From Bacteroidota bacterium (GTDB lineage: Bacteria; Bacteroidota; Bacteroidia; Chitinophagales; BACL12): DNA of 64,000 bases. Positions 1 to 64,000 of the stretch are shown piece after piece. A program made the position numbers and the translations under genes. Numbering within the stretch: the stretch's first letter is position 1; the number at the start of each line of letters is the position of its first letter. The stretch spans positions 1 to 64,000 of the forward strand of contig JAKQVC010000049.1 in the NCBI GenBank assembly GCA_029571985.1, written 5' to 3'. Under the pieces are notes generated by a model that saw only the letters and a program-made list of their open reading frames with translations, was not told where the DNA came from and ran no database searches.

Positions 1-2
1 CC

Positions 3-2444
3 AGCCCTTTAGCTGAAGAAGAAAAAGAAACAGCAGTTGATGAATGGCTGTATATGCAAAAAGCTTTTCCTTACGACGGTCCTGATAAAGCCGCGCAAAA
101 AGCTGCTGTGCAACATATGCTCGCGGGCAGAAAAGCACAGGCAAATGCACGGTTGACTTCTGATGATGAATGGCAGCATATTGGACCTTTTAATATTGGT
201 GGCCGGGTGCGGGATATCGCTTGTCCTTATGGAAATGATAATACAATTTACGTCGGCGCTGCATCTGGTGGTGTATTAAAATCAACAGACGGTGGCAGTA
301 CCTGGCGCACAATATTTGATACTGAAGCAACACTCTCAGTTGGTGATATCGCTATTGACCCGGTTGATACCAACAAAATTTACGTTGGCACCGGCGAACC
401 CGGCAACGGAGTGGGTTCAGTTACCTATGATGGAAACGGTATTTATCGCTCTCTTGATGGTGGAGAAAATTGGACGAACATCGGATTAACAAATGGTGGC
501 AACACAGGCCGCATTGCTATCAATCCGCAAAATACGAATATCATTTTTGCAGCTATGTTGGGCGGTTTATTTGAAAATACACCCGACAGAGGTATTTATC
601 GCACCACAGATGGCGGTACTTCCTGGGAGAAGGTATTGTATGTAAATGATTCCACCGGTGGTATTGATGTATGTATTAACCCCGAAAACCCAAATATCAT
701 TTTTGCATCTACCTGGGAGCGTGTAAGGAGATATAATCGTCGCGACTATAACGGATTGGGCAGCAGAATCTATAGAAGTGAAGATGGTGGCGATACATGG
801 GAAATGCTGACCAACGGATTACCGGTTGGCGCAAATGAGTTATCTAAAATTACACTCTACATCGCACCTTCAAATCCGGATATCATTTATGCCGGCGTTG
901 TTGGCACCGGTGATAAATTAAAAGATATTTATAAATCAACTGATGGTGGAGATACCTGGATAGGTCTTAACTGTGTTGCTGAAGTCAATACCACTTCACA
1001 GGATAATTGGTTTGGCGGTGTAAGGGTTGATCCGTTTAATGCCAATATTGTGTATTGGGTCGGATTTATTGTTAGTCGCAGTATGGATGGAGGATTAACC
1101 TGGAGTGATGTCATGGAAGATGCACACGTTGATTGCCAGGCTTTATATCTGTCGCCAACAGACCCCGACTTTAAAATTATGGGTGGTGATGGTGGTTTGT
1201 TTTTCACCTATGATGATTTTGATGATTATACCCTGGAACAAAATATCCCGATAACGCAATTATATACAATCGATGTATTCCCAACCGACACCTCACGCAT
1301 CATTGGCGGGGCACAGGATAATGGTTCGTTTGTTCGCAATGAATTAAATTATTGGGAGTTTGTTAATTGGGGAGATGGCGTGAGTACTAAATTCGTACCG
1401 GTTGATGAAAACTCATTTTTCGGTAATTATCAATACGGTGGATATTATGGTATTGTAGATGGTATAGAACGTTATGCCTTCGGATTTGAAGGTGGTGAAC
1501 GATTTAACTGGCGAAGCCCGATAGAAGTGAGTCCTACAGATCCGGCTGTCATTTATTTCGGTGGTAATCATGTATATAAAAGTGAAAATTATGGATCAAA
1601 TGTTACAAGAATTTCTGATGACCTGACCAATGGAAGTCAGGGTACCGGATTAACCTTTGGTTCTATTTTCACGATTCATAATGCACCGGCTAACTCAGAT
1701 TATATTTATGTAGGTACTGATGATGCCAACGTATGGCGCACAAGCAATGGGGGAGATGATTGGACATTAATTACGGATGGATTACCGTACAGATATTGTA
1801 TGAGTATAGAAACACATCCGGATAATGCCGAAGAGGTATATGTAGCCTTTAGCGGTTTCAGATGGGCGGAAGATATTGCGCATATTTATAAATCTACTGA
1901 TGCAGGTTCAACCTGGACGCCAATTGATGGCGATTTACCGGATATTCCCGTAAATGATATTCAGGTATTTACCAGCGGTGATTCAACCGGATTGGTAATT
2001 GCAACTGATGTGGGTTGTTACTATAGTTATGATGATGGTGCACATTGGCTGGCCTTAGGTTCTGAAATGCCTATCGTTTCCGTTTACGAAATCTATTACG
2101 ATTCGAATACCGGTTATGTATTTGCAGGCACATATGGACGTGGCGCCTGGAAAATAAAAATGCCAAGAGCAGCCGTTCAGGTGGAGGTGGATATGTCGGA
2201 TTTGGCCATGGTGTTAAATCTCTATCCAAACCCGGCCACCGACTATGCAGCCCTGCATTTTAATCTTGCCGTGCAACAGGGTATGGTTGAAGTGATGAAT
2301 ATGGAGGGCAAAATCCTGCAGACCCTGCATTTTGACCAGCGTCGGGATGTACCGCTGCCTATCAGCCAACTGCCTGCCGGTCAATACATGCTGCGCGTGC
2401 AGGTCGATGGCAGTAACTGGATCAAAACCCTGGTGAAAATTTAG
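3..2444 (+). CDS. T9SS-sorted Asp-box (sortilin/BNR-type) beta-propeller protein, 5'-truncated by window edge
   Basis: The reading frame is open from position 3, so the true start lies upstream of the window; the ATG at 54 is only the first internal methionine. The protein carries at least nine Asp-box motifs of the form S-x-D-x-G-x-x-W (for example STDGGSTW, RSLDGGENW, KSTDGGDTW, KSTDAGSTW), the signature of VPS10/sortilin-like and sialidase-type propellers. The last ~75 residues form a typical Por secretion-system C-terminal sorting domain, starting at LYPNPATDYAALHF and ending in a short basic tail. It is therefore expected to cross the outer membrane by the type IX secretion system and be released or surface-anchored. 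No catalytic residues can be assigned, so a glycosidase name would be a guess; a binding or scaffold role is equally possible. Confidence 0.85.
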   Translation, partial: SPLAEEEKETAVDEWLYMQKAFPYDGPDKAAQKAAVQHMLAGRKAQANARLTSDDEWQHIGPFNIGGRVRDIACPYGNDNTIYVGAASGGVLKSTDGGSTWRTIFDTEATLSVGDIAIDPVDTNKIYVGTGEPGNGVGSVTYDGNGIYRSLDGGENWTNIGLTNGGNTGRIAINPQNTNIIFAAMLGGLFENTPDRGIYRTTDGGTSWEKVLYVNDSTGGIDVCINPENPNIIFASTWERVRRYNRRDYNGLGSRIYRSEDGGDTWEMLTNGLPVGANELSKITLYIAPSNPDIIYAGVVGTGDKLKDIYKSTDGGDTWIGLNCVAEVNTTSQDNWFGGVRVDPFNANIVYWVGFIVSRSMDGGLTWSDVMEDAHVDCQALYLSPTDPDFKIMGGDGGLFFTYDDFDDYTLEQNIPITQLYTIDVFPTDTSRIIGGAQDNGSFVRNELNYWEFVNWGDGVSTKFVPVDENSFFGNYQYGGYYGIVDGIERYAFGFEGGERFNWRSPIEVSPTDPAVIYFGGNHVYKSENYGSNVTRISDDLTNGSQGTGLTFGSIFTIHNAPANSDYIYVGTDDANVWRTSNGGDDWTLITDGLPYRYCMSIETHPDNAEEVYVAFSGFRWAEDIAHIYKSTDAGSTWTPIDGDLPDIPVNDIQVFTSGDSTGLVIATDVGCYYSYDDGAHWLALGSEMPIVSVYEIYYDSNTGYVFAGTYGRGAWKIKMPRAAVQVEVDMSDLAMVLNLYPNPATDYAALHFNLAVQQGMVEVMNMEGKILQTLHFDQRRDVPLPISQLPAGQYMLRVQVDGSNWIKTLVKI

Positions 2445-2446
2445 CG

Positions 2447-2478
2447 TTTGCGGATACAGCGGCTATGCATTAACTTTG
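2447..2478 (+). promoter_or_regulatory. Bacteroidota-type promoter of pyrR
   Basis: TTTG at 2447-2450 and TAACTTTG at 2471-2478 are separated by 20 nt, an exact match to the -33/-7 consensus of the primary sigma factor of Bacteroidota. The start codon of pyrR follows only 7 nt after the -7 box, so the transcript would be leaderless or nearly so. Confidence 0.75.
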
Positions 2479-2485
2479 TGTTTTA

Positions 2486-3031
2486 ATGCAAAGCCGCATT
2501 ATCCTCGATAGTTCCAAGTTCCGACTCACCATTGAGCGGCTTTGTCACCAGTTAATCGAAAATCATGGCGATTTCTCTAATGCGTGCATCATCGGTGTGC
2601 AACCACGTGGTGTAAAATTGGCTAAACGCATTGTTGAAAAACTGGAAGAATTACTTCCCGGAGTGCACATCAAATTTGGTGTCATTGATACTACTTTTTA
2701 TCGGGATGACTTTCGACATCACGATAAACCATTGCTCGCCGAAGAAACGGATATCGATTTTGTAATTAAAGGAAAGCAGGTCATACTGATTGACGATGTG
2801 TTTTATACCGGTCGCACCATCCGCAGTGCATTAGATGCGCTTCTGGATTTTGGACGGCCTGCTAAAATTGAATTATTGGTATTGATCGACCGTCGTCTCA
2901 GCAGACATGTACCTATTTCTCCAGATTATGTTGGCAAGACCATAGATGCTGTAACCAGCGAAAAAGTGCGTGTTGAATGGAGCGATAATGGCGATGCTGA
3001 TACCGTTTGGATTGTACCACATAACCCATAA
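2486..3031 (+). CDS. pyrR: PyrR-type bifunctional pyrimidine regulator / uracil phosphoribosyltransferase
   Basis: A 181-residue protein of normal PyrR length. The PRPP-binding signature of type I phosphoribosyltransferases is at residues 99-111 (VILIDDVFYTGRT), and the early Q-P-R-G loop is at 39-42. PyrR proteins convert uracil and PRPP to UMP, and in Firmicutes also bind pyr mRNA leaders to cause attenuation. The gene is followed after 1 nt by pyrB, so the pair forms a pyrimidine operon. The promoter leaves no untranslated leader for an anti-antiterminator RNA here, so control by attenuation of this operon looks unlikely; the enzyme activity or action on another transcript is more plausible. 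Confidence 0.93.
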   Translation: MQSRIILDSSKFRLTIERLCHQLIENHGDFSNACIIGVQPRGVKLAKRIVEKLEELLPGVHIKFGVIDTTFYRDDFRHHDKPLLAEETDIDFVIKGKQVILIDDVFYTGRTIRSALDALLDFGRPAKIELLVLIDRRLSRHVPISPDYVGKTIDAVTSEKVRVEWSDNGDADTVWIVPHNP

Positions 3032-3032
3032 T

Positions 3033-3986
3033 ATGAGCAACCTGAGTGTCAACCATCTGATCTCCATCAAGGACCTTCAACCGGAGGACATTCATCTTAT
3101 TCTCAACACTGCAGATAATTTCAAAGAGGTACTCAATCGCCCGATTAAAAAAGTACCTACTCTCCGCGATATAACCATCGCCAATATATTTTTCGAAAAC
3201 AGCACACGCACACGCATCTCTTTTGAGCTTGCAGAAAAACGTTTGAGTGCAGATATTATTAATTTCTCGGCAAGTGCATCATCCGTCAAAAAAGGAGAAA
3301 CACTTATCGATACCGTAAATAATATTCTGGCGATGAAGGTAGATATGGTGGTGATGCGGCATCAAAGTCCGGGAGCGCCGGTTCTGCTCAGTAAACATAT
3401 CAAAGCGAATATCGTAAATGCCGGAGATGGTACGCACGAACATCCTACGCAGGCTTTATTAGATGCCTTTAGTATCATGGAAAAATTAGGTGAGGAGAGG
3501 GGAGAGCGCTTAAAGGATCTGAAAGGTGTAAAGGTGGCAATCATTGGAGATATTCTGCACTCCCGCGTTGCCGGCAGCGGAATTCACTGTCTGAAAAAGT
3601 TAGGTGCTGAAGTTACCCTGTGTGGACCTCCTACCTTAATGCCCAAATATATAGAGACACTCGGTGTTCGGGTGAGTCATAATGTAAAGGAAACACTCGA
3701 ATGGTGTGATGTGGCGAATGTGTTACGCATACAATTGGAGCGACAGGATATTAAATTCTTTCCTTCGCTGAGAGAATATTCTTTGTATTACGGTATTGAT
3801 AAAGACATGCTCGACAATCTCTCCAAGAAAATTGTCATTATGCATCCGGGACCTATAAACAGAGGTGTCGAATTAACTAGTGATGTGGCTGATAGTAAGC
3901 AATCAATTATCCTGCAACAGGTAGAAAACGGTGTGGCAGTGCGAATGGCAGTATTATACTTACTTGCAGGAAAATTAGATAATTAA
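3033..3986 (+). CDS. pyrB: Aspartate carbamoyltransferase catalytic subunit
   Basis: Catalyses carbamoyl phosphate plus L-aspartate to N-carbamoyl-L-aspartate, the committed step of pyrimidine synthesis. The carbamoyl-phosphate loop STRTR is at residues 57-61, HPTQ at 137-140, and the C-terminal HPGPINRG motif near 273-280. The frame is open upstream to 2970, but the ATG at 3033, one nucleotide after the pyrR stop, gives the usual start (MSNLS, then the helix ending LILNTADNF) and 317 residues, typical of PyrB. The longer start would overlap pyrR by 62 nt. No pyrI-like regulatory subunit is adjacent, so this copy probably works as an unregulated trimer or has pyrI elsewhere. Confidence 0.95.
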   Translation: MSNLSVNHLISIKDLQPEDIHLILNTADNFKEVLNRPIKKVPTLRDITIANIFFENSTRTRISFELAEKRLSADIINFSASASSVKKGETLIDTVNNILAMKVDMVVMRHQSPGAPVLLSKHIKANIVNAGDGTHEHPTQALLDAFSIMEKLGEERGERLKDLKGVKVAIIGDILHSRVAGSGIHCLKKLGAEVTLCGPPTLMPKYIETLGVRVSHNVKETLEWCDVANVLRIQLERQDIKFFPSLREYSLYYGIDKDMLDNLSKKIVIMHPGPINRGVELTSDVADSKQSIILQQVENGVAVRMAVLYLLAGKLDN

Positions 3987-3992
3987 AAATTT

Positions 3993-4022
3993 TCATTCCT
4001 CATTCCTTATTCCTCATTCCTC
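3993..4022. repeat. Degenerate tandem CATTCCT/TATTCCT repeat
   Basis: Four head-to-tail heptamer-like units (cattcct, cattcct, tattcct, cattcct) lie just after pyrB, on the pyrB side of a large hairpin. They do not encode anything visible. Short repeats of this kind occur in intergenic DNA of Bacteroidota. Confidence 0.6.
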
Positions 4023-4030
4023 TAAAAAAC

Positions 4031-4096
4031 TCGAGGCCGGGAAGTCGGTAAGACGGTAAGTTTAATCTTCCCGTCTCACCGTCTTACCGGCCTCGA
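4031..4096 (-). terminator. Large bulged hairpin, terminator of the minus-strand YbjN-like gene
   Basis: TCGAGGCC (4031-4038) pairs with GGCCTCGA (4089-4096), and GGTAAGACGGT (4047-4057) with ACCGTCTTACC (4078-4088); an 8-nt bulge (4039-4046) interrupts the left arm. On the minus strand the stem is followed by a T run (complement of the A run at 4024-4028). It lies between convergent pyrB and the YbjN-like gene and may stop transcription mainly for the minus-strand gene, since the plus strand has A rather than T after the stem. Confidence 0.65.
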
Positions 4097-4107
4097 AAAA
4101 AAACAAC

Positions 4108-4575
4108 TTATTGATTCGGAGCACTCGGATTTGATCCGCCGCCAAATTCATTTTTGAATTGGTCGTCTAACCAGTCAGCCCACAAACCCATATCATTAAT
4201 GCAGGTTACCGTTTCATTGTAATCCATACCGGCGATATCGCGTTCGTAGGTTGCATAAATCCAATCATTTGTCGGGTCTGCATTTGGCATAGCCGTTAAT
4301 TTAACACCCAGTGACTGATCAGATACTTCTAAGCAACGACGATAGAATCTTTCTTTATCGGTTGCAGGAACTTTTGCAATTCCACTGAAAATACGCAAAT
4401 AGTGGCGGGTAGTGCCATCATTCTGCGGATGGGAGCTCACAAAGATTTCAAGTTTCGCAGAGCCTTTAAATACATAATAGGCTTTGTTTTGTTCGTTCCA
4501 GCAAGTAGTTGGATCTACACCTACCGACTGGATAAAGTTTTTAACGTTGTCGAGGATTTGTTGTGGGGTTGACAT
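4108..4575 (-). CDS. YbjN-like / CesT-fold domain protein
   Basis: 155 residues when started at the ATG at 4575 (MSTPQQILDNV). An ATG further upstream at 4650 would add 25 residues rich in Phe and Ser without conserved character and would run through the terminator region of the next gene, so the shorter start is preferred. The pattern of an N-terminal helix, a strand pair around AYYVFKGSAKLEIFV, a central YLRIFSGIAKVP strand, and a helix with ERFYRRCLEVSDQSLG resembles YbjN-family proteins, which share the type III secretion chaperone fold. No signal peptide or membrane segment. Function in Bacteroidota is unknown. Assignment is by pattern only. Confidence 0.6.
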   Translation of the reverse strand: MSTPQQILDNVKNFIQSVGVDPTTCWNEQNKAYYVFKGSAKLEIFVSSHPQNDGTTRHYLRIFSGIAKVPATDKERFYRRCLEVSDQSLGVKLTAMPNADPTNDWIYATYERDIAGMDYNETVTCINDMGLWADWLDDQFKNEFGGGSNPSAPNQ

Positions 4576-4632
4576 AAATTTTAGTGTTTTAAATGAATGG
4601 CTAAAGTAAAAAAAAATACTGGAGCGCACATT

Positions 4633-4670
4633 AAAAAAGCGCAAAGTCAATAAAAACTTTGCGCTTTTTT
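4633..4670 (-). terminator. Intrinsic terminator after the sigma-factor operon
   Basis: A perfect 15-bp inverted repeat, AAAAAAGCGCAAAGT (4633-4647) and ACTTTGCGCTTTTTT (4656-4670), with an 8-nt loop. A/T runs on both sides make it work in both directions. It lies directly downstream of the small membrane protein gene. Confidence 0.85.
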
Positions 4671-4686
4671 AAGAAAAGTCTGTTAC

Positions 4687-5070
4687 TCAGGCGTTTGCCT
4701 GTTCGTTTTGGGTTTCCTGCGGCGTTTTCCATCCGCAGCGGTCGTAATAGAACTTTTTGAATTTCTCCTTTTCTTCCGGGGTCATATTGGCCATTTTAGC
4801 CTCCATTTTGGCTTTCCAATGCGATGCGTTGCGACCGTTCCAGTGCCTATGACCGCCCCATCCGCGTGGTCCCCAGGTCATGACTCCCGTGAGCATTTTG
4901 CCCAGTACAATCAGCCCAATCGCCTGAATGAAAGTGATGGTAGTGCCGCCGAATATTTCGGGTATAAGCCAGTTCCACAAATACATGGTAACAAAGCCCA
5001 TCAGTGTAACCATCGCGGCAGCAATAAATAAAAACCCGATGCCGTATTTAATATATTTTCCTTTTGACAT
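4687..5070 (-). CDS. Small two-helix membrane protein co-transcribed with an ECF sigma factor
   Basis: 127 residues with two hydrophobic segments (about 9-31 and 45-63), then a Gly/His/Trp-rich linker (GPRGWGGHRHWNG) and a charged C-terminal helix with MTPEEKEKFKKFYYDRCGW. It starts 10 nt after the stop of the upstream sigma factor gene and is followed by a strong terminator, so the two form a bicistronic unit. A partner of a sigma factor that sits in the membrane could be an anti-sigma factor, but no zinc-binding anti-sigma or RsiW-like motif is visible. The C-terminal helix recalls the LTPEE helix of Spy/CpxP-type periplasmic proteins. I do not recognise a named family. Confidence 0.75.
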   Translation of the reverse strand: MSKGKYIKYGIGFLFIAAAMVTLMGFVTMYLWNWLIPEIFGGTTITFIQAIGLIVLGKMLTGVMTWGPRGWGGHRHWNGRNASHWKAKMEAKMANMTPEEKEKFKKFYYDRCGWKTPQETQNEQANA

Positions 5071-5080
5071 AAAAAGCAGT

Positions 5081-5680
5081 TTAATTGTTTACAATCAGTG
5101 TATCATATAAGCCCTGCAAACGATTGCGCAGGTGCAGTACGGCGTAGCGTTTACGACTGAGAAGCGTGTTGAGTGGCGTGCCGGTGCTTTCGGCAATTTC
5201 GTTGAAACTTTTGTTTTCCAACTCGTGCAAAATAAACACCTCGCGCTGCTCTTCAGGCAACTCGTTTAAAGCCTCATACATGGTTTCCCAAACCAACTGG
5301 CGTTCGAAAATGCGGTCTGGATTTTCCGCATCATCTGCGGCAATAGTAGCTAAACCACTGAAGTATCCATCCTCATCTGCATCATCGTATGCAGCCATCG
5401 TGTCGATTGATTCAGTTTTGCGCTTACGATACCAGTCGATGATCCGGTTTCGTGTTACGCGATACAACCAGGAAGCCATATTTTCAATGGTTTCCACCAT
5501 GGTGTGATTGGAAGCTAACTGAAAGAAAACATCCTGCAGGATATCACGGGCATCCTCTTCGTTCGCAACCCGGGTGCGAATGAACTGGAGCAGCTTCTTT
5601 CTTTCACGCTTAACCGCTTCCTCAATAATAAGTTGTTGCTGTTGCGACATGTATTGGCTCAAATGTAATTGCTCGTCCAT
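5081..5680 (-). CDS. RNA polymerase ECF-type sigma-70 factor
   Basis: 199 residues. Region 2 is visible at about 25-95, with NEEDARDILQDVFFQLA (core binding) and WLYRVTRNRIIDWYRKRK (-10 recognition). Region 4 is at about 135-190, with LPEEQREVFILHELENKSFNEIAESTGTP and the helix-turn-helix continuing through TLLSRKRYAVLHLRNRL. An acidic linker (YDDADEDGYF) joins them. It transcribes an unknown regulon; the downstream membrane gene, 10 nt away, is a candidate regulator or target. No region 3 is present, as usual for ECF sigma factors. Confidence 0.92.
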   Translation of the reverse strand: MDEQLHLSQYMSQQQQLIIEEAVKRERKKLLQFIRTRVANEEDARDILQDVFFQLASNHTMVETIENMASWLYRVTRNRIIDWYRKRKTESIDTMAAYDDADEDGYFSGLATIAADDAENPDRIFERQLVWETMYEALNELPEEQREVFILHELENKSFNEIAESTGTPLNTLLSRKRYAVLHLRNRLQGLYDTLIVNN

Positions 5681-5726
5681 ACTTGCTCAAATGACGAGCC
5701 TGCGGAGCGGATATTGTAAAAAACCA

Positions 5727-5763
5727 CAAAACCCGTACCAATATAAAACCGGTACGGGTTTTG
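5727..5763 (-). terminator. Intrinsic terminator of the lipoprotein hydrolase gene
   Basis: A perfect 13-bp inverted repeat, CAAAACCCGTACC (5727-5739) and GGTACGGGTTTTG (5751-5763), with an 11-nt loop. The minus-strand copy ends in a T run and follows the stop codon at 5791 by 27 nt. Confidence 0.85.
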
Positions 5764-5790
5764 TAGTAATCGTAAGTGGTTGATAATCAG

Positions 5791-6585
5791 TTATTTATGC
5801 TTTGAAAGCCATGTCGAAATGGCAGACCAGTAATCCGGAGCAGCCGGGTCTGACGACCAAAGTGCCTTACTGCCATGCGTACCTTTTGTTTCGGGATAGT
5901 ATTGTTCAAGCACGTCATCCCCCAAATGTTCGAGTGCCTTGGCGATAGGAGCGCCCTCTTTTTCGGTGGAGGTGATAAACAATGGTTTCCCTGCATATTT
6001 AGTGAAAATATCCTTCGCTGAATCACCGCTGTCAAATTTGAGTATCGGGCTGAAGCCAACTGCTGCGCGCACCTGGTCAGATTCCATGGCTACCTGTAAT
6101 ACCAGGGTTGCAGAGTAGCTACTACCCCACAGAATTACCGGCTTACCGCTGATACCCGACGCATAATCAACCGCAGCACGTATATCGGGTAAGCTGTTTT
6201 GATATCCGGTTTCCAGACCTTTTTCCACGGCAGCGATATTGGTGGCATTAGGATGCGTATCCATAGCCCCGCCGGATCTTTGGTCAATGGCTAAACAGGT
6301 AAATCCCATTTCAACGAGTTTTGGAGCGATTTCAGCGTATTCGTAGTTGTTGAAGCGGGCCTGATGGCATAGTACAATTACCGTAGCCGCAGAATCACGC
6401 TGATACAAAACCCCCGTCACCGGAAGTCCGTCAGAGGCCACCATCGTTACCGTATCCTGACGCAGCCCTGTAAGCTGGGTGGTTGTAAATGTGGGCACTG
6501 CAGCTTCTTTATCTTTTTTCCCTTTACAGCCAGCGGCCAGAAGAACGATGACGATGGAAAAGAATATGCCTGAATAGCGTTTCAT
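5791..6585 (-). CDS. Alpha/beta-hydrolase lipoprotein (dienelactone-hydrolase-like)
   Basis: 264 residues. The N-terminus is a lipoprotein signal ending LLAAGC, with Cys20 as the lipidation site, so the enzyme is membrane-anchored on the periplasmic face or beyond. The hydrolase core has the nucleophile elbow W-G-S-S-Y-S-A (Ser156 in G-x-S-x-S, where the final Gly of the usual motif is Ser), an oxyanion region around VIVLCHQA, a DQRSGG loop, and a late KGTHGSKAL with the candidate catalytic His. Substrate unknown; esterase, lipase or dienelactone-hydrolase-like roles fit. It is monocistronic, with its own promoter and terminator. Confidence 0.8.
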   Translation of the reverse strand: MKRYSGIFFSIVIVLLAAGCKGKKDKEAAVPTFTTTQLTGLRQDTVTMVASDGLPVTGVLYQRDSAATVIVLCHQARFNNYEYAEIAPKLVEMGFTCLAIDQRSGGAMDTHPNATNIAAVEKGLETGYQNSLPDIRAAVDYASGISGKPVILWGSSYSATLVLQVAMESDQVRAAVGFSPILKFDSGDSAKDIFTKYAGKPLFITSTEKEGAPIAKALEHLGDDVLEQYYPETKGTHGSKALWSSDPAAPDYWSAISTWLSKHK

Positions 6586-6608
6586 GTTGTTTGCCTGTTG
6601 ATTGGATG

Positions 6609-6616
6609 CAAAGGTA
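6609..6616 (-). promoter_or_regulatory. Candidate -7 box of the lipoprotein hydrolase gene
   Basis: Minus-strand TACCTTTG, 23 nt before the start codon at 6585. The -33 element at the expected spacing is only TTTA. Confidence 0.55.
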
Positions 6617-6715
6617 CATGCTTTCGGACTGTTGATTAAACAAGCATACCTTTATCCAGTAAAAGATTTTCTAATTTTGGCACACCAAACGCCCAATGAA
6701 AGGCGTTACTGATTC

Positions 6716-8155
6716 ATGTTTCTGCGAACCGGATTGTTGTTGACTTTGGCTGTGCTGCTGGCTGCGGGTTTTTCCGGTTGTCGCCGCGAATTTATTAATG
6801 AAGACCCCGAAGCTAAACTCAGATTTAGCACAGATACCCTCCACTTTGATACGGTTTTCACCACGGTTGGATCCATTACCCTTCCACTTAAATTGTTCAA
6901 TGATTACAGCACTACGCTCAATGTGTCGAACATCAGCATCAGCGGGGGAGAGGTGAGTAATTTCAGGGCTAATGTAGATGGAGAACCCGGTGATGTGTTT
7001 ACGGATATTTCCATTCCGCCATTCGATAGTCTGTACATGTTTGTTGAGGTTACGGTTGATCCGAATGCGGAAGCTTTGCCTTATGTGATTGAAGACAGTA
7101 TTCAATTTATTACAAACGGAAATGAGCAACATGTTAAACTTATTGCATGGGGACAGAATGCAAATTTTCATTACGGAGAAATACTGTGCGATACGGTATG
7201 GACAGATAATCTGCCGCACGTAATTATTGGTTCTGTTTTGGTAGATACCTTGTGTCAACTTACCATTTCCGCCGGAACGGATATTTATATGCATGGTGGT
7301 TCAGCCTTTTATGTGCTGGGCTCTTTGAAAGTGTATGGTGTAAAGGATAATCCGGTTACTTTTCAGGGCGACAGGCTGGAAGATTTTTATCAGGATTTAC
7401 CTGGACAATGGGAAGGTATTTATTATTTGAGGGGCAGCACCAATAACGTTTTAGACTATGCGGTTATTAAAAACGGCATTGAGGGTATTACCTCAGGATT
7501 TAGCACCAATCCGGATTTGGGAAGTTTTCTGAGTAATCAACCTGTTGTTACCATAAACAATACGATAATCTCCGACATTCAAAACAATGGCATTACCTCA
7601 CTGAATAGTAAAATCAAGGCTACCAATACGTTGATTTATAATATTGGCGGATCAAATGCGGCTTTGTTTATGGGGGGTGATTATACATTTCGTCATTGCA
7701 CATTAGCTGGCTATGGCTCTTCTTATCTGACACATCAAGCGCCTGTTTTGGGCGTGTTTGATTATTATGCGTTTAATACGGAAATCGTGGTGCAAAATGA
7801 TTTGTCAAATGCACGTTTTGAAAATTGCATTATTTATGGAACGATTGCAGAAGGCGATGAAGTTGTGGCGGATACACTGGATACCGTTACGGTTTTTAAT
7901 ATGAGTTTTGATCATTGTGTGTTGCGCACCACATTAACACCTGCATTATTAAATGCAACAGATTGTTTCCTGAATCAGGAACCTGTATTTGCGAATACCG
8001 GCGAACGGAATTATTGTCCGACCACCGGTTCTCCTGCAATTAATGCCGGCATAGAAACGCCGGCAGATCCGGTTACGATTGATATCCGTGGGCATATCCG
8101 TCCGTTCGGCGCTACACTGCCCGACATCGGCGCTTATGAAACCGAAGCTGAGTAG
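6716..8155 (+). CDS. Choice-of-anchor Q parallel beta-helix lipoprotein
   Basis: 479 residues. Signal peptide with lipobox FSGC (Cys22) predicts an outer-membrane lipoprotein. An N-terminal beta-sandwich region (about 30-150, with LRFSTDTLHFDTVFTTVGS) is followed by right-handed beta-helix-like rungs (about 180-440) and a C-terminal C-P-T-T-G-S-P-A-I-N-A-G...D-I-R-G...P-D-I-G-A-Y-E block typical of choice-of-anchor Q proteins. The family is surface-associated, but no enzymatic activity can be assigned; polysaccharide binding or adhesion are guesses. A candidate -7 box, TAATTTTG, is at 6672-6679. Confidence 0.8.
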   Translation: MFLRTGLLLTLAVLLAAGFSGCRREFINEDPEAKLRFSTDTLHFDTVFTTVGSITLPLKLFNDYSTTLNVSNISISGGEVSNFRANVDGEPGDVFTDISIPPFDSLYMFVEVTVDPNAEALPYVIEDSIQFITNGNEQHVKLIAWGQNANFHYGEILCDTVWTDNLPHVIIGSVLVDTLCQLTISAGTDIYMHGGSAFYVLGSLKVYGVKDNPVTFQGDRLEDFYQDLPGQWEGIYYLRGSTNNVLDYAVIKNGIEGITSGFSTNPDLGSFLSNQPVVTINNTIISDIQNNGITSLNSKIKATNTLIYNIGGSNAALFMGGDYTFRHCTLAGYGSSYLTHQAPVLGVFDYYAFNTEIVVQNDLSNARFENCIIYGTIAEGDEVVADTLDTVTVFNMSFDHCVLRTTLTPALLNATDCFLNQEPVFANTGERNYCPTTGSPAINAGIETPADPVTIDIRGHIRPFGATLPDIGAYETEAE

Positions 8156-8240
8156 GGTAATGGCCATACCTCAAGGCGCAGTATAGCCACATTTCACCAA
8201 CATCAGACACAGCAATGCTTCAGAAGCTTCCTTTGAAGTA

Positions 8241-8272
8241 TTTGGTAGTTACATTTTGAATGGTTAGATTTG
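8241..8272 (+). promoter_or_regulatory. Bacteroidota-type promoter of the DUF4389 gene
   Basis: TTTG (8241-8244), 20 nt, then TAGATTTG (8265-8272): full consensus with ideal spacing, 40 nt before the ATG at 8313. The leader contains CTACCCAAAC twice (8289-8298 and 8304-8313). Confidence 0.75.
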
Positions 8273-8312
8273 GTAAACAAACACAATCTACCCAAACCCA
8301 AACTACCCAAAC

Positions 8313-8939
8313 ATGCTTACTTTTAACATTCAACATCAGGAGCAGTATTCACGAGGTGAATTATTGCTCAGGTCGTTTTTTGGCATATTCTATATGGCCT
8401 TACCACATATCATTGTGATGTATTTCTATATGATTTATGTGTTCATTCTTACATTCGTTGCCTGGTGGGTTATCCTTTTTACAGGTAAAACGCCGGAATT
8501 TTATTATCAGGCTTCGCTTAAGTTAAATCGTTGGTCGACCCGACTATCTGCCAGGATGATGAATTTGAGCGATGGATATCCTGCAATTGGTCCAAACGGA
8601 ACTGACGATAAAACACAAGTTGATTTTCCGTTAATACATGTGGGTCGCGGCCAATTATTACTGCGTTCCTTCTTTGGATGGCTGTATGTGGGCATTCCGC
8701 ATGGTTTCATGTTATATTTTCGCTATATCGGTGCTTTTCTTGTAACAATTGCGGCTTGGTTCGCTGTTTTATTTACAGGTAAATACCCGGCAAACTGGCA
8801 CAACTTTGTTACAGGTACCTACCGTTGGACAATGCGTGTGAATCTGTATATGTCATTTTTATATGAACAATATCCACCATTTAGCGGTAAACCGGATCAG
8901 CCTGAAGCTGGCGAACAGCCAATTGATCAGGTAGTATAA
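8313..8939 (+). CDS. DUF4389 membrane protein with internal duplication
   Basis: 208 residues built from two copies of one unit. Copy 1 (about 13-85): RGELLLRSFFGIFYMALPH, a membrane helix, then LFTGKTPEFYYQ...NRWSTRL. Copy 2 (about 113-190): RGQLLLRSFFGWLYVGIPH, a helix, then LFTGKYPANWHNF...YRWTMRV. Each copy has one or two hydrophobic segments. The order (R-S-F-F-G, helix, F-T-G-K-x-P, R-W) is that of DUF4389. Function unknown; it probably sits in the inner membrane. Own promoter and terminator, so monocistronic. Confidence 0.8.
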   Translation: MLTFNIQHQEQYSRGELLLRSFFGIFYMALPHIIVMYFYMIYVFILTFVAWWVILFTGKTPEFYYQASLKLNRWSTRLSARMMNLSDGYPAIGPNGTDDKTQVDFPLIHVGRGQLLLRSFFGWLYVGIPHGFMLYFRYIGAFLVTIAAWFAVLFTGKYPANWHNFVTGTYRWTMRVNLYMSFLYEQYPPFSGKPDQPEAGEQPIDQVV

Positions 8940-8959
8940 AACGTATTACGCACAACCAA

Positions 8960-8992
8960 AAAAAGCCGGATGACGAGAGTTTCCGGCTTTTT
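8960..8992. terminator. Bidirectional terminator between DUF4389 and LLM genes
   Basis: Perfect 11-bp arms AAAAAGCCGGA (8960-8970) and TCCGGCTTTTT (8982-8992) between two convergent genes, with an A run on one side and a T run on the other. Confidence 0.85.
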
Positions 8993-9044
8993 GCTTGTAT
9001 ATGAGGGCAAACCTTACTGTACGAAGTTGCAATGCATCAACGCG

Positions 9045-10070
9045 TTATTCAGCTGATGCTGCACGAACGATTGGTGCTACTTTGGTACCGATGAGCTCTA
9101 TCGCCTGCATGAGTTTATGATGCGGAATGCCTGCATCCATCTGAAAGGTAAATCGGGTTATACCGCCTAATGATTCGCTATGTCGCAGTATTTTTTCTGC
9201 AACTTCCTCCGGATCAGCAACCAAAAGTGCACCGTAAGTACTATTTTGTGCATCAAAGCCCATACGCGTTACCGGTGCAAAGCCACGTTCCTTTCCGATG
9301 CGGGTAAACATATCAGCATATCCCGGGTAATAATCGGCAACGGCTTCTTCTTTTGTGCGACCCACATAGCCTAATGAATGGAGACCCACTTTTAAATCAG
9401 CAGCAGCATGACCTGCTTTTGCGCCTGCTTGCCGATATAAATCAATCAGGGGTTTGAATCTGCGGGTTTCGCCACCGATAATGGCCACCATTAAAGGCAA
9501 ACCTAATGTGCCGGCACGTGCAAATGATGCAGGTGTGCCGCCAACTCCAATCCAAATAGGAAGTTTTTGTTGCATAGGTCGCGGATAAACAGCTTGCTCA
9601 TGTAATGCCGGTCTGAATTCTCCCGACCAGCTGATAATTTCCTGGTCACGGATTTTAAGGAGTAAATCCAATTTCTCAGTGAACAAGGCATCGTAATCAT
9701 GTAAATCGTATCCAAAAAGCGGGAATGCTTCAATAAATGAACCTCTGCCCGTAACAATTTCTGCGCGACCTGCAGATAATAAATCTAAAGTTGCAAATTG
9801 CTGAAATACACGAACCGGATCAGCGGCACTTAATACGGTTACTGCGCTGGTTAAGCGAATAGATTTAGTTTGTGTGGCTGCAGCAGCCAATATCATATAG
9901 GCAGCAGAGTCTAAAAATTCTTTGCGGTGATGTTCACCCAGGCCGAATACATCCAATCCCACCTGATCAGCAAGCACAATGCGTTCAATTAAGGCGCGTA
10001 TCGCCTGACTATCAGACACACCGGTATCAGCCGGTTTTCCTGCGAAACTGTCAATTCCGATTTCTATCAT
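9045..10070 (-). CDS. LLM-class flavin-dependent oxidoreductase (luciferase-like)
   Basis: 341 residues with the luciferase-like TIM barrel: an N-terminal strand MIEIGIDSFAG, VGLDVFGLGEHHRKEF (the E-H-H motif of the family), TSAVTVLSAADPVRVFQQFATLDLLSAGRAEIVTGRGS, and PIWIGVGGTPASFARAGTLGLPLMVAIIGG. Members use reduced FMN/F420 to oxidise diverse substrates; the substrate here cannot be read from sequence. A -7 box (CAAAAGTA on the plus strand, 10076-10083) ends 5 nt before the ATG, predicting a leaderless message. It is convergent with the DUF4389 gene and shares its terminator. Confidence 0.87.
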   Translation of the reverse strand: MIEIGIDSFAGKPADTGVSDSQAIRALIERIVLADQVGLDVFGLGEHHRKEFLDSAAYMILAAAATQTKSIRLTSAVTVLSAADPVRVFQQFATLDLLSAGRAEIVTGRGSFIEAFPLFGYDLHDYDALFTEKLDLLLKIRDQEIISWSGEFRPALHEQAVYPRPMQQKLPIWIGVGGTPASFARAGTLGLPLMVAIIGGETRRFKPLIDLYRQAGAKAGHAAADLKVGLHSLGYVGRTKEEAVADYYPGYADMFTRIGKERGFAPVTRMGFDAQNSTYGALLVADPEEVAEKILRHSESLGGITRFTFQMDAGIPHHKLMQAIELIGTKVAPIVRAASAE

Positions 10071-10075
10071 GAGCG

Positions 10076-10083
10076 CAAAAGTA
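10076..10083 (-). promoter_or_regulatory. -7 box of the LLM oxidoreductase gene, 5 nt from the ATG
   Basis: Minus-strand TACTTTTG. Its 3' end is 5 nt from the start codon, so transcription should begin at or next to the ATG. No clear TTTG at the -33 spacing. Confidence 0.5.
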
Positions 10084-10341
10084 GGGGATGTTGGTGGGTT
10101 TTACCTATACTTTTATGCGTGCGATGGAGCAGGTTAGAAATAAATAAACGCTATTTCAGGTTGGAGTTGTTTATGTAAGCCTCATTCTGAAAAGGTGAAA
10201 AAGCGGTATGGGGGATTTTTTTTCAAACGAGTTTGTTTTTAGGTCTATATACTTTCATTATTTTGTTTTCAGTATTAGGATATATCTGATTATGACGGTA
10301 CCCGGTCTGAAGGAAGCCCCATCCTACTTGCAAATTATGAA

Positions 10342-10349
10342 TAACTTCG
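10342..10349 (+). promoter_or_regulatory. Variant -7 box (TAACTTCG) of recX, 4 nt from the ATG
   Basis: TAACTTCG differs from TAnnTTTG at one base and sits 4 nt before the recX ATG at 10354. The same TAnnTTCG variant occurs at the same distance before two other genes in the window. The 283-nt gap between the LLM gene and recX holds nothing else I can identify. Confidence 0.4.
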
Positions 10350-10353
10350 CTTT

Positions 10354-10821
10354 ATGGTTAATGGGGATGTGTTGAATAAGCTCAGGCGGTTTTGCGCTTA
10401 TCAGGAGCGGTGTCATGAGGAAGTGCGCACTAAATTACTCAGCCTGAAGATTTATGGAGAAGACTTGGAAGAGGTTATGCAGGCATTGATAGAGGAAGAT
10501 TTTTTGAATGAAGAACGATTTGCACGCACTTATGCAGGTGGTAAATTCAGGATGAAAAAATGGGGGCGACAAAAAATTACACGCGAATTACAGCTGCGTA
10601 AAATATCGGCGTATTGTATTCGCAAAGCCATGGAAGAGATTCCGGAAGATGATTATAACAAAACGCTTATTCAGCAATTAGATGCTGCTATGCAAAAATA
10701 TACCGGTGATCCGTTTGTAGTGCGCAGCAAGGCCGCCGGGTACCTGATTGCAAAAGGGTATGAGCATGATGCAGTTTGGGAGTTAATACGCAAGAAATAT
10801 CCGCACAAGAAAAGCATTTGA
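10354..10821 (+). CDS. recX: RecX-family regulatory protein
   Basis: 155 residues, normal RecX length, all helical with three repeated three-helix modules. Typical family stretches are RRFCAYQERCHEEVRTKL near the N-terminus, LIEEDFLNEERFARTYAGGKFRMKKWG in the middle (the D/N-E-x-R-F-A-x-x-Y core), and GYEHDAVWELIRKKY at the end. RecX binds RecA filaments and modulates recombination and the SOS response. recA is not adjacent. Cytoplasmic. A near-consensus -7 box lies 4 nt before the ATG. Confidence 0.9.
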   Translation: MVNGDVLNKLRRFCAYQERCHEEVRTKLLSLKIYGEDLEEVMQALIEEDFLNEERFARTYAGGKFRMKKWGRQKITRELQLRKISAYCIRKAMEEIPEDDYNKTLIQQLDAAMQKYTGDPFVVRSKAAGYLIAKGYEHDAVWELIRKKYPHKKSI

Positions 10822-10868
10822 TTGCTTAATGCTTGTAAATACCTGATTGGCATACAGTTAATTGAAAA

Positions 10869-11819
10869 TTATTCCAGCGCGAACTTCATAGGTAATTTAT
10901 ACCATACATCTACAGGTTTATCATCCTGGTATCCAGGATTCCAGTTTGGCATCAAGCTTACAATGCGTAAGGTTTCAAAGTCTAAGGCTGGATGTGTTGG
11001 CTTTATAACTCTCACGTTTTGTATCTTTCCCTCTTGCGTAACCATGAACGTTACATAGCATGTGCCCGATATATTATTATTGGCAGCATACCTGGGATAT
11101 ATGGTTTGACTCCCCAGAAAGGTATATAATGCCTTAGTCCCTCCCGGATATTCAGGCATCCTTTCAACAAATTCATATCTTGACCCAACTTTGCCTGACC
11201 CGATGTCTTGTATTCTTGTCTTGCCTTCTGCTTTTTTTATTGTGTACCCGTTTTCTTTAAATACTTTTGTTTCTAGCAGCTTATAATCAGTATCGAAATA
11301 TAAAATACTATCTAAATGGGCGGTGCTTTGTGTATAATAGTGATGTTCAGATATTTCCTTTGGTTTAAAATATTCATCCATATACCGATCATTTTCCAGA
11401 AAATGTCGAGTAACCCAAATATCATTTGCTTTCCACTTTTCTAAAATCCGCCGGTTATTGGAGTCTGTTTCAAAGTAAAACGAATTTAAGCTGTCGGGAT
11501 GATAAACAGTGTAAGAATAAATCTGATAATAGGTATTATACAAAATAGTTGTGTCTTTAAACAAACCATTTGCAAAATCACTGTAAGCATATTTCATCAG
11601 GAGTTTCCCTTCTGCATCCTTTACCTGAACATATAGCGATTTGTCGCTGGGGTCAGCCGGTGTCCAGGTAGTGGCAAGATAAGCGGCCTGCCTTTCTGAT
11701 TTTACCGAATTATAGCTGGCATCGTAATAGAAGTTGTCGATGGTATACTGGCTGAATAACAGTGTGCCACTGAAGCAAATGAACAGGCATGGAAGAATTA
11801 CGTATTGAATTGTTTTCAT
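10869..11819 (-). CDS. Exported protein with TonB C-terminal domain
   Basis: 316 residues. A signal peptide (1-24, ending LLFSQ) replaces the transmembrane anchor of a true energy-transducing TonB. A central region of about 200 residues resembles MORN/antitoxin-YwqK-like strand repeats (YSDFANGLFKDTTI, FETDSNNRRILEKW), then a TonB C-terminal domain from about 225 (VERMPEYPGGTKALYTFL...YPRYAANNNISGTCYVTFMVTQEGKI...). Without an inner-membrane anchor or Pro-rich linker it may act in the periplasm as a TonB-like partner rather than as an energy transducer. Substrate unknown. Monocistronic. Confidence 0.75.
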   Translation of the reverse strand: MKTIQYVILPCLFICFSGTLLFSQYTIDNFYYDASYNSVKSERQAAYLATTWTPADPSDKSLYVQVKDAEGKLLMKYAYSDFANGLFKDTTILYNTYYQIYSYTVYHPDSLNSFYFETDSNNRRILEKWKANDIWVTRHFLENDRYMDEYFKPKEISEHHYYTQSTAHLDSILYFDTDYKLLETKVFKENGYTIKKAEGKTRIQDIGSGKVGSRYEFVERMPEYPGGTKALYTFLGSQTIYPRYAANNNISGTCYVTFMVTQEGKIQNVRVIKPTHPALDFETLRIVSLMPNWNPGYQDDKPVDVWYKLPMKFALE

Positions 11820-11890
11820 GTGTACTATTTATTGGTAATTATTGACTAGAGTATTATCCGTGCGAGATATTTTGTTTTGATGGATGTTGT

Positions 11891-12352
11891 TTATAAGCTT
11901 GATTCCATTAGAATAAATTGCATAACAATCAACATTAAGGCCCGGTATCCTAAATATTGGAATAATTTAGGTTCCCTTCTGCGCATAAACAAAACGTTTA
12001 GGATGATGGCAAAAGTTGAACTCCCCAGACCCACCATCATTTGCATCTGCCAACCTTCCCAATGCATCAGTCTGAACAGAATGGCAATGGCGCTTACCGA
12101 CATGCCTAATCCGGTAATCAATATGATTTTTTGGTGCCATGGATTTAAAGCATGCTCAATAGCAATTGGAAAATAATCCATAAAAGGTCCCTGTGTAAGC
12201 AGACCCATTAACAGGTAGCAGAAAGCAACCGTGAGCAAACCCAGCATGATCAGCTGCGGAATCGATTTGTCCAATAATTGCAATGCCAGGCCGGCCATAG
12301 CAATTAAGACGGCAACTGATTCCAGGTTCCTTAGGTAATGACCCTTTTTCAT
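11891..12352 (-). CDS. Small four-helix integral membrane protein, unknown
   Basis: 153 residues, with hydrophobic segments at about 10-29, 33-53, 73-96 and 100-120 and a final helix with Met-rich ends. The ATG overlaps the stop of the preceding gene (TCAT on the plus strand, 12349-12352), so translation is coupled. I do not recognise a family; no conserved catalytic motif is visible. Its partner is a DUF486/DMT-like protein. Confidence 0.65.
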   Translation of the reverse strand: MKKGHYLRNLESVAVLIAMAGLALQLLDKSIPQLIMLGLLTVAFCYLLMGLLTQGPFMDYFPIAIEHALNPWHQKIILITGLGMSVSAIAILFRLMHWEGWQMQMMVGLGSSTFAIILNVLFMRRREPKLFQYLGYRALMLIVMQFILMESSL

Positions 12353-12717
12353 TTCCTAAAGATAAAATAAACAGCCAGAATCATACACATGAAGCCGGCA
12401 ACATGGTTCCACCGGAATGTATCTGTTTTGAATACAAAGATGGCCATCACAGTAAAAACTACCAGCGTAATTACTTCCTGTAATATTTTTAGCTGAAACA
12501 GGCTCATTGGCCCGCCATATTCCTGACTGCCTATGCGGTTTGCCGGTACCTGAAAACAATACTCAAAAAAGGCAAGTCCCCAACTGATGAGAATGATGGT
12601 AAAGACTGAACTGTTTTGAAACCAGCCCAACTTTTTAAATTGCAAATGCCCATACCAGGCCAGCGTCATAAAAATATTTGATATGATAAGCAGCAGGGTA
12701 GTGAGGCTGATTTTCAT
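12349..12717 (-). CDS. DMT-superfamily small membrane protein (DUF486-like)
   Basis: 122 residues with four predicted helices. The N-terminal LLIISNIFMTLAWYGHLQFK and central SWGLAFFEYCFQVPANRIGSQEYGGPMSLFQLKILQEVITL are the diagnostic blocks of DUF486. The family resembles half-size drug/metabolite transporters, so dimerisation is expected. Transported substrate unknown. First gene of a two-gene unit with a 4-nt overlap. Confidence 0.85.
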   Translation of the reverse strand: MKISLTTLLLIISNIFMTLAWYGHLQFKKLGWFQNSSVFTIILISWGLAFFEYCFQVPANRIGSQEYGGPMSLFQLKILQEVITLVVFTVMAIFVFKTDTFRWNHVAGFMCMILAVYFIFRK

Positions 12718-12848
12718 GGGAGGATACTTTTTATCAATGGATGCAATTATCTAACCGAGGGGCATATTGATTTTCCATTGCAGTATCCGGTAGGGCAGGT
12801 CTTTCATGATATAAGCATAAACCTGCACTACAGGATATTACACATGGC

Positions 12849-15800
12849 TTAATTTAATCCACGGAAATCTACCGGCACAACTTTACTAATACCTTGTTCA
12901 GGCATCGTTACACCGTAAATAATATCCACCTCAGCCATGGTGCGCTTATTATGCGTAACAATGATGAACTGCGATTTATCGGAGAATTTTTTGATGGTGT
13001 TATTGAATTTCATGATGTTATTGTCATCCAATGGAGCATCTACCTCATCCAGAATACAGAATGGTGCAGGCTTAATGAGATATAAGGCGAACAACAAACT
13101 CATACCGGTGAGTGTTTTTTCTCCTCCGGATAACTGGTCGATTACCTGTGGTTTTTTGCCCTTAGGTTTCGCAATAATATCGATTTGCGCTTCCAGTGGA
13201 TCGTAATCGTCTTTCAGGATTAAATCGCAATCATCTTCCTCGTTAAAGAGGGAGCGGAACACCATTTTAAAGTTTTCGCGAATCTGTACGAAGGCTTCAT
13301 CAAATTTCTTGCGCGCTGTTTCATCTATTTCCTGAATGGTATCCAGTAAGGATGTTTTAGCCTGCAATAAATCTTCGCGTTGCGTTTTGATGAAGTCGTA
13401 ACGCGTTTTCATCTCATCAAAAGCCTGTATCGCCATTGGGTTCACCTCGCCGTAATTGTCGATGCGTTTTTTAGCTGCTTCAACTTTTTCCTGCAATTCC
13501 TCGAGCGTTACATCCGTTGGTGGTTCATTATCCAGAATGCTTTCCAACTCAACCTGGAACTCTACCCAAAGTCTTTCCTTAATACCGGCTAATTGAACTT
13601 TTAATTCATTTAAACGGTCTTTGATGCTGCTCAGGGTATGTTCGCTGCTGTCTTTCTTCTTTTGAAGGGCTTTAATTTTATCTTCCGTTTCTGCAACCTC
13701 TCCGCGACTACCATAATAAGTTTCTTCTTCACGCTGCAACATTTGTTCCATTACTGTTTTCTCGTCGTAGAGTTTCAGTAAGGCTTCTTGCATGGAGGTG
13801 ATTTTCGTCTGATTTTCAGCAATTTCATCTGTTACATCCTGCAATTGTTTTTTGCTGCTTTCTACGGTAGCAACAGCTTCATCATGTCGCGTGCGTTTAT
13901 AATCCAGATCCTGCTGAACGCTTTGGAATCGGTTAAACTGCTGATGGTATTTAATGTTCTCCTGGTTATATTGGTTGCTGTGGATGGTTAATTTATCAGC
14001 CACCTCACGATAAGCAACCTCCATATCCAGCAACTCGCGTTGACGCTGCTCTTTTAATTCTAATTGTTTTTCATGCAGCTCATTCAGTTTGATGCTTTCG
14101 GCATCAGATTCCTGGATTTGTCGCAAGAATGCTTCTTTCTTATCTTCCATTTGTTGCAATAATTGCTCAATGGATTCGATGCGTGCCTTGGTGCTGATAT
14201 GTTGCTGAACGACTTTATTTAAATCTTCCCGACCTTGTTGAATTTGTCGGTCAAGACCGCTCTGCTGTAATTCCGTTAACTTGCTTTGCTTTTCTTTTAA
14301 GTCGTTGGCGAGTATGCTCTCTTCTTCCTGGAAGGTCTTGATTTCTGCTTCCATGGTTTCAAGCGTTTTTTCACGGCCAATACGCTTGCCTTTAAACAGG
14401 CCTACACTACCACCTGATATGGCTTTACCTGATTTGGCAATTTTACCGGATTGATGCAGCAGATGTATTTCGGTATTATTGTGCTGCGCACTGGTTGTAG
14501 CAAAATCATCCTCTGCACGAATAATATATACGTTGCCCAGTAAATGATTTACCAGATTACGGTATTTATCATTAACCTGCACAACTGATGCCGCAGAAAC
14601 CAAACCGGAAATATCCTGACCTGCTTTACTGTCTTTGAATTCTGATAACAAGAAGAAATTGGCGCGACCTTTTTCTTTGTTAGCGAGTTCATTTACGGCC
14701 TCAATGGCATGAGTCATATCCTGCACGATATAATAATTCAGCCATGGATCTAAGAAACTTTCGATAGCTGTTTTATAGGCATCCTGACAACTTACCACAT
14801 CACTCAGCAGCGGTGATTCTTTCATGCTGGCCACATTGCGTTTGAGGTATTTGATGGATTCAGGAAATCCTTCAAAACTTTCAAACATATTTTTGGTCAG
14901 GTTGTACTCATTCTTTTTGGCGTCAAGCTTGCGACGTGCATTTCCAACCTCGTTGCGCGATTTTTCAATTTCGCGTTGCAGGGCCTGAATGCTCTGTTTT
15001 AAATCCTGATCCTGTTTGATGAGGCTGTCAACGGCTGCCTGAGCTGCAGTGCGGGCTTCTTCATGTGTTACCACTTCAATGCGGAGTGGTTCCAGTTTAT
15101 CAGTATGAGAGCCTCTGTCGCTTTCGATATTGCCCAATTCGCGATTGTAGTTTTCCAATCGCACTTTGTTGATGGCAATCTTTTTATCGATGTCGTATAA
15201 TTCGCGTTCGGCTGATTTGAATACGTTTTGTGCACCCTCTAATTTTTCGCGAACCGCATCATGATCAACTTTTGCCTTTTCGAGAGCTTCCATAAAGTGT
15301 TGCAAACTCTGCTTAATGGTAATGAGTTTTTCATTTTCTTCTGCAACACGTAATTCTAACTGTTCAATATCGCCTTTTGTTGAGGCAATGTATTGTTCAG
15401 CGTCTTCAATATTCTTATGTAAGGTAACCTGTTTTTCTTCTAAGAATTTTGTTCTTTCCTTGGTGAGATTCGCATCGTTTTCTTTTTGGTGAATCTCATT
15501 TACAACGGCATTCAGGTCCTTTTGCAGTTTGCTGAGCGATTGCTCCTTATCGATAAGGGCAGTTTTTTTATCCGCAATACTCGCTTCCAGTGCATCAATT
15601 TCAGCTTCGATGGCAACTTTAGAGTCGCTTTCAAATGTTTGCTGATTGCTCAGCTGTTTGTAAATGTCTTTATGTGATTGCAAAGTAAGCACCGCAAAAT
15701 CAATACTGTTTACTTTGTAATCGCTTTTTAATTTTTGATAGCGCTGTGCACGCTTGGCTTGTTTTTCGAGTTCTTTGAGGTTGTTTTCAATTTCAAATAA

Positions 15801-16382
15801 TAAGTCCTCAACCCGATCTAAATCCAATTGTGTAGCTGATAATTTATTCAGCGTTTCTTTTTTGCGCGATTTGTATTTACTGATACCGGCGGCCTGTTCA
15901 AATAATTTTCGGCGGCTGTTATCCTTATCGTGCAGAATATCGTCCAACATACCCAGCTCGATGATGGAATAGGAGTCGGTGCTGATACCGGTATCCATAA
16001 AAAGGTTATGGATATCCTTCAATCGGCAGGTTACGCCGTTAATGCGGTATTCACTTTCGCCGGTTTTAAAGTAGTGGCGGCTAACGGTTACGGTGCTGAA
16101 CTCGGTAGCCAGCAGGTTCCGTGTATTTTCAAAAGTCAGGCTCACTTCGGCCATGCCGGAGGATTTCCTGTTCTTGGTTCCGTTGAAAATGAGGTTCTCC
16201 ATCCGTTCAGTACGGAGGGCAGTAGGCTTCTGCTCGCCGAGTACCCAGCGAATGGCATCCACCACATTTGATTTACCACAGCCATTCGGCCCAACTACAC
16301 CGGTGATGTTCTCATTGAAATGCAGAACCGTCTTGTCCGCAAAACTTTTGAACCCCTTGATCTCTAATGTTGACAGTTTCAT
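12849..16382 (-). CDS. smc: Chromosome segregation ATPase SMC
   Basis: 1177 residues, full length. Walker A GPNGCGKS is at residues 31-38. Two long coiled-coil arms (about 165-500 and 670-1020) flank a hinge (about 515-640, including FLSEFKDSKAG and HLLGNVYII). The C-terminal ATPase half has LSGGEKTLTGMSLLFAL and Walker B FCILDEVDAPLDDNN. SMC with ScpA/ScpB loads on origin-proximal DNA and organises and separates chromosomes. scpA and scpB are not nearby. A consensus promoter precedes it; 131 nt separate it from the upstream membrane protein gene start. Confidence 0.97.
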   Translation of the reverse strand: MKLSTLEIKGFKSFADKTVLHFNENITGVVGPNGCGKSNVVDAIRWVLGEQKPTALRTERMENLIFNGTKNRKSSGMAEVSLTFENTRNLLATEFSTVTVSRHYFKTGESEYRINGVTCRLKDIHNLFMDTGISTDSYSIIELGMLDDILHDKDNSRRKLFEQAAGISKYKSRKKETLNKLSATQLDLDRVEDLLFEIENNLKELEKQAKRAQRYQKLKSDYKVNSIDFAVLTLQSHKDIYKQLSNQQTFESDSKVAIEAEIDALEASIADKKTALIDKEQSLSKLQKDLNAVVNEIHQKENDANLTKERTKFLEEKQVTLHKNIEDAEQYIASTKGDIEQLELRVAEENEKLITIKQSLQHFMEALEKAKVDHDAVREKLEGAQNVFKSAERELYDIDKKIAINKVRLENYNRELGNIESDRGSHTDKLEPLRIEVVTHEEARTAAQAAVDSLIKQDQDLKQSIQALQREIEKSRNEVGNARRKLDAKKNEYNLTKNMFESFEGFPESIKYLKRNVASMKESPLLSDVVSCQDAYKTAIESFLDPWLNYYIVQDMTHAIEAVNELANKEKGRANFFLLSEFKDSKAGQDISGLVSAASVVQVNDKYRNLVNHLLGNVYIIRAEDDFATTSAQHNNTEIHLLHQSGKIAKSGKAISGGSVGLFKGKRIGREKTLETMEAEIKTFQEEESILANDLKEKQSKLTELQQSGLDRQIQQGREDLNKVVQQHISTKARIESIEQLLQQMEDKKEAFLRQIQESDAESIKLNELHEKQLELKEQRQRELLDMEVAYREVADKLTIHSNQYNQENIKYHQQFNRFQSVQQDLDYKRTRHDEAVATVESSKKQLQDVTDEIAENQTKITSMQEALLKLYDEKTVMEQMLQREEETYYGSRGEVAETEDKIKALQKKKDSSEHTLSSIKDRLNELKVQLAGIKERLWVEFQVELESILDNEPPTDVTLEELQEKVEAAKKRIDNYGEVNPMAIQAFDEMKTRYDFIKTQREDLLQAKTSLLDTIQEIDETARKKFDEAFVQIRENFKMVFRSLFNEEDDCDLILKDDYDPLEAQIDIIAKPKGKKPQVIDQLSGGEKTLTGMSLLFALYLIKPAPFCILDEVDAPLDDNNIMKFNNTIKKFSDKSQFIIVTHNKRTMAEVDIIYGVTMPEQGISKVVPVDFRGLN

Positions 16383-16398
16383 AGTTATAAGAAGGGCT

Positions 16399-16431
16399 CA
16401 AAAATAACGGAACGGTTGAGCCTACATCAAA
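16399..16431 (-). promoter_or_regulatory. Bacteroidota-type promoter of smc
   Basis: On the minus strand TTTG (16428-16431), 21 nt, then TATTTTTG (16399-16406), 16 nt before the smc ATG. Confidence 0.7.
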
Positions 16432-16541
16432 AAACGCAGCATATTTAAATTAACAATTGTGGATAAATGCCGCTTTGTAAAGGTTGCAGTTATACTGCAC
16501 CGCCGTTTTGGTGTGTATAACGGCAGTTTCAGGCAGTTTTG

Positions 16542-16549
16542 TATCTTCG
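16542..16549 (+). promoter_or_regulatory. Variant -7 box (TATCTTCG), 7 nt from the ATG at 16557
   Basis: TATCTTCG at 16542-16549, one mismatch to TAnnTTTG, 7 nt before the start. The GGAGG at 16551-16555 is only 1 nt from the ATG, too close to work as a ribosome binding site for that ATG. Confidence 0.4.
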
Positions 16550-16556
16550 TGGAGGT

Positions 16557-17048
16557 ATGGATTCTATTTGGAGCCTTTTGATTGTTTTTGGTTGGATTAT
16601 CCTGATGAACCTGGGTGGGCGGTTTGTTAAACGCCTGTTGGGTAACGAGGAAACACCGAAAAAGCCAGTATCAAAGCCTGTTCAGCCGGAATCCGGACCT
16701 ATGCAGGAACAATCTCCGGAGGAAATTTTCAAGGAAATCAGGCGGAAACTGGAGGAGCAGCGTAAAAAGCAGGCTACCTCAACCCGTAAGCAGGTGCTGG
16801 TAGATGAACCTGAAAAACAGGTTATATACAAGCAGAAGGAAGTGATGTCGGCACGTGAAAAGCGCTCCTCAGGCGAGTTTCAGGAGGCCATAGCCAAAGC
16901 ACGTAAAACGGAACATGATGCTGAGCAACATCATTTGGAGCAAAAAAGCATATTGTTAGAATCTAATGAGGACCAGTATCCTGAATTTGACCTCGACCTA
17001 CGGAATTCCATCATTGGCAGTATAATTCTGGAGCGACCTTACTCGTAA
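16557..17048 (+). CDS. Single-span membrane-anchored protein, conserved Bacteroidota hypothetical
   Basis: 163 residues from the ATG at 16557; a TTG at 16539 would add six residues but would lie in the promoter. One N-terminal membrane helix (about 4-22, WSLLIVFGWIILMN), then a charged, probably cytoplasmic region with a Pro/Gln linker and coiled-coil-prone segments (EEIFKEIRRKLEEQRKK), ending in FDLDLRNSIIGSIILERPYS. The C-terminal D-L-R-x-x-I-I...R-P-Y block looks conserved and may bind a partner. Its last 10 nt overlap the end of the convergent aspartate kinase gene. Function unknown; adjacency to smc is divergent and may not be meaningful. Confidence 0.7.
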   Translation: MDSIWSLLIVFGWIILMNLGGRFVKRLLGNEETPKKPVSKPVQPESGPMQEQSPEEIFKEIRRKLEEQRKKQATSTRKQVLVDEPEKQVIYKQKEVMSAREKRSSGEFQEAIAKARKTEHDAEQHHLEQKSILLESNEDQYPEFDLDLRNSIIGSIILERPYS

Positions 17049-18286
17049 AGAAACTGCACCGTACTTCTTGACCTTTGTTCCAGATAGATTTTCTTTCCCT
17101 GAGTCAATTGATGTAAAATAGCATCATCATAATGCCTGACTGTCAGTAGTTGCAATTGCGTATTTTCTTTGATCTGCACATCAGAATAACTTTCGCGCAA
17201 CTCGGCTATAAGTGGATTTAAGGCATAAGGATTATAATCCACTACGATACTTACACTTTGTGCGGCTATTTGAATAGTATTTATCCGAAGTCCGTGTTTC
17301 GAAAACAATGCATAGATGTCTGACATCTGCACATCAGCAACAAATGTGGTTTTGCTCGGTGTGATGGAAATCAGACTTTGTCCCGATTTATGCATAATCA
17401 CAGGAGGGTAGGCAATAAATTTTCCATCCGTGGCAATGGTTGTTCCTGAAGCCGTTGGGTCTAAAAAGGAACGCACATATAATGGGATACGTTTTTGACG
17501 GAGCGGATAAATTGTTTTGGGATGTATAACCGATGCGCCGTAATAGGTCATCTCAATTGCTTCGTAATATGTGAGTTCCGGCAATAACACTGCGTCAGGA
17601 AATTTCTTTGGGTCGCCGGATAAAACACCGGGTACGTCTTTCCAAATCCATTGTCCTTCAGCATCCAGGGCATGTGCAATGATGGCTGCGGAATAATCAG
17701 AACCCTCACGGCCTAGTGTAATCGCATCCCCATTCGCTGCCACGCCAATGAATCCTTGAGTAACTACAAGTCCGGAATTCAATAGGGATGGCAATTGCGA
17801 CTGAATAGCAGTTGTTGTTTTCTCCCAATGCACATTACCGGCCCGCCAGGTATCGTCTGTATAAATTAGCTGCCTTGCATCAGCCCAGGTATTGTTTATT
17901 CCTGCTGCTTTCAAAAACATACTCAGGATAGAACTGGAGAGTAATTCGCCCGCCTGCACAATTTGGTCGTAAAACCTAGGAAAAGGCATACCGCCATTTT
18001 GTTCGGCTTGTGTAAGGATGAAATCAAAAAAATAATCCAGATTAGCCTCTAGTTGTAAATCCTGTACAATGCGTTCATGCTGATGGCGTAAGAGGTTCAA
18101 CTGTTCGCTATAATCTTGTTTTTCATAGGCAAGCTCAGCAATATGCTCAAGCGCATTTGTTGTTTTGCCTATTGCGGACACCACCACTACCAGTTGTTCA
18201 TCCGGAAATAATCTCAGAATGGCGGCAACATTACGCACACCTGCTGCATCCTTTACTGAAGCCCCTCCGAACTTGAATACCTTCAT
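17039..18286 (-). CDS. lysC: Aspartate kinase, monofunctional
   Basis: 415 residues. Phosphorylates L-aspartate, first step towards lysine, threonine, methionine and diaminopimelate. The N-terminal KFGGASVKD loop (5-13) and VVVVSAIGKTTNALE give the ATP-binding site of amino-acid kinases; the TLGREGSDYSAAIIA segment (about 207-221) is the conserved aspartokinase signature. The C-terminal ~120 residues contain ACT-like regulatory folds (LISITPSKTTFVADVQMSDIYALFSKHGLRIN). No homoserine dehydrogenase fusion. A -7 box (CAAAAATA on the plus strand, 18291-18298) ends 4 nt from the ATG. The gene ends 10 nt inside its convergent neighbour. Confidence 0.93.
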   Translation of the reverse strand: MKVFKFGGASVKDAAGVRNVAAILRLFPDEQLVVVVSAIGKTTNALEHIAELAYEKQDYSEQLNLLRHQHERIVQDLQLEANLDYFFDFILTQAEQNGGMPFPRFYDQIVQAGELLSSSILSMFLKAAGINNTWADARQLIYTDDTWRAGNVHWEKTTTAIQSQLPSLLNSGLVVTQGFIGVAANGDAITLGREGSDYSAAIIAHALDAEGQWIWKDVPGVLSGDPKKFPDAVLLPELTYYEAIEMTYYGASVIHPKTIYPLRQKRIPLYVRSFLDPTASGTTIATDGKFIAYPPVIMHKSGQSLISITPSKTTFVADVQMSDIYALFSKHGLRINTIQIAAQSVSIVVDYNPYALNPLIAELRESYSDVQIKENTQLQLLTVRHYDDAILHQLTQGKKIYLEQRSRSTVQFLYE

Positions 18287-18290
18287 GCTG

Positions 18291-18298
18291 CAAAAATA
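18291..18298 (-). promoter_or_regulatory. -7 box of aspartate kinase gene, 4 nt from the ATG
   Basis: Minus-strand TATTTTTG with its 3' end 4 nt before the start codon; predicts a leaderless transcript. No clear -33 TTTG. Confidence 0.5.
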
Positions 18299-18429
18299 AA
18301 CTAAAATCTATGCCCATCAGCACTATTCACCCTGGTCATCGGTGATGGCCTTTATGTGGATATAGCTTTTTTGTCCAAACCTTTTTTAGTACCTTTAAAT
18401 AGTCTAACATATCCCAAAACGCTATCCTT

Positions 18430-19125
18430 ATGCGAAAAAAACAAGTTCTACTCTTACTGATCGGTATTTTATCACTTTCAGCCATACACGCTCAACAAGT
18501 ACTCAAGATCAATTTTGACAATATCAAGCAAAAAATTGATGACAGTACGAATATATTTTATTATCCCAGCCTGATTAGCCGGGCGAAAGCTTTGGATACC
18601 ACGATGACCGGAGATGATTATTTTATGTTGTATTACGGAAATGCATTTTATCCGGCATACAATCCTTATGCAGTAAGCGACGTCGAGGATGCTTTTTTTG
18701 AATTAATTGATAAAGAGAAATATGCCGAAGCGATTACACAGGGTGCATTGGTGCTCAACGAAAACCCTGTGAACTTAAAGATTGCGTATTACATGATACT
18801 CTGTTACCATTTATCAGGTGATACACAAATGGCGCGTAAATATGCGCACTTGTTTTTTGGCATGCTCAATGCAATTATGGTGAGTGGTGATGGCAGAAGT
18901 GTAGAATCAGCCTATGTGGTACTGAAGGTTGCAGATGAATATATGGTACTGAATGATATGAATTTGACCTCGGCCGGACAAGCGCTTGTTGGTATGACGG
19001 ATAAATTAACCATTGAAACGAAAGGTCAGAAGCCACCTAAAGGGGAGAAAAAAATAAAGGAATTATATTTTAATGTTGAGATGCCTTTTGGCTACATGAT
19101 TAAGCAAACACAAAAAACAGATTAA
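18430..19125 (+). CDS. DUF4919-like exported protein
   Basis: 231 residues with a signal peptide (1-21, ending SAIHAQ). The segment YPSLISRAKALDTTMTGDDYFMLYYGNAF followed by helices with ALVLNENPVNLKIAYYMILCYHLSGDTQMARKYA resembles DUF4919 and gives a TPR-like all-helical body. The C-terminus returns to beta-type sequence (KELYFNVEMPFGYM). Probably periplasmic; function unknown. Followed 16 nt later by a small hypothetical gene on the same strand. Confidence 0.75.
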   Translation: MRKKQVLLLLIGILSLSAIHAQQVLKINFDNIKQKIDDSTNIFYYPSLISRAKALDTTMTGDDYFMLYYGNAFYPAYNPYAVSDVEDAFFELIDKEKYAEAITQGALVLNENPVNLKIAYYMILCYHLSGDTQMARKYAHLFFGMLNAIMVSGDGRSVESAYVVLKVADEYMVLNDMNLTSAGQALVGMTDKLTIETKGQKPPKGEKKIKELYFNVEMPFGYMIKQTQKTD

Positions 19126-19141
19126 TAATCCGTTCATTCGT

Positions 19142-19474
19142 ATGCAGTCAGCAGCAGACCGGGTGCTTAAAGCTTTAAGTGAAGGGCATATGATTACCGG
19201 ATTCGTAGAAATACCGGCTGATAAATCTAGTTTTAAGCAAGCCATCACTATTCAACTCTTTGGGTTTAAAGTGGCTGATATCGGATATCAATTAATTATA
19301 GAAAAATATTACACCGGACATTTTGATGGTGAACTCACAAAAAAACATCGAAAGTTTGAATCGCCGGATGACCTCGCTTTATTTGTGCATCAACATTACA
19401 GCATTTCAATAGCCGCATTCACGATTCATGCCATGCATATCAAAAGTGATTTTGAGGTGAATAGACCTGAATAA
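19142..19474 (+). CDS. Hypothetical small cytoplasmic protein
   Basis: 110 residues without signal peptide or membrane segment. Predicted alternation of strands (GHMITGFVEIPAD, GFKVADIGYQLIIEKYY) and helices. I do not recognise a family. It follows the DUF4919-like gene by 16 nt and is likely co-transcribed with it. The frame is clean and the codon use resembles that of its neighbours, so it is probably a real gene. Confidence 0.5.
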   Translation: MQSAADRVLKALSEGHMITGFVEIPADKSSFKQAITIQLFGFKVADIGYQLIIEKYYTGHFDGELTKKHRKFESPDDLALFVHQHYSISIAAFTIHAMHIKSDFEVNRPE

Positions 19475-19546
19475 ACTGTTTTTTACACTTAAACCTGAAT
19501 TTTGAAAACTAGGTTGGATTTGAGTAGAACACCAACAACTAACACG

Positions 19547-21073
19547 TTACCGATAGTTTTCAAGCATTTTAGTGGCAGCGGAGTTATGCCAATTTTGTCG
19601 CTGCGATTCCAATTCCTGATATTCCGATTTGTAATATTCAGTGGTCATTTCGTCTTTATATTTATTAAGCAGGTTGATATAGGAGTCTATTATCTCGTCC
19701 AATTGTTTCAGCCGGAATTTATATTCCATAATTTCCTGTGCGCAATCTGTGCCTGCATTGTGGCAAGTTTCGAAGGCTTTGCCCGCTTTAGTCAAGTCAT
19801 CGTGACATGTATATAATTTACCCTGCAAATCTGTAATTAATGCTTGAATTTTAGCTGCTTTTGCCTGGTCTTTAAATGATGCCTGGCCATTCAATTGGGC
19901 CATCCGGTCAATGTAAAAATTGGATCGGTTAGAGGTGTCAGTAAACACAATAATTTGCTTTCCGTTAGAAGCCACACCATCTACTATATAGTCTAATTCT
20001 TCATTGTAACCTCCGCCACTTAAAATAGGGTAATTCTTTGATCGCACAGATGTGTTAAAGGGATCCCATCCATACTCTATATAATAATGCTGATTATCAG
20101 ATGGCTCCACATTTTTTGGCACCTGATGTGTTTTGGCATTATAAAATTCTTCTTTTTTAACTTTAGTTATGGTGTTATTTTGAATGACATAGGAGGCGCC
20201 GGATTCACCCACCAGAAAGTGTCTTGTTGTGTTTTCTTCATCTACATACAATTTGTGAAACTCGTCTTTTATGGTGCCCATCCAACCTAGCTTTTTCGAA
20301 TTGAAATCGAAGTAGGCTAAATATTTTTTATTGCCCTCCGACATGTAAAATACATAAAATCCATTTTCCTGATCAGCTAGAACAAATCTTGGAGCTGCCC
20401 CGTACACCGTTTGAAATGTTTCTGTCCACGCATCATATAATATTACAGGATAGTTTATCTTTTCAATTTGATCTGCGTAGTAATTCATATTACAATAATA
20501 AAGGAAGGTGTGGTTGTCAGGCATGAGAATACAATTAAGCTTAGTAGGTGTAATAGATCCAAAATATGTAGCTACATTGTTCGCTCTGTCCCGGCCATAA
20601 TTATCCTCAGGAATCGGAAGTTTGTTTAATATAGAATCCGGAAAATGAATATCTCTTCTATCACCGGTTTTAAGGTCGAAAGTGTGCACGGCAATACCGT
20701 TTTGTAAACCCATGTCACAACTAATGTAACCGGTTTTTTCGTTGGCAATAATTTGACAATATTTGGCATTATGCTGACAATCGGGTCCGCGTTCACTGTC
20801 GAAGTACATACCGGAAACACGCTGCCCGGAGCAGAAGATATGACCAACTGGTTCAAAATACCCATTCGGAAAGGATATCACCATGAAATTTTCAGAAAAG
20901 TATGGGATATAGCCTTTCGTTTTTTGTTCGTCGGGCGACTTGACGCTTCGTGTAGAATCCTGAAAGATATAATAATGCTCGTCAATTTGAATAAGCTGAG
21001 CAGATGCTGTACTCGAGAATAAAATCAGGCCAATTGCAATTGCTAAGGATGTCTTAATCGTCATCTTTTTCAT
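19547..21073 (-). CDS. Exported hypothetical protein with C-terminal coiled coil
   Basis: About 508 residues; the ATG at 21073 (MKKMTIKTSLAIAIGL) gives a standard signal peptide ending STASAQ, two codons inside a longer open start at 21079. The body looks like a beta-propeller-like set of strand repeats (YFEPVGHIF, TGYISCDMGLQNGIAVHTFDLKTGDRRDIHF, KKYLAYFDFNSKKLGWMGTIKD). The last ~110 residues are helical and charged, with a Cys pair in TCHNAGTDC and the segment EIIDSYINLLNKYKDEM. Probably periplasmic or surface. Not assignable to a family by eye. Confidence 0.65.
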   Translation of the reverse strand: MKKMTIKTSLAIAIGLILFSSTASAQLIQIDEHYYIFQDSTRSVKSPDEQKTKGYIPYFSENFMVISFPNGYFEPVGHIFCSGQRVSGMYFDSERGPDCQHNAKYCQIIANEKTGYISCDMGLQNGIAVHTFDLKTGDRRDIHFPDSILNKLPIPEDNYGRDRANNVATYFGSITPTKLNCILMPDNHTFLYYCNMNYYADQIEKINYPVILYDAWTETFQTVYGAAPRFVLADQENGFYVFYMSEGNKKYLAYFDFNSKKLGWMGTIKDEFHKLYVDEENTTRHFLVGESGASYVIQNNTITKVKKEEFYNAKTHQVPKNVEPSDNQHYYIEYGWDPFNTSVRSKNYPILSGGGYNEELDYIVDGVASNGKQIIVFTDTSNRSNFYIDRMAQLNGQASFKDQAKAAKIQALITDLQGKLYTCHDDLTKAGKAFETCHNAGTDCAQEIMEYKFRLKQLDEIIDSYINLLNKYKDEMTTEYYKSEYQELESQRQNWHNSAATKMLENYR

Positions 21074-21174
21074 ATACACACTTTCTGGCTGAAAATTATG
21101 TAATCAATTCCAATTTGCCAATTTTGACACAATTGAAATACAACATGGAACTATAGGATAATAACTCAGACGCA

Positions 21175-21207
21175 TTTGGTCGGTATGCTTGAACTTTAAT
21201 ACATTTG
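21175..21207 (+). promoter_or_regulatory. Promoter of the S41 peptidase gene, embedded in an 11-bp direct repeat
   Basis: TTTG (21175-21178), 21 nt, TACATTTG (21200-21207); ATG at 21230. Both elements lie inside copies of CATTTGGTCGG (21173-21183 and 21202-21212), spaced 29 bp apart. Confidence 0.7.
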
Positions 21208-21229
21208 GTCGGGAAATAGTTACACGCGC

Positions 21230-22660
21230 ATGAAATGTTTAATGAAAAGCTTTACACTGTATTTCGCAATTTTCGCTTGCTTGCTCGCCGGCACTGCACA
21301 TGCGCAAATGCCATCCACCTTGTCGAACACCGAAAAAATCTATGGTGTTTCCAAATTTTGGCAGGAGGTGAATTATAATTTTGTTTATCTCAATCAGATT
21401 GACAGGGCTGCATGGGATAGTATATATAAAGTTACAATTGAACGCGTACAGCAAACAAAAGATGATTACACCTATTATCAGGAACTCGAAAAAATGTGTG
21501 CTTTCTTAGGGGATGGTCATACCAATGTGTATTATCCGCAGGCCATATCGCAGCAACTCATGACAACCATGTTTGGGACCTATCGACTGTTTCTGACCAA
21601 TTTTGATGGTAAAGCTATTATTACCAGAGTAAATCCATCAAAAAAAGAGGAGGTGCCTGTAGGTAGTGAAATTATCACAGTAAATGGCATGCCGACAGCA
21701 GCCTATATGCAACAATTTGTGACACCTTACGTGTGCAGTTCAACAGATTATGTTCGGCAAAATGAAAGTGTATATCGCTTATTAAGAGGGGAGATGGGAC
21801 AAACCTTTGTTATTGAAATCAAAACGCCTGCTGGTATTAAGCGTACTCTCACCCTGACACATGCGCTTTCTGACGAACAGGAGGTGTTTCCGCCCTTTCA
21901 GGAAATTGGCTTACTCGAGCATCGTATGTTGCCCGGTGATATGCAATATCTGGCTTTGAACGGTTTTGGAGATGAGCAAATAGATAGCTTGTTTCATGCG
22001 GTGTTACCACAATTATATCAGGCTAAAGCCCTCATCATCGACTTGCGAAACAATGGAGGTGGCAGCACAAATATCGGGTTTGATATACTTCAGTATTTTA
22101 CTGAAGATTCGGTATTATATGGGTCAAAAAATATTACGCGGGAGCATATGCCTGTATTCAAGGCATGGGGTGCATTTCTCACACCGCAGGATACCATGCA
22201 GGATAATCAGGATTGGGGGATGACCAAAGCTGAGATGACTAAAGCCTATTTAATGGCGCAGGATAATTATTATAGCACATTTCCGTACGAGCCAACAAAA
22301 ATTACTATTACAGATAAGCGTATTGTAGTGCCAACTGTTGTATTATTTGGCAATAACACGGCATCTGCTGCAGAAGATTTTTTAATTTATGCAGATAACA
22401 TTCCGCATTTCACCTTTATGGGTGATAGAAGTTATGGCAGCACTGGACAGCCTTATCTTTTTGATCTCCCCGGTGGTGGAAGAGCACGCATTTGTACAAA
22501 ACAAGATGTATATCCTGATGGTCGCGCATTCGTAGGTGTTGGTGTTATTCCGGATATTGTCGTAAAACCTTCCATTGAAGATTATATCACGAATAAGGAT
22601 GTAGTGCTCGAAGCCGCTCAAAAATATCTGGCCGAAAAATTGGCAACCGGCAAGAAATAA
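21230..22660 (+). CDS. S41-family C-terminal processing peptidase, exported
   Basis: 476 residues with a signal peptide (about 1-25, ending GTAHAQ). N-terminal helical domain (to about 110, with FLGDGHTNVYYP), a PDZ-like region (about 115-205, AIITRVNPSKKEEVPVGSEIITVNG), then the S41 protease core: ALIIDLRNNGGGSTN (267-281) and the catalytic serine at 379 in NNTASAAED, with Glu382 in place in the S-A-A-E-D motif. A Gly-rich GRARICTKQDVYPDGRAFVGVGVIPD close supports the family. It cuts periplasmic or outer-membrane proteins near their C-termini, or scavenges peptides. Confidence 0.92.
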   Translation: MKCLMKSFTLYFAIFACLLAGTAHAQMPSTLSNTEKIYGVSKFWQEVNYNFVYLNQIDRAAWDSIYKVTIERVQQTKDDYTYYQELEKMCAFLGDGHTNVYYPQAISQQLMTTMFGTYRLFLTNFDGKAIITRVNPSKKEEVPVGSEIITVNGMPTAAYMQQFVTPYVCSSTDYVRQNESVYRLLRGEMGQTFVIEIKTPAGIKRTLTLTHALSDEQEVFPPFQEIGLLEHRMLPGDMQYLALNGFGDEQIDSLFHAVLPQLYQAKALIIDLRNNGGGSTNIGFDILQYFTEDSVLYGSKNITREHMPVFKAWGAFLTPQDTMQDNQDWGMTKAEMTKAYLMAQDNYYSTFPYEPTKITITDKRIVVPTVVLFGNNTASAAEDFLIYADNIPHFTFMGDRSYGSTGQPYLFDLPGGGRARICTKQDVYPDGRAFVGVGVIPDIVVKPSIEDYITNKDVVLEAAQKYLAEKLATGKK

Positions 22661-22703
22661 TGCCAGACCACACAACAAGTCGGCGCTTTCATTTGGTAAC
22701 CGG

Positions 22704-22711
22704 TATATTTG
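22704..22711 (+). promoter_or_regulatory. Candidate -7 box of the DUF1569 gene
   Basis: TATATTTG 17 nt before the ATG at 22729. No -33 element at ideal spacing. Confidence 0.45.
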
Positions 22712-22728
22712 CGCCACAATAAATTTTT

Positions 22729-23187
22729 ATGTCATTACCGAATATATTTTCAACTGAAGTTACCGAGCAGATTATTGCACGTATTCAGAAACTGACACCG
22801 CAAACAACACCATCCTGGGGGAAAATGTCAGTTGCACAAATGTGCGCACATTGCTGTGTAACCTATGAAATGGTTTATGAAAACAAGCATAAGCAGCCAG
22901 GTGCTTTTATGCGATTCATTTTGAAAGTCTTAGTAAAGCCAACTGTAGTTGGAGAGAAGCCCTACAAACGCAATTCGCAAACGGCTCCGGCTTTTTTGAT
23001 TACAGATGAAAGAGATTTTGCAAACGAGCAAAATCGCCTGATTGCCTACATTCGCCGCGCACAAAAGGATGGTGCTGCATTTTTTGATGGAAGGACATCT
23101 CATTCCTTTGGGAAATTGACTCTAGCAGAGTGGAATAACATGTTTTATAAGCACTTAGACCACCACCTGACGCAATTTGGTGTTTAA
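22729..23187 (+). CDS. DUF1569 / DinB-like protein
   Basis: 152 residues, soluble. LTPQTTPSWGKMSVAQMCAHCCVTYEM is the DUF1569 opening (W-G-x-M-x-x-x-Q-M-x-x-H), and the C-terminal FGKLTLAEWNNMFYKHLDHHLTQFG matches the H-x-x-H-H-x-x-Q-F-G end. DUF1569 proteins share the DinB/YfiT four-helix bundle, in which conserved His residues usually bind a metal. Biochemical role unknown. Monocistronic. Confidence 0.88.
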   Translation: MSLPNIFSTEVTEQIIARIQKLTPQTTPSWGKMSVAQMCAHCCVTYEMVYENKHKQPGAFMRFILKVLVKPTVVGEKPYKRNSQTAPAFLITDERDFANEQNRLIAYIRRAQKDGAAFFDGRTSHSFGKLTLAEWNNMFYKHLDHHLTQFGV

Positions 23188-23213
23188 CAGCCTGCAGGAT
23201 GCACACAGAGGGC

Positions 23214-23660
23214 TTAAAGCCATTTCCGGCACGTAATCCATTCGCGTTCATACTGCACGCCATACGTGTCGTAAAAACCCATGGCAGGGGTATTCCAGTC
23301 TAAAACCTGGAATTTCATAAAAGCATTGCTTTCACGGGCAATACGTAAGACTTCGTCGAACAACAGCTTGCCGAGGCCTAAGCGGCGATAGTCAGACTGA
23401 ACAACAAAATCTTCCAGCCACAGGTATTTACCTTTCCAGGTAGAATAGGCCGTATAATAAAGTGCCATGCCAACCAATTGACCTGTTTCAGGGTTGATGG
23501 CAACCACCGCATCAAAGGCGCCTGAACTGAAATCCTGTTGAAACATGGCCTGTGTTGTCAGTACCTGGTCGGCGGCTTTTTCATATACAGCCAGTTCGTG
23601 AACTAAACCGTGAATGGAGGGCACATCTGCTAATTGTGCTTTACGTATTTCAAACTGCAT
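23214..23660 (-). CDS. GNAT N-acetyltransferase (diamine-acetyltransferase-like)
   Basis: 148 residues. The acetyl-CoA loop is SDYRRLGLGKLLFDEVLRIA (R-x-x-G-x-G-K/A), preceded by WLEDFVVQ and followed by FQVLDWNTPAMGFYDTYGVQYEREW, the arrangement seen in spermidine/spermine and thialysine acetyltransferases. Probable acceptor is a small amine, but this is inference. Divergent from fbp. A -7 box lies 4 nt from the ATG. Confidence 0.88.
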   Translation of the reverse strand: MQFEIRKAQLADVPSIHGLVHELAVYEKAADQVLTTQAMFQQDFSSGAFDAVVAINPETGQLVGMALYYTAYSTWKGKYLWLEDFVVQSDYRRLGLGKLLFDEVLRIARESNAFMKFQVLDWNTPAMGFYDTYGVQYEREWITCRKWL

Positions 23661-23664
23661 ATCG

Positions 23665-23672
23665 CAAAGGTA
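23665..23672 (-). promoter_or_regulatory. -7 box of the GNAT gene, 4 nt from the ATG
   Basis: Minus-strand TACCTTTG, 4 nt before the start; a CAAA (TTTG on the minus strand) at 23689-23692 is closer than usual (16 nt). Confidence 0.5.
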
Positions 23673-23788
23673 ATGGCCTTCAGGGGTTCAAAACCGCAAC
23701 ATGCGATTTTTGGCCCGTATTGACCGCATAAAGGCCAGCATACCCATGATTCTGGTAAGGTAATTGCCTGATAATGAGCCTTCTTCAC

Positions 23789-23796
23789 TACCTTTG
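23789..23796 (+). promoter_or_regulatory. -7 box of fbp
   Basis: TACCTTTG, 17 nt before the fbp ATG, with ATTG at 23763-23766 near the -33 position. Confidence 0.5.
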
Positions 23797-23813
23797 CAGC
23801 CCAATCTACTACT

Positions 23814-24827
23814 ATGAAGGTTAAAACACTTGGTGAATTTATCGTAGAAAGGCAGTCAGACTTCCCCTTTGCCACTGGTGAGTTAACACGTTTATTAGCC
23901 GATATCAGTATTGCCGCTAAAATCGTGAACCGCGAGGTGAATAAAGCCGGATTAGTAGACATTTTAGGCGCTCAGGGAACAGAAAACATGAGCGGTGAAA
24001 CCCAGCAGAAGCTGGATGTTTACGCCAACAATCAGTTTATGAGTGCGCTGATGGCCGGCGGTGAAGTATGTGGTTTTGCCAGTGAAGAGGAAGATAACTT
24101 TATCAGTTTTGACGGAGCTATATCTAAATCCGGTAAATATGTGGTGATGATTGACCCGCTGGATGGTTCCGGAAATATTGATGTGAACGTTTCTATCGGG
24201 ACGATTTTCTCCATTTACCGTCGTCTCAGTCTGAGCGGTGGCGCAACACTGGAGGATTTTCTGCAGCGTGGAACCGAACAGGTGGCTGCAGGCTATATCA
24301 TTTATGGTTCTTCAACCATGATGGTATACACAACCGGTTTTGGTGTGAATGGCTTTACGCTCGACCCCAGTATAGGTGAATTTTGTTTGTCGCACCCCGA
24401 TATTAAAATCCCAACCAAGGGTATTATCTACTCCATTAATGAAGGTAACTACGTGCATTTCCCTGAGGGTGTAAAGCGTTATATCAAGTATACCCAGGAA
24501 GAAGATCTCAAAACAAATCGCCCTTACACAAGCCGTTATATTGGCTCTCTGGTGGCTGATTTTCATCGAAATATGCTCAAAGGCGGTGTATATCTCTATC
24601 CTGAAACAGCCAAATCGCCAAAAGGAAAATTGCGTTTGTTGTATGAATGCAATCCTCTGGCATTTATCGCTGAGCAGGCGGGTGGGGTAGCAACCAATGG
24701 TAAACGTCGGATATTGGAGATAGAGCCAAAAGAGTTACATCAGAAAACCCCTTTTTACATTGGCTCCAAAGCCATGGTTGACAAGATACAGGAGTTTTTG
24801 GAGCGCCACCCGGAAGTAGGCCATTAA
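23814..24827 (+). CDS. fbp: Fructose-1,6-bisphosphatase class 1
   Basis: 337 residues, the length of class I FBPase. Hydrolyses fructose 1,6-bisphosphate to fructose 6-phosphate in gluconeogenesis. Metal and phosphate site motifs: [12 protein letters not shown] (about 81-92), [26 protein letters not shown] (about 112-137), and the C-terminal [20 protein letters not shown] (about 271-290). Cytoplasmic. The stop codon overlaps the stop of convergent rnhA within a shared TTAA. Confidence 0.97.
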
Positions 24828-25297
24828 TCGAGTCCTAAGCCGCTCTGCTGCTGGTTTTCATATCCTGTATCCGGTGGCAGATTTGGCAAGTCGGCCGTTG
24901 CCTGCGCCAGTGCATCGCAGCGTTCATTTTCCGGGTGTCCTGCATGACCTTTTATCCAGATGAACTTTACTTTATGACGGGCATAGCTGCGCATTAAGCG
25001 CATCCAGAGATCCGCGTTTTTCTTTCCTGCAAAGCTTTTTTGCATCCAGCCGTATATCCAGCGCTTTTCGATAGCCTCGCATACATATTTAGAATCTGTA
25101 TAAATAGTGATGTCTAAGCCTTCCTTAGTCATGGCTTCTAATCCGGCAATCACAGCCATCAGCTCCATTCTGTTGTTTGTGGTGCGTCGAAATCCGCCTG
25201 AAAGCTCCTTTTCGTGCCTCCCATAGCGCAATATGGTGCCGAAACCACCCGGTCCCGGATTACCTTTTGCCGACCCATCTGTATACATCTGCACCAT
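24824..25297 (-). CDS. rnhA: Ribonuclease HI
   Basis: 157 residues. Cuts the RNA strand of RNA:DNA hybrids. The DEDD residues are visible: Asp7 in [14 protein letters not shown], Glu45 in NNRMELMAV, Asp68 in YTDSKYV, and the late Asp in NERCDALA. The basic-protrusion segment [21 protein letters not shown] is present. The 3' end overlaps fbp by 4 nt. Confidence 0.96.
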
Positions 25298-25379
25298 ATT
25301 GTTGATACTCCAGTTTGCGCACGTAAAGAAAATACATAATTTTTACATCTGTATTCATCCTGAAATAACACACACACAA

Positions 25380-25847
25380 ATGAAACAAGTTATTACAGTG
25401 CCTTGTATTTGCCTGCTGCTGGTCTCATGTACCGGTCAGGACCGCGGAGCCATAGACCCAGACACATTGGCAAAAAAGATGTTTGATGCGGTTCGCAATA
25501 ATGCTGAACCTAAATCAGAACTCTTACTTCCGGATAAAGGAACGTACCGCAAAATTGAAACCGAAATGGGCCGTGAACCTGCTGATTTAGATCAGGCCTA
25601 TAGCCAGTTTCTGGAATATGCAGCCGCTGCTTTCGCAGATGCAAATGCAAAATCTGCAACCTGGGAACAGGCCACATACACACGCTCGAATTTTACGGAA
25701 TCAAAACTGGAAAAGCTTCCGGTAGCACGTATTACCATCAAATTTATGGCGAATAATGAACCCCTTAAAATGGAATGTTCAGCCATTAAATTTAACAACA
25801 GATGGTATTATTACGGCGATATCGTTTGGCTGGATAAACCGGAATAA
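25380..25847 (+). CDS. Hypothetical lipoprotein
   Basis: 155 residues from the ATG at 25380; the frame is open further upstream, but that part overlaps rnhA and lacks a signal. The start gives MKQVITVPCICLLLVSC with lipobox LVSC. The mature part has a helix-rich first half (PDTLAKKMFDAVRNNAE) and a cystatin/NTF2-like second half ending FNNRWYYYGDIVWLDKPE. Function unknown; outer-membrane lipoprotein likely. Confidence 0.7.
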   Translation: MKQVITVPCICLLLVSCTGQDRGAIDPDTLAKKMFDAVRNNAEPKSELLLPDKGTYRKIETEMGREPADLDQAYSQFLEYAAAAFADANAKSATWEQATYTRSNFTESKLEKLPVARITIKFMANNEPLKMECSAIKFNNRWYYYGDIVWLDKPE

Positions 25848-26049
25848 TCAGGTCTTACCTACAGGTATAATCCACTGAATTTCAATCCGGTGCGGGCGAA
25901 GTATGCAATAATAGAATGCACTAATCCGTTTATTATCAACAACAACTTGTTCATTCATTTGTGTATGTATTGAACGCTTCTACACGTTTATAGCCGTAAT
26001 TTCGGCGCGATTTTAGCTTAGCCATAATTATACCCTTAAAGGGAACGAT

Positions 26050-29000
26050 ATGATTTATAAAAAAGGAATTTTATGTCTGCTCACGGCCTTGGCAGTGGCT
26101 TATACCCAACCGCTTTCCGCACAGCAGTCAATGGTGTATACCGACCTGTATGCCAATTATAAGAAGGGTCTCGAGTTGTTTGAACAAGGTATGTATGCCA
26201 CCGCTCAGGAGCACTTTAACCTGATAGCTGAAGTGAAACCCGAAGGCACCGACGGCGAGATTTTTAATTATATCTCGAACAGCAGCTACTATGCCGCTAT
26301 CTGTGCTATTGAGCTGGGTAATCCTGACGCAGAGAAAATGATGCTCGATTTTGTATACAACCATCCGGGCCATGTTTTGCTTGGATCGGCATACAATCAG
26401 CTTGGCCGTATCTATTACAACAAAAAGGAATACACCAACGCCGCTACCTGGTTTGAAAAAGTAGATATTAAAGATTTGTCGCTCGAAGAACGCGATACCT
26501 ATAAGTTTCAATATGGATATAGCCTATTCAATAAAAAGCGATTTACTGAAGCGAAGGTGATGTTTGCCGCATTAAAGGACAAACCACAAAGTCAGTATTA
26601 TAACGGAGCAAATTATTATTACGGGTTTATACAACAGGATGAAGGGAATTATGAAAATGCGCTCACCTGTTTTAACGTTGTAAAAGATGTTTCACCTTAT
26701 TCAAGTGTAGTGCCTTACTACATTACAAATATTTATTTTCAACAGGGAAAGTACGACAAGGTTATCAGTTATGCTGAGCCTTTAATGGCTGATACCAAAC
26801 TGGTGTATTATTCTGAAATAAACAGCTTATTAGGACAAGCCTATTTTTATCGCAATAATTACAAAAAGGCATTACCGTATCTTACTTACTATATTGAGAA
26901 ATCAAAATCCATACGTGATGAAGACTACTATCAGGTAGCTTTTGCTCAATATAAAACGGCTGATTACAAAGGTGCTCTGCTTACATTAAAGGAAACCAGC
27001 GATGATAATGATACCCTTTATCAGCATATACAATTTCTGTATGGTAAATGTTATTTAGATCTCGATAAAAAAGAAGAAGCACGAAATGCCTTTATGGAGG
27101 CCTCGCGCATTGGAATTGATAAAACCATACATGAAGAAGCCTTATTTAACTATGGCAAGCTGAGTTATGAATCAGGGTATGCAACAGCTGCGGTTGAAGC
27201 TATGCAGGATTATTTGAAAGCATATCCGAAAGGCGCCAATAAAACAGAAGCACAGGAATTGCTGGCAAATGCCTTACTGAGCACGAACGATTATGTAGCT
27301 GCAATGGAAGTGATTGATGATATTCAGGTGAAAACACCTAAACTCAAAGAGGCCTATCAGCGCGTATCTTATTTTAGCGGAGTGCAATTATACAATCAAA
27401 AGAATTTTGATGACGCTGAAAAAATGTTCATGCAGTCACTGGAAAATCCGATTGATATTAATTTGCAAGCCGCATGTTATTTCTGGATTGGTGAAATCAG
27501 ATACCAGGAACAGAAATACGCACTGGCTATTAATAATCATGTGAAATTCCAGGATTTATCAAAGGTAGCCAAAAGCCTGCCTCCTGAAACTAAAACATCA
27601 TTTAGCGATTATACAATTGGTTATAGTTATTTCAAGCAGAAGTCATATACCAATGCAGCTACTTATTTTAATAAGGTGACCACTGCATTGAAACCTTCTA
27701 CCAAAGATATTACACAAAATAACGTGTATATAGATGCTACCTTACGTTTGGGGGACACTTATTTTATGTCGAAAGACTATAAAAAAGCCGAAGCTAGTTA
27801 CACAAAAGTGATTGACAATAATGGCAAAGGTGTTGATTATGCCTTATTTCAAAAAGGGATGCTACAAGGATTACAAAGCAATAATGCAGGCAAAATTACC
27901 ACCCTGCAAACGCTTACTTCTAAATATCCCACAAGTTTATATGTGGATGACGCTATGTATGAAATAGGAAATACCTATTTTGTAATGCGTCAGAATGGAA
28001 ATGCAATCGGCGCCTTCAAAGATTTGATTGCAGATAAGCCGAATAGCAGTTATATGTTAAAGGCATACCTCAAATTAGGCTTGATTTATTATAATGAAAA
28101 AGATTATGATAATTCAGAGAAGTATTATAAGCTCGCTTACGAACTGGCACCTAATAGCCCTGAAGGGCAACAGGCAAAAGACGGCTTGCTCGATATCGTA
28201 AAAGCAACCGGTAAAACAGATGCTGCAGATGGTGTAGTGCCGGTGTCGCAGCTTGATGAACAGAAGTATAATTATGCCAAGGATAAATTCGACATGGCAG
28301 AATACAGTGGAGCTGCCATTGCCTTTACAGATTATCTGAAAGAATTTCCAAGTGGAGCCTTTAAATCTGAAGCACAATTTTATCGCGGTGAATCTTATTA
28401 TAAAGTTGAACAATACAATAAAGCCCTGCCAGATTTTGAGGCGGTAATCAAAAGCAACAAAACCAAATTGCTGGAATACGCCTTAGTGCGTGCCGCCTGG
28501 ATAGAGTATTATCAAAATGAAGACTATCAAACAGCCTATACCTATTATGAGCGTTTGTATGAAGTTGCTGATTATAAAGAAAATACTTTTGTGGCTTTGG
28601 TAGGGATGTTACGCACTGCCTATTATCTGAATGATTACAATGAGGTTATTGTAAACGCCAACCGCATCTTAAACAGTGATTTGGTGACAAACGCTGAGCG
28701 CATTGACGCACATTACTATAGTGGTCAGGCCCATTTGGCAAACAACAGCATTGATAAAGCCTATGATGCCTTTAGCAAAGCGGCAGCCTTAACAACAAAT
28801 GAGCTGGGTGTTGAATCTCGTTTCCACATGGCGGATATCCTTTTCCAAAAAGGTAAATTGGATGAATCAAAAGCCAAGTGTAATGAAATCATTAACGACC
28901 TGCCGTCATATGATGAGTGGATTATCAGAAGTTATATTCTGATTGCTGATATTGCTGCAGCCAAAGGTGATTTTGCTCAGGCAAAAGCGACACTTAATAG

Positions 29001-29151
29001 TATCATAGATAATTATACCGGAGATCCGTCGCTGGTAGATTTGGCCCGCGAAAAACTCGCGCAAATTGAACAAATGGAAAAATCAGGTAAACGCAAGTCT
29101 GAACCTGAAGATACAAATGATGAATTGGAACTTAATTTCGACAATAACTAA
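26050..29151 (+). CDS. Large exported TPR-repeat protein
   Basis: 1033 residues. Signal peptide 1-24 (ending PLSAQ), then TPR repeats to the end; many copies fit the A-x-x-x-F/Y...A-x-x-x-Y/F pattern (for example YTNAATWFEKVDIKDLSLEERDTYKFQYGYS is one unit with its linker). The C-terminus is short and acidic (DTNDELELNFDNN). It has no lipobox, so it should be a periplasmic scaffold. It is the first gene of a unit with a beta-barrel protein 10 nt downstream and an HU/SPOR protein, which suggests a cell-envelope assembly role. The upstream 202 nt contain only weak promoter-like sequence and a CCCTTAAAGGG palindrome at 26033-26043. Confidence 0.85.
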   Translation: MIYKKGILCLLTALAVAYTQPLSAQQSMVYTDLYANYKKGLELFEQGMYATAQEHFNLIAEVKPEGTDGEIFNYISNSSYYAAICAIELGNPDAEKMMLDFVYNHPGHVLLGSAYNQLGRIYYNKKEYTNAATWFEKVDIKDLSLEERDTYKFQYGYSLFNKKRFTEAKVMFAALKDKPQSQYYNGANYYYGFIQQDEGNYENALTCFNVVKDVSPYSSVVPYYITNIYFQQGKYDKVISYAEPLMADTKLVYYSEINSLLGQAYFYRNNYKKALPYLTYYIEKSKSIRDEDYYQVAFAQYKTADYKGALLTLKETSDDNDTLYQHIQFLYGKCYLDLDKKEEARNAFMEASRIGIDKTIHEEALFNYGKLSYESGYATAAVEAMQDYLKAYPKGANKTEAQELLANALLSTNDYVAAMEVIDDIQVKTPKLKEAYQRVSYFSGVQLYNQKNFDDAEKMFMQSLENPIDINLQAACYFWIGEIRYQEQKYALAINNHVKFQDLSKVAKSLPPETKTSFSDYTIGYSYFKQKSYTNAATYFNKVTTALKPSTKDITQNNVYIDATLRLGDTYFMSKDYKKAEASYTKVIDNNGKGVDYALFQKGMLQGLQSNNAGKITTLQTLTSKYPTSLYVDDAMYEIGNTYFVMRQNGNAIGAFKDLIADKPNSSYMLKAYLKLGLIYYNEKDYDNSEKYYKLAYELAPNSPEGQQAKDGLLDIVKATGKTDAADGVVPVSQLDEQKYNYAKDKFDMAEYSGAAIAFTDYLKEFPSGAFKSEAQFYRGESYYKVEQYNKALPDFEAVIKSNKTKLLEYALVRAAWIEYYQNEDYQTAYTYYERLYEVADYKENTFVALVGMLRTAYYLNDYNEVIVNANRILNSDLVTNAERIDAHYYSGQAHLANNSIDKAYDAFSKAAALTTNELGVESRFHMADILFQKGKLDESKAKCNEIINDLPSYDEWIIRSYILIADIAAAKGDFAQAKATLNSIIDNYTGDPSLVDLAREKLAQIEQMEKSGKRKSEPEDTNDELELNFDNN

Positions 29152-29161
29152 ACGTATTTCG

Positions 29162-30781
29162 ATGAAGCAGAATCTGAAAGTATTCGTTGCACTTACACTG
29201 AGCCTTGCGTGCACACAATTAGTGCGGGCGCAAAATGTAGGTGATGAAGATGTAGTTGTTGTCAGCGGCTACAATCCGGTTTTATCCGATGCGGTTAAGG
29301 AAACCTTTGAGGCAAGTACGCCAAAAACGGATATTAAACCGGAGGAGCAAACCTATTCAATACCTATTGATTTTTATCAGGTTGAATATCAGCCCGTAAA
29401 AGTTAAACCTATCCGATTGCCGGATGCGAAACCGGAGGAGTTAGATCTGGTTTTTGTAAAAGCGGGTTTTGGTACACAATTGACGCCCATAGCAGAAGCT
29501 TATTATAACAGCAAGCGTAGCAAAAAGTATCAATATGGTTTGTATGGCAAGTATATATCTTCCAACGCACAAACCGAATTCCAGAATTATATGGACGCAC
29601 GTGCTGGAGGTAATGCCAAATTCTATTTTGATGATAAATATGCATTACCCATAAATGCGTTTTTCCGGACCAGCACCTTGTATTATTATGGCATTGATTC
29701 TATTGCAGATGCAGGGGCAACAGAAGCTGACCTGAGGCAACGTTTCATGCGCTATGGATTTGATGTTGATTTTCACAATATCGGTGATAACCCGCTTAAT
29801 ATGGATTTTGGTATAAAGGCCGGATTAAAGGGTATTCGCGACATCAATGGATATGGTGAATTAAATCCTTTTGCCTCAGCTTGGGGTGAAAAGGAACTCG
29901 AAAATAATAGCATAGCCGGAGCAGATGTTTCTCTTGAATTTTTTAATTACAACGGCGCAACTACCTATCAGAATTCACTGGTCGGTGTTAAACCGTATTA
30001 CAAAATGATTACCGATCAATATGCCCTCGTTGCAGGAATTGAAACGAAAGTAGATAAAGCAAGCAATGCATTTGTGTTGCCTGATATCCAGTTTAATTAT
30101 GATTTAATTGGCGATAAGTTTGTTTTTGTTGCCGGATGGCAGGGACATTTACAGGTGAATAATTTCTATAACCTGACAGAAGAAAATCCATTTATTCTGG
30201 ATACACTCACATTTGTGAATACGCCAATCAACGAAATCTTTGCCGGGTTAAGAGGTTCTACCAGTGGAAATTTCAGCTTTGCTGCTAAGGGATATCAAAA
30301 ACTGGCTTCTGATATGCCGTTTTATGTAAATGACAGCGCAGATATTAAAAGATTCGATATTGTTTACAGCGATGCTACTATCTGGGGCGGTTCATTGGAG
30401 CTGAGTTATTTTGATTCTGATCGTTTCCGTGTTACCGGTTCAGTAAATATGTTTAAGTTTTCTGAACTGAAATCGATAGATCAGGCTTACCATCGTCCGA
30501 ATCTTGAATGGACCATCAGCGGTATGTATCGTTTTAATAAAAAGATGCAGATGACGGCGGATGTTTTCGGAGTGAATAAATCTTATGCCTTACTGCCTGG
30601 AGATATCACCGAAGAAATTAAGGGGGCTGTCGATTTAAATATTTCGGCGATGTATGTGTACTCCAAGTACTTCAACATCTTTGTTAACGTAAATAACATA
30701 GCAAACTATAAATACCAACGGTATTACAACTATCCATCTTATGGCATTCAGGCCCTTGCCGGATTGTCGTTCTCGTTTTGA
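29162..30781 (+). CDS. Plug-less outer-membrane beta-barrel protein (TonB-receptor-related)
   Basis: 539 residues from the ATG at 29162, which gives a signal peptide ending QLVRAQ; earlier in-frame starts lie inside the TPR gene. The N-terminal NVGDEDVVVVSGYNPVLSDAVKE... and PIDFYQVEYQPVKVKPIRLP is a characteristic region preceding a membrane beta-barrel with alternating aromatic strands to the C-terminal GIQALAGLSFSF (final Phe, as expected for BAM substrates). It lacks a recognisable plug or carboxypeptidase-like domain. Substrate or role unknown; the TPR gene upstream and HU/SPOR gene downstream imply a fixed envelope complex. Confidence 0.8.
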   Translation: MKQNLKVFVALTLSLACTQLVRAQNVGDEDVVVVSGYNPVLSDAVKETFEASTPKTDIKPEEQTYSIPIDFYQVEYQPVKVKPIRLPDAKPEELDLVFVKAGFGTQLTPIAEAYYNSKRSKKYQYGLYGKYISSNAQTEFQNYMDARAGGNAKFYFDDKYALPINAFFRTSTLYYYGIDSIADAGATEADLRQRFMRYGFDVDFHNIGDNPLNMDFGIKAGLKGIRDINGYGELNPFASAWGEKELENNSIAGADVSLEFFNYNGATTYQNSLVGVKPYYKMITDQYALVAGIETKVDKASNAFVLPDIQFNYDLIGDKFVFVAGWQGHLQVNNFYNLTEENPFILDTLTFVNTPINEIFAGLRGSTSGNFSFAAKGYQKLASDMPFYVNDSADIKRFDIVYSDATIWGGSLELSYFDSDRFRVTGSVNMFKFSELKSIDQAYHRPNLEWTISGMYRFNKKMQMTADVFGVNKSYALLPGDITEEIKGAVDLNISAMYVYSKYFNIFVNVNNIANYKYQRYYNYPSYGIQALAGLSFSF

Positions 30782-30853
30782 ACATTCGGTGGATTTCTTT
30801 CTGTGTTAACAATCTGTTAGTACACGATTTTTGCCAGTATCCAAGGGATACTC

Positions 30854-31849
30854 GTGCAACAGGTAACTCAACATATTGTAAAACTGCTCTATAAACACAA
30901 CTGTGTTGTAGTGCCGGGTTTGGGTGGATTTGTGGCTAATTACCAGCCTGCAAAAGTGCATCCGACCTCGTTCATCTTCAATAGCCCGAGTAAATCTGTT
31001 GCGTTCAACGTGCACTTGTCTACAAACGATGGCCTGCTTGCCGATTCCATTGCTCAGGAGGATGGAATCTCCAGAAGCGCTGCTGAGGCCCAGATTCTGC
31101 ACTTTGTTGACACTATTCGCACCGCCTTGGCTGAGCAAAAACCGGTTAAACTGGCGGGTATTGGCCGTTTAACTATGGACGTTGAAGGGCAAATTCGGTT
31201 TTTGCCTGATAATGCGCAAAATTTCCTGCTCCAAAGCTATGGTCTGCCATCCTTTACAGCTCAACCTGTTCTGCGTGAACGGGTTATTGAACCGGAACCG
31301 GCCAAACCTGTGCAGCACATCGCACCAAAAAAGAAACGCAAGTCGTCCGACGCCCTGTTACCCATCGCCGCTGTGCTCTTAATTGCCATGTTTGTTATGC
31401 AGGTATTCGTGCAGAAAAACATGAGTGGCTTTAACTATTCAGAAATTTTGGGTCTCCGAAAACTAGACCCCAGATATAGTCTTGAACTCGAACGGTATAA
31501 GCCGATCACGTACAAGATAAATAAGTCCATCACGTATTTCCGGAAAACTACACCACCTGTACCGGATTCTTTGACGGTAAACAGCGAGGTTTTACCCGAA
31601 CAGGTTGTTTCAACGCCTGTAACTGCCAACAGCACTTACTTTGTTTCTGCAGGTAGTTTCTATTCAGCCGCTCAGGCTCAGAAGGTTGTGGATAAAATTG
31701 CAGCCATGGGTTACCAGGGTTACGTAAAACCTTATGGTAAATATCAGGTAGCGGCAGTTGACATCCCGGAATCGGAAAACAGCACAGCCTTTCGTAAAGC
31801 CTTCTCAGAGGCAACCGGTATTAAAGGCGCATGGGTAGGTAAAAATTAG
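30854..31849 (+). CDS. HU-CCDC81 domain, transmembrane, SPOR-domain protein
   Basis: 331 residues, GTG start. Residues 1-125 are an HU-CCDC81-type module (YKHNCVVVPGLGGFVANYQ at 13-31, LAGIGRLTMDVEG at 100-112). A basic stretch (KKKRKSSD) precedes one membrane helix (167-186), and the C-terminal ~75 residues are a SPOR domain (TYFVSAGSFYSAAQAQKVVDKI...GYVKPYGKYQVAA) that binds denuded septal peptidoglycan. The HU part should face the cytoplasm, so the protein may link division-site peptidoglycan with a cytoplasmic ligand, possibly DNA. Third gene of the TPR/barrel unit (72-nt gap). Confidence 0.9.
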   Translation: MQQVTQHIVKLLYKHNCVVVPGLGGFVANYQPAKVHPTSFIFNSPSKSVAFNVHLSTNDGLLADSIAQEDGISRSAAEAQILHFVDTIRTALAEQKPVKLAGIGRLTMDVEGQIRFLPDNAQNFLLQSYGLPSFTAQPVLRERVIEPEPAKPVQHIAPKKKRKSSDALLPIAAVLLIAMFVMQVFVQKNMSGFNYSEILGLRKLDPRYSLELERYKPITYKINKSITYFRKTTPPVPDSLTVNSEVLPEQVVSTPVTANSTYFVSAGSFYSAAQAQKVVDKIAAMGYQGYVKPYGKYQVAAVDIPESENSTAFRKAFSEATGIKGAWVGKN

Positions 31850-31919
31850 ACTTTTTGTTGCAGGTTTCTGATAGCAGGACGCATCTCGCGCATGCCTGAT
31901 AGCCTTAACTATTTTGTTT

Positions 31920-31968
31920 GCATGGCCATGCGCTTGTAAATGGGATTGCGAAGTCTGTTTTCAAACAG
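31920..31968. other. Two short palindromes in the gap after the HU/SPOR gene
   Basis: The gap 31850-32066 holds GCATGGCCATGC (31920-31931), a perfect palindrome, and a small hairpin CTGTTT-TC-AAACAG (31955-31968) without a T run. They could be a weak terminator or protein-binding site; nothing else is recognised there. Confidence 0.35.
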
Positions 31969-32066
31969 TCAGGCATCACGCAATGAACAACCATCGCATA
32001 TACTCAATGATTAATCACTTTCATCTGAACAGGTAACACACATCCATGCAAAGCATATAACATGAA

Positions 32067-32095
32067 AAAAGGCTGTCCTTGTGAGACAGCCTTTT
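32067..32095 (-). terminator. Intrinsic terminator of the Lys/Glu-rich protein gene
   Basis: Perfect 11-bp arms AAAAGGCTGTC (32067-32077) and GACAGCCTTTT (32085-32095) with a 7-nt loop, 19 nt downstream of the minus-strand stop codon. Confidence 0.85.
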
Positions 32096-32114
32096 CGTAA
32101 TAGTTTGAGAAGAA

Positions 32115-32714
32115 TTACTCTTTACCTTTTTTATCTTTCTTTTCTTTCGCTTCTTCCTTCATTTTTTCTTTTTCTTCAGGAGTTGCGTTTTTGTATTCTT
32201 CTTTCATTTTGTCTTTTTTCTCAGTTTTGTCAGCTTTATCAGCTTCCGCATTTTCGCCTTTTTTGCTATCACGGGCAGCTTTGAATTTTTCCATTTGCTC
32301 TTTGTTTAATACAGTGCTGTATTCTTTAAGACGCTGCTTGGTTAATTCATCTTTTTCTGCTTTTGCTGCTTCTGCGTTAGGATTTTCCATAGCCTTATAC
32401 TTGGTTTTCAAATCCTCTAATTTGTTAGCATAACGCAGGTTAATTTCCATGATTTTCTTTTCCTGAGCTGCATCAAGCGTGCAGATTTCATCCATTTTCT
32501 TAGTCCATTCCTGAGCTGTAGAAGCGGCGTCACCAGACATTTCAGTCTGCACTTTTTCTTTTTTGTCACCTTTTTCTTTGTCGCCTTTTTCTTTGTCAGC
32601 CTTGTCAGTACTAGTTTGACTAGTGCTGGTTCCACCTTTTTGAGATACCTGGGCAAAACTGTTAGTAAACAGAATGGTGGTCGCCATGACCAGGAGTACA
32701 CTTACCTTTTTCAT
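32115..32714 (-). CDS. Lys/Glu-rich exported protein, Spy/CpxP-like helix core
   Basis: 199 residues from the ATG at 32714 (MKKVSVLLVMATTILF, signal ending NSFAQ). The open frame starts further upstream but without signal. A Ser/Thr then Asp/Lys/Glu repeat region (DKADKEKGDKEKGDKK) precedes a helical core (about 75-140) with CTLDAAQEKKIMEINLRYANKLEDLK and STVLNKEQMEKFKAARD, the organisation of Spy/CpxP-type proteins with L-x-x-E-Q-x-x-K-F motifs, and then a very charged tail (EEYKNATPEEKEKMKEEAK). It is probably periplasmic. Function unknown; chaperone-like is inference. Confidence 0.65.
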   Translation of the reverse strand: MKKVSVLLVMATTILFTNSFAQVSQKGGTSTSQTSTDKADKEKGDKEKGDKKEKVQTEMSGDAASTAQEWTKKMDEICTLDAAQEKKIMEINLRYANKLEDLKTKYKAMENPNAEAAKAEKDELTKQRLKEYSTVLNKEQMEKFKAARDSKKGENAEADKADKTEKKDKMKEEYKNATPEEKEKMKEEAKEKKDKKGKE

Positions 32715-32809
32715 TGTTTTAGTTGAAGTTTGGTTTGTTGAGTATAATGTAAAAACCGTGCCAATATTTTCACGGGAGTCAAATCGATGCAAATTTAATC
32801 AATTATTTA

Positions 32810-33778
32810 TCAGGAAGCGGCTCGCATTAATCGGTCGTTAATGGCAATACCCAAGCCGGTTTCAGGTGCTTTTTCAGCAATAATGATTTCAGCTCCGGAA
32901 TGCTCAAGCAGGTGCATCATGTTAAACAGGTTTCTGGCCGCTTCATGCATGTCGCCTTGCAGAGTGAGTATCTGAAGTGGTACATCCGTTGGCAAGTAAT
33001 CGTGATTTGTATAGGCCAATATGGCTATTGGTTTGCCTGAATGGGCAGACATTAATGTTTCTATATCACCTAAAACAAGTGGAATCCGGGGCGCGTAATG
33101 GGATTTAAGCATACCAGGTGCTTCGGGTGCATCATGCAAGGCTTTTGCTGTTTCCGGTACATAACCTAACATACTTGCCAGATGCTCGACAGTTACCCCT
33201 CCATGTCGCAGAATCTGCACCCGCTCGTCCTCCGCCAGCTTAACGATGGTACTTTCTATGCCGACGCTGCTGGGTCCACCATCCAAAATATAGGCTAGTA
33301 CATCTCCAAACTGAGCCTCTACATGGGCCGATTGTGTCGGGCTGATGGTTCCAAATAGATTGGCGCTTGGCGCAGCTATAGGGAAAGGCAGTTGCCGTAA
33401 AAGCTCAAGCGTAAGTGGGTGGGCCGGTATGCGGACAGCCACAAAAGGACTTCCTGCCGTTATTAATGGATCTATTTTGGGGCCGCGGGGAAGTAGCATG
33501 GTGAGTGGGCCCGGCCAAAACTGTTCGGCCAGCTTGCGGAGGGATGGGGGTATTGGCCCTGCAAAGTCTGCAATGCGCGACATATCGGCGGTATGCACGA
33601 TAAGCGGATTGAAAAATGGACGTTTTTTGGCCTCAAAAATGCCTAAAACAGCTTCCGGATCATAGGCATTTGCCGCTAAACCATAAACGGTTTCAGTAGG
33701 TATGGCAACCAGTTTACCTTCAGCCAGCAATCTCGCTGCCAGCTGAATATCTGAACCTACATGTGCCTTTTCCGCCAT
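32810..33778 (-). CDS. sua5: L-threonylcarbamoyladenylate synthase (Sua5 type)
   Basis: 322 residues from ATG 33778. A start at 33787 would add three residues but overlap the -7 box, so the inner ATG is favoured. The YrdC/TsaC domain (about 10-200) has LVAIPTETVYGLAANAYD, KKRPFFNPLIVH and VAVRIPAHPLTLELL...IAAPSANLFGTISPT. A linker with GMLKSHYAPRIP and a C-terminal Sua5 domain follow, so it is the long form. It makes threonylcarbamoyl-AMP from Thr, bicarbonate and ATP for the t6A37 modification of ANN-decoding tRNAs. Confidence 0.93.
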   Translation of the reverse strand: MAEKAHVGSDIQLAARLLAEGKLVAIPTETVYGLAANAYDPEAVLGIFEAKKRPFFNPLIVHTADMSRIADFAGPIPPSLRKLAEQFWPGPLTMLLPRGPKIDPLITAGSPFVAVRIPAHPLTLELLRQLPFPIAAPSANLFGTISPTQSAHVEAQFGDVLAYILDGGPSSVGIESTIVKLAEDERVQILRHGGVTVEHLASMLGYVPETAKALHDAPEAPGMLKSHYAPRIPLVLGDIETLMSAHSGKPIAILAYTNHDYLPTDVPLQILTLQGDMHEAARNLFNMMHLLEHSGAEIIIAEKAPETGLGIAINDRLMRAAS

Positions 33779-33784
33779 TGGGTG

Positions 33785-33792
33785 CAAAAATA
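33785..33792 (-). promoter_or_regulatory. -7 box of sua5, 6 nt from the ATG
   Basis: Minus-strand TATTTTTG, 6 nt before the ATG at 33778; it overlaps the alternative ATG at 33787, supporting the shorter protein. Confidence 0.5.
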
Positions 33793-33819
33793 ACCCTTAA
33801 ATCCTGCAATTCACCGTAT

Positions 33820-34485
33820 TTAAGTGTTCCGAAAGCATAACACCACATTACCACCGGTGTCAATTTGAGTGGCTTCCGGAAATATCTGGTCCAAATGATC
33901 CCATAATGGGCGTTCAAACCGCTGTCGGTCTAATAATCGACTAAAAAGAAGTATTCCGCCTGGCGCGGTTAATCGGCGCAGCCGTTCCAGAAAGGCTGTA
34001 CTGTGCAGCGATTGAGGTACTGCAGCATCGAGAAAAACGTCTGCTATAACTAAATCAAATTGCTGTGTGGAAGCTGTAACCCATTCAACCGCATCTGCCT
34101 GAACAAGAGTCATATTTGCCAGACCGGCAGGGTAGGGATAGTATTTTTTCGCCAGTCGAATGATGGCTGGGTCTATCTCCACACATGTAATGGGCGCCTG
34201 ACAATTGTATTGGGTTTGCAATATTAAGGGCACAGAACCTAACCCAAGACCTAACATCAATATGGATTTCCTGGACGGTATATCCGCCGCAATTGTGCGC
34301 AATGCCTTGCTGAATGAAGTATATTTCTCTTCATATGAATAGGTGGCATGAGCTGTATTCAGCATGCATCTGCCATCAGCCAGTATCACTTCCATTGGCC
34401 CGTTGAATGGGCTGTCTACCCGTTCAAGGGAAATGTTGAAACCGTAGCTGAGGAATTTGCGGAGAGGAGTGACGCGCTTTTCCAC
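33820..34485 (-). CDS. Spermidine-synthase-like SAM-dependent methyltransferase
   Basis: 221 residues. SAM/dcSAM-binding motif LMLGLGLGSVP, acidic strand end CVEIDP, and ADAVEWV...FDLVIADVFLDAAVP resemble the spermidine synthase fold. The typical spermidine-synthase aspartates and gatekeeping loop are not all visible and the protein is about 60 residues shorter than SpeE, so polyamine synthesis cannot be claimed. It starts 9 nt after the M48 protease stop and is probably co-transcribed with it. Confidence 0.8.
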   Translation of the reverse strand: MEKRVTPLRKFLSYGFNISLERVDSPFNGPMEVILADGRCMLNTAHATYSYEEKYTSFSKALRTIAADIPSRKSILMLGLGLGSVPLILQTQYNCQAPITCVEIDPAIIRLAKKYYPYPAGLANMTLVQADAVEWVTASTQQFDLVIADVFLDAAVPQSLHSTAFLERLRRLTAPGGILLFSRLLDRQRFERPLWDHLDQIFPEATQIDTGGNVVLCFRNT

Positions 34486-34494
34486 AGTTTGAGG

Positions 34495-35292
34495 TTACGG
34501 CTTATAATACTTCATGGCTTCATTCATATAAACATCCCGAATATCGCTGATGCGGGTTTCATCGCTTGGGTGCGTACTTAAAAACTCCGGAATCTGCGGT
34601 GCATTTGCATTGGCGCTCATTCGCTCCCAAAATCCAATTGCTGTATGTGGATCATAGCCCGCACTGGCCATAAAAATCAAACCTAAACGGTCGGCTTCAG
34701 ATTCATGCAGACGGCTAAAGGGCAATAAAACACCCACCTGTGTTCCGATACCAACAGCACCTAACAAGAGATTACGGGTTTCAGTAGGTTTGTTTGCCAT
34801 GGCCAGATCGAGGGCGATAAAACCGGTTGTTGCCAGTAAACCCTGGCTCATACGCTCATTTCCGTGTTGCGCAACAGCATGGGCTATCTCATGGCCTAAA
34901 ACCACCGCGAGTCCTGCATCATCCTTGGTGTAAGGCAAAATACCGGTATACACAACAATTTTCCCACCGGGCATACACCAGGCGTTTGGTGTGTTGTCGT
35001 TAACCAGGTTCACCTCCCAGTCATATCCTTCAATCAAATCGCCGTAACCTTCTGTTTTCAGCACTTGTTCTACAGCAGGTACCAGCTTATCTGTAACGCG
35101 TTTTATGGTCGTATAATTCGTGCCTGATTCTACTACATCGTTCTCTTTCAGAAAGTCGGTGTATGCAGCAAGGCTCATGGATATCATCTGGCTTTCAGGC
35201 AGCAGGTGCATTTGTTTCCGTTCCGTGATGGGCACACGGGTGCAGGCTGCGAGTAAAACGGCGGGAATAATCAGGATGAATAATTTCTTCAT
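34495..35292 (-). CDS. M48-family zinc metalloprotease lipoprotein
   Basis: 265 residues from ATG 35292. Lipobox LLAAC with Cys17. Zinc motif HEIAH at 134-138 in GLAVVLGHEIAHAVAQHG and third ligand Glu in SRLHESEADRLGL; the MPGGKIVVYTGILP strand and LSTHPSDETRISDI end are typical of LoiP/BepA-like M48 proteases. Such lipoproteins degrade or remodel misfolded outer-membrane proteins. An operator-like palindrome lies 16 nt upstream of the start, in the divergent region shared with a TonB-dependent receptor gene. Confidence 0.93.
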   Translation of the reverse strand: MKKLFILIIPAVLLAACTRVPITERKQMHLLPESQMISMSLAAYTDFLKENDVVESGTNYTTIKRVTDKLVPAVEQVLKTEGYGDLIEGYDWEVNLVNDNTPNAWCMPGGKIVVYTGILPYTKDDAGLAVVLGHEIAHAVAQHGNERMSQGLLATTGFIALDLAMANKPTETRNLLLGAVGIGTQVGVLLPFSRLHESEADRLGLIFMASAGYDPHTAIGFWERMSANANAPQIPEFLSTHPSDETRISDIRDVYMNEAMKYYKP

Positions 35293-35307
35293 AATAACAG
35301 TATTTCT

Positions 35308-35329
35308 GTATGATATGCAAATATCATAC
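35308..35329. promoter_or_regulatory. Operator-like palindrome TGATAT-N4-ATATCA (copy 1)
   Basis: Perfect 9-bp arms GTATGATAT (35308-35316) and ATATCATAC (35321-35329) around GCAA. It sits between the divergent M48 protease and TonB-receptor genes. The core is identical to the palindrome upstream of msrB (44972-44991). Confidence 0.6.
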
Positions 35330-35417
35330 TCAATTTTGTAATTGCGTGGAGAGGATGTGCACAACAGCTTCCTTCAAAATGAACAAATGCTATCTTTATC
35401 CGCGTCAACAGCCAGAC

Positions 35418-37685
35418 ATGAAACAATTTTATCTATTAGTCGGAGCATTGCTTTGTGGAATTTCTTTGTTCGGCCAACAGGGTCGCTTAACAGGTAAAGT
35501 GCAGGATGCGTCCACCGGTGACCCGCTGATAGGAGCTACCGTGGTTACCGATCAAATGCTGGGCGTTTCTACAGATATTGATGGCGCTTTTATTTTAGAT
35601 GTCCCTGCGGGTTTGGTAGAATATTCGGTGAGTTATGTCGGATATGTAACCCAAAAATATAGTTTAACGGTTGAGGCAGGACAGGAATACACCATTTTGG
35701 TGGACTTGGTTTTGGAGGAAGGATTATTGAATACGATTGTGGTAACCGGAAGTAAATTTGAAAAGAAGCTGGGTGAGGAAACCGTAACTATCGATGTTAT
35801 TAAATCCGATTTAATAGAACACACCAACGATGTGCGTCTTGATCAAAGCGTACAGCGCATGCCGGGTGTTAGTGTTATTGACGGACAGGCAAATATTCGC
35901 GGCGGTTCCGGGTATAGTTATGGTGCCGGCAGTCGCGTGCTTTTGCTCATGGATGATCTTCCGGTATTAACAGGTGATGCCGCTTTTCCAAGCTGGGATT
36001 TTATTCCTATCGAAAATATTCAGCAGGTTGAAATCATTAAAGGTGCATCCAGTGCTTTGTATGGTAGTAGTGCGTTAAATGGTATTATTCATGTGCGCAC
36101 CGCATATCCCACATCCACCCCTGAAACAAAATTTTCATTTTTTAATGGGGGATATTTTTCGCCAGCCGATACAGCGCAAAAATGGTGGGGAGATGATTTT
36201 CCATTTATGGCCGGAGCCAACTTTGCCCATAAGCAAAAATTTGGTCGCTTCGATTTAGTGACCGGTTCTTATATCTATGCGCAAAACAGTTATCTGAAAG
36301 ATATTTACAATCGTCGCGGACGAATTAATATGAATACGAGATATCGTATTTCCAGTAATTTTTCGGTTGGACTTAATGTGAATGCACAAATGAGCCGTTC
36401 AGCCAATTTCTTTTTCTGGAATAATGCAGATAGCGGCTTGTACATTCCTGCGGAAGGAACCGTTTCCTTAAATCAAGGGTTTAAAATAACGGTAGATCCT
36501 TTCATTCATTATTTTGACCAAAAAGGTAACCGCCACAAACTACTTTCGCGTTATTACGGCAATCACAATGAAACACCCGGCGTTGAACAAAGTAATTTCA
36601 GCGATTTATACTATGCTGAATATCAATATCAAAAACATATTGAAGCTATTAATCTAGTATTAACCTCAGGTATACTCGCCAATCAGGCACATGTAAGTGC
36701 GGCTTTGTATGGCGATAGTACTTATACAGCAGCCAATCAGGCCTTGTACATACAGGCCGATAAAAAAATGTTCAATAAATTAAATCTAAGTGCAGGCATG
36801 CGCTATGAGTTTAATCAAATTGGCACATTGCAGGAATCGCGACCGGTGTTCAGAGCGGGGGCCAATTATCAGTTAGCAGATTATACGTATTTGCGAGCTA
36901 GTTGGGGACAAGGTTACCGATTTCCAACCATCGCCGAAAAATATATCAGTACCGGTATTTCAGGACTGAGTATTTTCCCTAATCCGGATTTGACATCCGA
37001 AACCGGGTATAGTGCGGAAGTGGGTGTTAAACAAGGATTGCGTATCAGTAACTGGCAGGGTATGTTAGATGCAAGTGCATTTATTTCTGAGTATGCTGAT
37101 ATGATGGAATTTACTTTTGGCTATTACAACACAACAGGAACAGCCATTGCCCCCGGATTTAAATCGCTGAATATCGGCGATACACGAATTCAAGGATTTG
37201 AAGTGTCGTTTATTGGTCAGGGTAAATTGGGTTCAGTGCCAACCTCTTTAATCCTGGGCTATACGTATATCGATCCTACCTTTCAGGTATTTGATAGTTT
37301 GCAGGATGCGCTTTCAAGTGCTGATTACAATGTGTTGAAATACAGATTCCGCCATACAGTTAAATTTGATATCGAAAGCACATTTAAACAATTCAGAATT
37401 GGCGTGACGTGCAATTATAACAGCTTTATGGAGGCTGTGGATGCTGCATTTGTTGACCCTATTATTCCGGCAATTAATTTATATATCATTGAAGGGTTGC
37501 AGGATTATCGCGACGAACATAATACAGGAGACTATGTGGTGGATATCCGAATGGCTTACGTGTTGAAGAACAGCAATGAAATAAGTTTGATTTGCGCTAA
37601 TATGCTCAATCGCACCTATAGTCTGCGACCAGCCATGATGGAGGCCCCGCGCAATATTATGGTGAAATACAGTGTGCGTTTATAA
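35418..37685 (+). CDS. TonB-dependent outer-membrane receptor
   Basis: 755 residues from ATG 35418 (signal ending SLFGQ at 20). Carboxypeptidase-like regulatory domain at about 22-105 (GRLTGKVQDASTGDPLIGATV), TonB box/plug at about 106-225 (NTIVVTGSKFEKKLGEETV, IRGGSGYSYGAGSRVLLLMDD, EIIKGASSALYGSSALNGIIH), then the 22-strand barrel to RNIMVKYSVRL. Imports a large or scarce nutrient using the proton-motive force. Substrate unknown; the B12 locus lies 1.8 kb downstream, but a separate riboswitch is not seen here. A weak -7 box (TATCTTTA, 35391-35398) precedes it. A small gene follows by 15 nt. Confidence 0.93.
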   Translation: MKQFYLLVGALLCGISLFGQQGRLTGKVQDASTGDPLIGATVVTDQMLGVSTDIDGAFILDVPAGLVEYSVSYVGYVTQKYSLTVEAGQEYTILVDLVLEEGLLNTIVVTGSKFEKKLGEETVTIDVIKSDLIEHTNDVRLDQSVQRMPGVSVIDGQANIRGGSGYSYGAGSRVLLLMDDLPVLTGDAAFPSWDFIPIENIQQVEIIKGASSALYGSSALNGIIHVRTAYPTSTPETKFSFFNGGYFSPADTAQKWWGDDFPFMAGANFAHKQKFGRFDLVTGSYIYAQNSYLKDIYNRRGRINMNTRYRISSNFSVGLNVNAQMSRSANFFFWNNADSGLYIPAEGTVSLNQGFKITVDPFIHYFDQKGNRHKLLSRYYGNHNETPGVEQSNFSDLYYAEYQYQKHIEAINLVLTSGILANQAHVSAALYGDSTYTAANQALYIQADKKMFNKLNLSAGMRYEFNQIGTLQESRPVFRAGANYQLADYTYLRASWGQGYRFPTIAEKYISTGISGLSIFPNPDLTSETGYSAEVGVKQGLRISNWQGMLDASAFISEYADMMEFTFGYYNTTGTAIAPGFKSLNIGDTRIQGFEVSFIGQGKLGSVPTSLILGYTYIDPTFQVFDSLQDALSSADYNVLKYRFRHTVKFDIESTFKQFRIGVTCNYNSFMEAVDAAFVDPIIPAINLYIIEGLQDYRDEHNTGDYVVDIRMAYVLKNSNEISLICANMLNRTYSLRPAMMEAPRNIMVKYSVRL

Positions 37686-37700
37686 TGAATAATCAGGAAC

Positions 37701-37991
37701 ATGACGTTAGGTGCCGTTGTAAGTAAATTGCGGAAACGCATGATTGAATATCGCTGGCATACGCGTTTTGAAACGAGCATGCATCAGGCCGCTGACTATA
37801 TTGAAATAGCACTCAATCTGGCCGAATTAAGTATTGTGCAAAGCAGGCCTGTTACGCCGGAGGAAGAGGTTTGGTTTCATGAAGGTTGGCCGGTAGTGCA
37901 TTCGCTGGAGGATACAGAGTGGGAGGATATTATTGATTTATATCGCACCCTGACCTTTAAACTATCTGAACGCAATTGGATGCGCGTTTAG
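37701..37991 (+). CDS. Small hypothetical protein downstream of the TonB receptor
   Basis: 96 residues, soluble, rich in aromatic and acidic residues (EEEVWFHEGWPVVHSLEDTEWEDIIDLYR). It starts 15 nt after the receptor stop and is probably co-transcribed. Family not recognised. Its last 4 nt overlap the stop codon of the convergent HTH gene. Confidence 0.6.
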   Translation: MTLGAVVSKLRKRMIEYRWHTRFETSMHQAADYIEIALNLAELSIVQSRPVTPEEEVWFHEGWPVVHSLEDTEWEDIIDLYRTLTFKLSERNWMRV

Positions 37992-38989
37992 GTGGATGTA
38001 GTTAATCGCTCGCGCGTCTGATCGATTTGCTTTAATAAACTCTTAAAGTATCTTCTTCTGTTTTTTTCGGCAATACCGCTGATTAAATTGCTTTTGGTCA
38101 TGATGCGCTTCAGCCAGTTTTTTGTTTCATGAGCATACCTGGTACTATTGGTTGCCAGGATATTATAGGTCATGTGGCTGATATAGGAAGTAATACGCCC
38201 GCCTGATTCTGTAAGAATGGTATTGTTTCCAAGTAATACATCACTCTGATATAAATTAAATTCTGCATACCGTTGTTTTGATTTATCACCCGGCACTAAT
38301 TTGCAACTCAATGCCGCCATTTCTTCGGCATGTTGAACTAGTTGTTGTAAATTATCCAATATGAGCAAGGCGTCATCAATAGAGGCAAAGTAATCAGCTT
38401 CCCAGTAATAAATAATTTGACGTAGCGTGGTATGCATAATATCATCAGGCCAGATTTCATCACTTGGCAGCATGAGGTAGGTCTGATATATTTTTTTCGC
38501 ATAATCAATCAGGGCATTGTCTACGTCCATCGGATCGTAATGCGATTTAAAATCGGGAATACCTTCAATTTCACGCATCCAGAAATGCATCTTAAAACGC
38601 GCCAATGGTTCGAAGGCAAAATGTTGAAATACCGGCGCATCAATAGCCGCGTAAATCATGTGCCTGTCATCATTATTTAATAAGGCATCAGAGGCCACAT
38701 GAATCATTTCTATATGTTTCAGAAAAGATGCGCGTGTGCCTTCCGGTGCAACATATTTAAAATTGACGAGCCCTTTAATTTCATCCGTAAAAACCGCAAT
38801 GGGTATTTTGTAATGATTACAAAGCGTAATGGCCTCATCGACACTTACAGCTGTTTCACCCCTGATACGGCGGTAAGCGCTGTCGGGACTGATGTTTAGA
38901 ATTTCTGCGATTTGATCAGCAAGCGAGAGGTGTTCCGGAAGCATGTCCCGTAATCGCTGCATGAAATCTAGCTGGTATGGGTTTTCCAT
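37988..38989 (-). CDS. Helix-turn-helix protein with long unknown C-terminal region
   Basis: 333 residues. The N-terminal ~60 contain a XRE-like HTH (LSLADQIAEILNISPDSAYRRIRGETAVSVDEAITLCNHYKIP), with the recognition helix near PDSAYRRIRG. The other ~270 residues are helical (repeated ILDNLQQLVQHAEEM-like segments) and have no signal peptide or catalytic motif I recognise; they may sense a ligand or partner. Widespread relatives in Bacteroidota are described only as HTH proteins. It is opposite in direction to the B12 locus, which starts 240 nt behind it. Confidence 0.7.
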   Translation of the reverse strand: MENPYQLDFMQRLRDMLPEHLSLADQIAEILNISPDSAYRRIRGETAVSVDEAITLCNHYKIPIAVFTDEIKGLVNFKYVAPEGTRASFLKHIEMIHVASDALLNNDDRHMIYAAIDAPVFQHFAFEPLARFKMHFWMREIEGIPDFKSHYDPMDVDNALIDYAKKIYQTYLMLPSDEIWPDDIMHTTLRQIIYYWEADYFASIDDALLILDNLQQLVQHAEEMAALSCKLVPGDKSKQRYAEFNLYQSDVLLGNNTILTESGGRITSYISHMTYNILATNSTRYAHETKNWLKRIMTKSNLISGIAEKNRRRYFKSLLKQIDQTRERLTTST

Positions 38990-39066
38990 GGTCAGTTATG
39001 ACTGCAATGTAGCAGAAAATTGTGAAACAAAGGATGACCGTGGCATACAACTGCTCTAAAATAGAC

Positions 39067-39098
39067 AGGCGCCGCACCCCTGGGGCGCAGCGCCTTTT
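39067..39098. other. Orphan GC-rich hairpin with T run
   Basis: AGGCGCCGCACCCC and GGGGCGCAGCGCCT (39067-39095) can form a stem with two mismatches, followed by a T run on the plus strand. No plus-strand gene ends just before it, so it could terminate an antisense transcript of the HTH gene or an unannotated small RNA. The gap 38990-39500 otherwise holds the riboswitch. Confidence 0.4.
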
Positions 39099-39212
39099 CT
39101 TACTTGAACGTCTCTGCGACAAGACGGCATTAAAACGCAGGCGATTTGCCGTTTATTGTATGTCATGCATAAAATGTGAATAACTTGATATGGGGCAAAT
39201 CACGACGCTCTG

Positions 39213-39220
39213 TATTTTTA
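39213..39220 (+). promoter_or_regulatory. Possible -7 box of the B12 riboswitch transcript
   Basis: TATTTTTA, one mismatch from TATTTTTG, about 10 nt before the first conserved riboswitch positions. Weak because no -33 TTTG is at the right distance. Confidence 0.35.
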
Positions 39221-39229
39221 TCCTGCATT

Positions 39230-39410
39230 AGCGGTTGGCGGCCAGTTGATTCAACTTGCTGCCCTAAGAGGGAACCCGGTGTGAATCCGGGGCAGTCCCC
39301 ACTGCTGTAAGTTCGCATACTGTGCTTTTGGGAGCGCAATACCACTGTTCGCCAGATGGCGAATGGGAAGGTTTCCCAAAAGGCGAACAAGCCAGAAGAC
39401 CTGCCGATAG
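39230..39410 (+). ncRNA. Cobalamin (B12) riboswitch
   Basis: The conserved core is clear: AAGAGGGAACCCGGTGTGAA (39266-39285), TCCGGGGCAGTCCCCACTGC (39286-39305) followed by TGTAAG, and the B12 box GCCAGAAGACCTGCC (39391-39405). The arrangement matches adenosylcobalamin-type riboswitches. A small hairpin, GTCTTT-GGGGC-AAAGAC (39424-39440), follows and lies about 60 nt before the ATG at 39501, so the switch could act on translation or on termination. When B12 is plentiful it should lower expression of the downstream genes. Confidence 0.93.
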
Positions 39411-39500
39411 ATGCACGATCATCGTCTTTGGGGCAAAGACTATGTGGCCAGTACCTGATTAGTACGCCTCATATTTATTAACCACTTAAACAACTCAAAC

Positions 39501-40781
39501 ATGAGGAAATGTTTCTTTACACTTTCCATGCTGGCAATTACAGCCGGTGTATTTGCTCAAGCGTATACAGCACGTGTGCTTGTATTAAATGAGGGCTATT
39601 ATGATTATTTAGCAGATAGCATTTTAGTGCCGGTATCTATTGGCGCTTATAATCCTGCAACCGGTGTTTACACTACCATTGATGAAGTAGAAGGTGCAAG
39701 ATTTGCATCTGATGTGGTCATTGATGGTGATGCCTATTTTGTTGCCGCTGACCACGCGTTATTAAAATATGATTTGCTTACCGACATGTTGTTGGATGAG
39801 GCAGATGTGGCAGGTATCCGGAAAATTGCCGTGTCCGGAGATTACCTTGTAGTAACCAGAGGCGAATATCTGGTTGATCTGCCTTCTTATATCCAGGTAT
39901 ATGATCGCACAAACCTGGAATTGATTTTTGAAATTTCATCAGACGTTTTACCCTACACAACAGAAGGCGTTACCATACAGGATAATCTTGCCTATGTAGC
40001 GGTAAATAATGGTTTTGTATTTGGCTCAGAGGTTGGAAAAATTGTTGTAGTGGATTTAAATACACAGGAAATTATCCAAACTGTTGAACTCGGTGCGGAT
40101 GGCATTAACCCGGATAACCTGATGATTGAAGGCGATTATATTTATACGCTGAACAATAAAGATTTTACCGGAAGTTCAGTAAGCGCATATCGCCTGACAA
40201 CCGGCGATTTGTCAACCACCAACTTAATGAATATTTCCAGTGGATGTGGAACGAGTGCGATTAATAGCGGCACTATTTATTATCAGGAGATGTTTGGCAC
40301 CACCTTAAGTCGTTTTGATGCCGCAACGCAATCGATAGTTGGCGAGGATGAAGTGAGTCTGAGTTTTTATGGTCTTGGTTTTGACCCGGTATCAGGAAAT
40401 ATGTATGCCAGTGAAACGGATTATTTCAGCTATGGAAAAGTACACGTGTACAATTCAGACCTGGAAGAAATTGCGGTATTTAATGCCGGTGTTTCTCCCG
40501 GAACCTTTGCGTATGATGTGCGGTTGACCACTGCTGTCGACAACGCAGATAAAGCGATATTTACAGCATATCCTAATCCTGTTGTAGATGTTTTACATGT
40601 TAGCGGTGTAAACGCACAGGATGTGATTTTTATTCGGGATATCACCGGTAAACAAGTAATGGAGATGCGTGCAGCAGATAACAATACCCTCGATTTACCT
40701 GTACAGTTTTTGCCTTCAGGCATGTATACGATTACCGTAGCAAGTCAACAGGCGTCTTATACCCAAACTTTTATTAAGTAA
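39501..40781 (+). CDS. T9SS-exported beta-propeller protein under B12 riboswitch control, BtuG-like candidate
   Basis: 426 residues. Signal peptide 1-19 (ending GVFAQ). Residues 24-345 form a propeller-like series of strand repeats of the YncE/DUF5074 kind, opening with RVLVLNEGYYDY and VPVSIGAYNPATG, and including KIVVVDLNTQEIIQTVELG and NLMIEGDYIYTLNNKDF. The C-terminal ~75 residues are a Por sorting domain beginning AYPNPVVDVLHVSG and ending TQTFIK. Placement directly behind the B12 riboswitch and before btuFCD suggests that it binds cobalamin at the cell surface, like the lipoprotein BtuG of Bacteroides, but delivered by type IX secretion. B12 binding is inference from context. Confidence 0.8.
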   Translation: MRKCFFTLSMLAITAGVFAQAYTARVLVLNEGYYDYLADSILVPVSIGAYNPATGVYTTIDEVEGARFASDVVIDGDAYFVAADHALLKYDLLTDMLLDEADVAGIRKIAVSGDYLVVTRGEYLVDLPSYIQVYDRTNLELIFEISSDVLPYTTEGVTIQDNLAYVAVNNGFVFGSEVGKIVVVDLNTQEIIQTVELGADGINPDNLMIEGDYIYTLNNKDFTGSSVSAYRLTTGDLSTTNLMNISSGCGTSAINSGTIYYQEMFGTTLSRFDAATQSIVGEDEVSLSFYGLGFDPVSGNMYASETDYFSYGKVHVYNSDLEEIAVFNAGVSPGTFAYDVRLTTAVDNADKAIFTAYPNPVVDVLHVSGVNAQDVIFIRDITGKQVMEMRAADNNTLDLPVQFLPSGMYTITVASQQASYTQTFIK

Positions 40782-40790
40782 TTAACCTTC

Positions 40791-40823
40791 AAATCGCCCG
40801 AACCCCCGATGTTCGGGCGATTT
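40791..40823 (+). terminator. Strong hairpin between the beta-propeller gene and btuF
   Basis: Perfect 13-bp stem AAATCGCCCGAAC (40791-40803) / GTTCGGGCGATTT (40811-40823), 7-nt loop, ending TTTATAT. It starts 9 nt after one stop codon and ends 5 nt before the next ATG. It could be a partial terminator that lowers transporter expression relative to the propeller protein; its right arm also covers the region where a ribosome binding site of btuF would be. Confidence 0.75.
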
Positions 40824-40828
40824 ATATC

Positions 40829-41956
40829 ATGCGCGGTCTAATATGGGTTTTTATCGGTTCAGTTTTCTGGTTGTCGTGTTCGCAGGATAGCCGGCAACAG
40901 GATCATGCAGCTGATCATCATCGGATACCTGTAACTTATGCCAAGGGATTTGTGATTGATGCCTATGCCGATCACTATTTGGTTACGGTCAGAGATCCGT
41001 TGGATACACTGAATATTTTGGCGCAATATTATTTAAGCAAAACCCCTCCATCGGCAGATAAGTCAGAATCCACTATTCAGATTCCTGTACGTAGAATGGT
41101 GAGTTTATCTACCACGCATGTGGGCTTTTTGAAATCATTAAATTGTTTGTCTGCACTAGTCGGATTCAGCGGAACACAATATATCTGCGATTCAACCGCT
41201 CAGGCAATGATTGCTTCAGGAAATATTGCTGAAGTGGGAAATGATGGCGGTTTAGACCATGAACGGTTGTTGTCATTACATCCTGATATTGTAATGACAT
41301 ACCAGACAGGTAATGCGGCGTATGACCAGATTACAAAATTGACATCCTTACATCTCGCACCGGTAATTAATAATGAGTTTAAGGAGTTGAGTCCGTTGGG
41401 ACAGGCGGAGTGGATTAAATTCATTGCTGTATTCTTCGATAAATTGCCGGAAGCTGAATCACAATTTGCCCAAATAGAAGCCGAGTATCTGCAATTAAAA
41501 AAAATGGCACAACAGGTTACAACGAGGCCTGCTGTATTTACCGGATTGGCTTTTAAAGGAGAATGGACAATACCGGGTGGTAAAAGTTTTGCCGCTCAAT
41601 ATTTTGCAGATGCGGGTGCGGATTATGTTTGGAAGGAAAATGACCAAATCGGAAATGTAGTAATTTCTCTGAGTAGTGTGATGGAAAGAGGACTTGATGC
41701 GGATTATTGGCTGCATCCGGGTGCAGCTGTTTCACTGCAGGAAATTGCAGAGGCAGATAGCCGATACACACATTTTAAGGCCTGGAAATCCGGCGTCGTT
41801 TATAATAATAATGCCCGACAATCAGAGAAGGGGGGTAATGATTATTGGGAATATGGTATTGTGTATCCAAATGTGGTGTTGCGTGATTTGATTTACATCT
41901 TTCATCCGGAATTATTGCCCAATCATGTTTCCTGTTTTTATACCCAACTTCATTAA
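40829..41956 (+). CDS. btuF: BtuF-like ABC transporter substrate-binding lipoprotein
   Basis: 375 residues. Lipobox WLSC (Cys17). Two alpha/beta lobes typical of class III (metal-chelate/cobalamin) binding proteins: lobe 1 with RRMVSLSTTHVGFLKSLNCLSALVGFSG, LDHERLLSLHPDIVMTY, and lobe 2 with AVFTGLAFKGEWTIPGGKSFAAQYFADAGADYVW. An extra ~75 N-terminal residues precede lobe 1. It hands the ligand to the permease encoded next; the stop (TAA) and next ATG share one base. Cobalamin is inferred from the upstream riboswitch; siderophore or haem would otherwise be possible. Confidence 0.85.
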   Translation: MRGLIWVFIGSVFWLSCSQDSRQQDHAADHHRIPVTYAKGFVIDAYADHYLVTVRDPLDTLNILAQYYLSKTPPSADKSESTIQIPVRRMVSLSTTHVGFLKSLNCLSALVGFSGTQYICDSTAQAMIASGNIAEVGNDGGLDHERLLSLHPDIVMTYQTGNAAYDQITKLTSLHLAPVINNEFKELSPLGQAEWIKFIAVFFDKLPEAESQFAQIEAEYLQLKKMAQQVTTRPAVFTGLAFKGEWTIPGGKSFAAQYFADAGADYVWKENDQIGNVVISLSSVMERGLDADYWLHPGAAVSLQEIAEADSRYTHFKAWKSGVVYNNNARQSEKGGNDYWEYGIVYPNVVLRDLIYIFHPELLPNHVSCFYTQLH

Positions 41957-42978
41957 TGCGGCATCCCGATAAAACAAAATTGATTTTTCTGGTCGTTTTG
42001 CTAATCGTATTGGCAGCGCTAGATTTATCTTTCGGGACCGTTCAGGTACCCTTATCAGATATCTGGCGGATGATTACCGGTGATGTGGGCGAGGATCAAT
42101 TGTGGAGCATTATTATCATGGAAATCAGGCTCCCGAAAACATGTACTGCTATTTTAGCGGGTTGTGCACTTCCGGTAGCCGGGTTATGTATGCAAACCTA
42201 TTTTAGAAATCCGGTAGCGGGGCCTGATATTTTAGGCGTTTCAGCAGGCTCTAGTCTTTTTGTGGCTTTCCTCATGTTATCCGGCATTTCGATTACCTCT
42301 GCATCTGTTTTCGGCACTGTGCCTATCATTCTTGCTGCTGTTTCTGGTGCTGCACTGGTATTGATTGTCATACTTTTTGTGTCTGTGCGAATTCGTGACA
42401 CCATGACCCTGCTTATTTTCGGCATCATGTTCGGCATGGCCATTAGTGCCGTAGTGGGTGTGTTACAATATTATAGTGAGCGTGGTGCCTTGAAATTATT
42501 TATGTTGTGGACTTTTGGCAGCTTAAATGGTGTTACACTTGAGCAGCTGAATTGGTTTGCGCCGATTATTATTTTAAGTTTAATCGGCGCGATGTTTCTT
42601 TCCGGGAAATTAAATTTATTGTTGCTGGGCGAGCAGTATGCAAAAAGCTCCGGATTAAATGTTAGACAAACGCGATATCTCGTTATTCTGTTAACAGCAG
42701 TTATTACCGGTGTGATTACAGCTTTTTGCGGACCAATTGCCTTTATTGGTATTGCAGTGCCACATCTTGCCCGTATGTTATTCCGGATCAATGATCATCG
42801 CATTTTATTGCCGGCATGCATGTTAATTGGTGCCTGCATATTACTCATCTGTGATATGCTCACACAAATTCCCGGCGAAGATGGCATCCTACCTTTAAAT
42901 GCAATTACGGCATGTATGGGAGCGCCATTCGTTATTTTTATTATTTGGAAACAACAGCATGTAGCAAATCAATTCTGA
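41956..42978 (+). CDS. btuC: BtuC-like (FecCD-family) ABC permease
   Basis: 340 residues with about ten membrane helices. Diagnostic FecCD blocks: RLPKTCTAILAGCALPVAGLCMQTYFRNPVAGPDILGVSAGSS and the coupling/helix region AFCGPIAFIGIAVPHLARMLF. Forms a homodimeric inner-membrane channel for cobalamin-type chelates. Translation is coupled on both sides: its ATG overlaps the btuF stop and its TGA overlaps the btuD ATG (TGATG). Confidence 0.92.
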   Translation: MRHPDKTKLIFLVVLLIVLAALDLSFGTVQVPLSDIWRMITGDVGEDQLWSIIIMEIRLPKTCTAILAGCALPVAGLCMQTYFRNPVAGPDILGVSAGSSLFVAFLMLSGISITSASVFGTVPIILAAVSGAALVLIVILFVSVRIRDTMTLLIFGIMFGMAISAVVGVLQYYSERGALKLFMLWTFGSLNGVTLEQLNWFAPIIILSLIGAMFLSGKLNLLLLGEQYAKSSGLNVRQTRYLVILLTAVITGVITAFCGPIAFIGIAVPHLARMLFRINDHRILLPACMLIGACILLICDMLTQIPGEDGILPLNAITACMGAPFVIFIIWKQQHVANQF

Positions 42979-43754
42979 TGGAAACAGCCGGACCAATAGT
43001 ACATACCGCACAGTTATCCATTGGATATCCCGACAAGATGATTGCAAGTGACATCCGGTTCGATATATTGCCCGGAACATTTACCGCTATTCTTGGTCAT
43101 AATGGGACAGGTAAATCGACACTCCTTAAAACAATTGCAGATTTGCAAAAATCCATTTCCGGTGAAGTGTGCATTGATAATAAACCAATACCGGATTATT
43201 CGGTTTTTGAAAAAAGCAGGTTGATATCCATTGTATTAAGCAATCGAAATGAGATTGTGCAAACACTGCGTGTTTATGAGGTGCTTTCGCTTGCAGTGGC
43301 TCCGCATCGGGAATGGTATCGAAAACTATCCGCCAGAGAACAGCAATCTATTGAAGAAATGGCTGCGCAATTGGGTATTGACAGGTTTATGAACCGACAG
43401 TTGTTTTCTTTGAGTGATGGTGAAATGCAAAAGGTTGCTATAGCCCGTGCACTTCTGCAAAACACGCCTATTTTATTATTAGATGAGCCAACTGCACATC
43501 TTGATTTGCATCATAAAATTGAAATATATCTGTTACTTCAATCTTTAGCCAGAAGTGGTAAAACGATTATCTGCACTTCGCATGATGTTGAACTTGCCGT
43601 CAAATCAGCTTCACATGGTTTGCTGATAGGAGAGGGGAGAGCACAATTTAATCCTATGCGAACTTTGATTGATTCAGGTGCGATATCCCAATATTTTACA
43701 GCAGGGAATGTGCAATTTAACAGCGCGGCACTTCGCTTCGATTATTCGTTGTAA
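42978..43754 (+). CDS. btuD: BtuD-like ABC transporter ATPase
   Basis: 258 residues from the ATG at 42978 inside the btuC stop. Walker A GHNGTGKST at 40-48; signature LSDGE (a known variant of LSGGQ) in LFSLSDGEMQKVAIARALL; Walker B ILLLDEPTAHLD; switch His in ICTSHDVELA. Energises the BtuC channel. An open frame upstream to 42912 lies inside btuC and is not used. Last gene of the locus; the next gene is convergent. Confidence 0.9.
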   Translation: METAGPIVHTAQLSIGYPDKMIASDIRFDILPGTFTAILGHNGTGKSTLLKTIADLQKSISGEVCIDNKPIPDYSVFEKSRLISIVLSNRNEIVQTLRVYEVLSLAVAPHREWYRKLSAREQQSIEEMAAQLGIDRFMNRQLFSLSDGEMQKVAIARALLQNTPILLLDEPTAHLDLHHKIEIYLLLQSLARSGKTIICTSHDVELAVKSASHGLLIGEGRAQFNPMRTLIDSGAISQYFTAGNVQFNSAALRFDYSL

Positions 43755-43771
43755 TGTCTATTGATGTGCAG

Positions 43772-44392
43772 CTATACTGTTTCAGGTTGCCTACTTTCAG
43801 CCGGCTTGACAGAAATCACATAAATTCCCTGACGAATAAAGAATAATACACGACGATATTCTGTATGTTTCAGTTCGTATCCATGTGCTTCGAAACACGC
43901 TTTCCAACCGGCATCATCCTTATTGGTATGCGGACATGGTGAATACCATAAATTGGCCATAGTGTCGAGCCAAAAGGTTATGCGTTTCTGCAATGGTGAA
44001 CTATAAATGTCTTCCATGATCACCAGGTTTTTGCATACACGCATGATATCTTCCAACAATACTTCGGGCTCATCAACATGATGTAAAACCGTGAGGATAA
44101 TTCCATACTCAAAATGTCCGTCGTTAAACGGAATTTTTTTTCCATCATAAACCAGCGGTTTGACTGAGTTATGATAATGACCTTCGTGAATGTCTAACGG
44201 AACGATGTTTTTCCCCTTTTTTCCCAATAAGCTGGCGGCTAAACCATTGCCACTCCCTATATCTAAAACGGGTACGTCATCTGGCAATAAAGAAATGAGC
44301 GGAGATATTTTTTTGCTGACAAACGGGCGTCCAACAGCGTGAAAATACAAGCGTCTGAACAGCGGTACTTTGTGGATAATATAAAGAATCAT
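43772..44392 (-). CDS. Class I SAM-dependent methyltransferase
   Basis: 206 residues. Motif I VLDIGSGNGLAASLLG (43-58), then IVPLDIHEG, the post-I FNDGHFEYGIILTVLHHVDEPEVLLEDIMRV typical of class I methyltransferases of the UbiE/Methyltransf_11 type. Substrate unknown. The N-terminus (LYIIHKVPLFRRLYFHAVGR) is hydrophobic and basic and could associate with the membrane. A CAAAGTTA box at 44407-44414 on the plus strand, 14 nt upstream, may be its own promoter inside the end of msrB. Confidence 0.87.
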   Translation of the reverse strand: MILYIIHKVPLFRRLYFHAVGRPFVSKKISPLISLLPDDVPVLDIGSGNGLAASLLGKKGKNIVPLDIHEGHYHNSVKPLVYDGKKIPFNDGHFEYGIILTVLHHVDEPEVLLEDIMRVCKNLVIMEDIYSSPLQKRITFWLDTMANLWYSPCPHTNKDDAGWKACFEAHGYELKHTEYRRVLFFIRQGIYVISVKPAESRQPETV

Positions 44393-44411
44393 GTCAGCTG
44401 AGCCGACAAAG

Positions 44412-44951
44412 TTATTCTTTTTTAAATATCAGTGCAGCGCTGTTTATACAGTATCGGTTGCCAGTTGGTGTTTGCGGGGCATCATTAAACATATGGCCCA
44501 AATGCGCATCACAACGTGCACAATGTATTTCAGTTCTTGGATAACCAATATCTAAATCAGTATCAGACCCGATATGTTCAGGGCGAATAGGTTGATAATA
44601 ACTTGGCCAACCTGTTCCGGAGTCAAATTTATGTTCAGAGCTGAATAAGGGCAATCCGCATCCAACGCAATAATAGATGCCCTTTGCATGGTTATCATAA
44701 TAGGCATTTTGAAATGGTCTTTCAGTTCCGGCCTGACGAATCACGTAATATTGATCCGGACTTAACTGTTTTTGCCATACAGAGTCTGGTTTTTCAATCG
44801 TTTTCCCATCCCATACATAATCCGGTTTTTCAACCTGAACGGGCACTATGGTTTGACTTACTACGGGTTGGTCTGTTGATTTTTGTGCAGTTTGACTGCA
44901 TCCGGTTGCAATGGCTGTTGCGATAATACATACAACTAAGAGAGAGCGCAT
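44412..44951 (-). CDS. msrB: Lipoprotein peptide-methionine (R)-S-oxide reductase
   Basis: 179 residues from ATG 44951. Signal with lipobox IATGC, so an envelope lipoprotein rather than the usual cytoplasmic MsrB. Zinc pairs C-V-G-C and C-A-R-C; catalytic Cys in [11 protein letters not shown]; substrate-binding [23 protein letters not shown]. Repairs methionine-R-sulfoxide in exported proteins. A 20-bp perfect palindrome lies 20 nt upstream. No msrA is adjacent. Confidence 0.93.
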
Positions 44952-44971
44952 GATGATCATATCTGTTTTTT

Positions 44972-44991
44972 CCTGATATACGTATATCAGG
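44972..44991. promoter_or_regulatory. Operator-like palindrome TGATAT-N4-ATATCA (copy 2), upstream of msrB
   Basis: CCTGATATACGTATATCAGG is a perfect 20-bp palindrome, 20 nt before the msrB start. The minus strand has an A run, not a T run, after it, so it is not a terminator of the preceding gene. Its core equals that of the palindrome at 35308-35329. Confidence 0.65.
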
Positions 44992-45035
44992 TGCTTATGG
45001 ATTGAACAAGATTACGCACACTAAAGTTCGCCTGG

Positions 45036-46706
<1,671 letters not shown>

Positions 46707-46752
46707 TCAAAGACGCGATTTCAAAGCCTTGCAGGCCTTTACCCACCTACAC

Positions 46753-47400
46753 TTATTTCTCCGTAAACAACAGGGCAATATCCTTGATGAGTTTGCTTAC
46801 TTCGGCAGTATCAGTGCCATCATAGTAACCTCTAATGCGACCTTCGCGGTCAACAAGGGCAAAGTTTTCGGTATGTACAAAATCGGAAGGTCCGTTATCG
46901 CCTTCTGAAGCATCTACCAGATAACTGTAACGGGCTAAATCGTAAATCTCTTTCTTGGTGCCGGTTACAAAGTTCCATTTCTTTGTATCTATACTCCGGT
47001 TTTCGGCATATTGTTTCAATACAGAAGGCCGGTCGTGTTCCGGATCTACCGTATGACTGATAATCATAAAATCGGGGTTGTCTTTATAAGCCTTATGCAC
47101 GCGAATCATGCCTTCAGTCATAAGCGGACAAATGCCTAAACAAGTAGTAAAGAAAAAATCTGCAACATAAATCTTGTCTGCGTAGGCGGTTTGATTCAGC
47201 ATCACACTATCCTGATTGAGCAGGTTGAAGGACTTAACATAAAAAGGCTCACCATTGTTACCTTTTGGCCCGTAATAGGGTAGAAGAGGTTCTTTTTTTG
47301 CACTGCTCATTGAGTTGTAAATAATTCCTATGGCAGCAATCGCAATAATCACTACCGCTATAGTGCCAATGCGAAAATAATTAGGTCCTTTAGTTGACAT
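46753..47400 (-). CDS. SCO1/SenC-family copper chaperone / thiol oxidoreductase
   Basis: 215 residues. One N-terminal membrane helix (about 11-29) anchors a periplasmic thioredoxin-fold domain. The copper-binding C-x3-C is Cys87-Cys91 in TTCLGICPLM; the third ligand His is in DFVHTENF; TVDPEHDRPSVL matches the family. SCO proteins help assemble the CuA centre of cytochrome oxidase. No oxidase genes are within the window. A -7 box 4 nt before the ATG predicts a leaderless transcript. Confidence 0.93.
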   Translation of the reverse strand: MSTKGPNYFRIGTIAVVIIAIAAIGIIYNSMSSAKKEPLLPYYGPKGNNGEPFYVKSFNLLNQDSVMLNQTAYADKIYVADFFFTTCLGICPLMTEGMIRVHKAYKDNPDFMIISHTVDPEHDRPSVLKQYAENRSIDTKKWNFVTGTKKEIYDLARYSYLVDASEGDNGPSDFVHTENFALVDREGRIRGYYDGTDTAEVSKLIKDIALLFTEK

Positions 47401-47404
47401 CTTG

Positions 47405-47412
47405 CAAAGTTA
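47405..47412 (-). promoter_or_regulatory. -7 box of the SCO gene, 4 nt from the ATG
   Basis: Minus-strand TAACTTTG with its 3' end 4 nt from the start codon at 47400. Confidence 0.5.
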
Positions 47413-47525
47413 GACGGGTATACATGTATTACACAATTCTCAAACGATTAGTTTAATAAAAGGTCGAAATATATAAAGCTGTGCAGGGCAGCTAAAAGTA
47501 GTATCTTAGTCCGCAAAACCCTAGC

Positions 47526-48758
47526 ATGACCAAATCGAACAGACTTACCATGTATATCCTCATTGCAATGGCAGGAGGAATTGGCGTAGGCGCTATACTG
47601 AACAATCAGATTACTTCAACAGATCAGCTCACTTATGTTGCCAAGCAAATTAACATAGTTACCACAGTTTTTCTCTCCCTGATTAAAATGATTATCGCAC
47701 CGCTTGTTCTTTCGACTCTGGTGGTAGGTGTTGCCAAAATGGGAGATGTTAAAACGGTTGGCAGGGTAGGTGGAAAAACGATGCTGTGGTTTATTTCTGC
47801 CACACTGGTATCGCTTACGCTGGGGATGATTCTGGTAAATGCATTTCAACCCGGAGCAACAATGAACCTTCCCTTACCGGAAGCAGGCGTTGAAACACAT
47901 GTTAATGGAGGCGCCATCACACTGGAAAATTTTATTACACACGTTTTCCCGACGAGTATTTTTAAGGCGATGGCAGATAATGAAATTCTGCAAATAGTCG
48001 TGTTCAGTTTATTTTTCGGTGTTGCCTGCGCAGCCATCGGAGAGAAGGCCGAACCTTTAGTAAAGGCATTGGATATTGTAGCGCATGTTATGATTAAAAT
48101 AACCATCTACGTAATGGGCTTCGCACCCTTTGCCGTATTTGCCGCGATGTGTTCCGTTATTGCCAAAAATGGTTTAGGCGTTTTAGGTGTATATGGTGTG
48201 TTTATGACAGAGTTTTATTTTGGGTTGGTGATATTATGGGCGATACTGATTACCGCAGGTTTTCTCGTGTTGAAAGGCCGTGTATTTATTTTACTGCGCA
48301 GAATTAAAGAACCATTTTTACTTGCCTTCAGCACAGCATCCAGCGAAGCCGCATTCCCTAAACTCATTACAGAGTTAGAACGGTTTGGCTGTAATAATAA
48401 AATTGTAAGTTTCACACTCCCTTTAGGCTATTCGTTTAATCTTGATGGCAGTATGATGTATATGACCTTCGCGTCAATTTTTATTGCCCAGTGTTACGGA
48501 ATAGATTTATCTATTGGTGAAATGATTACCATGTTATTGGTATTAATGATAACCTCTAAAGGTATAGCAGCGGTTCCCCGCGCCAGTTTGGTCGTAATTG
48601 CCGGAACCATTGCCATGTTTGATATTCCTCAGGAAGGGTTAGTGCTGCTGCTTGGTATCGACACTTTCCTTGATATGGGTCGCAGTGCCACAAATGTGAT
48701 TGGTAATGCAATTGCTACTGCGGCTGTCAGCAAATGGGAAAATGCGTTGGAAGATTAA
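47526..48758 (+). CDS. Dicarboxylate/amino acid:cation symporter (DAACS family)
   Basis: 410 residues with the GltP/DctA fold: eight helices and two re-entrant loops. Motifs: FSTASSEAAFPKLI (Ser-rich hairpin HP1), YSFNLDGSMMYMTFASIFIAQ (helix 7, with the N-x-D-G cation site), GIAAVPRASLVVIAGT (HP2) and DTFLDMGRSATNVIGNAIA (helix 8). Takes up C4-dicarboxylates, glutamate or aspartate with H+ or Na+; choice not readable. A TATCTTAG box lies about 20 nt upstream, a variant of the -7 element. Confidence 0.93.
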   Translation: MTKSNRLTMYILIAMAGGIGVGAILNNQITSTDQLTYVAKQINIVTTVFLSLIKMIIAPLVLSTLVVGVAKMGDVKTVGRVGGKTMLWFISATLVSLTLGMILVNAFQPGATMNLPLPEAGVETHVNGGAITLENFITHVFPTSIFKAMADNEILQIVVFSLFFGVACAAIGEKAEPLVKALDIVAHVMIKITIYVMGFAPFAVFAAMCSVIAKNGLGVLGVYGVFMTEFYFGLVILWAILITAGFLVLKGRVFILLRRIKEPFLLAFSTASSEAAFPKLITELERFGCNNKIVSFTLPLGYSFNLDGSMMYMTFASIFIAQCYGIDLSIGEMITMLLVLMITSKGIAAVPRASLVVIAGTIAMFDIPQEGLVLLLGIDTFLDMGRSATNVIGNAIATAAVSKWENALED

Positions 48759-48765
48759 ACAATTG

Positions 48766-48773
48766 TATCTTTG
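48766..48773 (+). promoter_or_regulatory. -7 box of the TCR/Tet-like MFS gene
   Basis: TATCTTTG, 41 nt before the ATG at 48815. Confidence 0.5.
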
Positions 48774-48814
48774 CCCGCTTTAATTTTCAGGATATAGTTT
48801 AACAGGGTATAGGT

Positions 48815-50038
48815 ATGAGCGAGCGCAGACAGGCTTCCATGGTTTTTATTTTCATCACCTTATTAATTGATGTGATTGGATTCGGCATTATCATACCGGT
48901 AATGCCGCGACTGATTATTGAATTACATGGTGGAAATTTCAGTGACGCCGCACGTATTGGTGGATGGCTGTTATTTGCATTTTCGCTTATGCAATTTTTA
49001 TTCAGTCCGGTAATGGGTAACCTGAGTGATAAAGTTGGTCGCAGACCGGTACTGCTCTTTAGTTTGTTCGGATTCGGTATCGATTATCTGATCATGGCTT
49101 TAGCACCCAGTTTAGGCTGGCTGGTAGTTGGGCGATTGATTGCCGGTATGACTGGTGCCAGTTTCTCAACAGCAAGTGCATATATCGCAGATGTATCTCC
49201 ACCTGAAAAACGTGCACAAAATTTTGGATTAATTGGCGCAGCATTTGGAGCAGGATTTATTCTCGGTCCTGCATTAGGAGGATTTCTTGCAGAGTACGGC
49301 ACACGCGTGCCATTTTATGGTGCCGCAGCTTTATCCCTGTTAAATTGGTTATACGGTTTTTTCATTTTACCGGAATCACTGCCTAAAGAAAAAAGAAGAC
49401 CGTTCGAATGGAAACGCGCTAACCCGATTGGTTCACTTGCTGCATTAAAAAAATATCCTGTAACCTATGGTTTAGTTGCGAGTCTGGTGTGTATCTACAT
49501 TGCCTCTCATGCCGTGCATAGCACCTGGAGTTATTTTACCATGGGCACATTTAACTGGGACGAGAAGGCAGTAGGTTTATCGCTTGCTCTTGTTGGATTA
49601 CTAGTGGGATTAGTGCAGGGCGTTTTAATACGTATTACCATTCCGCGCTTTGGACAAAAAAAATCATTGTATTATGGTTTGGCCATGTATACAATCGGAT
49701 TATTATTGTTTGCCTTTGCTTCAGAAGGTTGGATGATGTACGCCTTCCTCGTACCTTATTGCTTAGGTGGAATCGGCATGCCTGCATTGCAGGGAATTAT
49801 TTCAGCACAAGTGCCTTCTAACGAACAAGGCGAATTGCAAGGCGCTTTAACCAGTTTAATGAGCGTCACCAATATTATTGGTCCTTTAATGATGACTAAT
49901 ATTTATGCCTACTTTACAGGTGAAAACGCACCGGTGCATTTTAGTGGTGCTGCTTTTATCGCAGGCGCTTTATTTATGGGAACGAGTTTATTTTTATCTA
50001 TGCGCGTGTTACGTCGACAACATCCTGCAACCATTTAA
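48815..50038 (+). CDS. MFS transporter, TCR/Tet-like
   Basis: 407 residues, 12 helices. Helix 1 [18 protein letters not shown] and the loop 2-3 signature [19 protein letters not shown] are those of tetracycline-resistance-type drug:H+ antiporters; the helix 5 motif C region [22 protein letters not shown] supports an exporter. Substrate unknown; homologues are common in non-resistant Bacteroidota, so resistance should not be assumed. Own promoter; no terminator seen before the convergent lipoprotein gene. Confidence 0.9.
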
Positions 50039-50072
50039 GATGCGTGTGTGGTTTAACCCGCATTGAACGTGC

Positions 50073-50519
50073 TTATTCAAAATATACTTGATACAAGGCT
50101 AGGTGTGCAGCTATTTTATTTACCTGTTGTTTGCATACTTCCAGACTACTGATTTGCAGAGGAACAATTAACTCCTGCATAGGATTTAAATAGGCGTGTA
50201 CCATTTCATGATTGTTGCCCATTTCAGCGCAATAATTTACGATGTAGATATAGTCTGCCATCAAATTATTTCCCAGTGCATGATAGGCTTCTACACTATC
50301 TCCACCCGAAAACCGCCCCATTTGCTCCTGCATTTTGCTAATACCAATCGTTGTTTCCTTGTTGGCAGTCCACTTTTGTCCATTGTTTAAATACAGAGAA
50401 GAGCCCTTGCACAGAATAAACTTATTTTGAGGAGCTTCTAAATTAATTTCCTCAGTCCGTTCGCAGGCTGATAATATCATCAGTAATGCGCACAGCCATA
50501 AGTAATAGGTTTTCTTCAC
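50073..50519 (-). CDS. Small hypothetical lipoprotein
   Basis: 148 residues from a GTG at 50519, which places a lipoprotein signal (VKKTYYLWLCALLMILSAC) at the N-terminus; an ATG at 50555 would add 12 residues ahead of the signal. The mature part is helical with Met-rich segments (IGISKMQEQMGRFSGGDSVEAYHALGNN). Function unknown. Confidence 0.65.
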   Translation of the reverse strand: MKKTYYLWLCALLMILSACERTEEINLEAPQNKFILCKGSSLYLNNGQKWTANKETTIGISKMQEQMGRFSGGDSVEAYHALGNNLMADYIYIVNYCAEMGNNHEMVHAYLNPMQELIVPLQISSLEVCKQQVNKIAAHLALYQVYFE

Positions 50520-50599
50520 GACATAAAGATACAGGGCTGAGCAGGTTTTGAACAATGGCCTACATCACCATTTGCAGTTCTTTTACAATACGAATGGGT

Positions 50600-51811
50600 T
50601 TATTCTGATACCTGTACGGTGTATTGCATGCGCAGACGACTAAATCCCAGGCCAATCAATACACAAAATACACCAAACACATACCATAAGGCAGTATAAC
50701 CCCAGTTGTCGATAATACCTGCGGTTCCAATCGGCGAAATAATAAAAGCTAAAGACCAGGCAATGGTGTAGGCCGCAACGTAACTTCCCCGTGTTGACGG
50801 AGTTGCAGATTTTATAGCATGCGAAATCATAAATGGCATGGCAAAAATTTCACTGAAACTCAGTAACGCCATGGAGGTGAACAATACCCATCCACCTGAA
50901 AACATATTCAGGATGAGGAAGGATGAACCCAGCATACACGAGCCAATGAATAACGATTGAACTGGCGTTAATTTTTTCTCGATTACAGAAACCAACACCA
51001 TTTCGAAGAAGAATACGATAAGACCGTTAAATGCCAGCAATAAACCGATAGCATGTTCGGTTTTCAGGTACACGTCTTTATAATACAGAGGCAAGCCGGT
51101 AAATATTTGGAAAAACGCACCCGCGTAACACAATACCAAAATCAAAAACCAGATATATCGCCAATCGGTGTAAGGTGTTTGTTGTTTCTTTTTTTCTGAT
51201 TGCACGTGTTCATGCATCACAGGTCTTTTATTGCGGAAATACCAGTAAAAAACGTAGCCGGCTGCAATACAGGTGAGGCCATCGCCAACAAACAACCACG
51301 TATAGTTAGCAGCTGCGAGCACGCCTGCAACTGCCGGACCAATGGCTACACCGAGATTAATGGCCATGCGCATAAGTGAAAAGCTCCTTGTAGTAGTTTC
51401 CGCTGTAGCAAAATGACCAGTCATTGCCGAGTTTGCAGGACGAAGACTGTCATTTAACACGGCGCACACAAAAATTCCGGCTCCAAGAGCGTAAAAACCT
51501 GTGAGTAAGGGCAAGAGCAAATAGGAAATACCTCCAGTTATGAGACTTAAAAATTGAACCGTAAAAGGACCAATGCTATCGGTTAGTCTGCCACCTAAAT
51601 ATGAGCCTGCAAGTCCACCCGCACCATATAAACTCATGATAATGCCGGCTTCCACTTTTGAGTATCCTAATGAAGTGGTCATGTACACGGTCATAAAGGG
51701 CAGTACCATACTACCACTTCTATTGATCAATTGTACACAGGCTAAAATCCAAACCGGTTTCCCAAGGCCACGATAAGCATGTAAATAGGCGTTTAGTGCA
51801 CGGGAAATCAT
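50600..51811 (-). CDS. MFS transporter
   Basis: 403 residues, 12 helices. Motif-A-like loop GSYLGGRLTDSIGPFTVQFLS and helix 5 region NLGVAIGPAVAGVLAAANY fit an MFS exporter of the MdtH/YxlH kind. A cytoplasmic charged loop (HEHVQSEKKKQQTPY) joins the two halves. Substrate unknown. TACCTTCG on the minus strand (51816-51823), 4 nt from the ATG, is a variant -7 box. Confidence 0.88.
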   Translation of the reverse strand: MISRALNAYLHAYRGLGKPVWILACVQLINRSGSMVLPFMTVYMTTSLGYSKVEAGIIMSLYGAGGLAGSYLGGRLTDSIGPFTVQFLSLITGGISYLLLPLLTGFYALGAGIFVCAVLNDSLRPANSAMTGHFATAETTTRSFSLMRMAINLGVAIGPAVAGVLAAANYTWLFVGDGLTCIAAGYVFYWYFRNKRPVMHEHVQSEKKKQQTPYTDWRYIWFLILVLCYAGAFFQIFTGLPLYYKDVYLKTEHAIGLLLAFNGLIVFFFEMVLVSVIEKKLTPVQSLFIGSCMLGSSFLILNMFSGGWVLFTSMALLSFSEIFAMPFMISHAIKSATPSTRGSYVAAYTIAWSLAFIISPIGTAGIIDNWGYTALWYVFGVFCVLIGLGFSRLRMQYTVQVSE

Positions 51812-51815
51812 AGTG

Positions 51816-51823
51816 CGAAGGTA
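51816..51823 (-). promoter_or_regulatory. Variant -7 box (TACCTTCG), 4 nt from the MFS ATG
   Basis: One mismatch to TAnnTTTG at the same 4-nt distance seen before several other genes. Confidence 0.4.
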
Positions 51824-51857
51824 GCAATATCATCTATCTGCTAAAACCAAATGGCAA

Positions 51858-52430
51858 TTATGCCTTATCTGTGCCCCAGCGATAGGCAGTCAGATCAAAA
51901 CCTGCCAGGTCTAATATCCGGTCAACAACAGTTGCAGCCATGTCTTCAAAGGATTGGGGTCTGCTGTAAAAAGAAGGAGTCGCAGGGCAAATAATGCCTC
52001 CGGCGAGGGTTACGGTTTCCATGTTGCGGATATGCACCAGATTATAAGGGGTTTCGCGCACGGCTAAAATCAGTTTCCGCCGTTCTTTCAGCATCACATC
52101 TGCGGCTCGTGTAAGCAGGTCGTTGCTGATACCTGCTGCTATGCGTCCGAGAGTTCCCATAGAGCATGGACAGATGATCAGGGCATCAAATTTTGCTGAA
52201 CCCGATGCAAATGGGGCCATAAAATCTGATTTGTCGTAAAAAGTATACGGGTAGCGGTTGAAGTCTGTATTCTCCAGTTCAAACTGCCAGACTGCGCGGG
52301 CATTATCGCTCATAACCACCCCCACAGCCTCGGTTTGGGCCGAAAGCAATGCCAATTTATCCAGTAACACTTTGGCGTAAATTGCCCCGCTGGCACCCGT
52401 TATCCCTACTGCAATCTTCTTTTTCCCCAT
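51858..52430 (-). CDS. ubiX: Flavin prenyltransferase UbiX
   Basis: 190 residues. N-terminal FMN-binding KKKIAVGITGASGAIYAKVLLD, ICPCSMGTLGRIAAGISNDLLTRAADVMLKERRKLIL and LAGGIICPATPSFYSRPQSFEDM are UbiX blocks. It makes prenylated FMN for UbiD-type decarboxylases. No ubiD is adjacent. Divergent from the thioredoxin-like pair. Confidence 0.95.
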   Translation of the reverse strand: MGKKKIAVGITGASGAIYAKVLLDKLALLSAQTEAVGVVMSDNARAVWQFELENTDFNRYPYTFYDKSDFMAPFASGSAKFDALIICPCSMGTLGRIAAGISNDLLTRAADVMLKERRKLILAVRETPYNLVHIRNMETVTLAGGIICPATPSFYSRPQSFEDMAATVVDRILDLAGFDLTAYRWGTDKA

Positions 52431-52472
52431 GTTAATCTCCCTTAACGGATTGCAAGTTAAATAGTTTGGAAT

Positions 52473-52480
52473 TATTTTTG
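52473..52480 (+). promoter_or_regulatory. -7 box of the thioredoxin-like pair
   Basis: TATTTTTG, with ATTG at 52449-52452 spaced 20 nt upstream; ATG at 52507. Confidence 0.55.
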
Positions 52481-52506
52481 TTAGCAGGTAGTTAACCTAC
52501 CAGACT

Positions 52507-53124
52507 ATGATACAGAAGAAATATTACGTTTTTGCGGCAATAGCTGTTGCTATTATTGCAGGTATACTGACGCTCAACCCCCTGCGTTCAGATGCAGCTC
52601 CTGTGAAGCAGGAGGTAGTTGCACCGGATAGCACGGCTGCAGTAGCTGAAGTGAAATGGTATACTGTTGAGGAAGCACTTAAGATGCAGGATTCCACGAA
52701 GAAGAAAATCTTTATGGATGTGTATACCACCTGGTGCGGACCGTGTAAGATGCTGGATGCCAACACCTTTCATCATCCGGAAATTATGCGATTGCTTAAC
52801 GAATACTTCATTCCGGTTAAGTTTAATGCTGAAAGCGGGGACACAATTGTTTATAAAGGTCAAACCTATGTAAACCCGAATTATTCTCCGAAACCGCGCA
52901 CCAGCACACATCAGTTTGCGATTTATATTGCCTCTACTCAGCAGGGACTTGGCTATCCTACAATGGTTTGGTTAGATGAAAATGGCGATATGATTCAGCC
53001 TTTATCCGGATATCTGGAACCATCTCGTCTGGAGCCGATTTTGAATTTCTTTGGCACTAACGCTTATAAAACGACCACCTGGCCGGATTACTATAAGGAG
53101 TTTAAATCAGCCATTACACAATAA
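52507..53124 (+). CDS. Periplasmic thioredoxin-like protein, CGPC type
   Basis: 205 residues. N-terminal membrane anchor or uncleaved signal (about 6-24), a disordered Ala/Pro/Val linker, then a thioredoxin fold with Cys77-Gly-Pro-Cys80 in VYTTWCGPCKML. A ~45-residue insertion (GDTIVYKGQTYVNP...STHQFAIYIA) separates the first strand pair from the cis-Pro loop GLGYPTMVWLDENGD. Resembles DsbD-gamma/thioredoxin_7 proteins. Followed after 2 nt by a paralogue; likely periplasmic thiol reductants. Confidence 0.85.
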   Translation: MIQKKYYVFAAIAVAIIAGILTLNPLRSDAAPVKQEVVAPDSTAAVAEVKWYTVEEALKMQDSTKKKIFMDVYTTWCGPCKMLDANTFHHPEIMRLLNEYFIPVKFNAESGDTIVYKGQTYVNPNYSPKPRTSTHQFAIYIASTQQGLGYPTMVWLDENGDMIQPLSGYLEPSRLEPILNFFGTNAYKTTTWPDYYKEFKSAITQ

Positions 53125-53126
53125 TT

Positions 53127-53726
53127 ATGATTGCACAATTTGTTTTATCGGCTTTCCTTTTCTTTTCTCCAGAGCCTCAGGTTCAGGATTTGCCTGTTGC
53201 GTTGACCGATGATGCAGTAAAGCAGGATACAGTTAGCTGGATGTCGCTTGCCGATGTAAATAAAGTGGTCGAAAAAAACATCAAGAAAAATAAAGTAAAA
53301 GAGGAAAAGCTCATTCTGGTAGATTTCTATACAGATTGGTGCGGCTGGTGTAAAAAGCTGGACATTGAAACGTACACAAATGCTGAAGTTGTGCGTTTGA
53401 TGAATACTTACTTTTATTCAGTAAAGTTTGATGCAGAATCGACCGACAGTGTACAATTTGCCAATAAATCATATGCTTTTATTCCCCGCGGCAGCCGTGG
53501 TACCAACGGTTTTGCCGTTGAAATGGCTACGCGGCCGGGTGGAAGGATTGGATACCCGACAATGACTATCATATCTCCGTTGGGAGAAAAGATAGCGGTT
53601 GAGGGTGGATATAAAGACCCCGCCAAGATGACCCTTTTTCTGATGTACTATGGAGAAGGGCACTACAAAACAAAGGATTTCAATACATTTCAGGCTGAAT
53701 TAAGGCAGAAAGAACTCACCGACTAA
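53127..53726 (+). CDS. Periplasmic thioredoxin-like protein, CGWC type (paralogue)
   Basis: 199 residues. Signal peptide about 1-15, then thioredoxin fold with Cys72-Gly-Trp-Cys75 in FYTDWCGWCKKL, the same internal insertion as its neighbour (VQFANKSYAFIPRGSRGTNGFAVEMA) and the loop RIGYPTMTIISPLGE. CGWC versus CGPC alters redox potential. Starts 2 nt after the first gene; the two look like a tandem duplication. Partner proteins unknown. Confidence 0.85.
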   Translation: MIAQFVLSAFLFFSPEPQVQDLPVALTDDAVKQDTVSWMSLADVNKVVEKNIKKNKVKEEKLILVDFYTDWCGWCKKLDIETYTNAEVVRLMNTYFYSVKFDAESTDSVQFANKSYAFIPRGSRGTNGFAVEMATRPGGRIGYPTMTIISPLGEKIAVEGGYKDPAKMTLFLMYYGEGHYKTKDFNTFQAELRQKELTD

Positions 53727-53789
53727 AAACGGTGTATAAACCGTGCAAAATATTTTGCCTGGTTTGGTTGTTTTCCATGACTGAGGGAG

Positions 53790-53797
53790 TATTTTTG
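53790..53797 (+). promoter_or_regulatory. Promoter of kup
   Basis: TATTTTTG at 53790-53797, with TTTG at 53763-53766 (23-nt spacing); ATG at 53814. Confidence 0.5.
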
Positions 53798-53813
53798 CTC
53801 TTTCTCTTTCAAT

Positions 53814-55763
53814 ATGTCCTCCGGAGTAAAGAATATCCATAAACTGTCTGCGGCCGGCGTTTTAATCTCATTAGGAATCATTTTCGGTGATATTGGAACT
53901 AGCCCCATTTATGTGATTAATGCTATTATTGGTTCGCATGAAGTTTCTAAAGAACTGATTTTAGGAGGTTTATCCTGTGTGTTTTGGACGCTGGTTATTA
54001 TCACAACCATTAAATATGTAATACTTGCCCTCAATAACGATAACCGAGGGGAGGGTGGGATTTTTGCGCTTTATGCCATACACAGGCGGTTTAAAATCAA
54101 GTGGGCAATTATTCCTGCTTTGATCGGCTGTGCAGCGCTCATCGCTGATGGCTTTATCACCCCACCCATTTCTATTTCATCAGCTATCGAAGGACTGAAA
54201 TTGTTAAACCCGGAAATTGATTCAGTAGTACCTATCGTAATTATAGCGATGACTGTACTTTTTACAGTTCAGCAGTTTGGGACTAATGTGGTTGGACGTT
54301 TTTTTGGGCCGGTAATGACTGTCTGGTTTGTCATGATTGGTGTGCTGGGCGGTATTCAGATTATTAAAAACCCTTCTGTTTTAGAAGCACTTAATCCTTA
54401 TTGGGCCATTCATCTCCTGACTGAATATAAAGGTGGGTTTTGGTTATTGGGAAGTGTATTTCTCTGTACCACGGGAGCGGAAGCCATGTATAGTGATTTG
54501 GGCCACTGCGGTAAACAGAACATTCGCCTGAGCTGGAGTTTTGTGTTAGTTATGTTACTCCTGAACTATGCCGGACAATCTGCTTTTCTGCTCGATATGA
54601 CCGGTAAGCAGTTGCATGATCATAGTCCGTTTTTTATGATTATGCCTTCCTGGTTTTTACCCATCGGTATAGTCATCGCAACCGCCGCTACCTTAATCGC
54701 CAGTCAGGCCATTCTTACCGGATGTTTTACATTGGTAAATGAGGCTATGAAGCTTAAATTATGGACCAATTTTAAAGTTATTTATCCTAGCACAGTAAAA
54801 GGCCAAATTTATATTCCGGCTATTAACTGGTTCTTGTTTATCGGATGTGTAACCGTGGTGCTTATCTTCAGAGAATCCAGTAATATGGAAGCAGCTTACG
54901 GGTTGGCTATCACATTTGATATGATCATGACCACAGTGCTGCTGACAAGTTTAATGTTATTGCACAAACGTTCAAGGATTTTAGTTTTTGCGATGGCCGC
55001 TGTATTTCTGGTGATTGAAGGTTCATTCCTGATTTCCAACCTGAATAAATTCATGCACGGTGGTTGGTTTACGGTTGGACTTGCAGTTTTACTCTTTTTT
55101 GCCCTCTGGATATTTTATGAGGCCAGGAAATTACGTGCAAAGCATACCGAATTTGTTGAAATCGATAAATATCTGCCTGCATTTAATGATTTAATGTCGG
55201 ATGAAACGATTGCAAAAGAAGCAACCCATCTGGTGTATATGTCGATGGTGAATGATAAGAACCATATTGATTCTAACATTATTTATTCCATCTTCAGAAA
55301 GAAGCCCAAACGTGCAGATGTGTATTGGTTTGTGCACGTTGATATCAGCAACGACCCTTATTTGGCAACCTATTCAGTAGATACCATCATCCCGAAAAAA
55401 ATGTTTTTTGTTCGCTTCCGGTTTGGATTTAAAGTGGAACATAAAGTAAACGTTATGTTCAGAAAAGTGGTGGGCGAAATGGTAGCCAATGGCGAAGTTG
55501 ACATTGTAAGTCGCTATCCAAGTTTACGTAAACATGGCATGTTTGCCGATTTCAAATTTATTTTGTTGAACTCGCGCGTGTCCATTGATAATAAGCTCTC
55601 GCCATGGGAGCAGATTGTTGTTAAAGGCTATCGCCTGTTTAAATCCTGGGCCTTGCCTACGCATGAAGACTTCGGATTGGAGTTAACCAACGTAGAATAC
55701 GAACTTGTACCGATTACGGTAACGGAAGAAATTGAAATAAAACTGGAGCGAATCAGGAATTAG
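53814..55763 (+). CDS. kup: KUP-family potassium uptake protein
   Basis: 649 residues. About 12 helices in the first ~440 residues. Family signatures GIIFGDIGTSPIYV near the N-terminus, NRGEGGIFALYA, ALIADGFITPPISISSAIEG, and GAEAMYSDLGHCG, followed by a ~200-residue cytoplasmic C-terminal domain. Secondary K+/H+ symport at the inner membrane. The last 11 nt overlap the convergent phosphoesterase gene. Confidence 0.95.
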   Translation: MSSGVKNIHKLSAAGVLISLGIIFGDIGTSPIYVINAIIGSHEVSKELILGGLSCVFWTLVIITTIKYVILALNNDNRGEGGIFALYAIHRRFKIKWAIIPALIGCAALIADGFITPPISISSAIEGLKLLNPEIDSVVPIVIIAMTVLFTVQQFGTNVVGRFFGPVMTVWFVMIGVLGGIQIIKNPSVLEALNPYWAIHLLTEYKGGFWLLGSVFLCTTGAEAMYSDLGHCGKQNIRLSWSFVLVMLLLNYAGQSAFLLDMTGKQLHDHSPFFMIMPSWFLPIGIVIATAATLIASQAILTGCFTLVNEAMKLKLWTNFKVIYPSTVKGQIYIPAINWFLFIGCVTVVLIFRESSNMEAAYGLAITFDMIMTTVLLTSLMLLHKRSRILVFAMAAVFLVIEGSFLISNLNKFMHGGWFTVGLAVLLFFALWIFYEARKLRAKHTEFVEIDKYLPAFNDLMSDETIAKEATHLVYMSMVNDKNHIDSNIIYSIFRKKPKRADVYWFVHVDISNDPYLATYSVDTIIPKKMFFVRFRFGFKVEHKVNVMFRKVVGEMVANGEVDIVSRYPSLRKHGMFADFKFILLNSRVSIDNKLSPWEQIVVKGYRLFKSWALPTHEDFGLELTNVEYELVPITVTEEIEIKLERIRN

Positions 55764-56493
55764 CCGCTTCTTCTACTTTCTTTTCTATTGCATCAATATT
55801 AATCTGAAACGTCGGTGTTAGTGTATCCAGATCAAGGGCACATAAATAACCATTGCCTGGTCTTGAACGATATACACAACCACAATCAATATTAATGGCC
55901 GGATGTTTCATTTCTGCAATATCCTGTGCGAGCGTTTCGTAATTACGAGTAGAGTGTCCGTGTATAATAATCCTGTTGTTCGTTTTAGCCGGATCAATCG
56001 ACTCGTGGAAATTGCGAATCCAATGCATGTTTTGGGTATCCTTGAAAATATCCTCAGCTTTGAAATTGAAACCTGCGTGCACTAAAATCACTTTATCTAA
56101 TTCAACATAGTTAACCAGACTGCGAATGAAGGCATCGTATTTTTTATCCAGTTTCTTTAAATCGTCGCTACGCTGAAAGCCGAGGTTAAGCATCGTGGTG
56201 ATGCCGCCGTTTTTTACCCATTGTTGATACCTGCGATAATCCCAGCAATATGGAATGGTTTCTTCAATTGCCTGCAAAAACATCCATTCGTGATTGCCCA
56301 TTAGAGCAGTTACCTTGTAGCCTTCCTCCTGCAAATGCATGATGTGGTCCATCACTAAAATAGAATTTGGCCCGCGGTCAATCATATCACCCAGAATATA
56401 CAACTCATCTTCTTTTGTGAGTTGCAATTGGTCTAAGAGTGCCAAAAAAGTTTGGTGACAACCGTGAATATCTGAAATGGCAAGTCTGCGCAT
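55753..56493 (-). CDS. Metallophosphoesterase (serine/threonine phosphatase / Ap4A-hydrolase-like)
   Basis: 246 residues from ATG 56493; a longer frame to 56541 overlaps the beta-mannosidase gene. Metal motifs: ISDIHGCH (6-13), GDMIDRG (35-41), GNHEWM, and a late His in IIIHGHSTRNY. Similar to PrpA/ApaH-like phosphoesterases. It starts 1 nt after the beta-mannosidase stop, so it is the last gene of the glycan operon, though it may have an unrelated role. Confidence 0.9.
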   Translation of the reverse strand: MRRLAISDIHGCHQTFLALLDQLQLTKEDELYILGDMIDRGPNSILVMDHIMHLQEEGYKVTALMGNHEWMFLQAIEETIPYCWDYRRYQQWVKNGGITTMLNLGFQRSDDLKKLDKKYDAFIRSLVNYVELDKVILVHAGFNFKAEDIFKDTQNMHWIRNFHESIDPAKTNNRIIIHGHSTRNYETLAQDIAEMKHPAINIDCGCVYRSRPGNGYLCALDLDTLTPTFQINIDAIEKKVEEAANS

Positions 56494-56494
56494 A

Positions 56495-59032
56495 TTAATT
56501 TGGATTAAGAATAGAATATAAACTTTTGACCCGGATAGCATCTACACTTGGTATTCCACCTTCCGGGATTTCCTGCAAAGATATTTGTTTTGGGGTATTC
56601 GGCAACAGGTCGAAGTAGTTATCGCTCAATTTAAGCTCTGATGAGGCTGTATTTATATAAACGCCCTTCGCAAAAGTATTCGCTGAAATAGTGATTGTAG
56701 CGGCGCTATCATCAACAGTTACTGTAAATTCAGGCTGCTGAAGGGCCAGTTTCCCGGGCGAACTGAAAATATGATTGCGGGTAGCGAGGATACGGCCATT
56801 TCCGTCAGTAATGGAGATGGCGAGCACAACTTCGTTCGCTTGCAGGCCGGTTAAAAACCAATTTAAATCCAGCGTAGTATAAGGGAATGAGGTGAAAGCC
56901 TCAACATCTAACCCTGTGCTGCCAGTGTTAATTACCGTACCATCCATGCGCATAAGTGTATAGTATAACATGCCGTGAATAGGCTGCGCCTGATCGTTTA
57001 CGATATATACTGACAATTGATTCTCCTGCTGCCACAAGGAAATGATTACATCCGCATAGGTATTCTTTACGGTGTAATAGGCCGCTTTTCTGTTTCCATA
57101 ATAGTCAATTACACTCCAGCTGGTAACCGGCCAGCAGTCGTTGAGCTGCCAAAACATGGTGCCCATGCAATAAGGCATATTTCTCCGATGCGCCTCTATG
57201 GCAGTATGCATACCATCCGCCTGAAGTAATTGTGAAATATAAATGTAATCCTGCAGGTCGGTTGGAATCAGATAATCCCTTTCCATGTATGTTTCAATCG
57301 TTTCAAATCCTGTTGGATGTTTTTGATGTTGTTTTAATGCAGGAGAACCCAGGAATAATTGATCATCGGGGATAAATTTTTTAAAAGATGTATAAGCCGG
57401 CATACCCTGAAATCCATATTCACTCATAAAGCGGGGTACCTTTGTATTATACACACTAAAAGGTTGTTTGCCCCACCAAACACCCCAATAATGCGCATCT
57501 CCTTCAGTTAAACTTTCTTTGCGTCCCCATCCGTGTTTTGGAGATGAAGGATGATAATTAGGACTCCCCACAGATCCCGGGTCGTTGTTCAATACTTCGG
57601 GAATATTTTGATAAAAGAGTTCACGATTAACTCGTTCAATTGTCTGTGCTGTTTCGGTATCCCATTTGAATTGGTTTTGCCATCCCCAATTATTCCAGGC
57701 TTCATCAATTTCATTATTCCCACACCAAAGCGCTATGCTTGGATGCAACATAAGTCTCTGTATCTGGTCGCTGTATTCTAATTCCGCTTTAATATTAGGC
57801 GGATACATGGCACAGGCATACATAAAATCCTGCCACACCATAATACCCAGCGAATCGCATAGGTCGTACAATATATCGTTTTCATAAATGCCACCACCCC
57901 ATACTCGTATCATATTGATATGCATATTTTTTGCCTCAAGCAGCAACTTGCGATAATCAGCATCCGTTAATGTTCCTGGAAAACTATGCAGTGGAATGAG
58001 GTTGGCACCTTTTACAAATACTTTTTGCTGACATGCTGTGAAATAAAATGATTCGCCAGTGGCATCTTTTTCGCGGTTGAGTTTGATTTGACTGAAACCT
58101 GTGCTGAATATCTTTTCGTAATAAACCTGTTTGTTATGTTTAATCAATAATTTGAAACGATAGATGGGCTGATTGCCATATCCCGCAGGCATCCAACGCT
58201 CAGGAATTTTGTATTGGAAACGAATATTTTCGATTGTAGGAAAGGCATAATTGTAACTCTGTGTAAAACATATTGCTCCTGAATTGATTTCTACCACACT
58301 GATTTCGTAACGCATGCGATGTTCTGCCTGAAAGGCCATTGCAATCTGAATATCAGCAGTATCTGTTTCCATAGGATCCACATAGGTGAAGTGAGCCGAC
58401 TTTACACGCATGTGATTATCGCCGGATAAGCGAACGGTTTTCCAAATGCCGCAGGTAACCAACCTTGGTCCCCAGTCCCAGCCAAATTGATATTGCGCCT
58501 TCCTGGCAAACACGCGTTCATCGGTTGGAAGTTGAATAGGGTAGTCGGCTTGCAGTGTTTTAGCACGATTTGACGCTGAGTGAAAATAAATGCGCACTTC
58601 GTTCAGGCCTGTATGTAAAAACGATTTAACATCTATGGCATAATTGCGAAACATATTTTCTGCCTGTAATACAAGCGAATCGTTAACATAAACATCGGCA
58701 TAGGTGTCGAGGCCTTCAAATTCGAGCGTGCAAAAAGATTGGGAAAGAAATTTATTGTTGACGAAAAATGATTTTCGATACACCCAATCTTGTGTTTCCA
58801 CCCACTGCACTTCCTGTTCGTTTGTGCCGAAGAAGGGGTCAGGGATAAGGTTGTTTTGTAAGAGGTCCGTATGCACACTTCCGGGAATGGTAGCCGGGTG
58901 CCAGGTGTTTTCTTTTGCGTTTGAAAATTCCCAACCGCTAAGCATATCTAATTCCATGTGTTGCGCATAAACAGATTTAGTTACACCGATACTTACCAGT
59001 ATTATGCCAATCTTGTAAAACAGGTGCTTCAT
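56495..59032 (-). CDS. GH2 beta-mannosidase, exported
   Basis: 845 residues. Signal peptide 1-24 (ending SVYAQ). GH2 sugar-binding domain (about 30-200, DWVYRKSFFV, GWDWGPRLVTCGIW), immunoglobulin-like domain, then a TIM barrel with acid/base Glu441 in WCGNNEIDEAW and nucleophile Glu538 in FMSEYGFQGMP. WDWGPR and the W-x-G-G-x-x-E stretch are typical of beta-mannosidases rather than galactosidases. Removes the beta-1,4-mannose of the N-glycan core (Man-GlcNAc2). The start overlaps cutC by 4 nt. Confidence 0.93.
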   Translation of the reverse strand: MKHLFYKIGIILVSIGVTKSVYAQHMELDMLSGWEFSNAKENTWHPATIPGSVHTDLLQNNLIPDPFFGTNEQEVQWVETQDWVYRKSFFVNNKFLSQSFCTLEFEGLDTYADVYVNDSLVLQAENMFRNYAIDVKSFLHTGLNEVRIYFHSASNRAKTLQADYPIQLPTDERVFARKAQYQFGWDWGPRLVTCGIWKTVRLSGDNHMRVKSAHFTYVDPMETDTADIQIAMAFQAEHRMRYEISVVEINSGAICFTQSYNYAFPTIENIRFQYKIPERWMPAGYGNQPIYRFKLLIKHNKQVYYEKIFSTGFSQIKLNREKDATGESFYFTACQQKVFVKGANLIPLHSFPGTLTDADYRKLLLEAKNMHINMIRVWGGGIYENDILYDLCDSLGIMVWQDFMYACAMYPPNIKAELEYSDQIQRLMLHPSIALWCGNNEIDEAWNNWGWQNQFKWDTETAQTIERVNRELFYQNIPEVLNNDPGSVGSPNYHPSSPKHGWGRKESLTEGDAHYWGVWWGKQPFSVYNTKVPRFMSEYGFQGMPAYTSFKKFIPDDQLFLGSPALKQHQKHPTGFETIETYMERDYLIPTDLQDYIYISQLLQADGMHTAIEAHRRNMPYCMGTMFWQLNDCWPVTSWSVIDYYGNRKAAYYTVKNTYADVIISLWQQENQLSVYIVNDQAQPIHGMLYYTLMRMDGTVINTGSTGLDVEAFTSFPYTTLDLNWFLTGLQANEVVLAISITDGNGRILATRNHIFSSPGKLALQQPEFTVTVDDSAATITISANTFAKGVYINTASSELKLSDNYFDLLPNTPKQISLQEIPEGGIPSVDAIRVKSLYSILNPN

Positions 59033-59754
59033 GCAGAGGTAATTTTTTTCAAAGCGGCAACTTCTTCAGGCCATACTTCTGTCATGTGGCTGTTATTGTA
59101 AATCGTCGGATTATGTGCAAAAAGGGCGGGTTCAGTAAATGCGCGTTTGGCTGAAGTGTGGATTTGGGTGCAACCTGTGTATGTAATGAGTTCGGCAGCA
59201 TTATTTCGGTTTACGCCGGCACCGGGTAAAATTTCTATTTGTGTGCCTGCCTGTTGAATGAGTTGCTTAATGGTTTCGCGACCTTCCCAGGCCGTGCTTT
59301 TCTGACCGGAAGTTAAAATGCGTTTAAAGCCGATTTGCTGTGCATCCGTCAGTGTTTCAAATGGATCTCTGGTGAGATCAAAAGCGCGTTGCAGGGTGCA
59401 ATCCATATCGCCGGCTGCATCAATCAATTTTTTATTCCGCTCAATATCTAATCGGCCATTTTCCTGAATAATGCCAAATATAATTTGTCGGGCCCCGAGT
59501 GCACGTACTTGTTGAATATCCTGCTGCATCACCTTGAATTCTTCATCATCATAAATAAAATTTCCGCCGCGGGGACGAATCATGATAACGATTTTTTCCG
59601 GTGATACCTGATTAAATGCATGTAAAATATTTCCAGTAGAGGGTGTAATGCCACCTTCAACATAGGATGCGCATAATTCAATTCGATCAGCGCCTGCGGC
59701 AAGTGCACGCACCACATCTGTGGCGTTGAATGTGCAAATTTCAAGTGTTATCAT
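59029..59754 (-). CDS. cutC: CutC-family protein
   Basis: 241 residues, TIM-barrel CutC. Conserved LEICTFNATDVVRALAAGADRIELCASYVEGGITPS, VMIRPRGGNFIYDDEEF, and GAGVNRNNAAELI. Historically linked to copper homeostasis in E. coli, but biochemical evidence is weak and the biological role is debated. Its translational coupling to beta-mannosidase (ATGA overlap) and 6-nt distance to glycosylasparaginase suggest a function in glycan catabolism here. No signal peptide; cytoplasmic. Confidence 0.93.
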   Translation of the reverse strand: MITLEICTFNATDVVRALAAGADRIELCASYVEGGITPSTGNILHAFNQVSPEKIVIMIRPRGGNFIYDDEEFKVMQQDIQQVRALGARQIIFGIIQENGRLDIERNKKLIDAAGDMDCTLQRAFDLTRDPFETLTDAQQIGFKRILTSGQKSTAWEGRETIKQLIQQAGTQIEILPGAGVNRNNAAELITYTGCTQIHTSAKRAFTEPALFAHNPTIYNNSHMTEVWPEEVAALKKITSA

Positions 59755-59760
59755 GCAGAC

Positions 59761-60744
59761 TCAGGCGTAATAGCTATCTGATTTAAATAAAATATTGGGT
59801 ATGTTATTGCTGTACACAGCATAATTAAATCCGGGTTGTAAACAATAGGCGCCGAATTCTCCCTGCTTATTTAATGCAATAAATCCTACCTGAAATTCTT
59901 TGGTTTTATCACCGCGTATTTTAACCATCCGCATAACGGCCTCTTTACATGCTTCGTATGGCGATCGTCCCTGGCGCATCAATTCAACAACTAAATGCGT
60001 GCCGGCAATGCGAATTACTTCTTCTCCGGTACCGGTTGCAGTGGCAGCGCCAATTTCATTATCTACATATAATCCTGCACCAATAATAGGGGAGTCGCCA
60101 ACACGGCCTCTTACTTTGTAAGCTAAGCCGCTTGTGGTGCAGGCACCGGATAGATTTCCGGTAGCATCCATAGCAATCATGCCGATGGTATCATGATTTT
60201 CAATATTGATAACCGGCTGATATTTTTTTTCTTTTAACCAGGCTTGATATGCTTTCATGGCTTCCGGATTTTTATACTCATCGAGTGTGAATCCGTTTTC
60301 AAGTGCGAATTGCTGTGCACCTGCACCCACCAGCATAATGTGTGGTGTGGTTTCCATTACTTTTCGGGCAACGCGAATCGGGTTTTTGATTTTTTCGAGA
60401 AAGGCTACTGAACCACAATTATAAAATTCATCCATAATACAGGCATCCAGCGTGGTATGACCTTCCCGGTCTGGCAATCCGGCTAATCCTACTGATAATC
60501 CATGCAAATCATTTTCGGCTACCATTACACCCGCTTCAACGGCATCAAGTGCGCGACCATTACTTCCCAATATTTTCCAGGCATCTTTATTGGCCTCAAT
60601 GCCAAAATCCCAGGTGGAAAGCACCAATGGTTTATTTTGATGTATAGTTGGTGCGGGCGTTTTTGCCAATGCATCTGTTTTTCCACTCGCAAGTATACCA
60701 GCACCAATGGCTGCATTGCGGATAAATTTTCTCCGTGACGTCAT
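59761..60744 (-). CDS. Glycosylasparaginase (N4-(beta-N-acetylglucosaminyl)-L-asparaginase), Tat-exported
   Basis: 327 residues. Twin-Arg signal SRRKFIRNAAIGAG at the N-terminus. The Ntn-hydrolase self-cleavage site is Asp185-Thr186 in ENHDTIGMI, with Thr186 as the predicted nucleophile of the beta-subunit. GRVGDSPIIGAGLYVDNEIGAATATGTGEE is the family's substrate pocket. Cleaves the GlcNAc-Asn bond, the last linkage of N-glycopeptides. It is 59 nt downstream of the hexosaminidase gene and 6 nt upstream of cutC. Confidence 0.95.
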   Translation of the reverse strand: MTSRRKFIRNAAIGAGILASGKTDALAKTPAPTIHQNKPLVLSTWDFGIEANKDAWKILGSNGRALDAVEAGVMVAENDLHGLSVGLAGLPDREGHTTLDACIMDEFYNCGSVAFLEKIKNPIRVARKVMETTPHIMLVGAGAQQFALENGFTLDEYKNPEAMKAYQAWLKEKKYQPVINIENHDTIGMIAMDATGNLSGACTTSGLAYKVRGRVGDSPIIGAGLYVDNEIGAATATGTGEEVIRIAGTHLVVELMRQGRSPYEACKEAVMRMVKIRGDKTKEFQVGFIALNKQGEFGAYCLQPGFNYAVYSNNIPNILFKSDSYYA

Positions 60745-60803
60745 GATACAAATATCGGAAAACCCAGGCTTATATCTCTATGCAGAAATATTGGGATGCA
60801 CAC

Positions 60804-63134
60804 TTATTCAACAGAAATCTCATCGATAAATAACCAGGCCTTATGTCCTGCTCCTGGATTTCCGGCAGGAATGTCACCGTAGTTATATACAGTTATTTGA
60901 ATATATCTGGCCTGAGTTGGGGCAAATTTGTAGATACCTGCATTGCGCGGTAATCCGGTTTTGCCTGGTTCTATAACACCGACACGTGTAAATTGACGAC
61001 CATCCATGCTTACCTGCACCTCAATAAGTTTTGCCGGCCAAATCCAACTGCCAATATCTGTAAGGGTGCCTACGCCAATACTGCTGATGGTATCGGTTTG
61101 GAGCAGGTCAATAACACAGGTTGCATTTGTTCCGCTAAATCCCAGCCAATGCATACCACTCCAGGATGGGAGAGTGGTTCCCTGTTCTCCATCTACTAAT
61201 GTAAAGGCGCCGTTGCCCGGATAAGATTTTGATGGAGGCTCCTGCAAGGTAATTGGTTTTCCTGTGGCCTTATTCAACTGCAATTGTAATTGCAATCCTT
61301 TTGTGGTTTTAGTTTCAGGAATAATTAAATCGAATTGACCTCTTGCTGTAACCTGAATGGGTTTTTCGTAATCAACCGTTGTAAATATCCGTTTGCCAAT
61401 TTCATTCTGCATCTTATCATCAGCAATATTTACTGGAAAATGCACAGCATTATTCCACGATTGGATTTCCAATTGTACACCTGAATGATCTGATATGGGT
61501 TTTAAGGCTACGGTGTAATTAAATGCAGACGTACTATAGCGACAATCCATCGCATCTAAAAAAGTAAAATGTTTTTGCACCTTTAACAAAAACCGATCAT
61601 AATTGCGTTGGTTTTCCGGTGACCATAATACTTCACTTAAGGCCATTAACCGAGGCATGAGCATATATTCAACCTGGTCGAAATCATATAAATATTCCGA
61701 CCATAAATTTGCCTGTGCACCCAGAACGTGTTTGGCTTCATCGGGTGTTAGTGCGGAAGGGACAGGTTGAAATGCATATACTTTTGACAAAGGAACATAT
61801 CCGCCAATTGCCAGAGGTTCTGACGATGGATATCCCTGATAATAATCGAAGTAACAGTGTGATGTTGGTGTCATAATCGCATCATGACCTTGCTTCACTG
61901 CCTGAATACAACCTTCCTCTCCGCGCCAACTCATAATGGTGGCGTTGTCGGAAATACCTCCATGTATAATTTCATCCCATCCGATGATATTTTTTCCCTG
62001 GCTATGCACAAATGCATCCATGCGTTTCACAAAATAACTTTGCAAACCTGCAGCATCTGTGTTCATTGATTGCATCAGTTGCTGACAATGCGCACAGGAT
62101 TTCCAGACATCAAACATCACCTCATCGCCACCAATATGAATATATTTTCCCGGAAAAAGAGCCATCACCTCTGTAAGCACATCTTCCAGAAAAGTAAACG
62201 TTTCCTCTTTTGGACAAAATGCTTCGGGGTAAATGCCCCACTGTTTTCCGACGGTATAAGTGGTATCTGCAATGCAGCCCAGCTCAGGGTATGCTGCTAA
62301 GGCTGCTTTACAATGCCCCGGCATTTCTATTTCCGGAATAATCGTAATATTTCTGCGTTCGGCATATTTAACAATAGTGGTGATATCACCTTGTGTATAA
62401 TAGCCACCGTATCGAATGGAGTCAAATTTTTGTTCGCGATAATGTCCGGTCATGGAACCATCCCGCCAGGCACCTACCTCTGTGAGTTTTGGATATTTCT
62501 TTATTTCAATTCGCCATCCCTGATCATCCGTGAGATGCCAGTGAAAGGTATTCATTTTATAAAGTGCGAGATAGTCGATGTATTGTTTAATTTCATCAAC
62601 TGTAAAAAAATGGCGACTGCAATCTAAATGCATGCCCCGATACTCAAATTTCGGATAGTCAGTAATAGTAGCACATGGCACCTGAAACTGATTGGTAAAG
62701 GGCGATTCAATTAATTGGGCTAAAGTCATCAATCCGTAAAATGCGCCACCTGCATTCTTTCCAATAATCAAAATACTGTCAGGATGTATGACGAGTTTAT
62801 AACCTCCATCCGGTACATCTAATAAACTGTCGTAGCGCACATCAATAAACGGCGCGTTCAGAGGTTTCTCTTTTAATGTTTTAAGTGGTAAGGCTCGTAT
62901 CTTTAATTGAATATCCCTAAAGGCAATTGCATCGTTAAACGATTGCATATCATGCACGAGGATAAAGGAAGTTGGTCTGAAATAAAAATATCCCGGATCA
63001 GATTGATAATAGACGGGTGCCGGTATAATTTGATTTTGCGAAGGTTGCGCGAGTAAATGGGATGCACTCATGCAAACAAGCAGGATAATATTGCGGAGTT
63101 GACGCACGAGTTTAGGTTTGTAATACACCAACAT
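60804..63134 (-). CDS. GH20 beta-N-acetylhexosaminidase with C-terminal discoidin-like domain
   Basis: 776 residues. N-terminal signal (about 11-30, ending HLLAQ), GH20b domain (about 35-155), catalytic barrel (about 160-515) with Asp337-Glu338 in HIGGDEVMFDVW, HWHLTDDQGWR and PEIEMPGHCKAALAAYPELGC; then a chitobiase-C-like segment and a discoidin/F5-8-like domain (about 640-776, WSGMHWLGFSGTNATCVIDLLQ, ARYIQITVYNYGD). Removes terminal GlcNAc or GalNAc. Its start overlaps the end of the acyl-CoA carboxylase gene by 23 nt, so the two are probably in one transcript. Confidence 0.95.
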   Translation of the reverse strand: MLVYYKPKLVRQLRNIILLVCMSASHLLAQPSQNQIIPAPVYYQSDPGYFYFRPTSFILVHDMQSFNDAIAFRDIQLKIRALPLKTLKEKPLNAPFIDVRYDSLLDVPDGGYKLVIHPDSILIIGKNAGGAFYGLMTLAQLIESPFTNQFQVPCATITDYPKFEYRGMHLDCSRHFFTVDEIKQYIDYLALYKMNTFHWHLTDDQGWRIEIKKYPKLTEVGAWRDGSMTGHYREQKFDSIRYGGYYTQGDITTIVKYAERRNITIIPEIEMPGHCKAALAAYPELGCIADTTYTVGKQWGIYPEAFCPKEETFTFLEDVLTEVMALFPGKYIHIGGDEVMFDVWKSCAHCQQLMQSMNTDAAGLQSYFVKRMDAFVHSQGKNIIGWDEIIHGGISDNATIMSWRGEEGCIQAVKQGHDAIMTPTSHCYFDYYQGYPSSEPLAIGGYVPLSKVYAFQPVPSALTPDEAKHVLGAQANLWSEYLYDFDQVEYMLMPRLMALSEVLWSPENQRNYDRFLLKVQKHFTFLDAMDCRYSTSAFNYTVALKPISDHSGVQLEIQSWNNAVHFPVNIADDKMQNEIGKRIFTTVDYEKPIQVTARGQFDLIIPETKTTKGLQLQLQLNKATGKPITLQEPPSKSYPGNGAFTLVDGEQGTTLPSWSGMHWLGFSGTNATCVIDLLQTDTISSIGVGTLTDIGSWIWPAKLIEVQVSMDGRQFTRVGVIEPGKTGLPRNAGIYKFAPTQARYIQITVYNYGDIPAGNPGAGHKAWLFIDEISVE

Positions 63135-63999
63135 TAAATGATTTTTCTATGGGTGCATGATCGGCCATTTCGATGCCCATGCTGATCCATTTGCGGGTGT
63201 CGAGCGGATCAATAATAGCATCCACCCACAAACGCGAAGCTGCATAGTAAGGGTCCATCGTTTCATTATAATGATTCGTGATTTTATCGAGCAACGCTTT
63301 TTCTGTTTCCGGTGTGATGGTTTCACCTTTCGCTTTCAGAGAAGCCACCTGAATTTGTAATAAGGTTTTGGCTGCCTGAGCTCCGCCCATTACGGCAATC
63401 TTTGCAGAAGGCCAGGCAACGATCAGGCGTGGATCATAGGCTTTACCACACATGGCATAATTGCCGGCACCAAAACTATTGCCCATAATAATGGTGAATT
63501 TTGGCACCACCGAATTACTAACGGCATTAACCAGTTTTGCACCATCTTTTATGATACCTGCATGCTCGCTTTTACTGCCCACCATAAATCCGGTTACATC
63601 CTGTAAAAAAACCAGCGGAATTTTTTTCTGATTGCAATTCATAATAAAACGTGCAGCTTTATCTGCACTGTCGTTATAAATTACACCACCAATTTGAATT
63701 TCGCCTTTTTTAGTTTTTACTACCTTCCTCTGGTTGGCTACAATGCCCACACTCCAACCATCGATGCGTGCGGTCCCACAGACTATCGTTTTACCGTATG
63801 CCGATTTATATTCATCAAAAACACTATCATCTACCAGTCGCTTAATAATATCCAAAACATCATACTGTTTTGAAATATCATCGGGCATGATACCATAAAT
63901 TTCATCTTCTGCTAAAGCTGGTTTAACAGGTTTTACACGATCGAAGCCGGCTTTGTTGAATGAACCGATTTTGTCAATCGTGGAGCGAATATGCTGCAA
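63112..63999 (-). CDS. Acyl-CoA carboxylase carboxyltransferase subunit, C-terminal part (cut by window edge)
   Basis: About 295 residues of the C-terminal half; the frame is open to the window edge, so the start is outside. The second crotonase-fold domain has PLVFLQDVTGFMVGSKSEHAGIIKDGAKLVNAVSNSVVPKFTIIMGNSFGAGNYAMCG and IAVMGGAQAAKTLLQ, as in the beta subunits of propionyl-CoA or methylcrotonyl-CoA carboxylase. Which acyl-CoA is used cannot be decided from this part. The extended loop (SVVPKFTII, GNSFGAGNYAM) favours the methylcrotonyl/geranyl branch only weakly. Confidence 0.9.
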   Translation of the reverse strand: MQHIRSTIDKIGSFNKAGFDRVKPVKPALAEDEIYGIMPDDISKQYDVLDIIKRLVDDSVFDEYKSAYGKTIVCGTARIDGWSVGIVANQRKVVKTKKGEIQIGGVIYNDSADKAARFIMNCNQKKIPLVFLQDVTGFMVGSKSEHAGIIKDGAKLVNAVSNSVVPKFTIIMGNSFGAGNYAMCGKAYDPRLIVAWPSAKIAVMGGAQAAKTLLQIQVASLKAKGETITPETEKALLDKITNHYNETMDPYYAASRLWVDAIIDPLDTRKWISMGIEMADHAPIEKSFNVGVLQT

Positions 64000-64000
64000 A

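Follow-up and report, generated by a model that had tools for sequence, protein, structure and literature searches.

Introduction

How is cobalamin (vitamin B12) captured at the surface of a bacterium whose B12-regulated propeller protein carries a secretion tail and has no btuB beside it? The surface lipoprotein BtuG is described as a lid on BtuB, and it is normally encoded together with btuB under a cobalamin riboswitch. The DNA analysed here (the window) comprises 64,000 nucleotides of contig JAKQVC010000049.1 (assembly GCA_029571985.1) from a Bacteroidota bacterium of the order Chitinophagales; in it, the riboswitch is found, and btuB is absent from both the operon and the genome. A preliminary description of the window suggested that a BtuG-like protein had exchanged its lipid anchor for delivery by the type IX secretion system (T9SS). 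In this study, we examined the riboswitch, the propeller and its operon, and the distribution of BtuB and BtuG in related genomes.

Results

Riboswitch and operon

The window genome (G000) is a 4.0-Mb assembly, 97% complete, in 282 contigs. The following features were located in the window:

39216..39422, + strand: cobalamin riboswitch aptamer (RF00174), 100.8 bits, model positions 1-189
39424..39440, + strand: probable expression-platform (kissing-loop) hairpin GTCTTT-GGGGC-AAAGAC, its loop complementary to L5 UCCCCA (39296-39301)
39501..40781, + strand: T9SS-tailed BtuG-superfamily propeller protein, 426 aa, from domain profiles, predicted structure and structure search
39588..39608, + strand: NEGYYDY motif, propeller residues 30-36, aligning with the start of the BtuG2 clamp loop
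40791..40823, + strand: 13-bp hairpin in the gap from the propeller stop to the btuF start, -20.7 kcal/mol, z -4.75
40829..41956, + strand: BtuF-like substrate-binding lipoprotein (Peripla_BP_2), PF01497 68.4 bits; best NCBIfam model BtuF, below cut-off
41956..42978, + strand: BtuC-like FecCD permease, PF01032 265 bits; best NCBIfam model BtuC, 199.7 bits (cut-off 334)
42978..43754, + strand: BtuD-like ABC ATPase, PF00005 106 bits, in the same operon as the BtuF-like and BtuC-like genes
35418..37685, + strand: TonB-dependent receptor with carboxypeptidase-like N-domain, near the operon, not BtuB-type, with no riboswitch of its own

The riboswitch of the preliminary description is a full-length RF00174 element (E 5e-24; the gathering score is 31.5 bits), with its core at 39266-39311 and its B12 box at 39391-39405, and the propeller start lies 78 bases past the aptamer end. 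A search of the whole assembly gave no second RF00174 match, in front of a btuB or elsewhere, and the genome holds no BtuB. A kissing-loop platform is known for this riboswitch class, and a change of the loop pair on both sides is expected; the pair formed by aptamer L5 and the hairpin loop does covary: UCCCCA/UGGGG in the window lineage is replaced by UCCAG/CUGGA in the related locus L044.

Among the 25 homologues tested, from Chitinophagales, Flavobacteriales MAGs and further relatives, the riboswitch stands directly upstream of the propeller gene in 23, at 58-135 bases before the start codon in the relatives measured; the other two, L034 and L008, gave no riboswitch match. The preliminary description had treated homologues unlinked to B12 as grounds for giving up its reading, and these homologues are for the most part tied to B12 regulation.

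The secreted propeller is followed, as had been described, by genes for a binding lipoprotein, a FecCD permease and an ATPase. Overlapping stops and starts, which had also been described, join the last three genes, whereas a 47-base gap containing the strong hairpin separates the propeller stop from the btuF start, so the propeller and btuF genes do not overlap. The importer genes score below the NCBIfam equivalog cut-offs (BtuF 27 of 234, BtuC 199.7 of 334, BtuD 107.6 of 281 bits) but do belong to the wider families PF01497, PF01032 and PF00005; a BtuFCD role is assigned to them on the basis of the riboswitch and of synteny with G003, a genome of the same family. The hairpin before btuF is a candidate partial terminator or transcript stabiliser. 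Hairpins of other sequence and equal strength occupy the same site in two relatives (L032 and L033), and one relative's hairpin runs into a T run. Strong but differing hairpins at one site in three genomes suggest partial termination, by which more propeller than importer would be made.

A BtuG-superfamily propeller with a T9SS tail

The protein consists of a signal peptide (residues ~1-19), a seven-bladed propeller (~21-343), a linker (~344-353) and a type A sorting domain (~354-426). The sorting domain that had been noticed from the sequence exceeds the cut-offs of TIGR04183 (38.8 bits against 23) and PF18962 (39.8 bits against 27) at residues 357-426, a feature shared with T9SS type A cargo in general, and the tail is present in 22 of 23 members of the propeller family. 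Besides the propeller, there are 14 further matches in the genome, and those listed fall in the sorting-tail region. The presence of a T9SS in the window genome was judged on SprA, whose N-domain scores 510 bits in a 2436-aa frame.

A structure predicted from 23 homologues (mean pLDDT 88) places the strands of seven blades at residues 21-343. The comparison with solved structures that the preliminary description had proposed shows BtuG to be the nearest fold. In Foldseek, BtuG chains fill the first 13 places (E 9e-15 to 5e-13), followed by NirF as the first other protein (E 8e-12). VIA realignment gave Z 31.1-34.4 for 11 BtuG chains (~291-299 residues aligned, 2.2-2.8 A) and 29.8 for the chain ranked after them, and the lack of other propeller families near the top of this ranking was not counted against kinship. 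In a single-sequence phmmer search only BtuG chains ranked top, matched through the last blade alone, and profile-profile comparison with the BtuG lipoproteins of the order reached a probability of 99.6% (E 2e-24, 295 columns). Kinship to Kelch-type designed propellers was considered and rejected, as their high hmmsearch scores are sums of weak repeated blade matches, none of which is significant alone.

Cobalamin is clamped in BtuG2 by the loop Asn54-Thr64, and Tyr316 narrows the pocket (PMC10404256). The propeller motif NEGYYDY aligns with NEGNFQ at the start of that loop, and its N30, E31 and G32 are invariant in 23 of 23 members; Y290, likewise invariant in the 23, aligns with Tyr316. By alignment, the propeller shares the BtuG clamp-loop motif NEG and the pocket tyrosine. 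The pocket residues Trp194 and Trp272 of BtuG2 sit in loops that fail to align with the propeller. The propeller domain is strongly acidic (pI 4.05), and BtuG2 has a negative face (PMC10404256).

The Bacteroides BtuG1-3 proteins (PDB 8blw, 8bmx, 8bmy, 8okv, 8p97, 3dsm; DUF5074) are likewise seven-bladed and are the best structural neighbours of the propeller. Control by a B12 riboswitch, an adjacent btuFCD, the NEG clamp loop, the Tyr316 equivalent and an acidic domain are common to both. Unlike them, the propeller has a T9SS sorting domain and no lipobox or lipoprotein export signal, and it differs further in belonging to a separate clade, in the lack of BtuB from its genome and in an overall identity to BtuG of only 15-19%. 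By inspection, no Cys closes the hydrophobic stretch in the window protein and its close relatives, and the signal peptide ends in AGVFAQAY. DUF5074 (PF16819) found no match in the propeller at E 0.1, whereas 10 of 10 lipoprotein BtuGs of the order match it. In a tree built without Bacteroides sequences, a branch with 100/100 support separates the lipoprotein BtuGs from every T9SS propeller. The T9SS propellers themselves form two groups, an NEG group that includes the window protein and a second group, 'ANGG', whose genomes in the tree carry BtuB in 10 of 11 cases and the BtuG lipoprotein in 11 of 11. Because the lipobox and the DUF5074 match are missing, because the protein falls outside the lipoprotein clade, and because BtuB and BtuG are distributed by group, it would be inaccurate to call it BtuG with another anchor; the propeller is a sister branch of BtuG.

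Probable replacement of the BtuB-BtuG module

Two profiles were applied to 100 genomes. Profile A3, of the receptors behind riboswitches in the order, represents true BtuB (438 bits to Bacteroides BtuB2), and profile A4, of the lipoproteins, represents true BtuG (335 bits); they detected BtuB in 65 genomes and lipoprotein BtuG in 57. Both proteins were absent from all 13 NEG-type propeller genomes of the order, against absences of 35 and 43 in the 100 overall (hypergeometric 2e-7 for BtuB and 5e-6 for BtuG, uncorrected for the relatedness of the genomes). The joint lack of BtuB and lipoprotein BtuG from these genomes is what is new here. In the window genome the sole BtuG-profile match is the propeller itself. 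The exclusion recurs within four families (f1, f3, f16 and f22). Fourteen other propeller-bearing MAGs, reached via named loci, showed no full-length class-1 BtuB, no clear BtuB and, save for one weak case, no class-2 receptor. Most of the genomes are draft MAGs, and six of those with the propeller (G020, G052, G058, G062, G063 and G083) are rated 99-100% complete.

The window's own family contains both arrangements. G003 and G005 carry both btuB and btuG but lack a propeller of this type. The G003 locus (family f1) reads riboswitch-btuB-btuG-btuF-btuC-btuD, with msrB beside btuD, and the loci of G001 and G002 (f1) read riboswitch-propeller-btuF-btuC-btuD-methyltransferase-msrB. The same upstream neighbours of the riboswitch, RNase HI and VUT-type genes, occur in G003 and in the propeller genomes G062, G063 and G083. 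From these matching loci and flanks it follows that the outer-membrane module is exchanged at matching sites while the riboswitch is kept, which is the best evidence for a function equivalent to that of BtuB-BtuG. Since the genome has no BtuB, the propeller replaces btuB and btuG together. The suggestion that a lipid anchor was merely swapped for T9SS delivery thus falls short, although its BtuG-like propeller with a T9SS tail is borne out by the fold, the pocket motifs, the riboswitch in most homologues and the tail in nearly all members: it is the whole BtuB-BtuG module that is replaced. The bacteria that carry the propeller seem to have lost the usual outer-membrane gate for B12.

Possible partners for passage across the outer membrane were sought in the propeller genomes. 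Another riboswitch-linked receptor class (A5) was missing from them, except for a weak full-length match in G110 (133 bits; controls 820-917). A conserved receptor of ~645 aa in Flavobacteriales MAGs was rejected as a partner, as its neighbours are unrelated to it and the window-genome regions examined contain nothing that clearly corresponds to it. The BtuB-sized receptors of the propeller genomes were also inspected, and no outer-membrane partner candidate emerged.

Discussion

We consider it probable that the T9SS-tailed, B12-regulated propeller captures corrinoids in place of BtuB-BtuG and hands them over to a transporter other than BtuB. When cobalamin is scarce, the riboswitch would permit expression of the operon. 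Its Sec signal peptide would then take the propeller across the inner membrane, and the T9SS would move it on through the outer membrane, so that it reaches the cell surface or is released. Its BtuG-like top pocket may capture corrinoids, performing BtuG's capture job without a lipid anchor, and in the window lineage it would stand where the BtuB-BtuG pair stood. The captured corrinoid would pass to a non-BtuB outer-membrane transporter, most likely a TonB-dependent receptor whose gene lies elsewhere, and then into the cytoplasm through the operon's own BtuFCD-like ABC importer. Methionine synthase and acyl-CoA mutases would be the users there; the window genome encodes MetH, methylmalonyl-CoA mutase and IcmF.

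The transporter could instead be the TonB receptor at 35418, 1.8 kb upstream, with the propeller as its BtuG-like partner. This receptor gives the highest TIGR01779 score in the genome and the sole match of nearly full length; its linkage to the operon is conserved within the genus (L032, 72% identity), and in L038 and L041 a receptor of 36% identity directly precedes the riboswitch. However, its 96 bits compare with a TIGR01779 cut-off of 600, and its type is missing from the B12 locus of G002 (L145). The receptor lies near the operon without a riboswitch of its own, as had been described, and RF00174 finds nothing there. Its identity with BtuB has to be rejected on sequence and phylogenetic profile alike: among solved structures, phmmer matches E. 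coli BtuB in the plug region alone and Bacteroides BtuB not at all, the gene scores 27 bits with profile A3, and its family is as common in genomes with BtuB as in those without. We therefore regard a partnership with this receptor as unlikely. It is similarly doubtful that the propeller, instead of serving as a receptor lid, is a B12-scavenging carrier released away from the cell. Both release and anchoring occur among T9SS type A cargo, most loci lack a dedicated receptor, and the Flavobacteriales gene stands without btuFCD; yet type A cargo is often surface-anchored, through LPS.

A B12-regulated protein might also do another job, for example in adhesion or in a PorZ-like role, without binding corrinoids. 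The propeller fold is very widespread, and one family member has a weak PorZ match. However, PorZ is a larger two-propeller protein, BtuG comes first among the structural neighbours with a gap to the rest, the riboswitch-first position is kept across orders, and the propeller and BtuB-BtuG exclude each other at matching loci, so this explanation appears rather improbable. Hardly credible is the idea that the organisms do possess BtuB and BtuG and that incomplete assemblies concealed them. The window assembly is indeed 97% complete and fragmented into 282 contigs, but both proteins are absent in 13 of 13 propeller genomes, six of them rated 99-100% complete, and the same search detects BtuB in 65 of the 100 genomes.

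Beyond the window, a T9SS-exported branch of the BtuG superfamily could well have replaced the whole BtuB-BtuG module in several Bacteroidota lineages, with B12 passing via a non-BtuB receptor or another route. The propeller gene usually stands alone in Flavobacteriales and is followed by btuFCD in the window's family. If the proposal is true, both the anchoring and the partner of a B12 capture system are exchangeable, vitamin uptake is to be added to the functions of the T9SS, and B12 enters many environmental Bacteroidota by a route that BtuB-based annotation overlooks. It also raises the question of which outer-membrane protein transports the vitamin where BtuB is missing.

Among the open-access papers searched, we found none on B12-linked T9SS type A cargo or on T9SS-exported B12 binders. 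The B12-binding protein BtuK1 (PDB 9s6c) has a propeller fold too, and at VIA Z 26.4 it is structurally farther from the window protein than BtuG is. The DUF4465 proteins BtuJ1 and BtuJ2 (PMC13398666, PMC12751083) are, like the propeller, accessory B12 scavengers in riboswitch loci, but they form an unrelated family and are reported to be mostly lipoproteins. DUF4465 domains bind B12, and T9SS is not mentioned for these proteins in the same report (PMC13398666). In the order studied here, DUF4465 occurs with the same T9SS tail in three B12-riboswitch loci (L128, L129 and L135), and export of such accessory B12 binders by the T9SS may be a common theme.

Genes and structures in or near riboswitch-propeller loci, and a conserved gene trio

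37988-38989, window: gene for a helix-turn-helix protein, downstream of the TonB receptor and upstream of the riboswitch
40791-40823, window: strong hairpin in the propeller-btuF gap
1730-4138, locus L038 (Flavobacteriales-type MAG): TonB receptor, ~36% identical to that of the window
5249-7657, locus L041 (Flavobacteriales-type MAG): TonB receptor, ~36% identical to that of the window
39296-39801, contig C8 of genome G061 (locus L123): a back-to-back pair of cobalamin riboswitches, oppositely oriented
1040-6422, locus L183: gene trio conserved in Flavobacteriales MAGs (equivalents in L182 and L184-L188)

The helix-turn-helix gene is kept in genome G001 (68% identity) and is present in G004, where it lies on the contig carrying a second riboswitch-propeller start (L048). 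The other start in G004 (L033) is on a separate contig, and the pair may represent a second copy or strain variation. G001 and G004 both keep the hairpin site, with a sequence that differs from that of the window. In L038 and L041, the riboswitch-propeller directly follows the end of the TonB receptor. One of the L123 riboswitches precedes a T9SS propeller-btuFCD operon, and the other a short pair of genes, the second of which encodes a T9SS-like protein. The conserved trio encodes, in order, proteins of ~329 aa and 817 aa and a ~645-aa TonB receptor.

Other T9SS-associated proteins in B12 loci

5454-6566, L139: T9SS-tailed protein with the sequence VG.G.D.A.(F/L)VVDF
7623-9599, L126: T9SS-tailed protein with the same sequence
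6734-8218, L121: SUMF/FGE-sulfatase-domain protein, ~495 aa
8339-9586, L128; 5088-6077, L129; 7119-8066, L135: proteins with DUF4465 and a T9SS sorting domain, each adjoining btuB in a cobalamin-riboswitch locus

The L139 and L126 proteins, placed 3' of a B12 riboswitch or btuB, are possibly further B12 binders; two VG.G.D.A.(F/L)VVDF repeats are visible in the former, and neither has a Pfam domain besides the tail. In L121, a second class of T9SS propeller is followed by the SUMF/FGE-sulfatase-domain gene, and similar genes adjoin the propeller in L112, L119, L120, L132, L141, L146, L147, and L148. The encoded proteins mostly have a GGRGVR-like C-terminal end, and a small T9SS protein and btuB frequently accompany the two genes. 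Separately, the T9SS sorting domain also occurs on B12-binding, BtuJ-type DUF4465 proteins.
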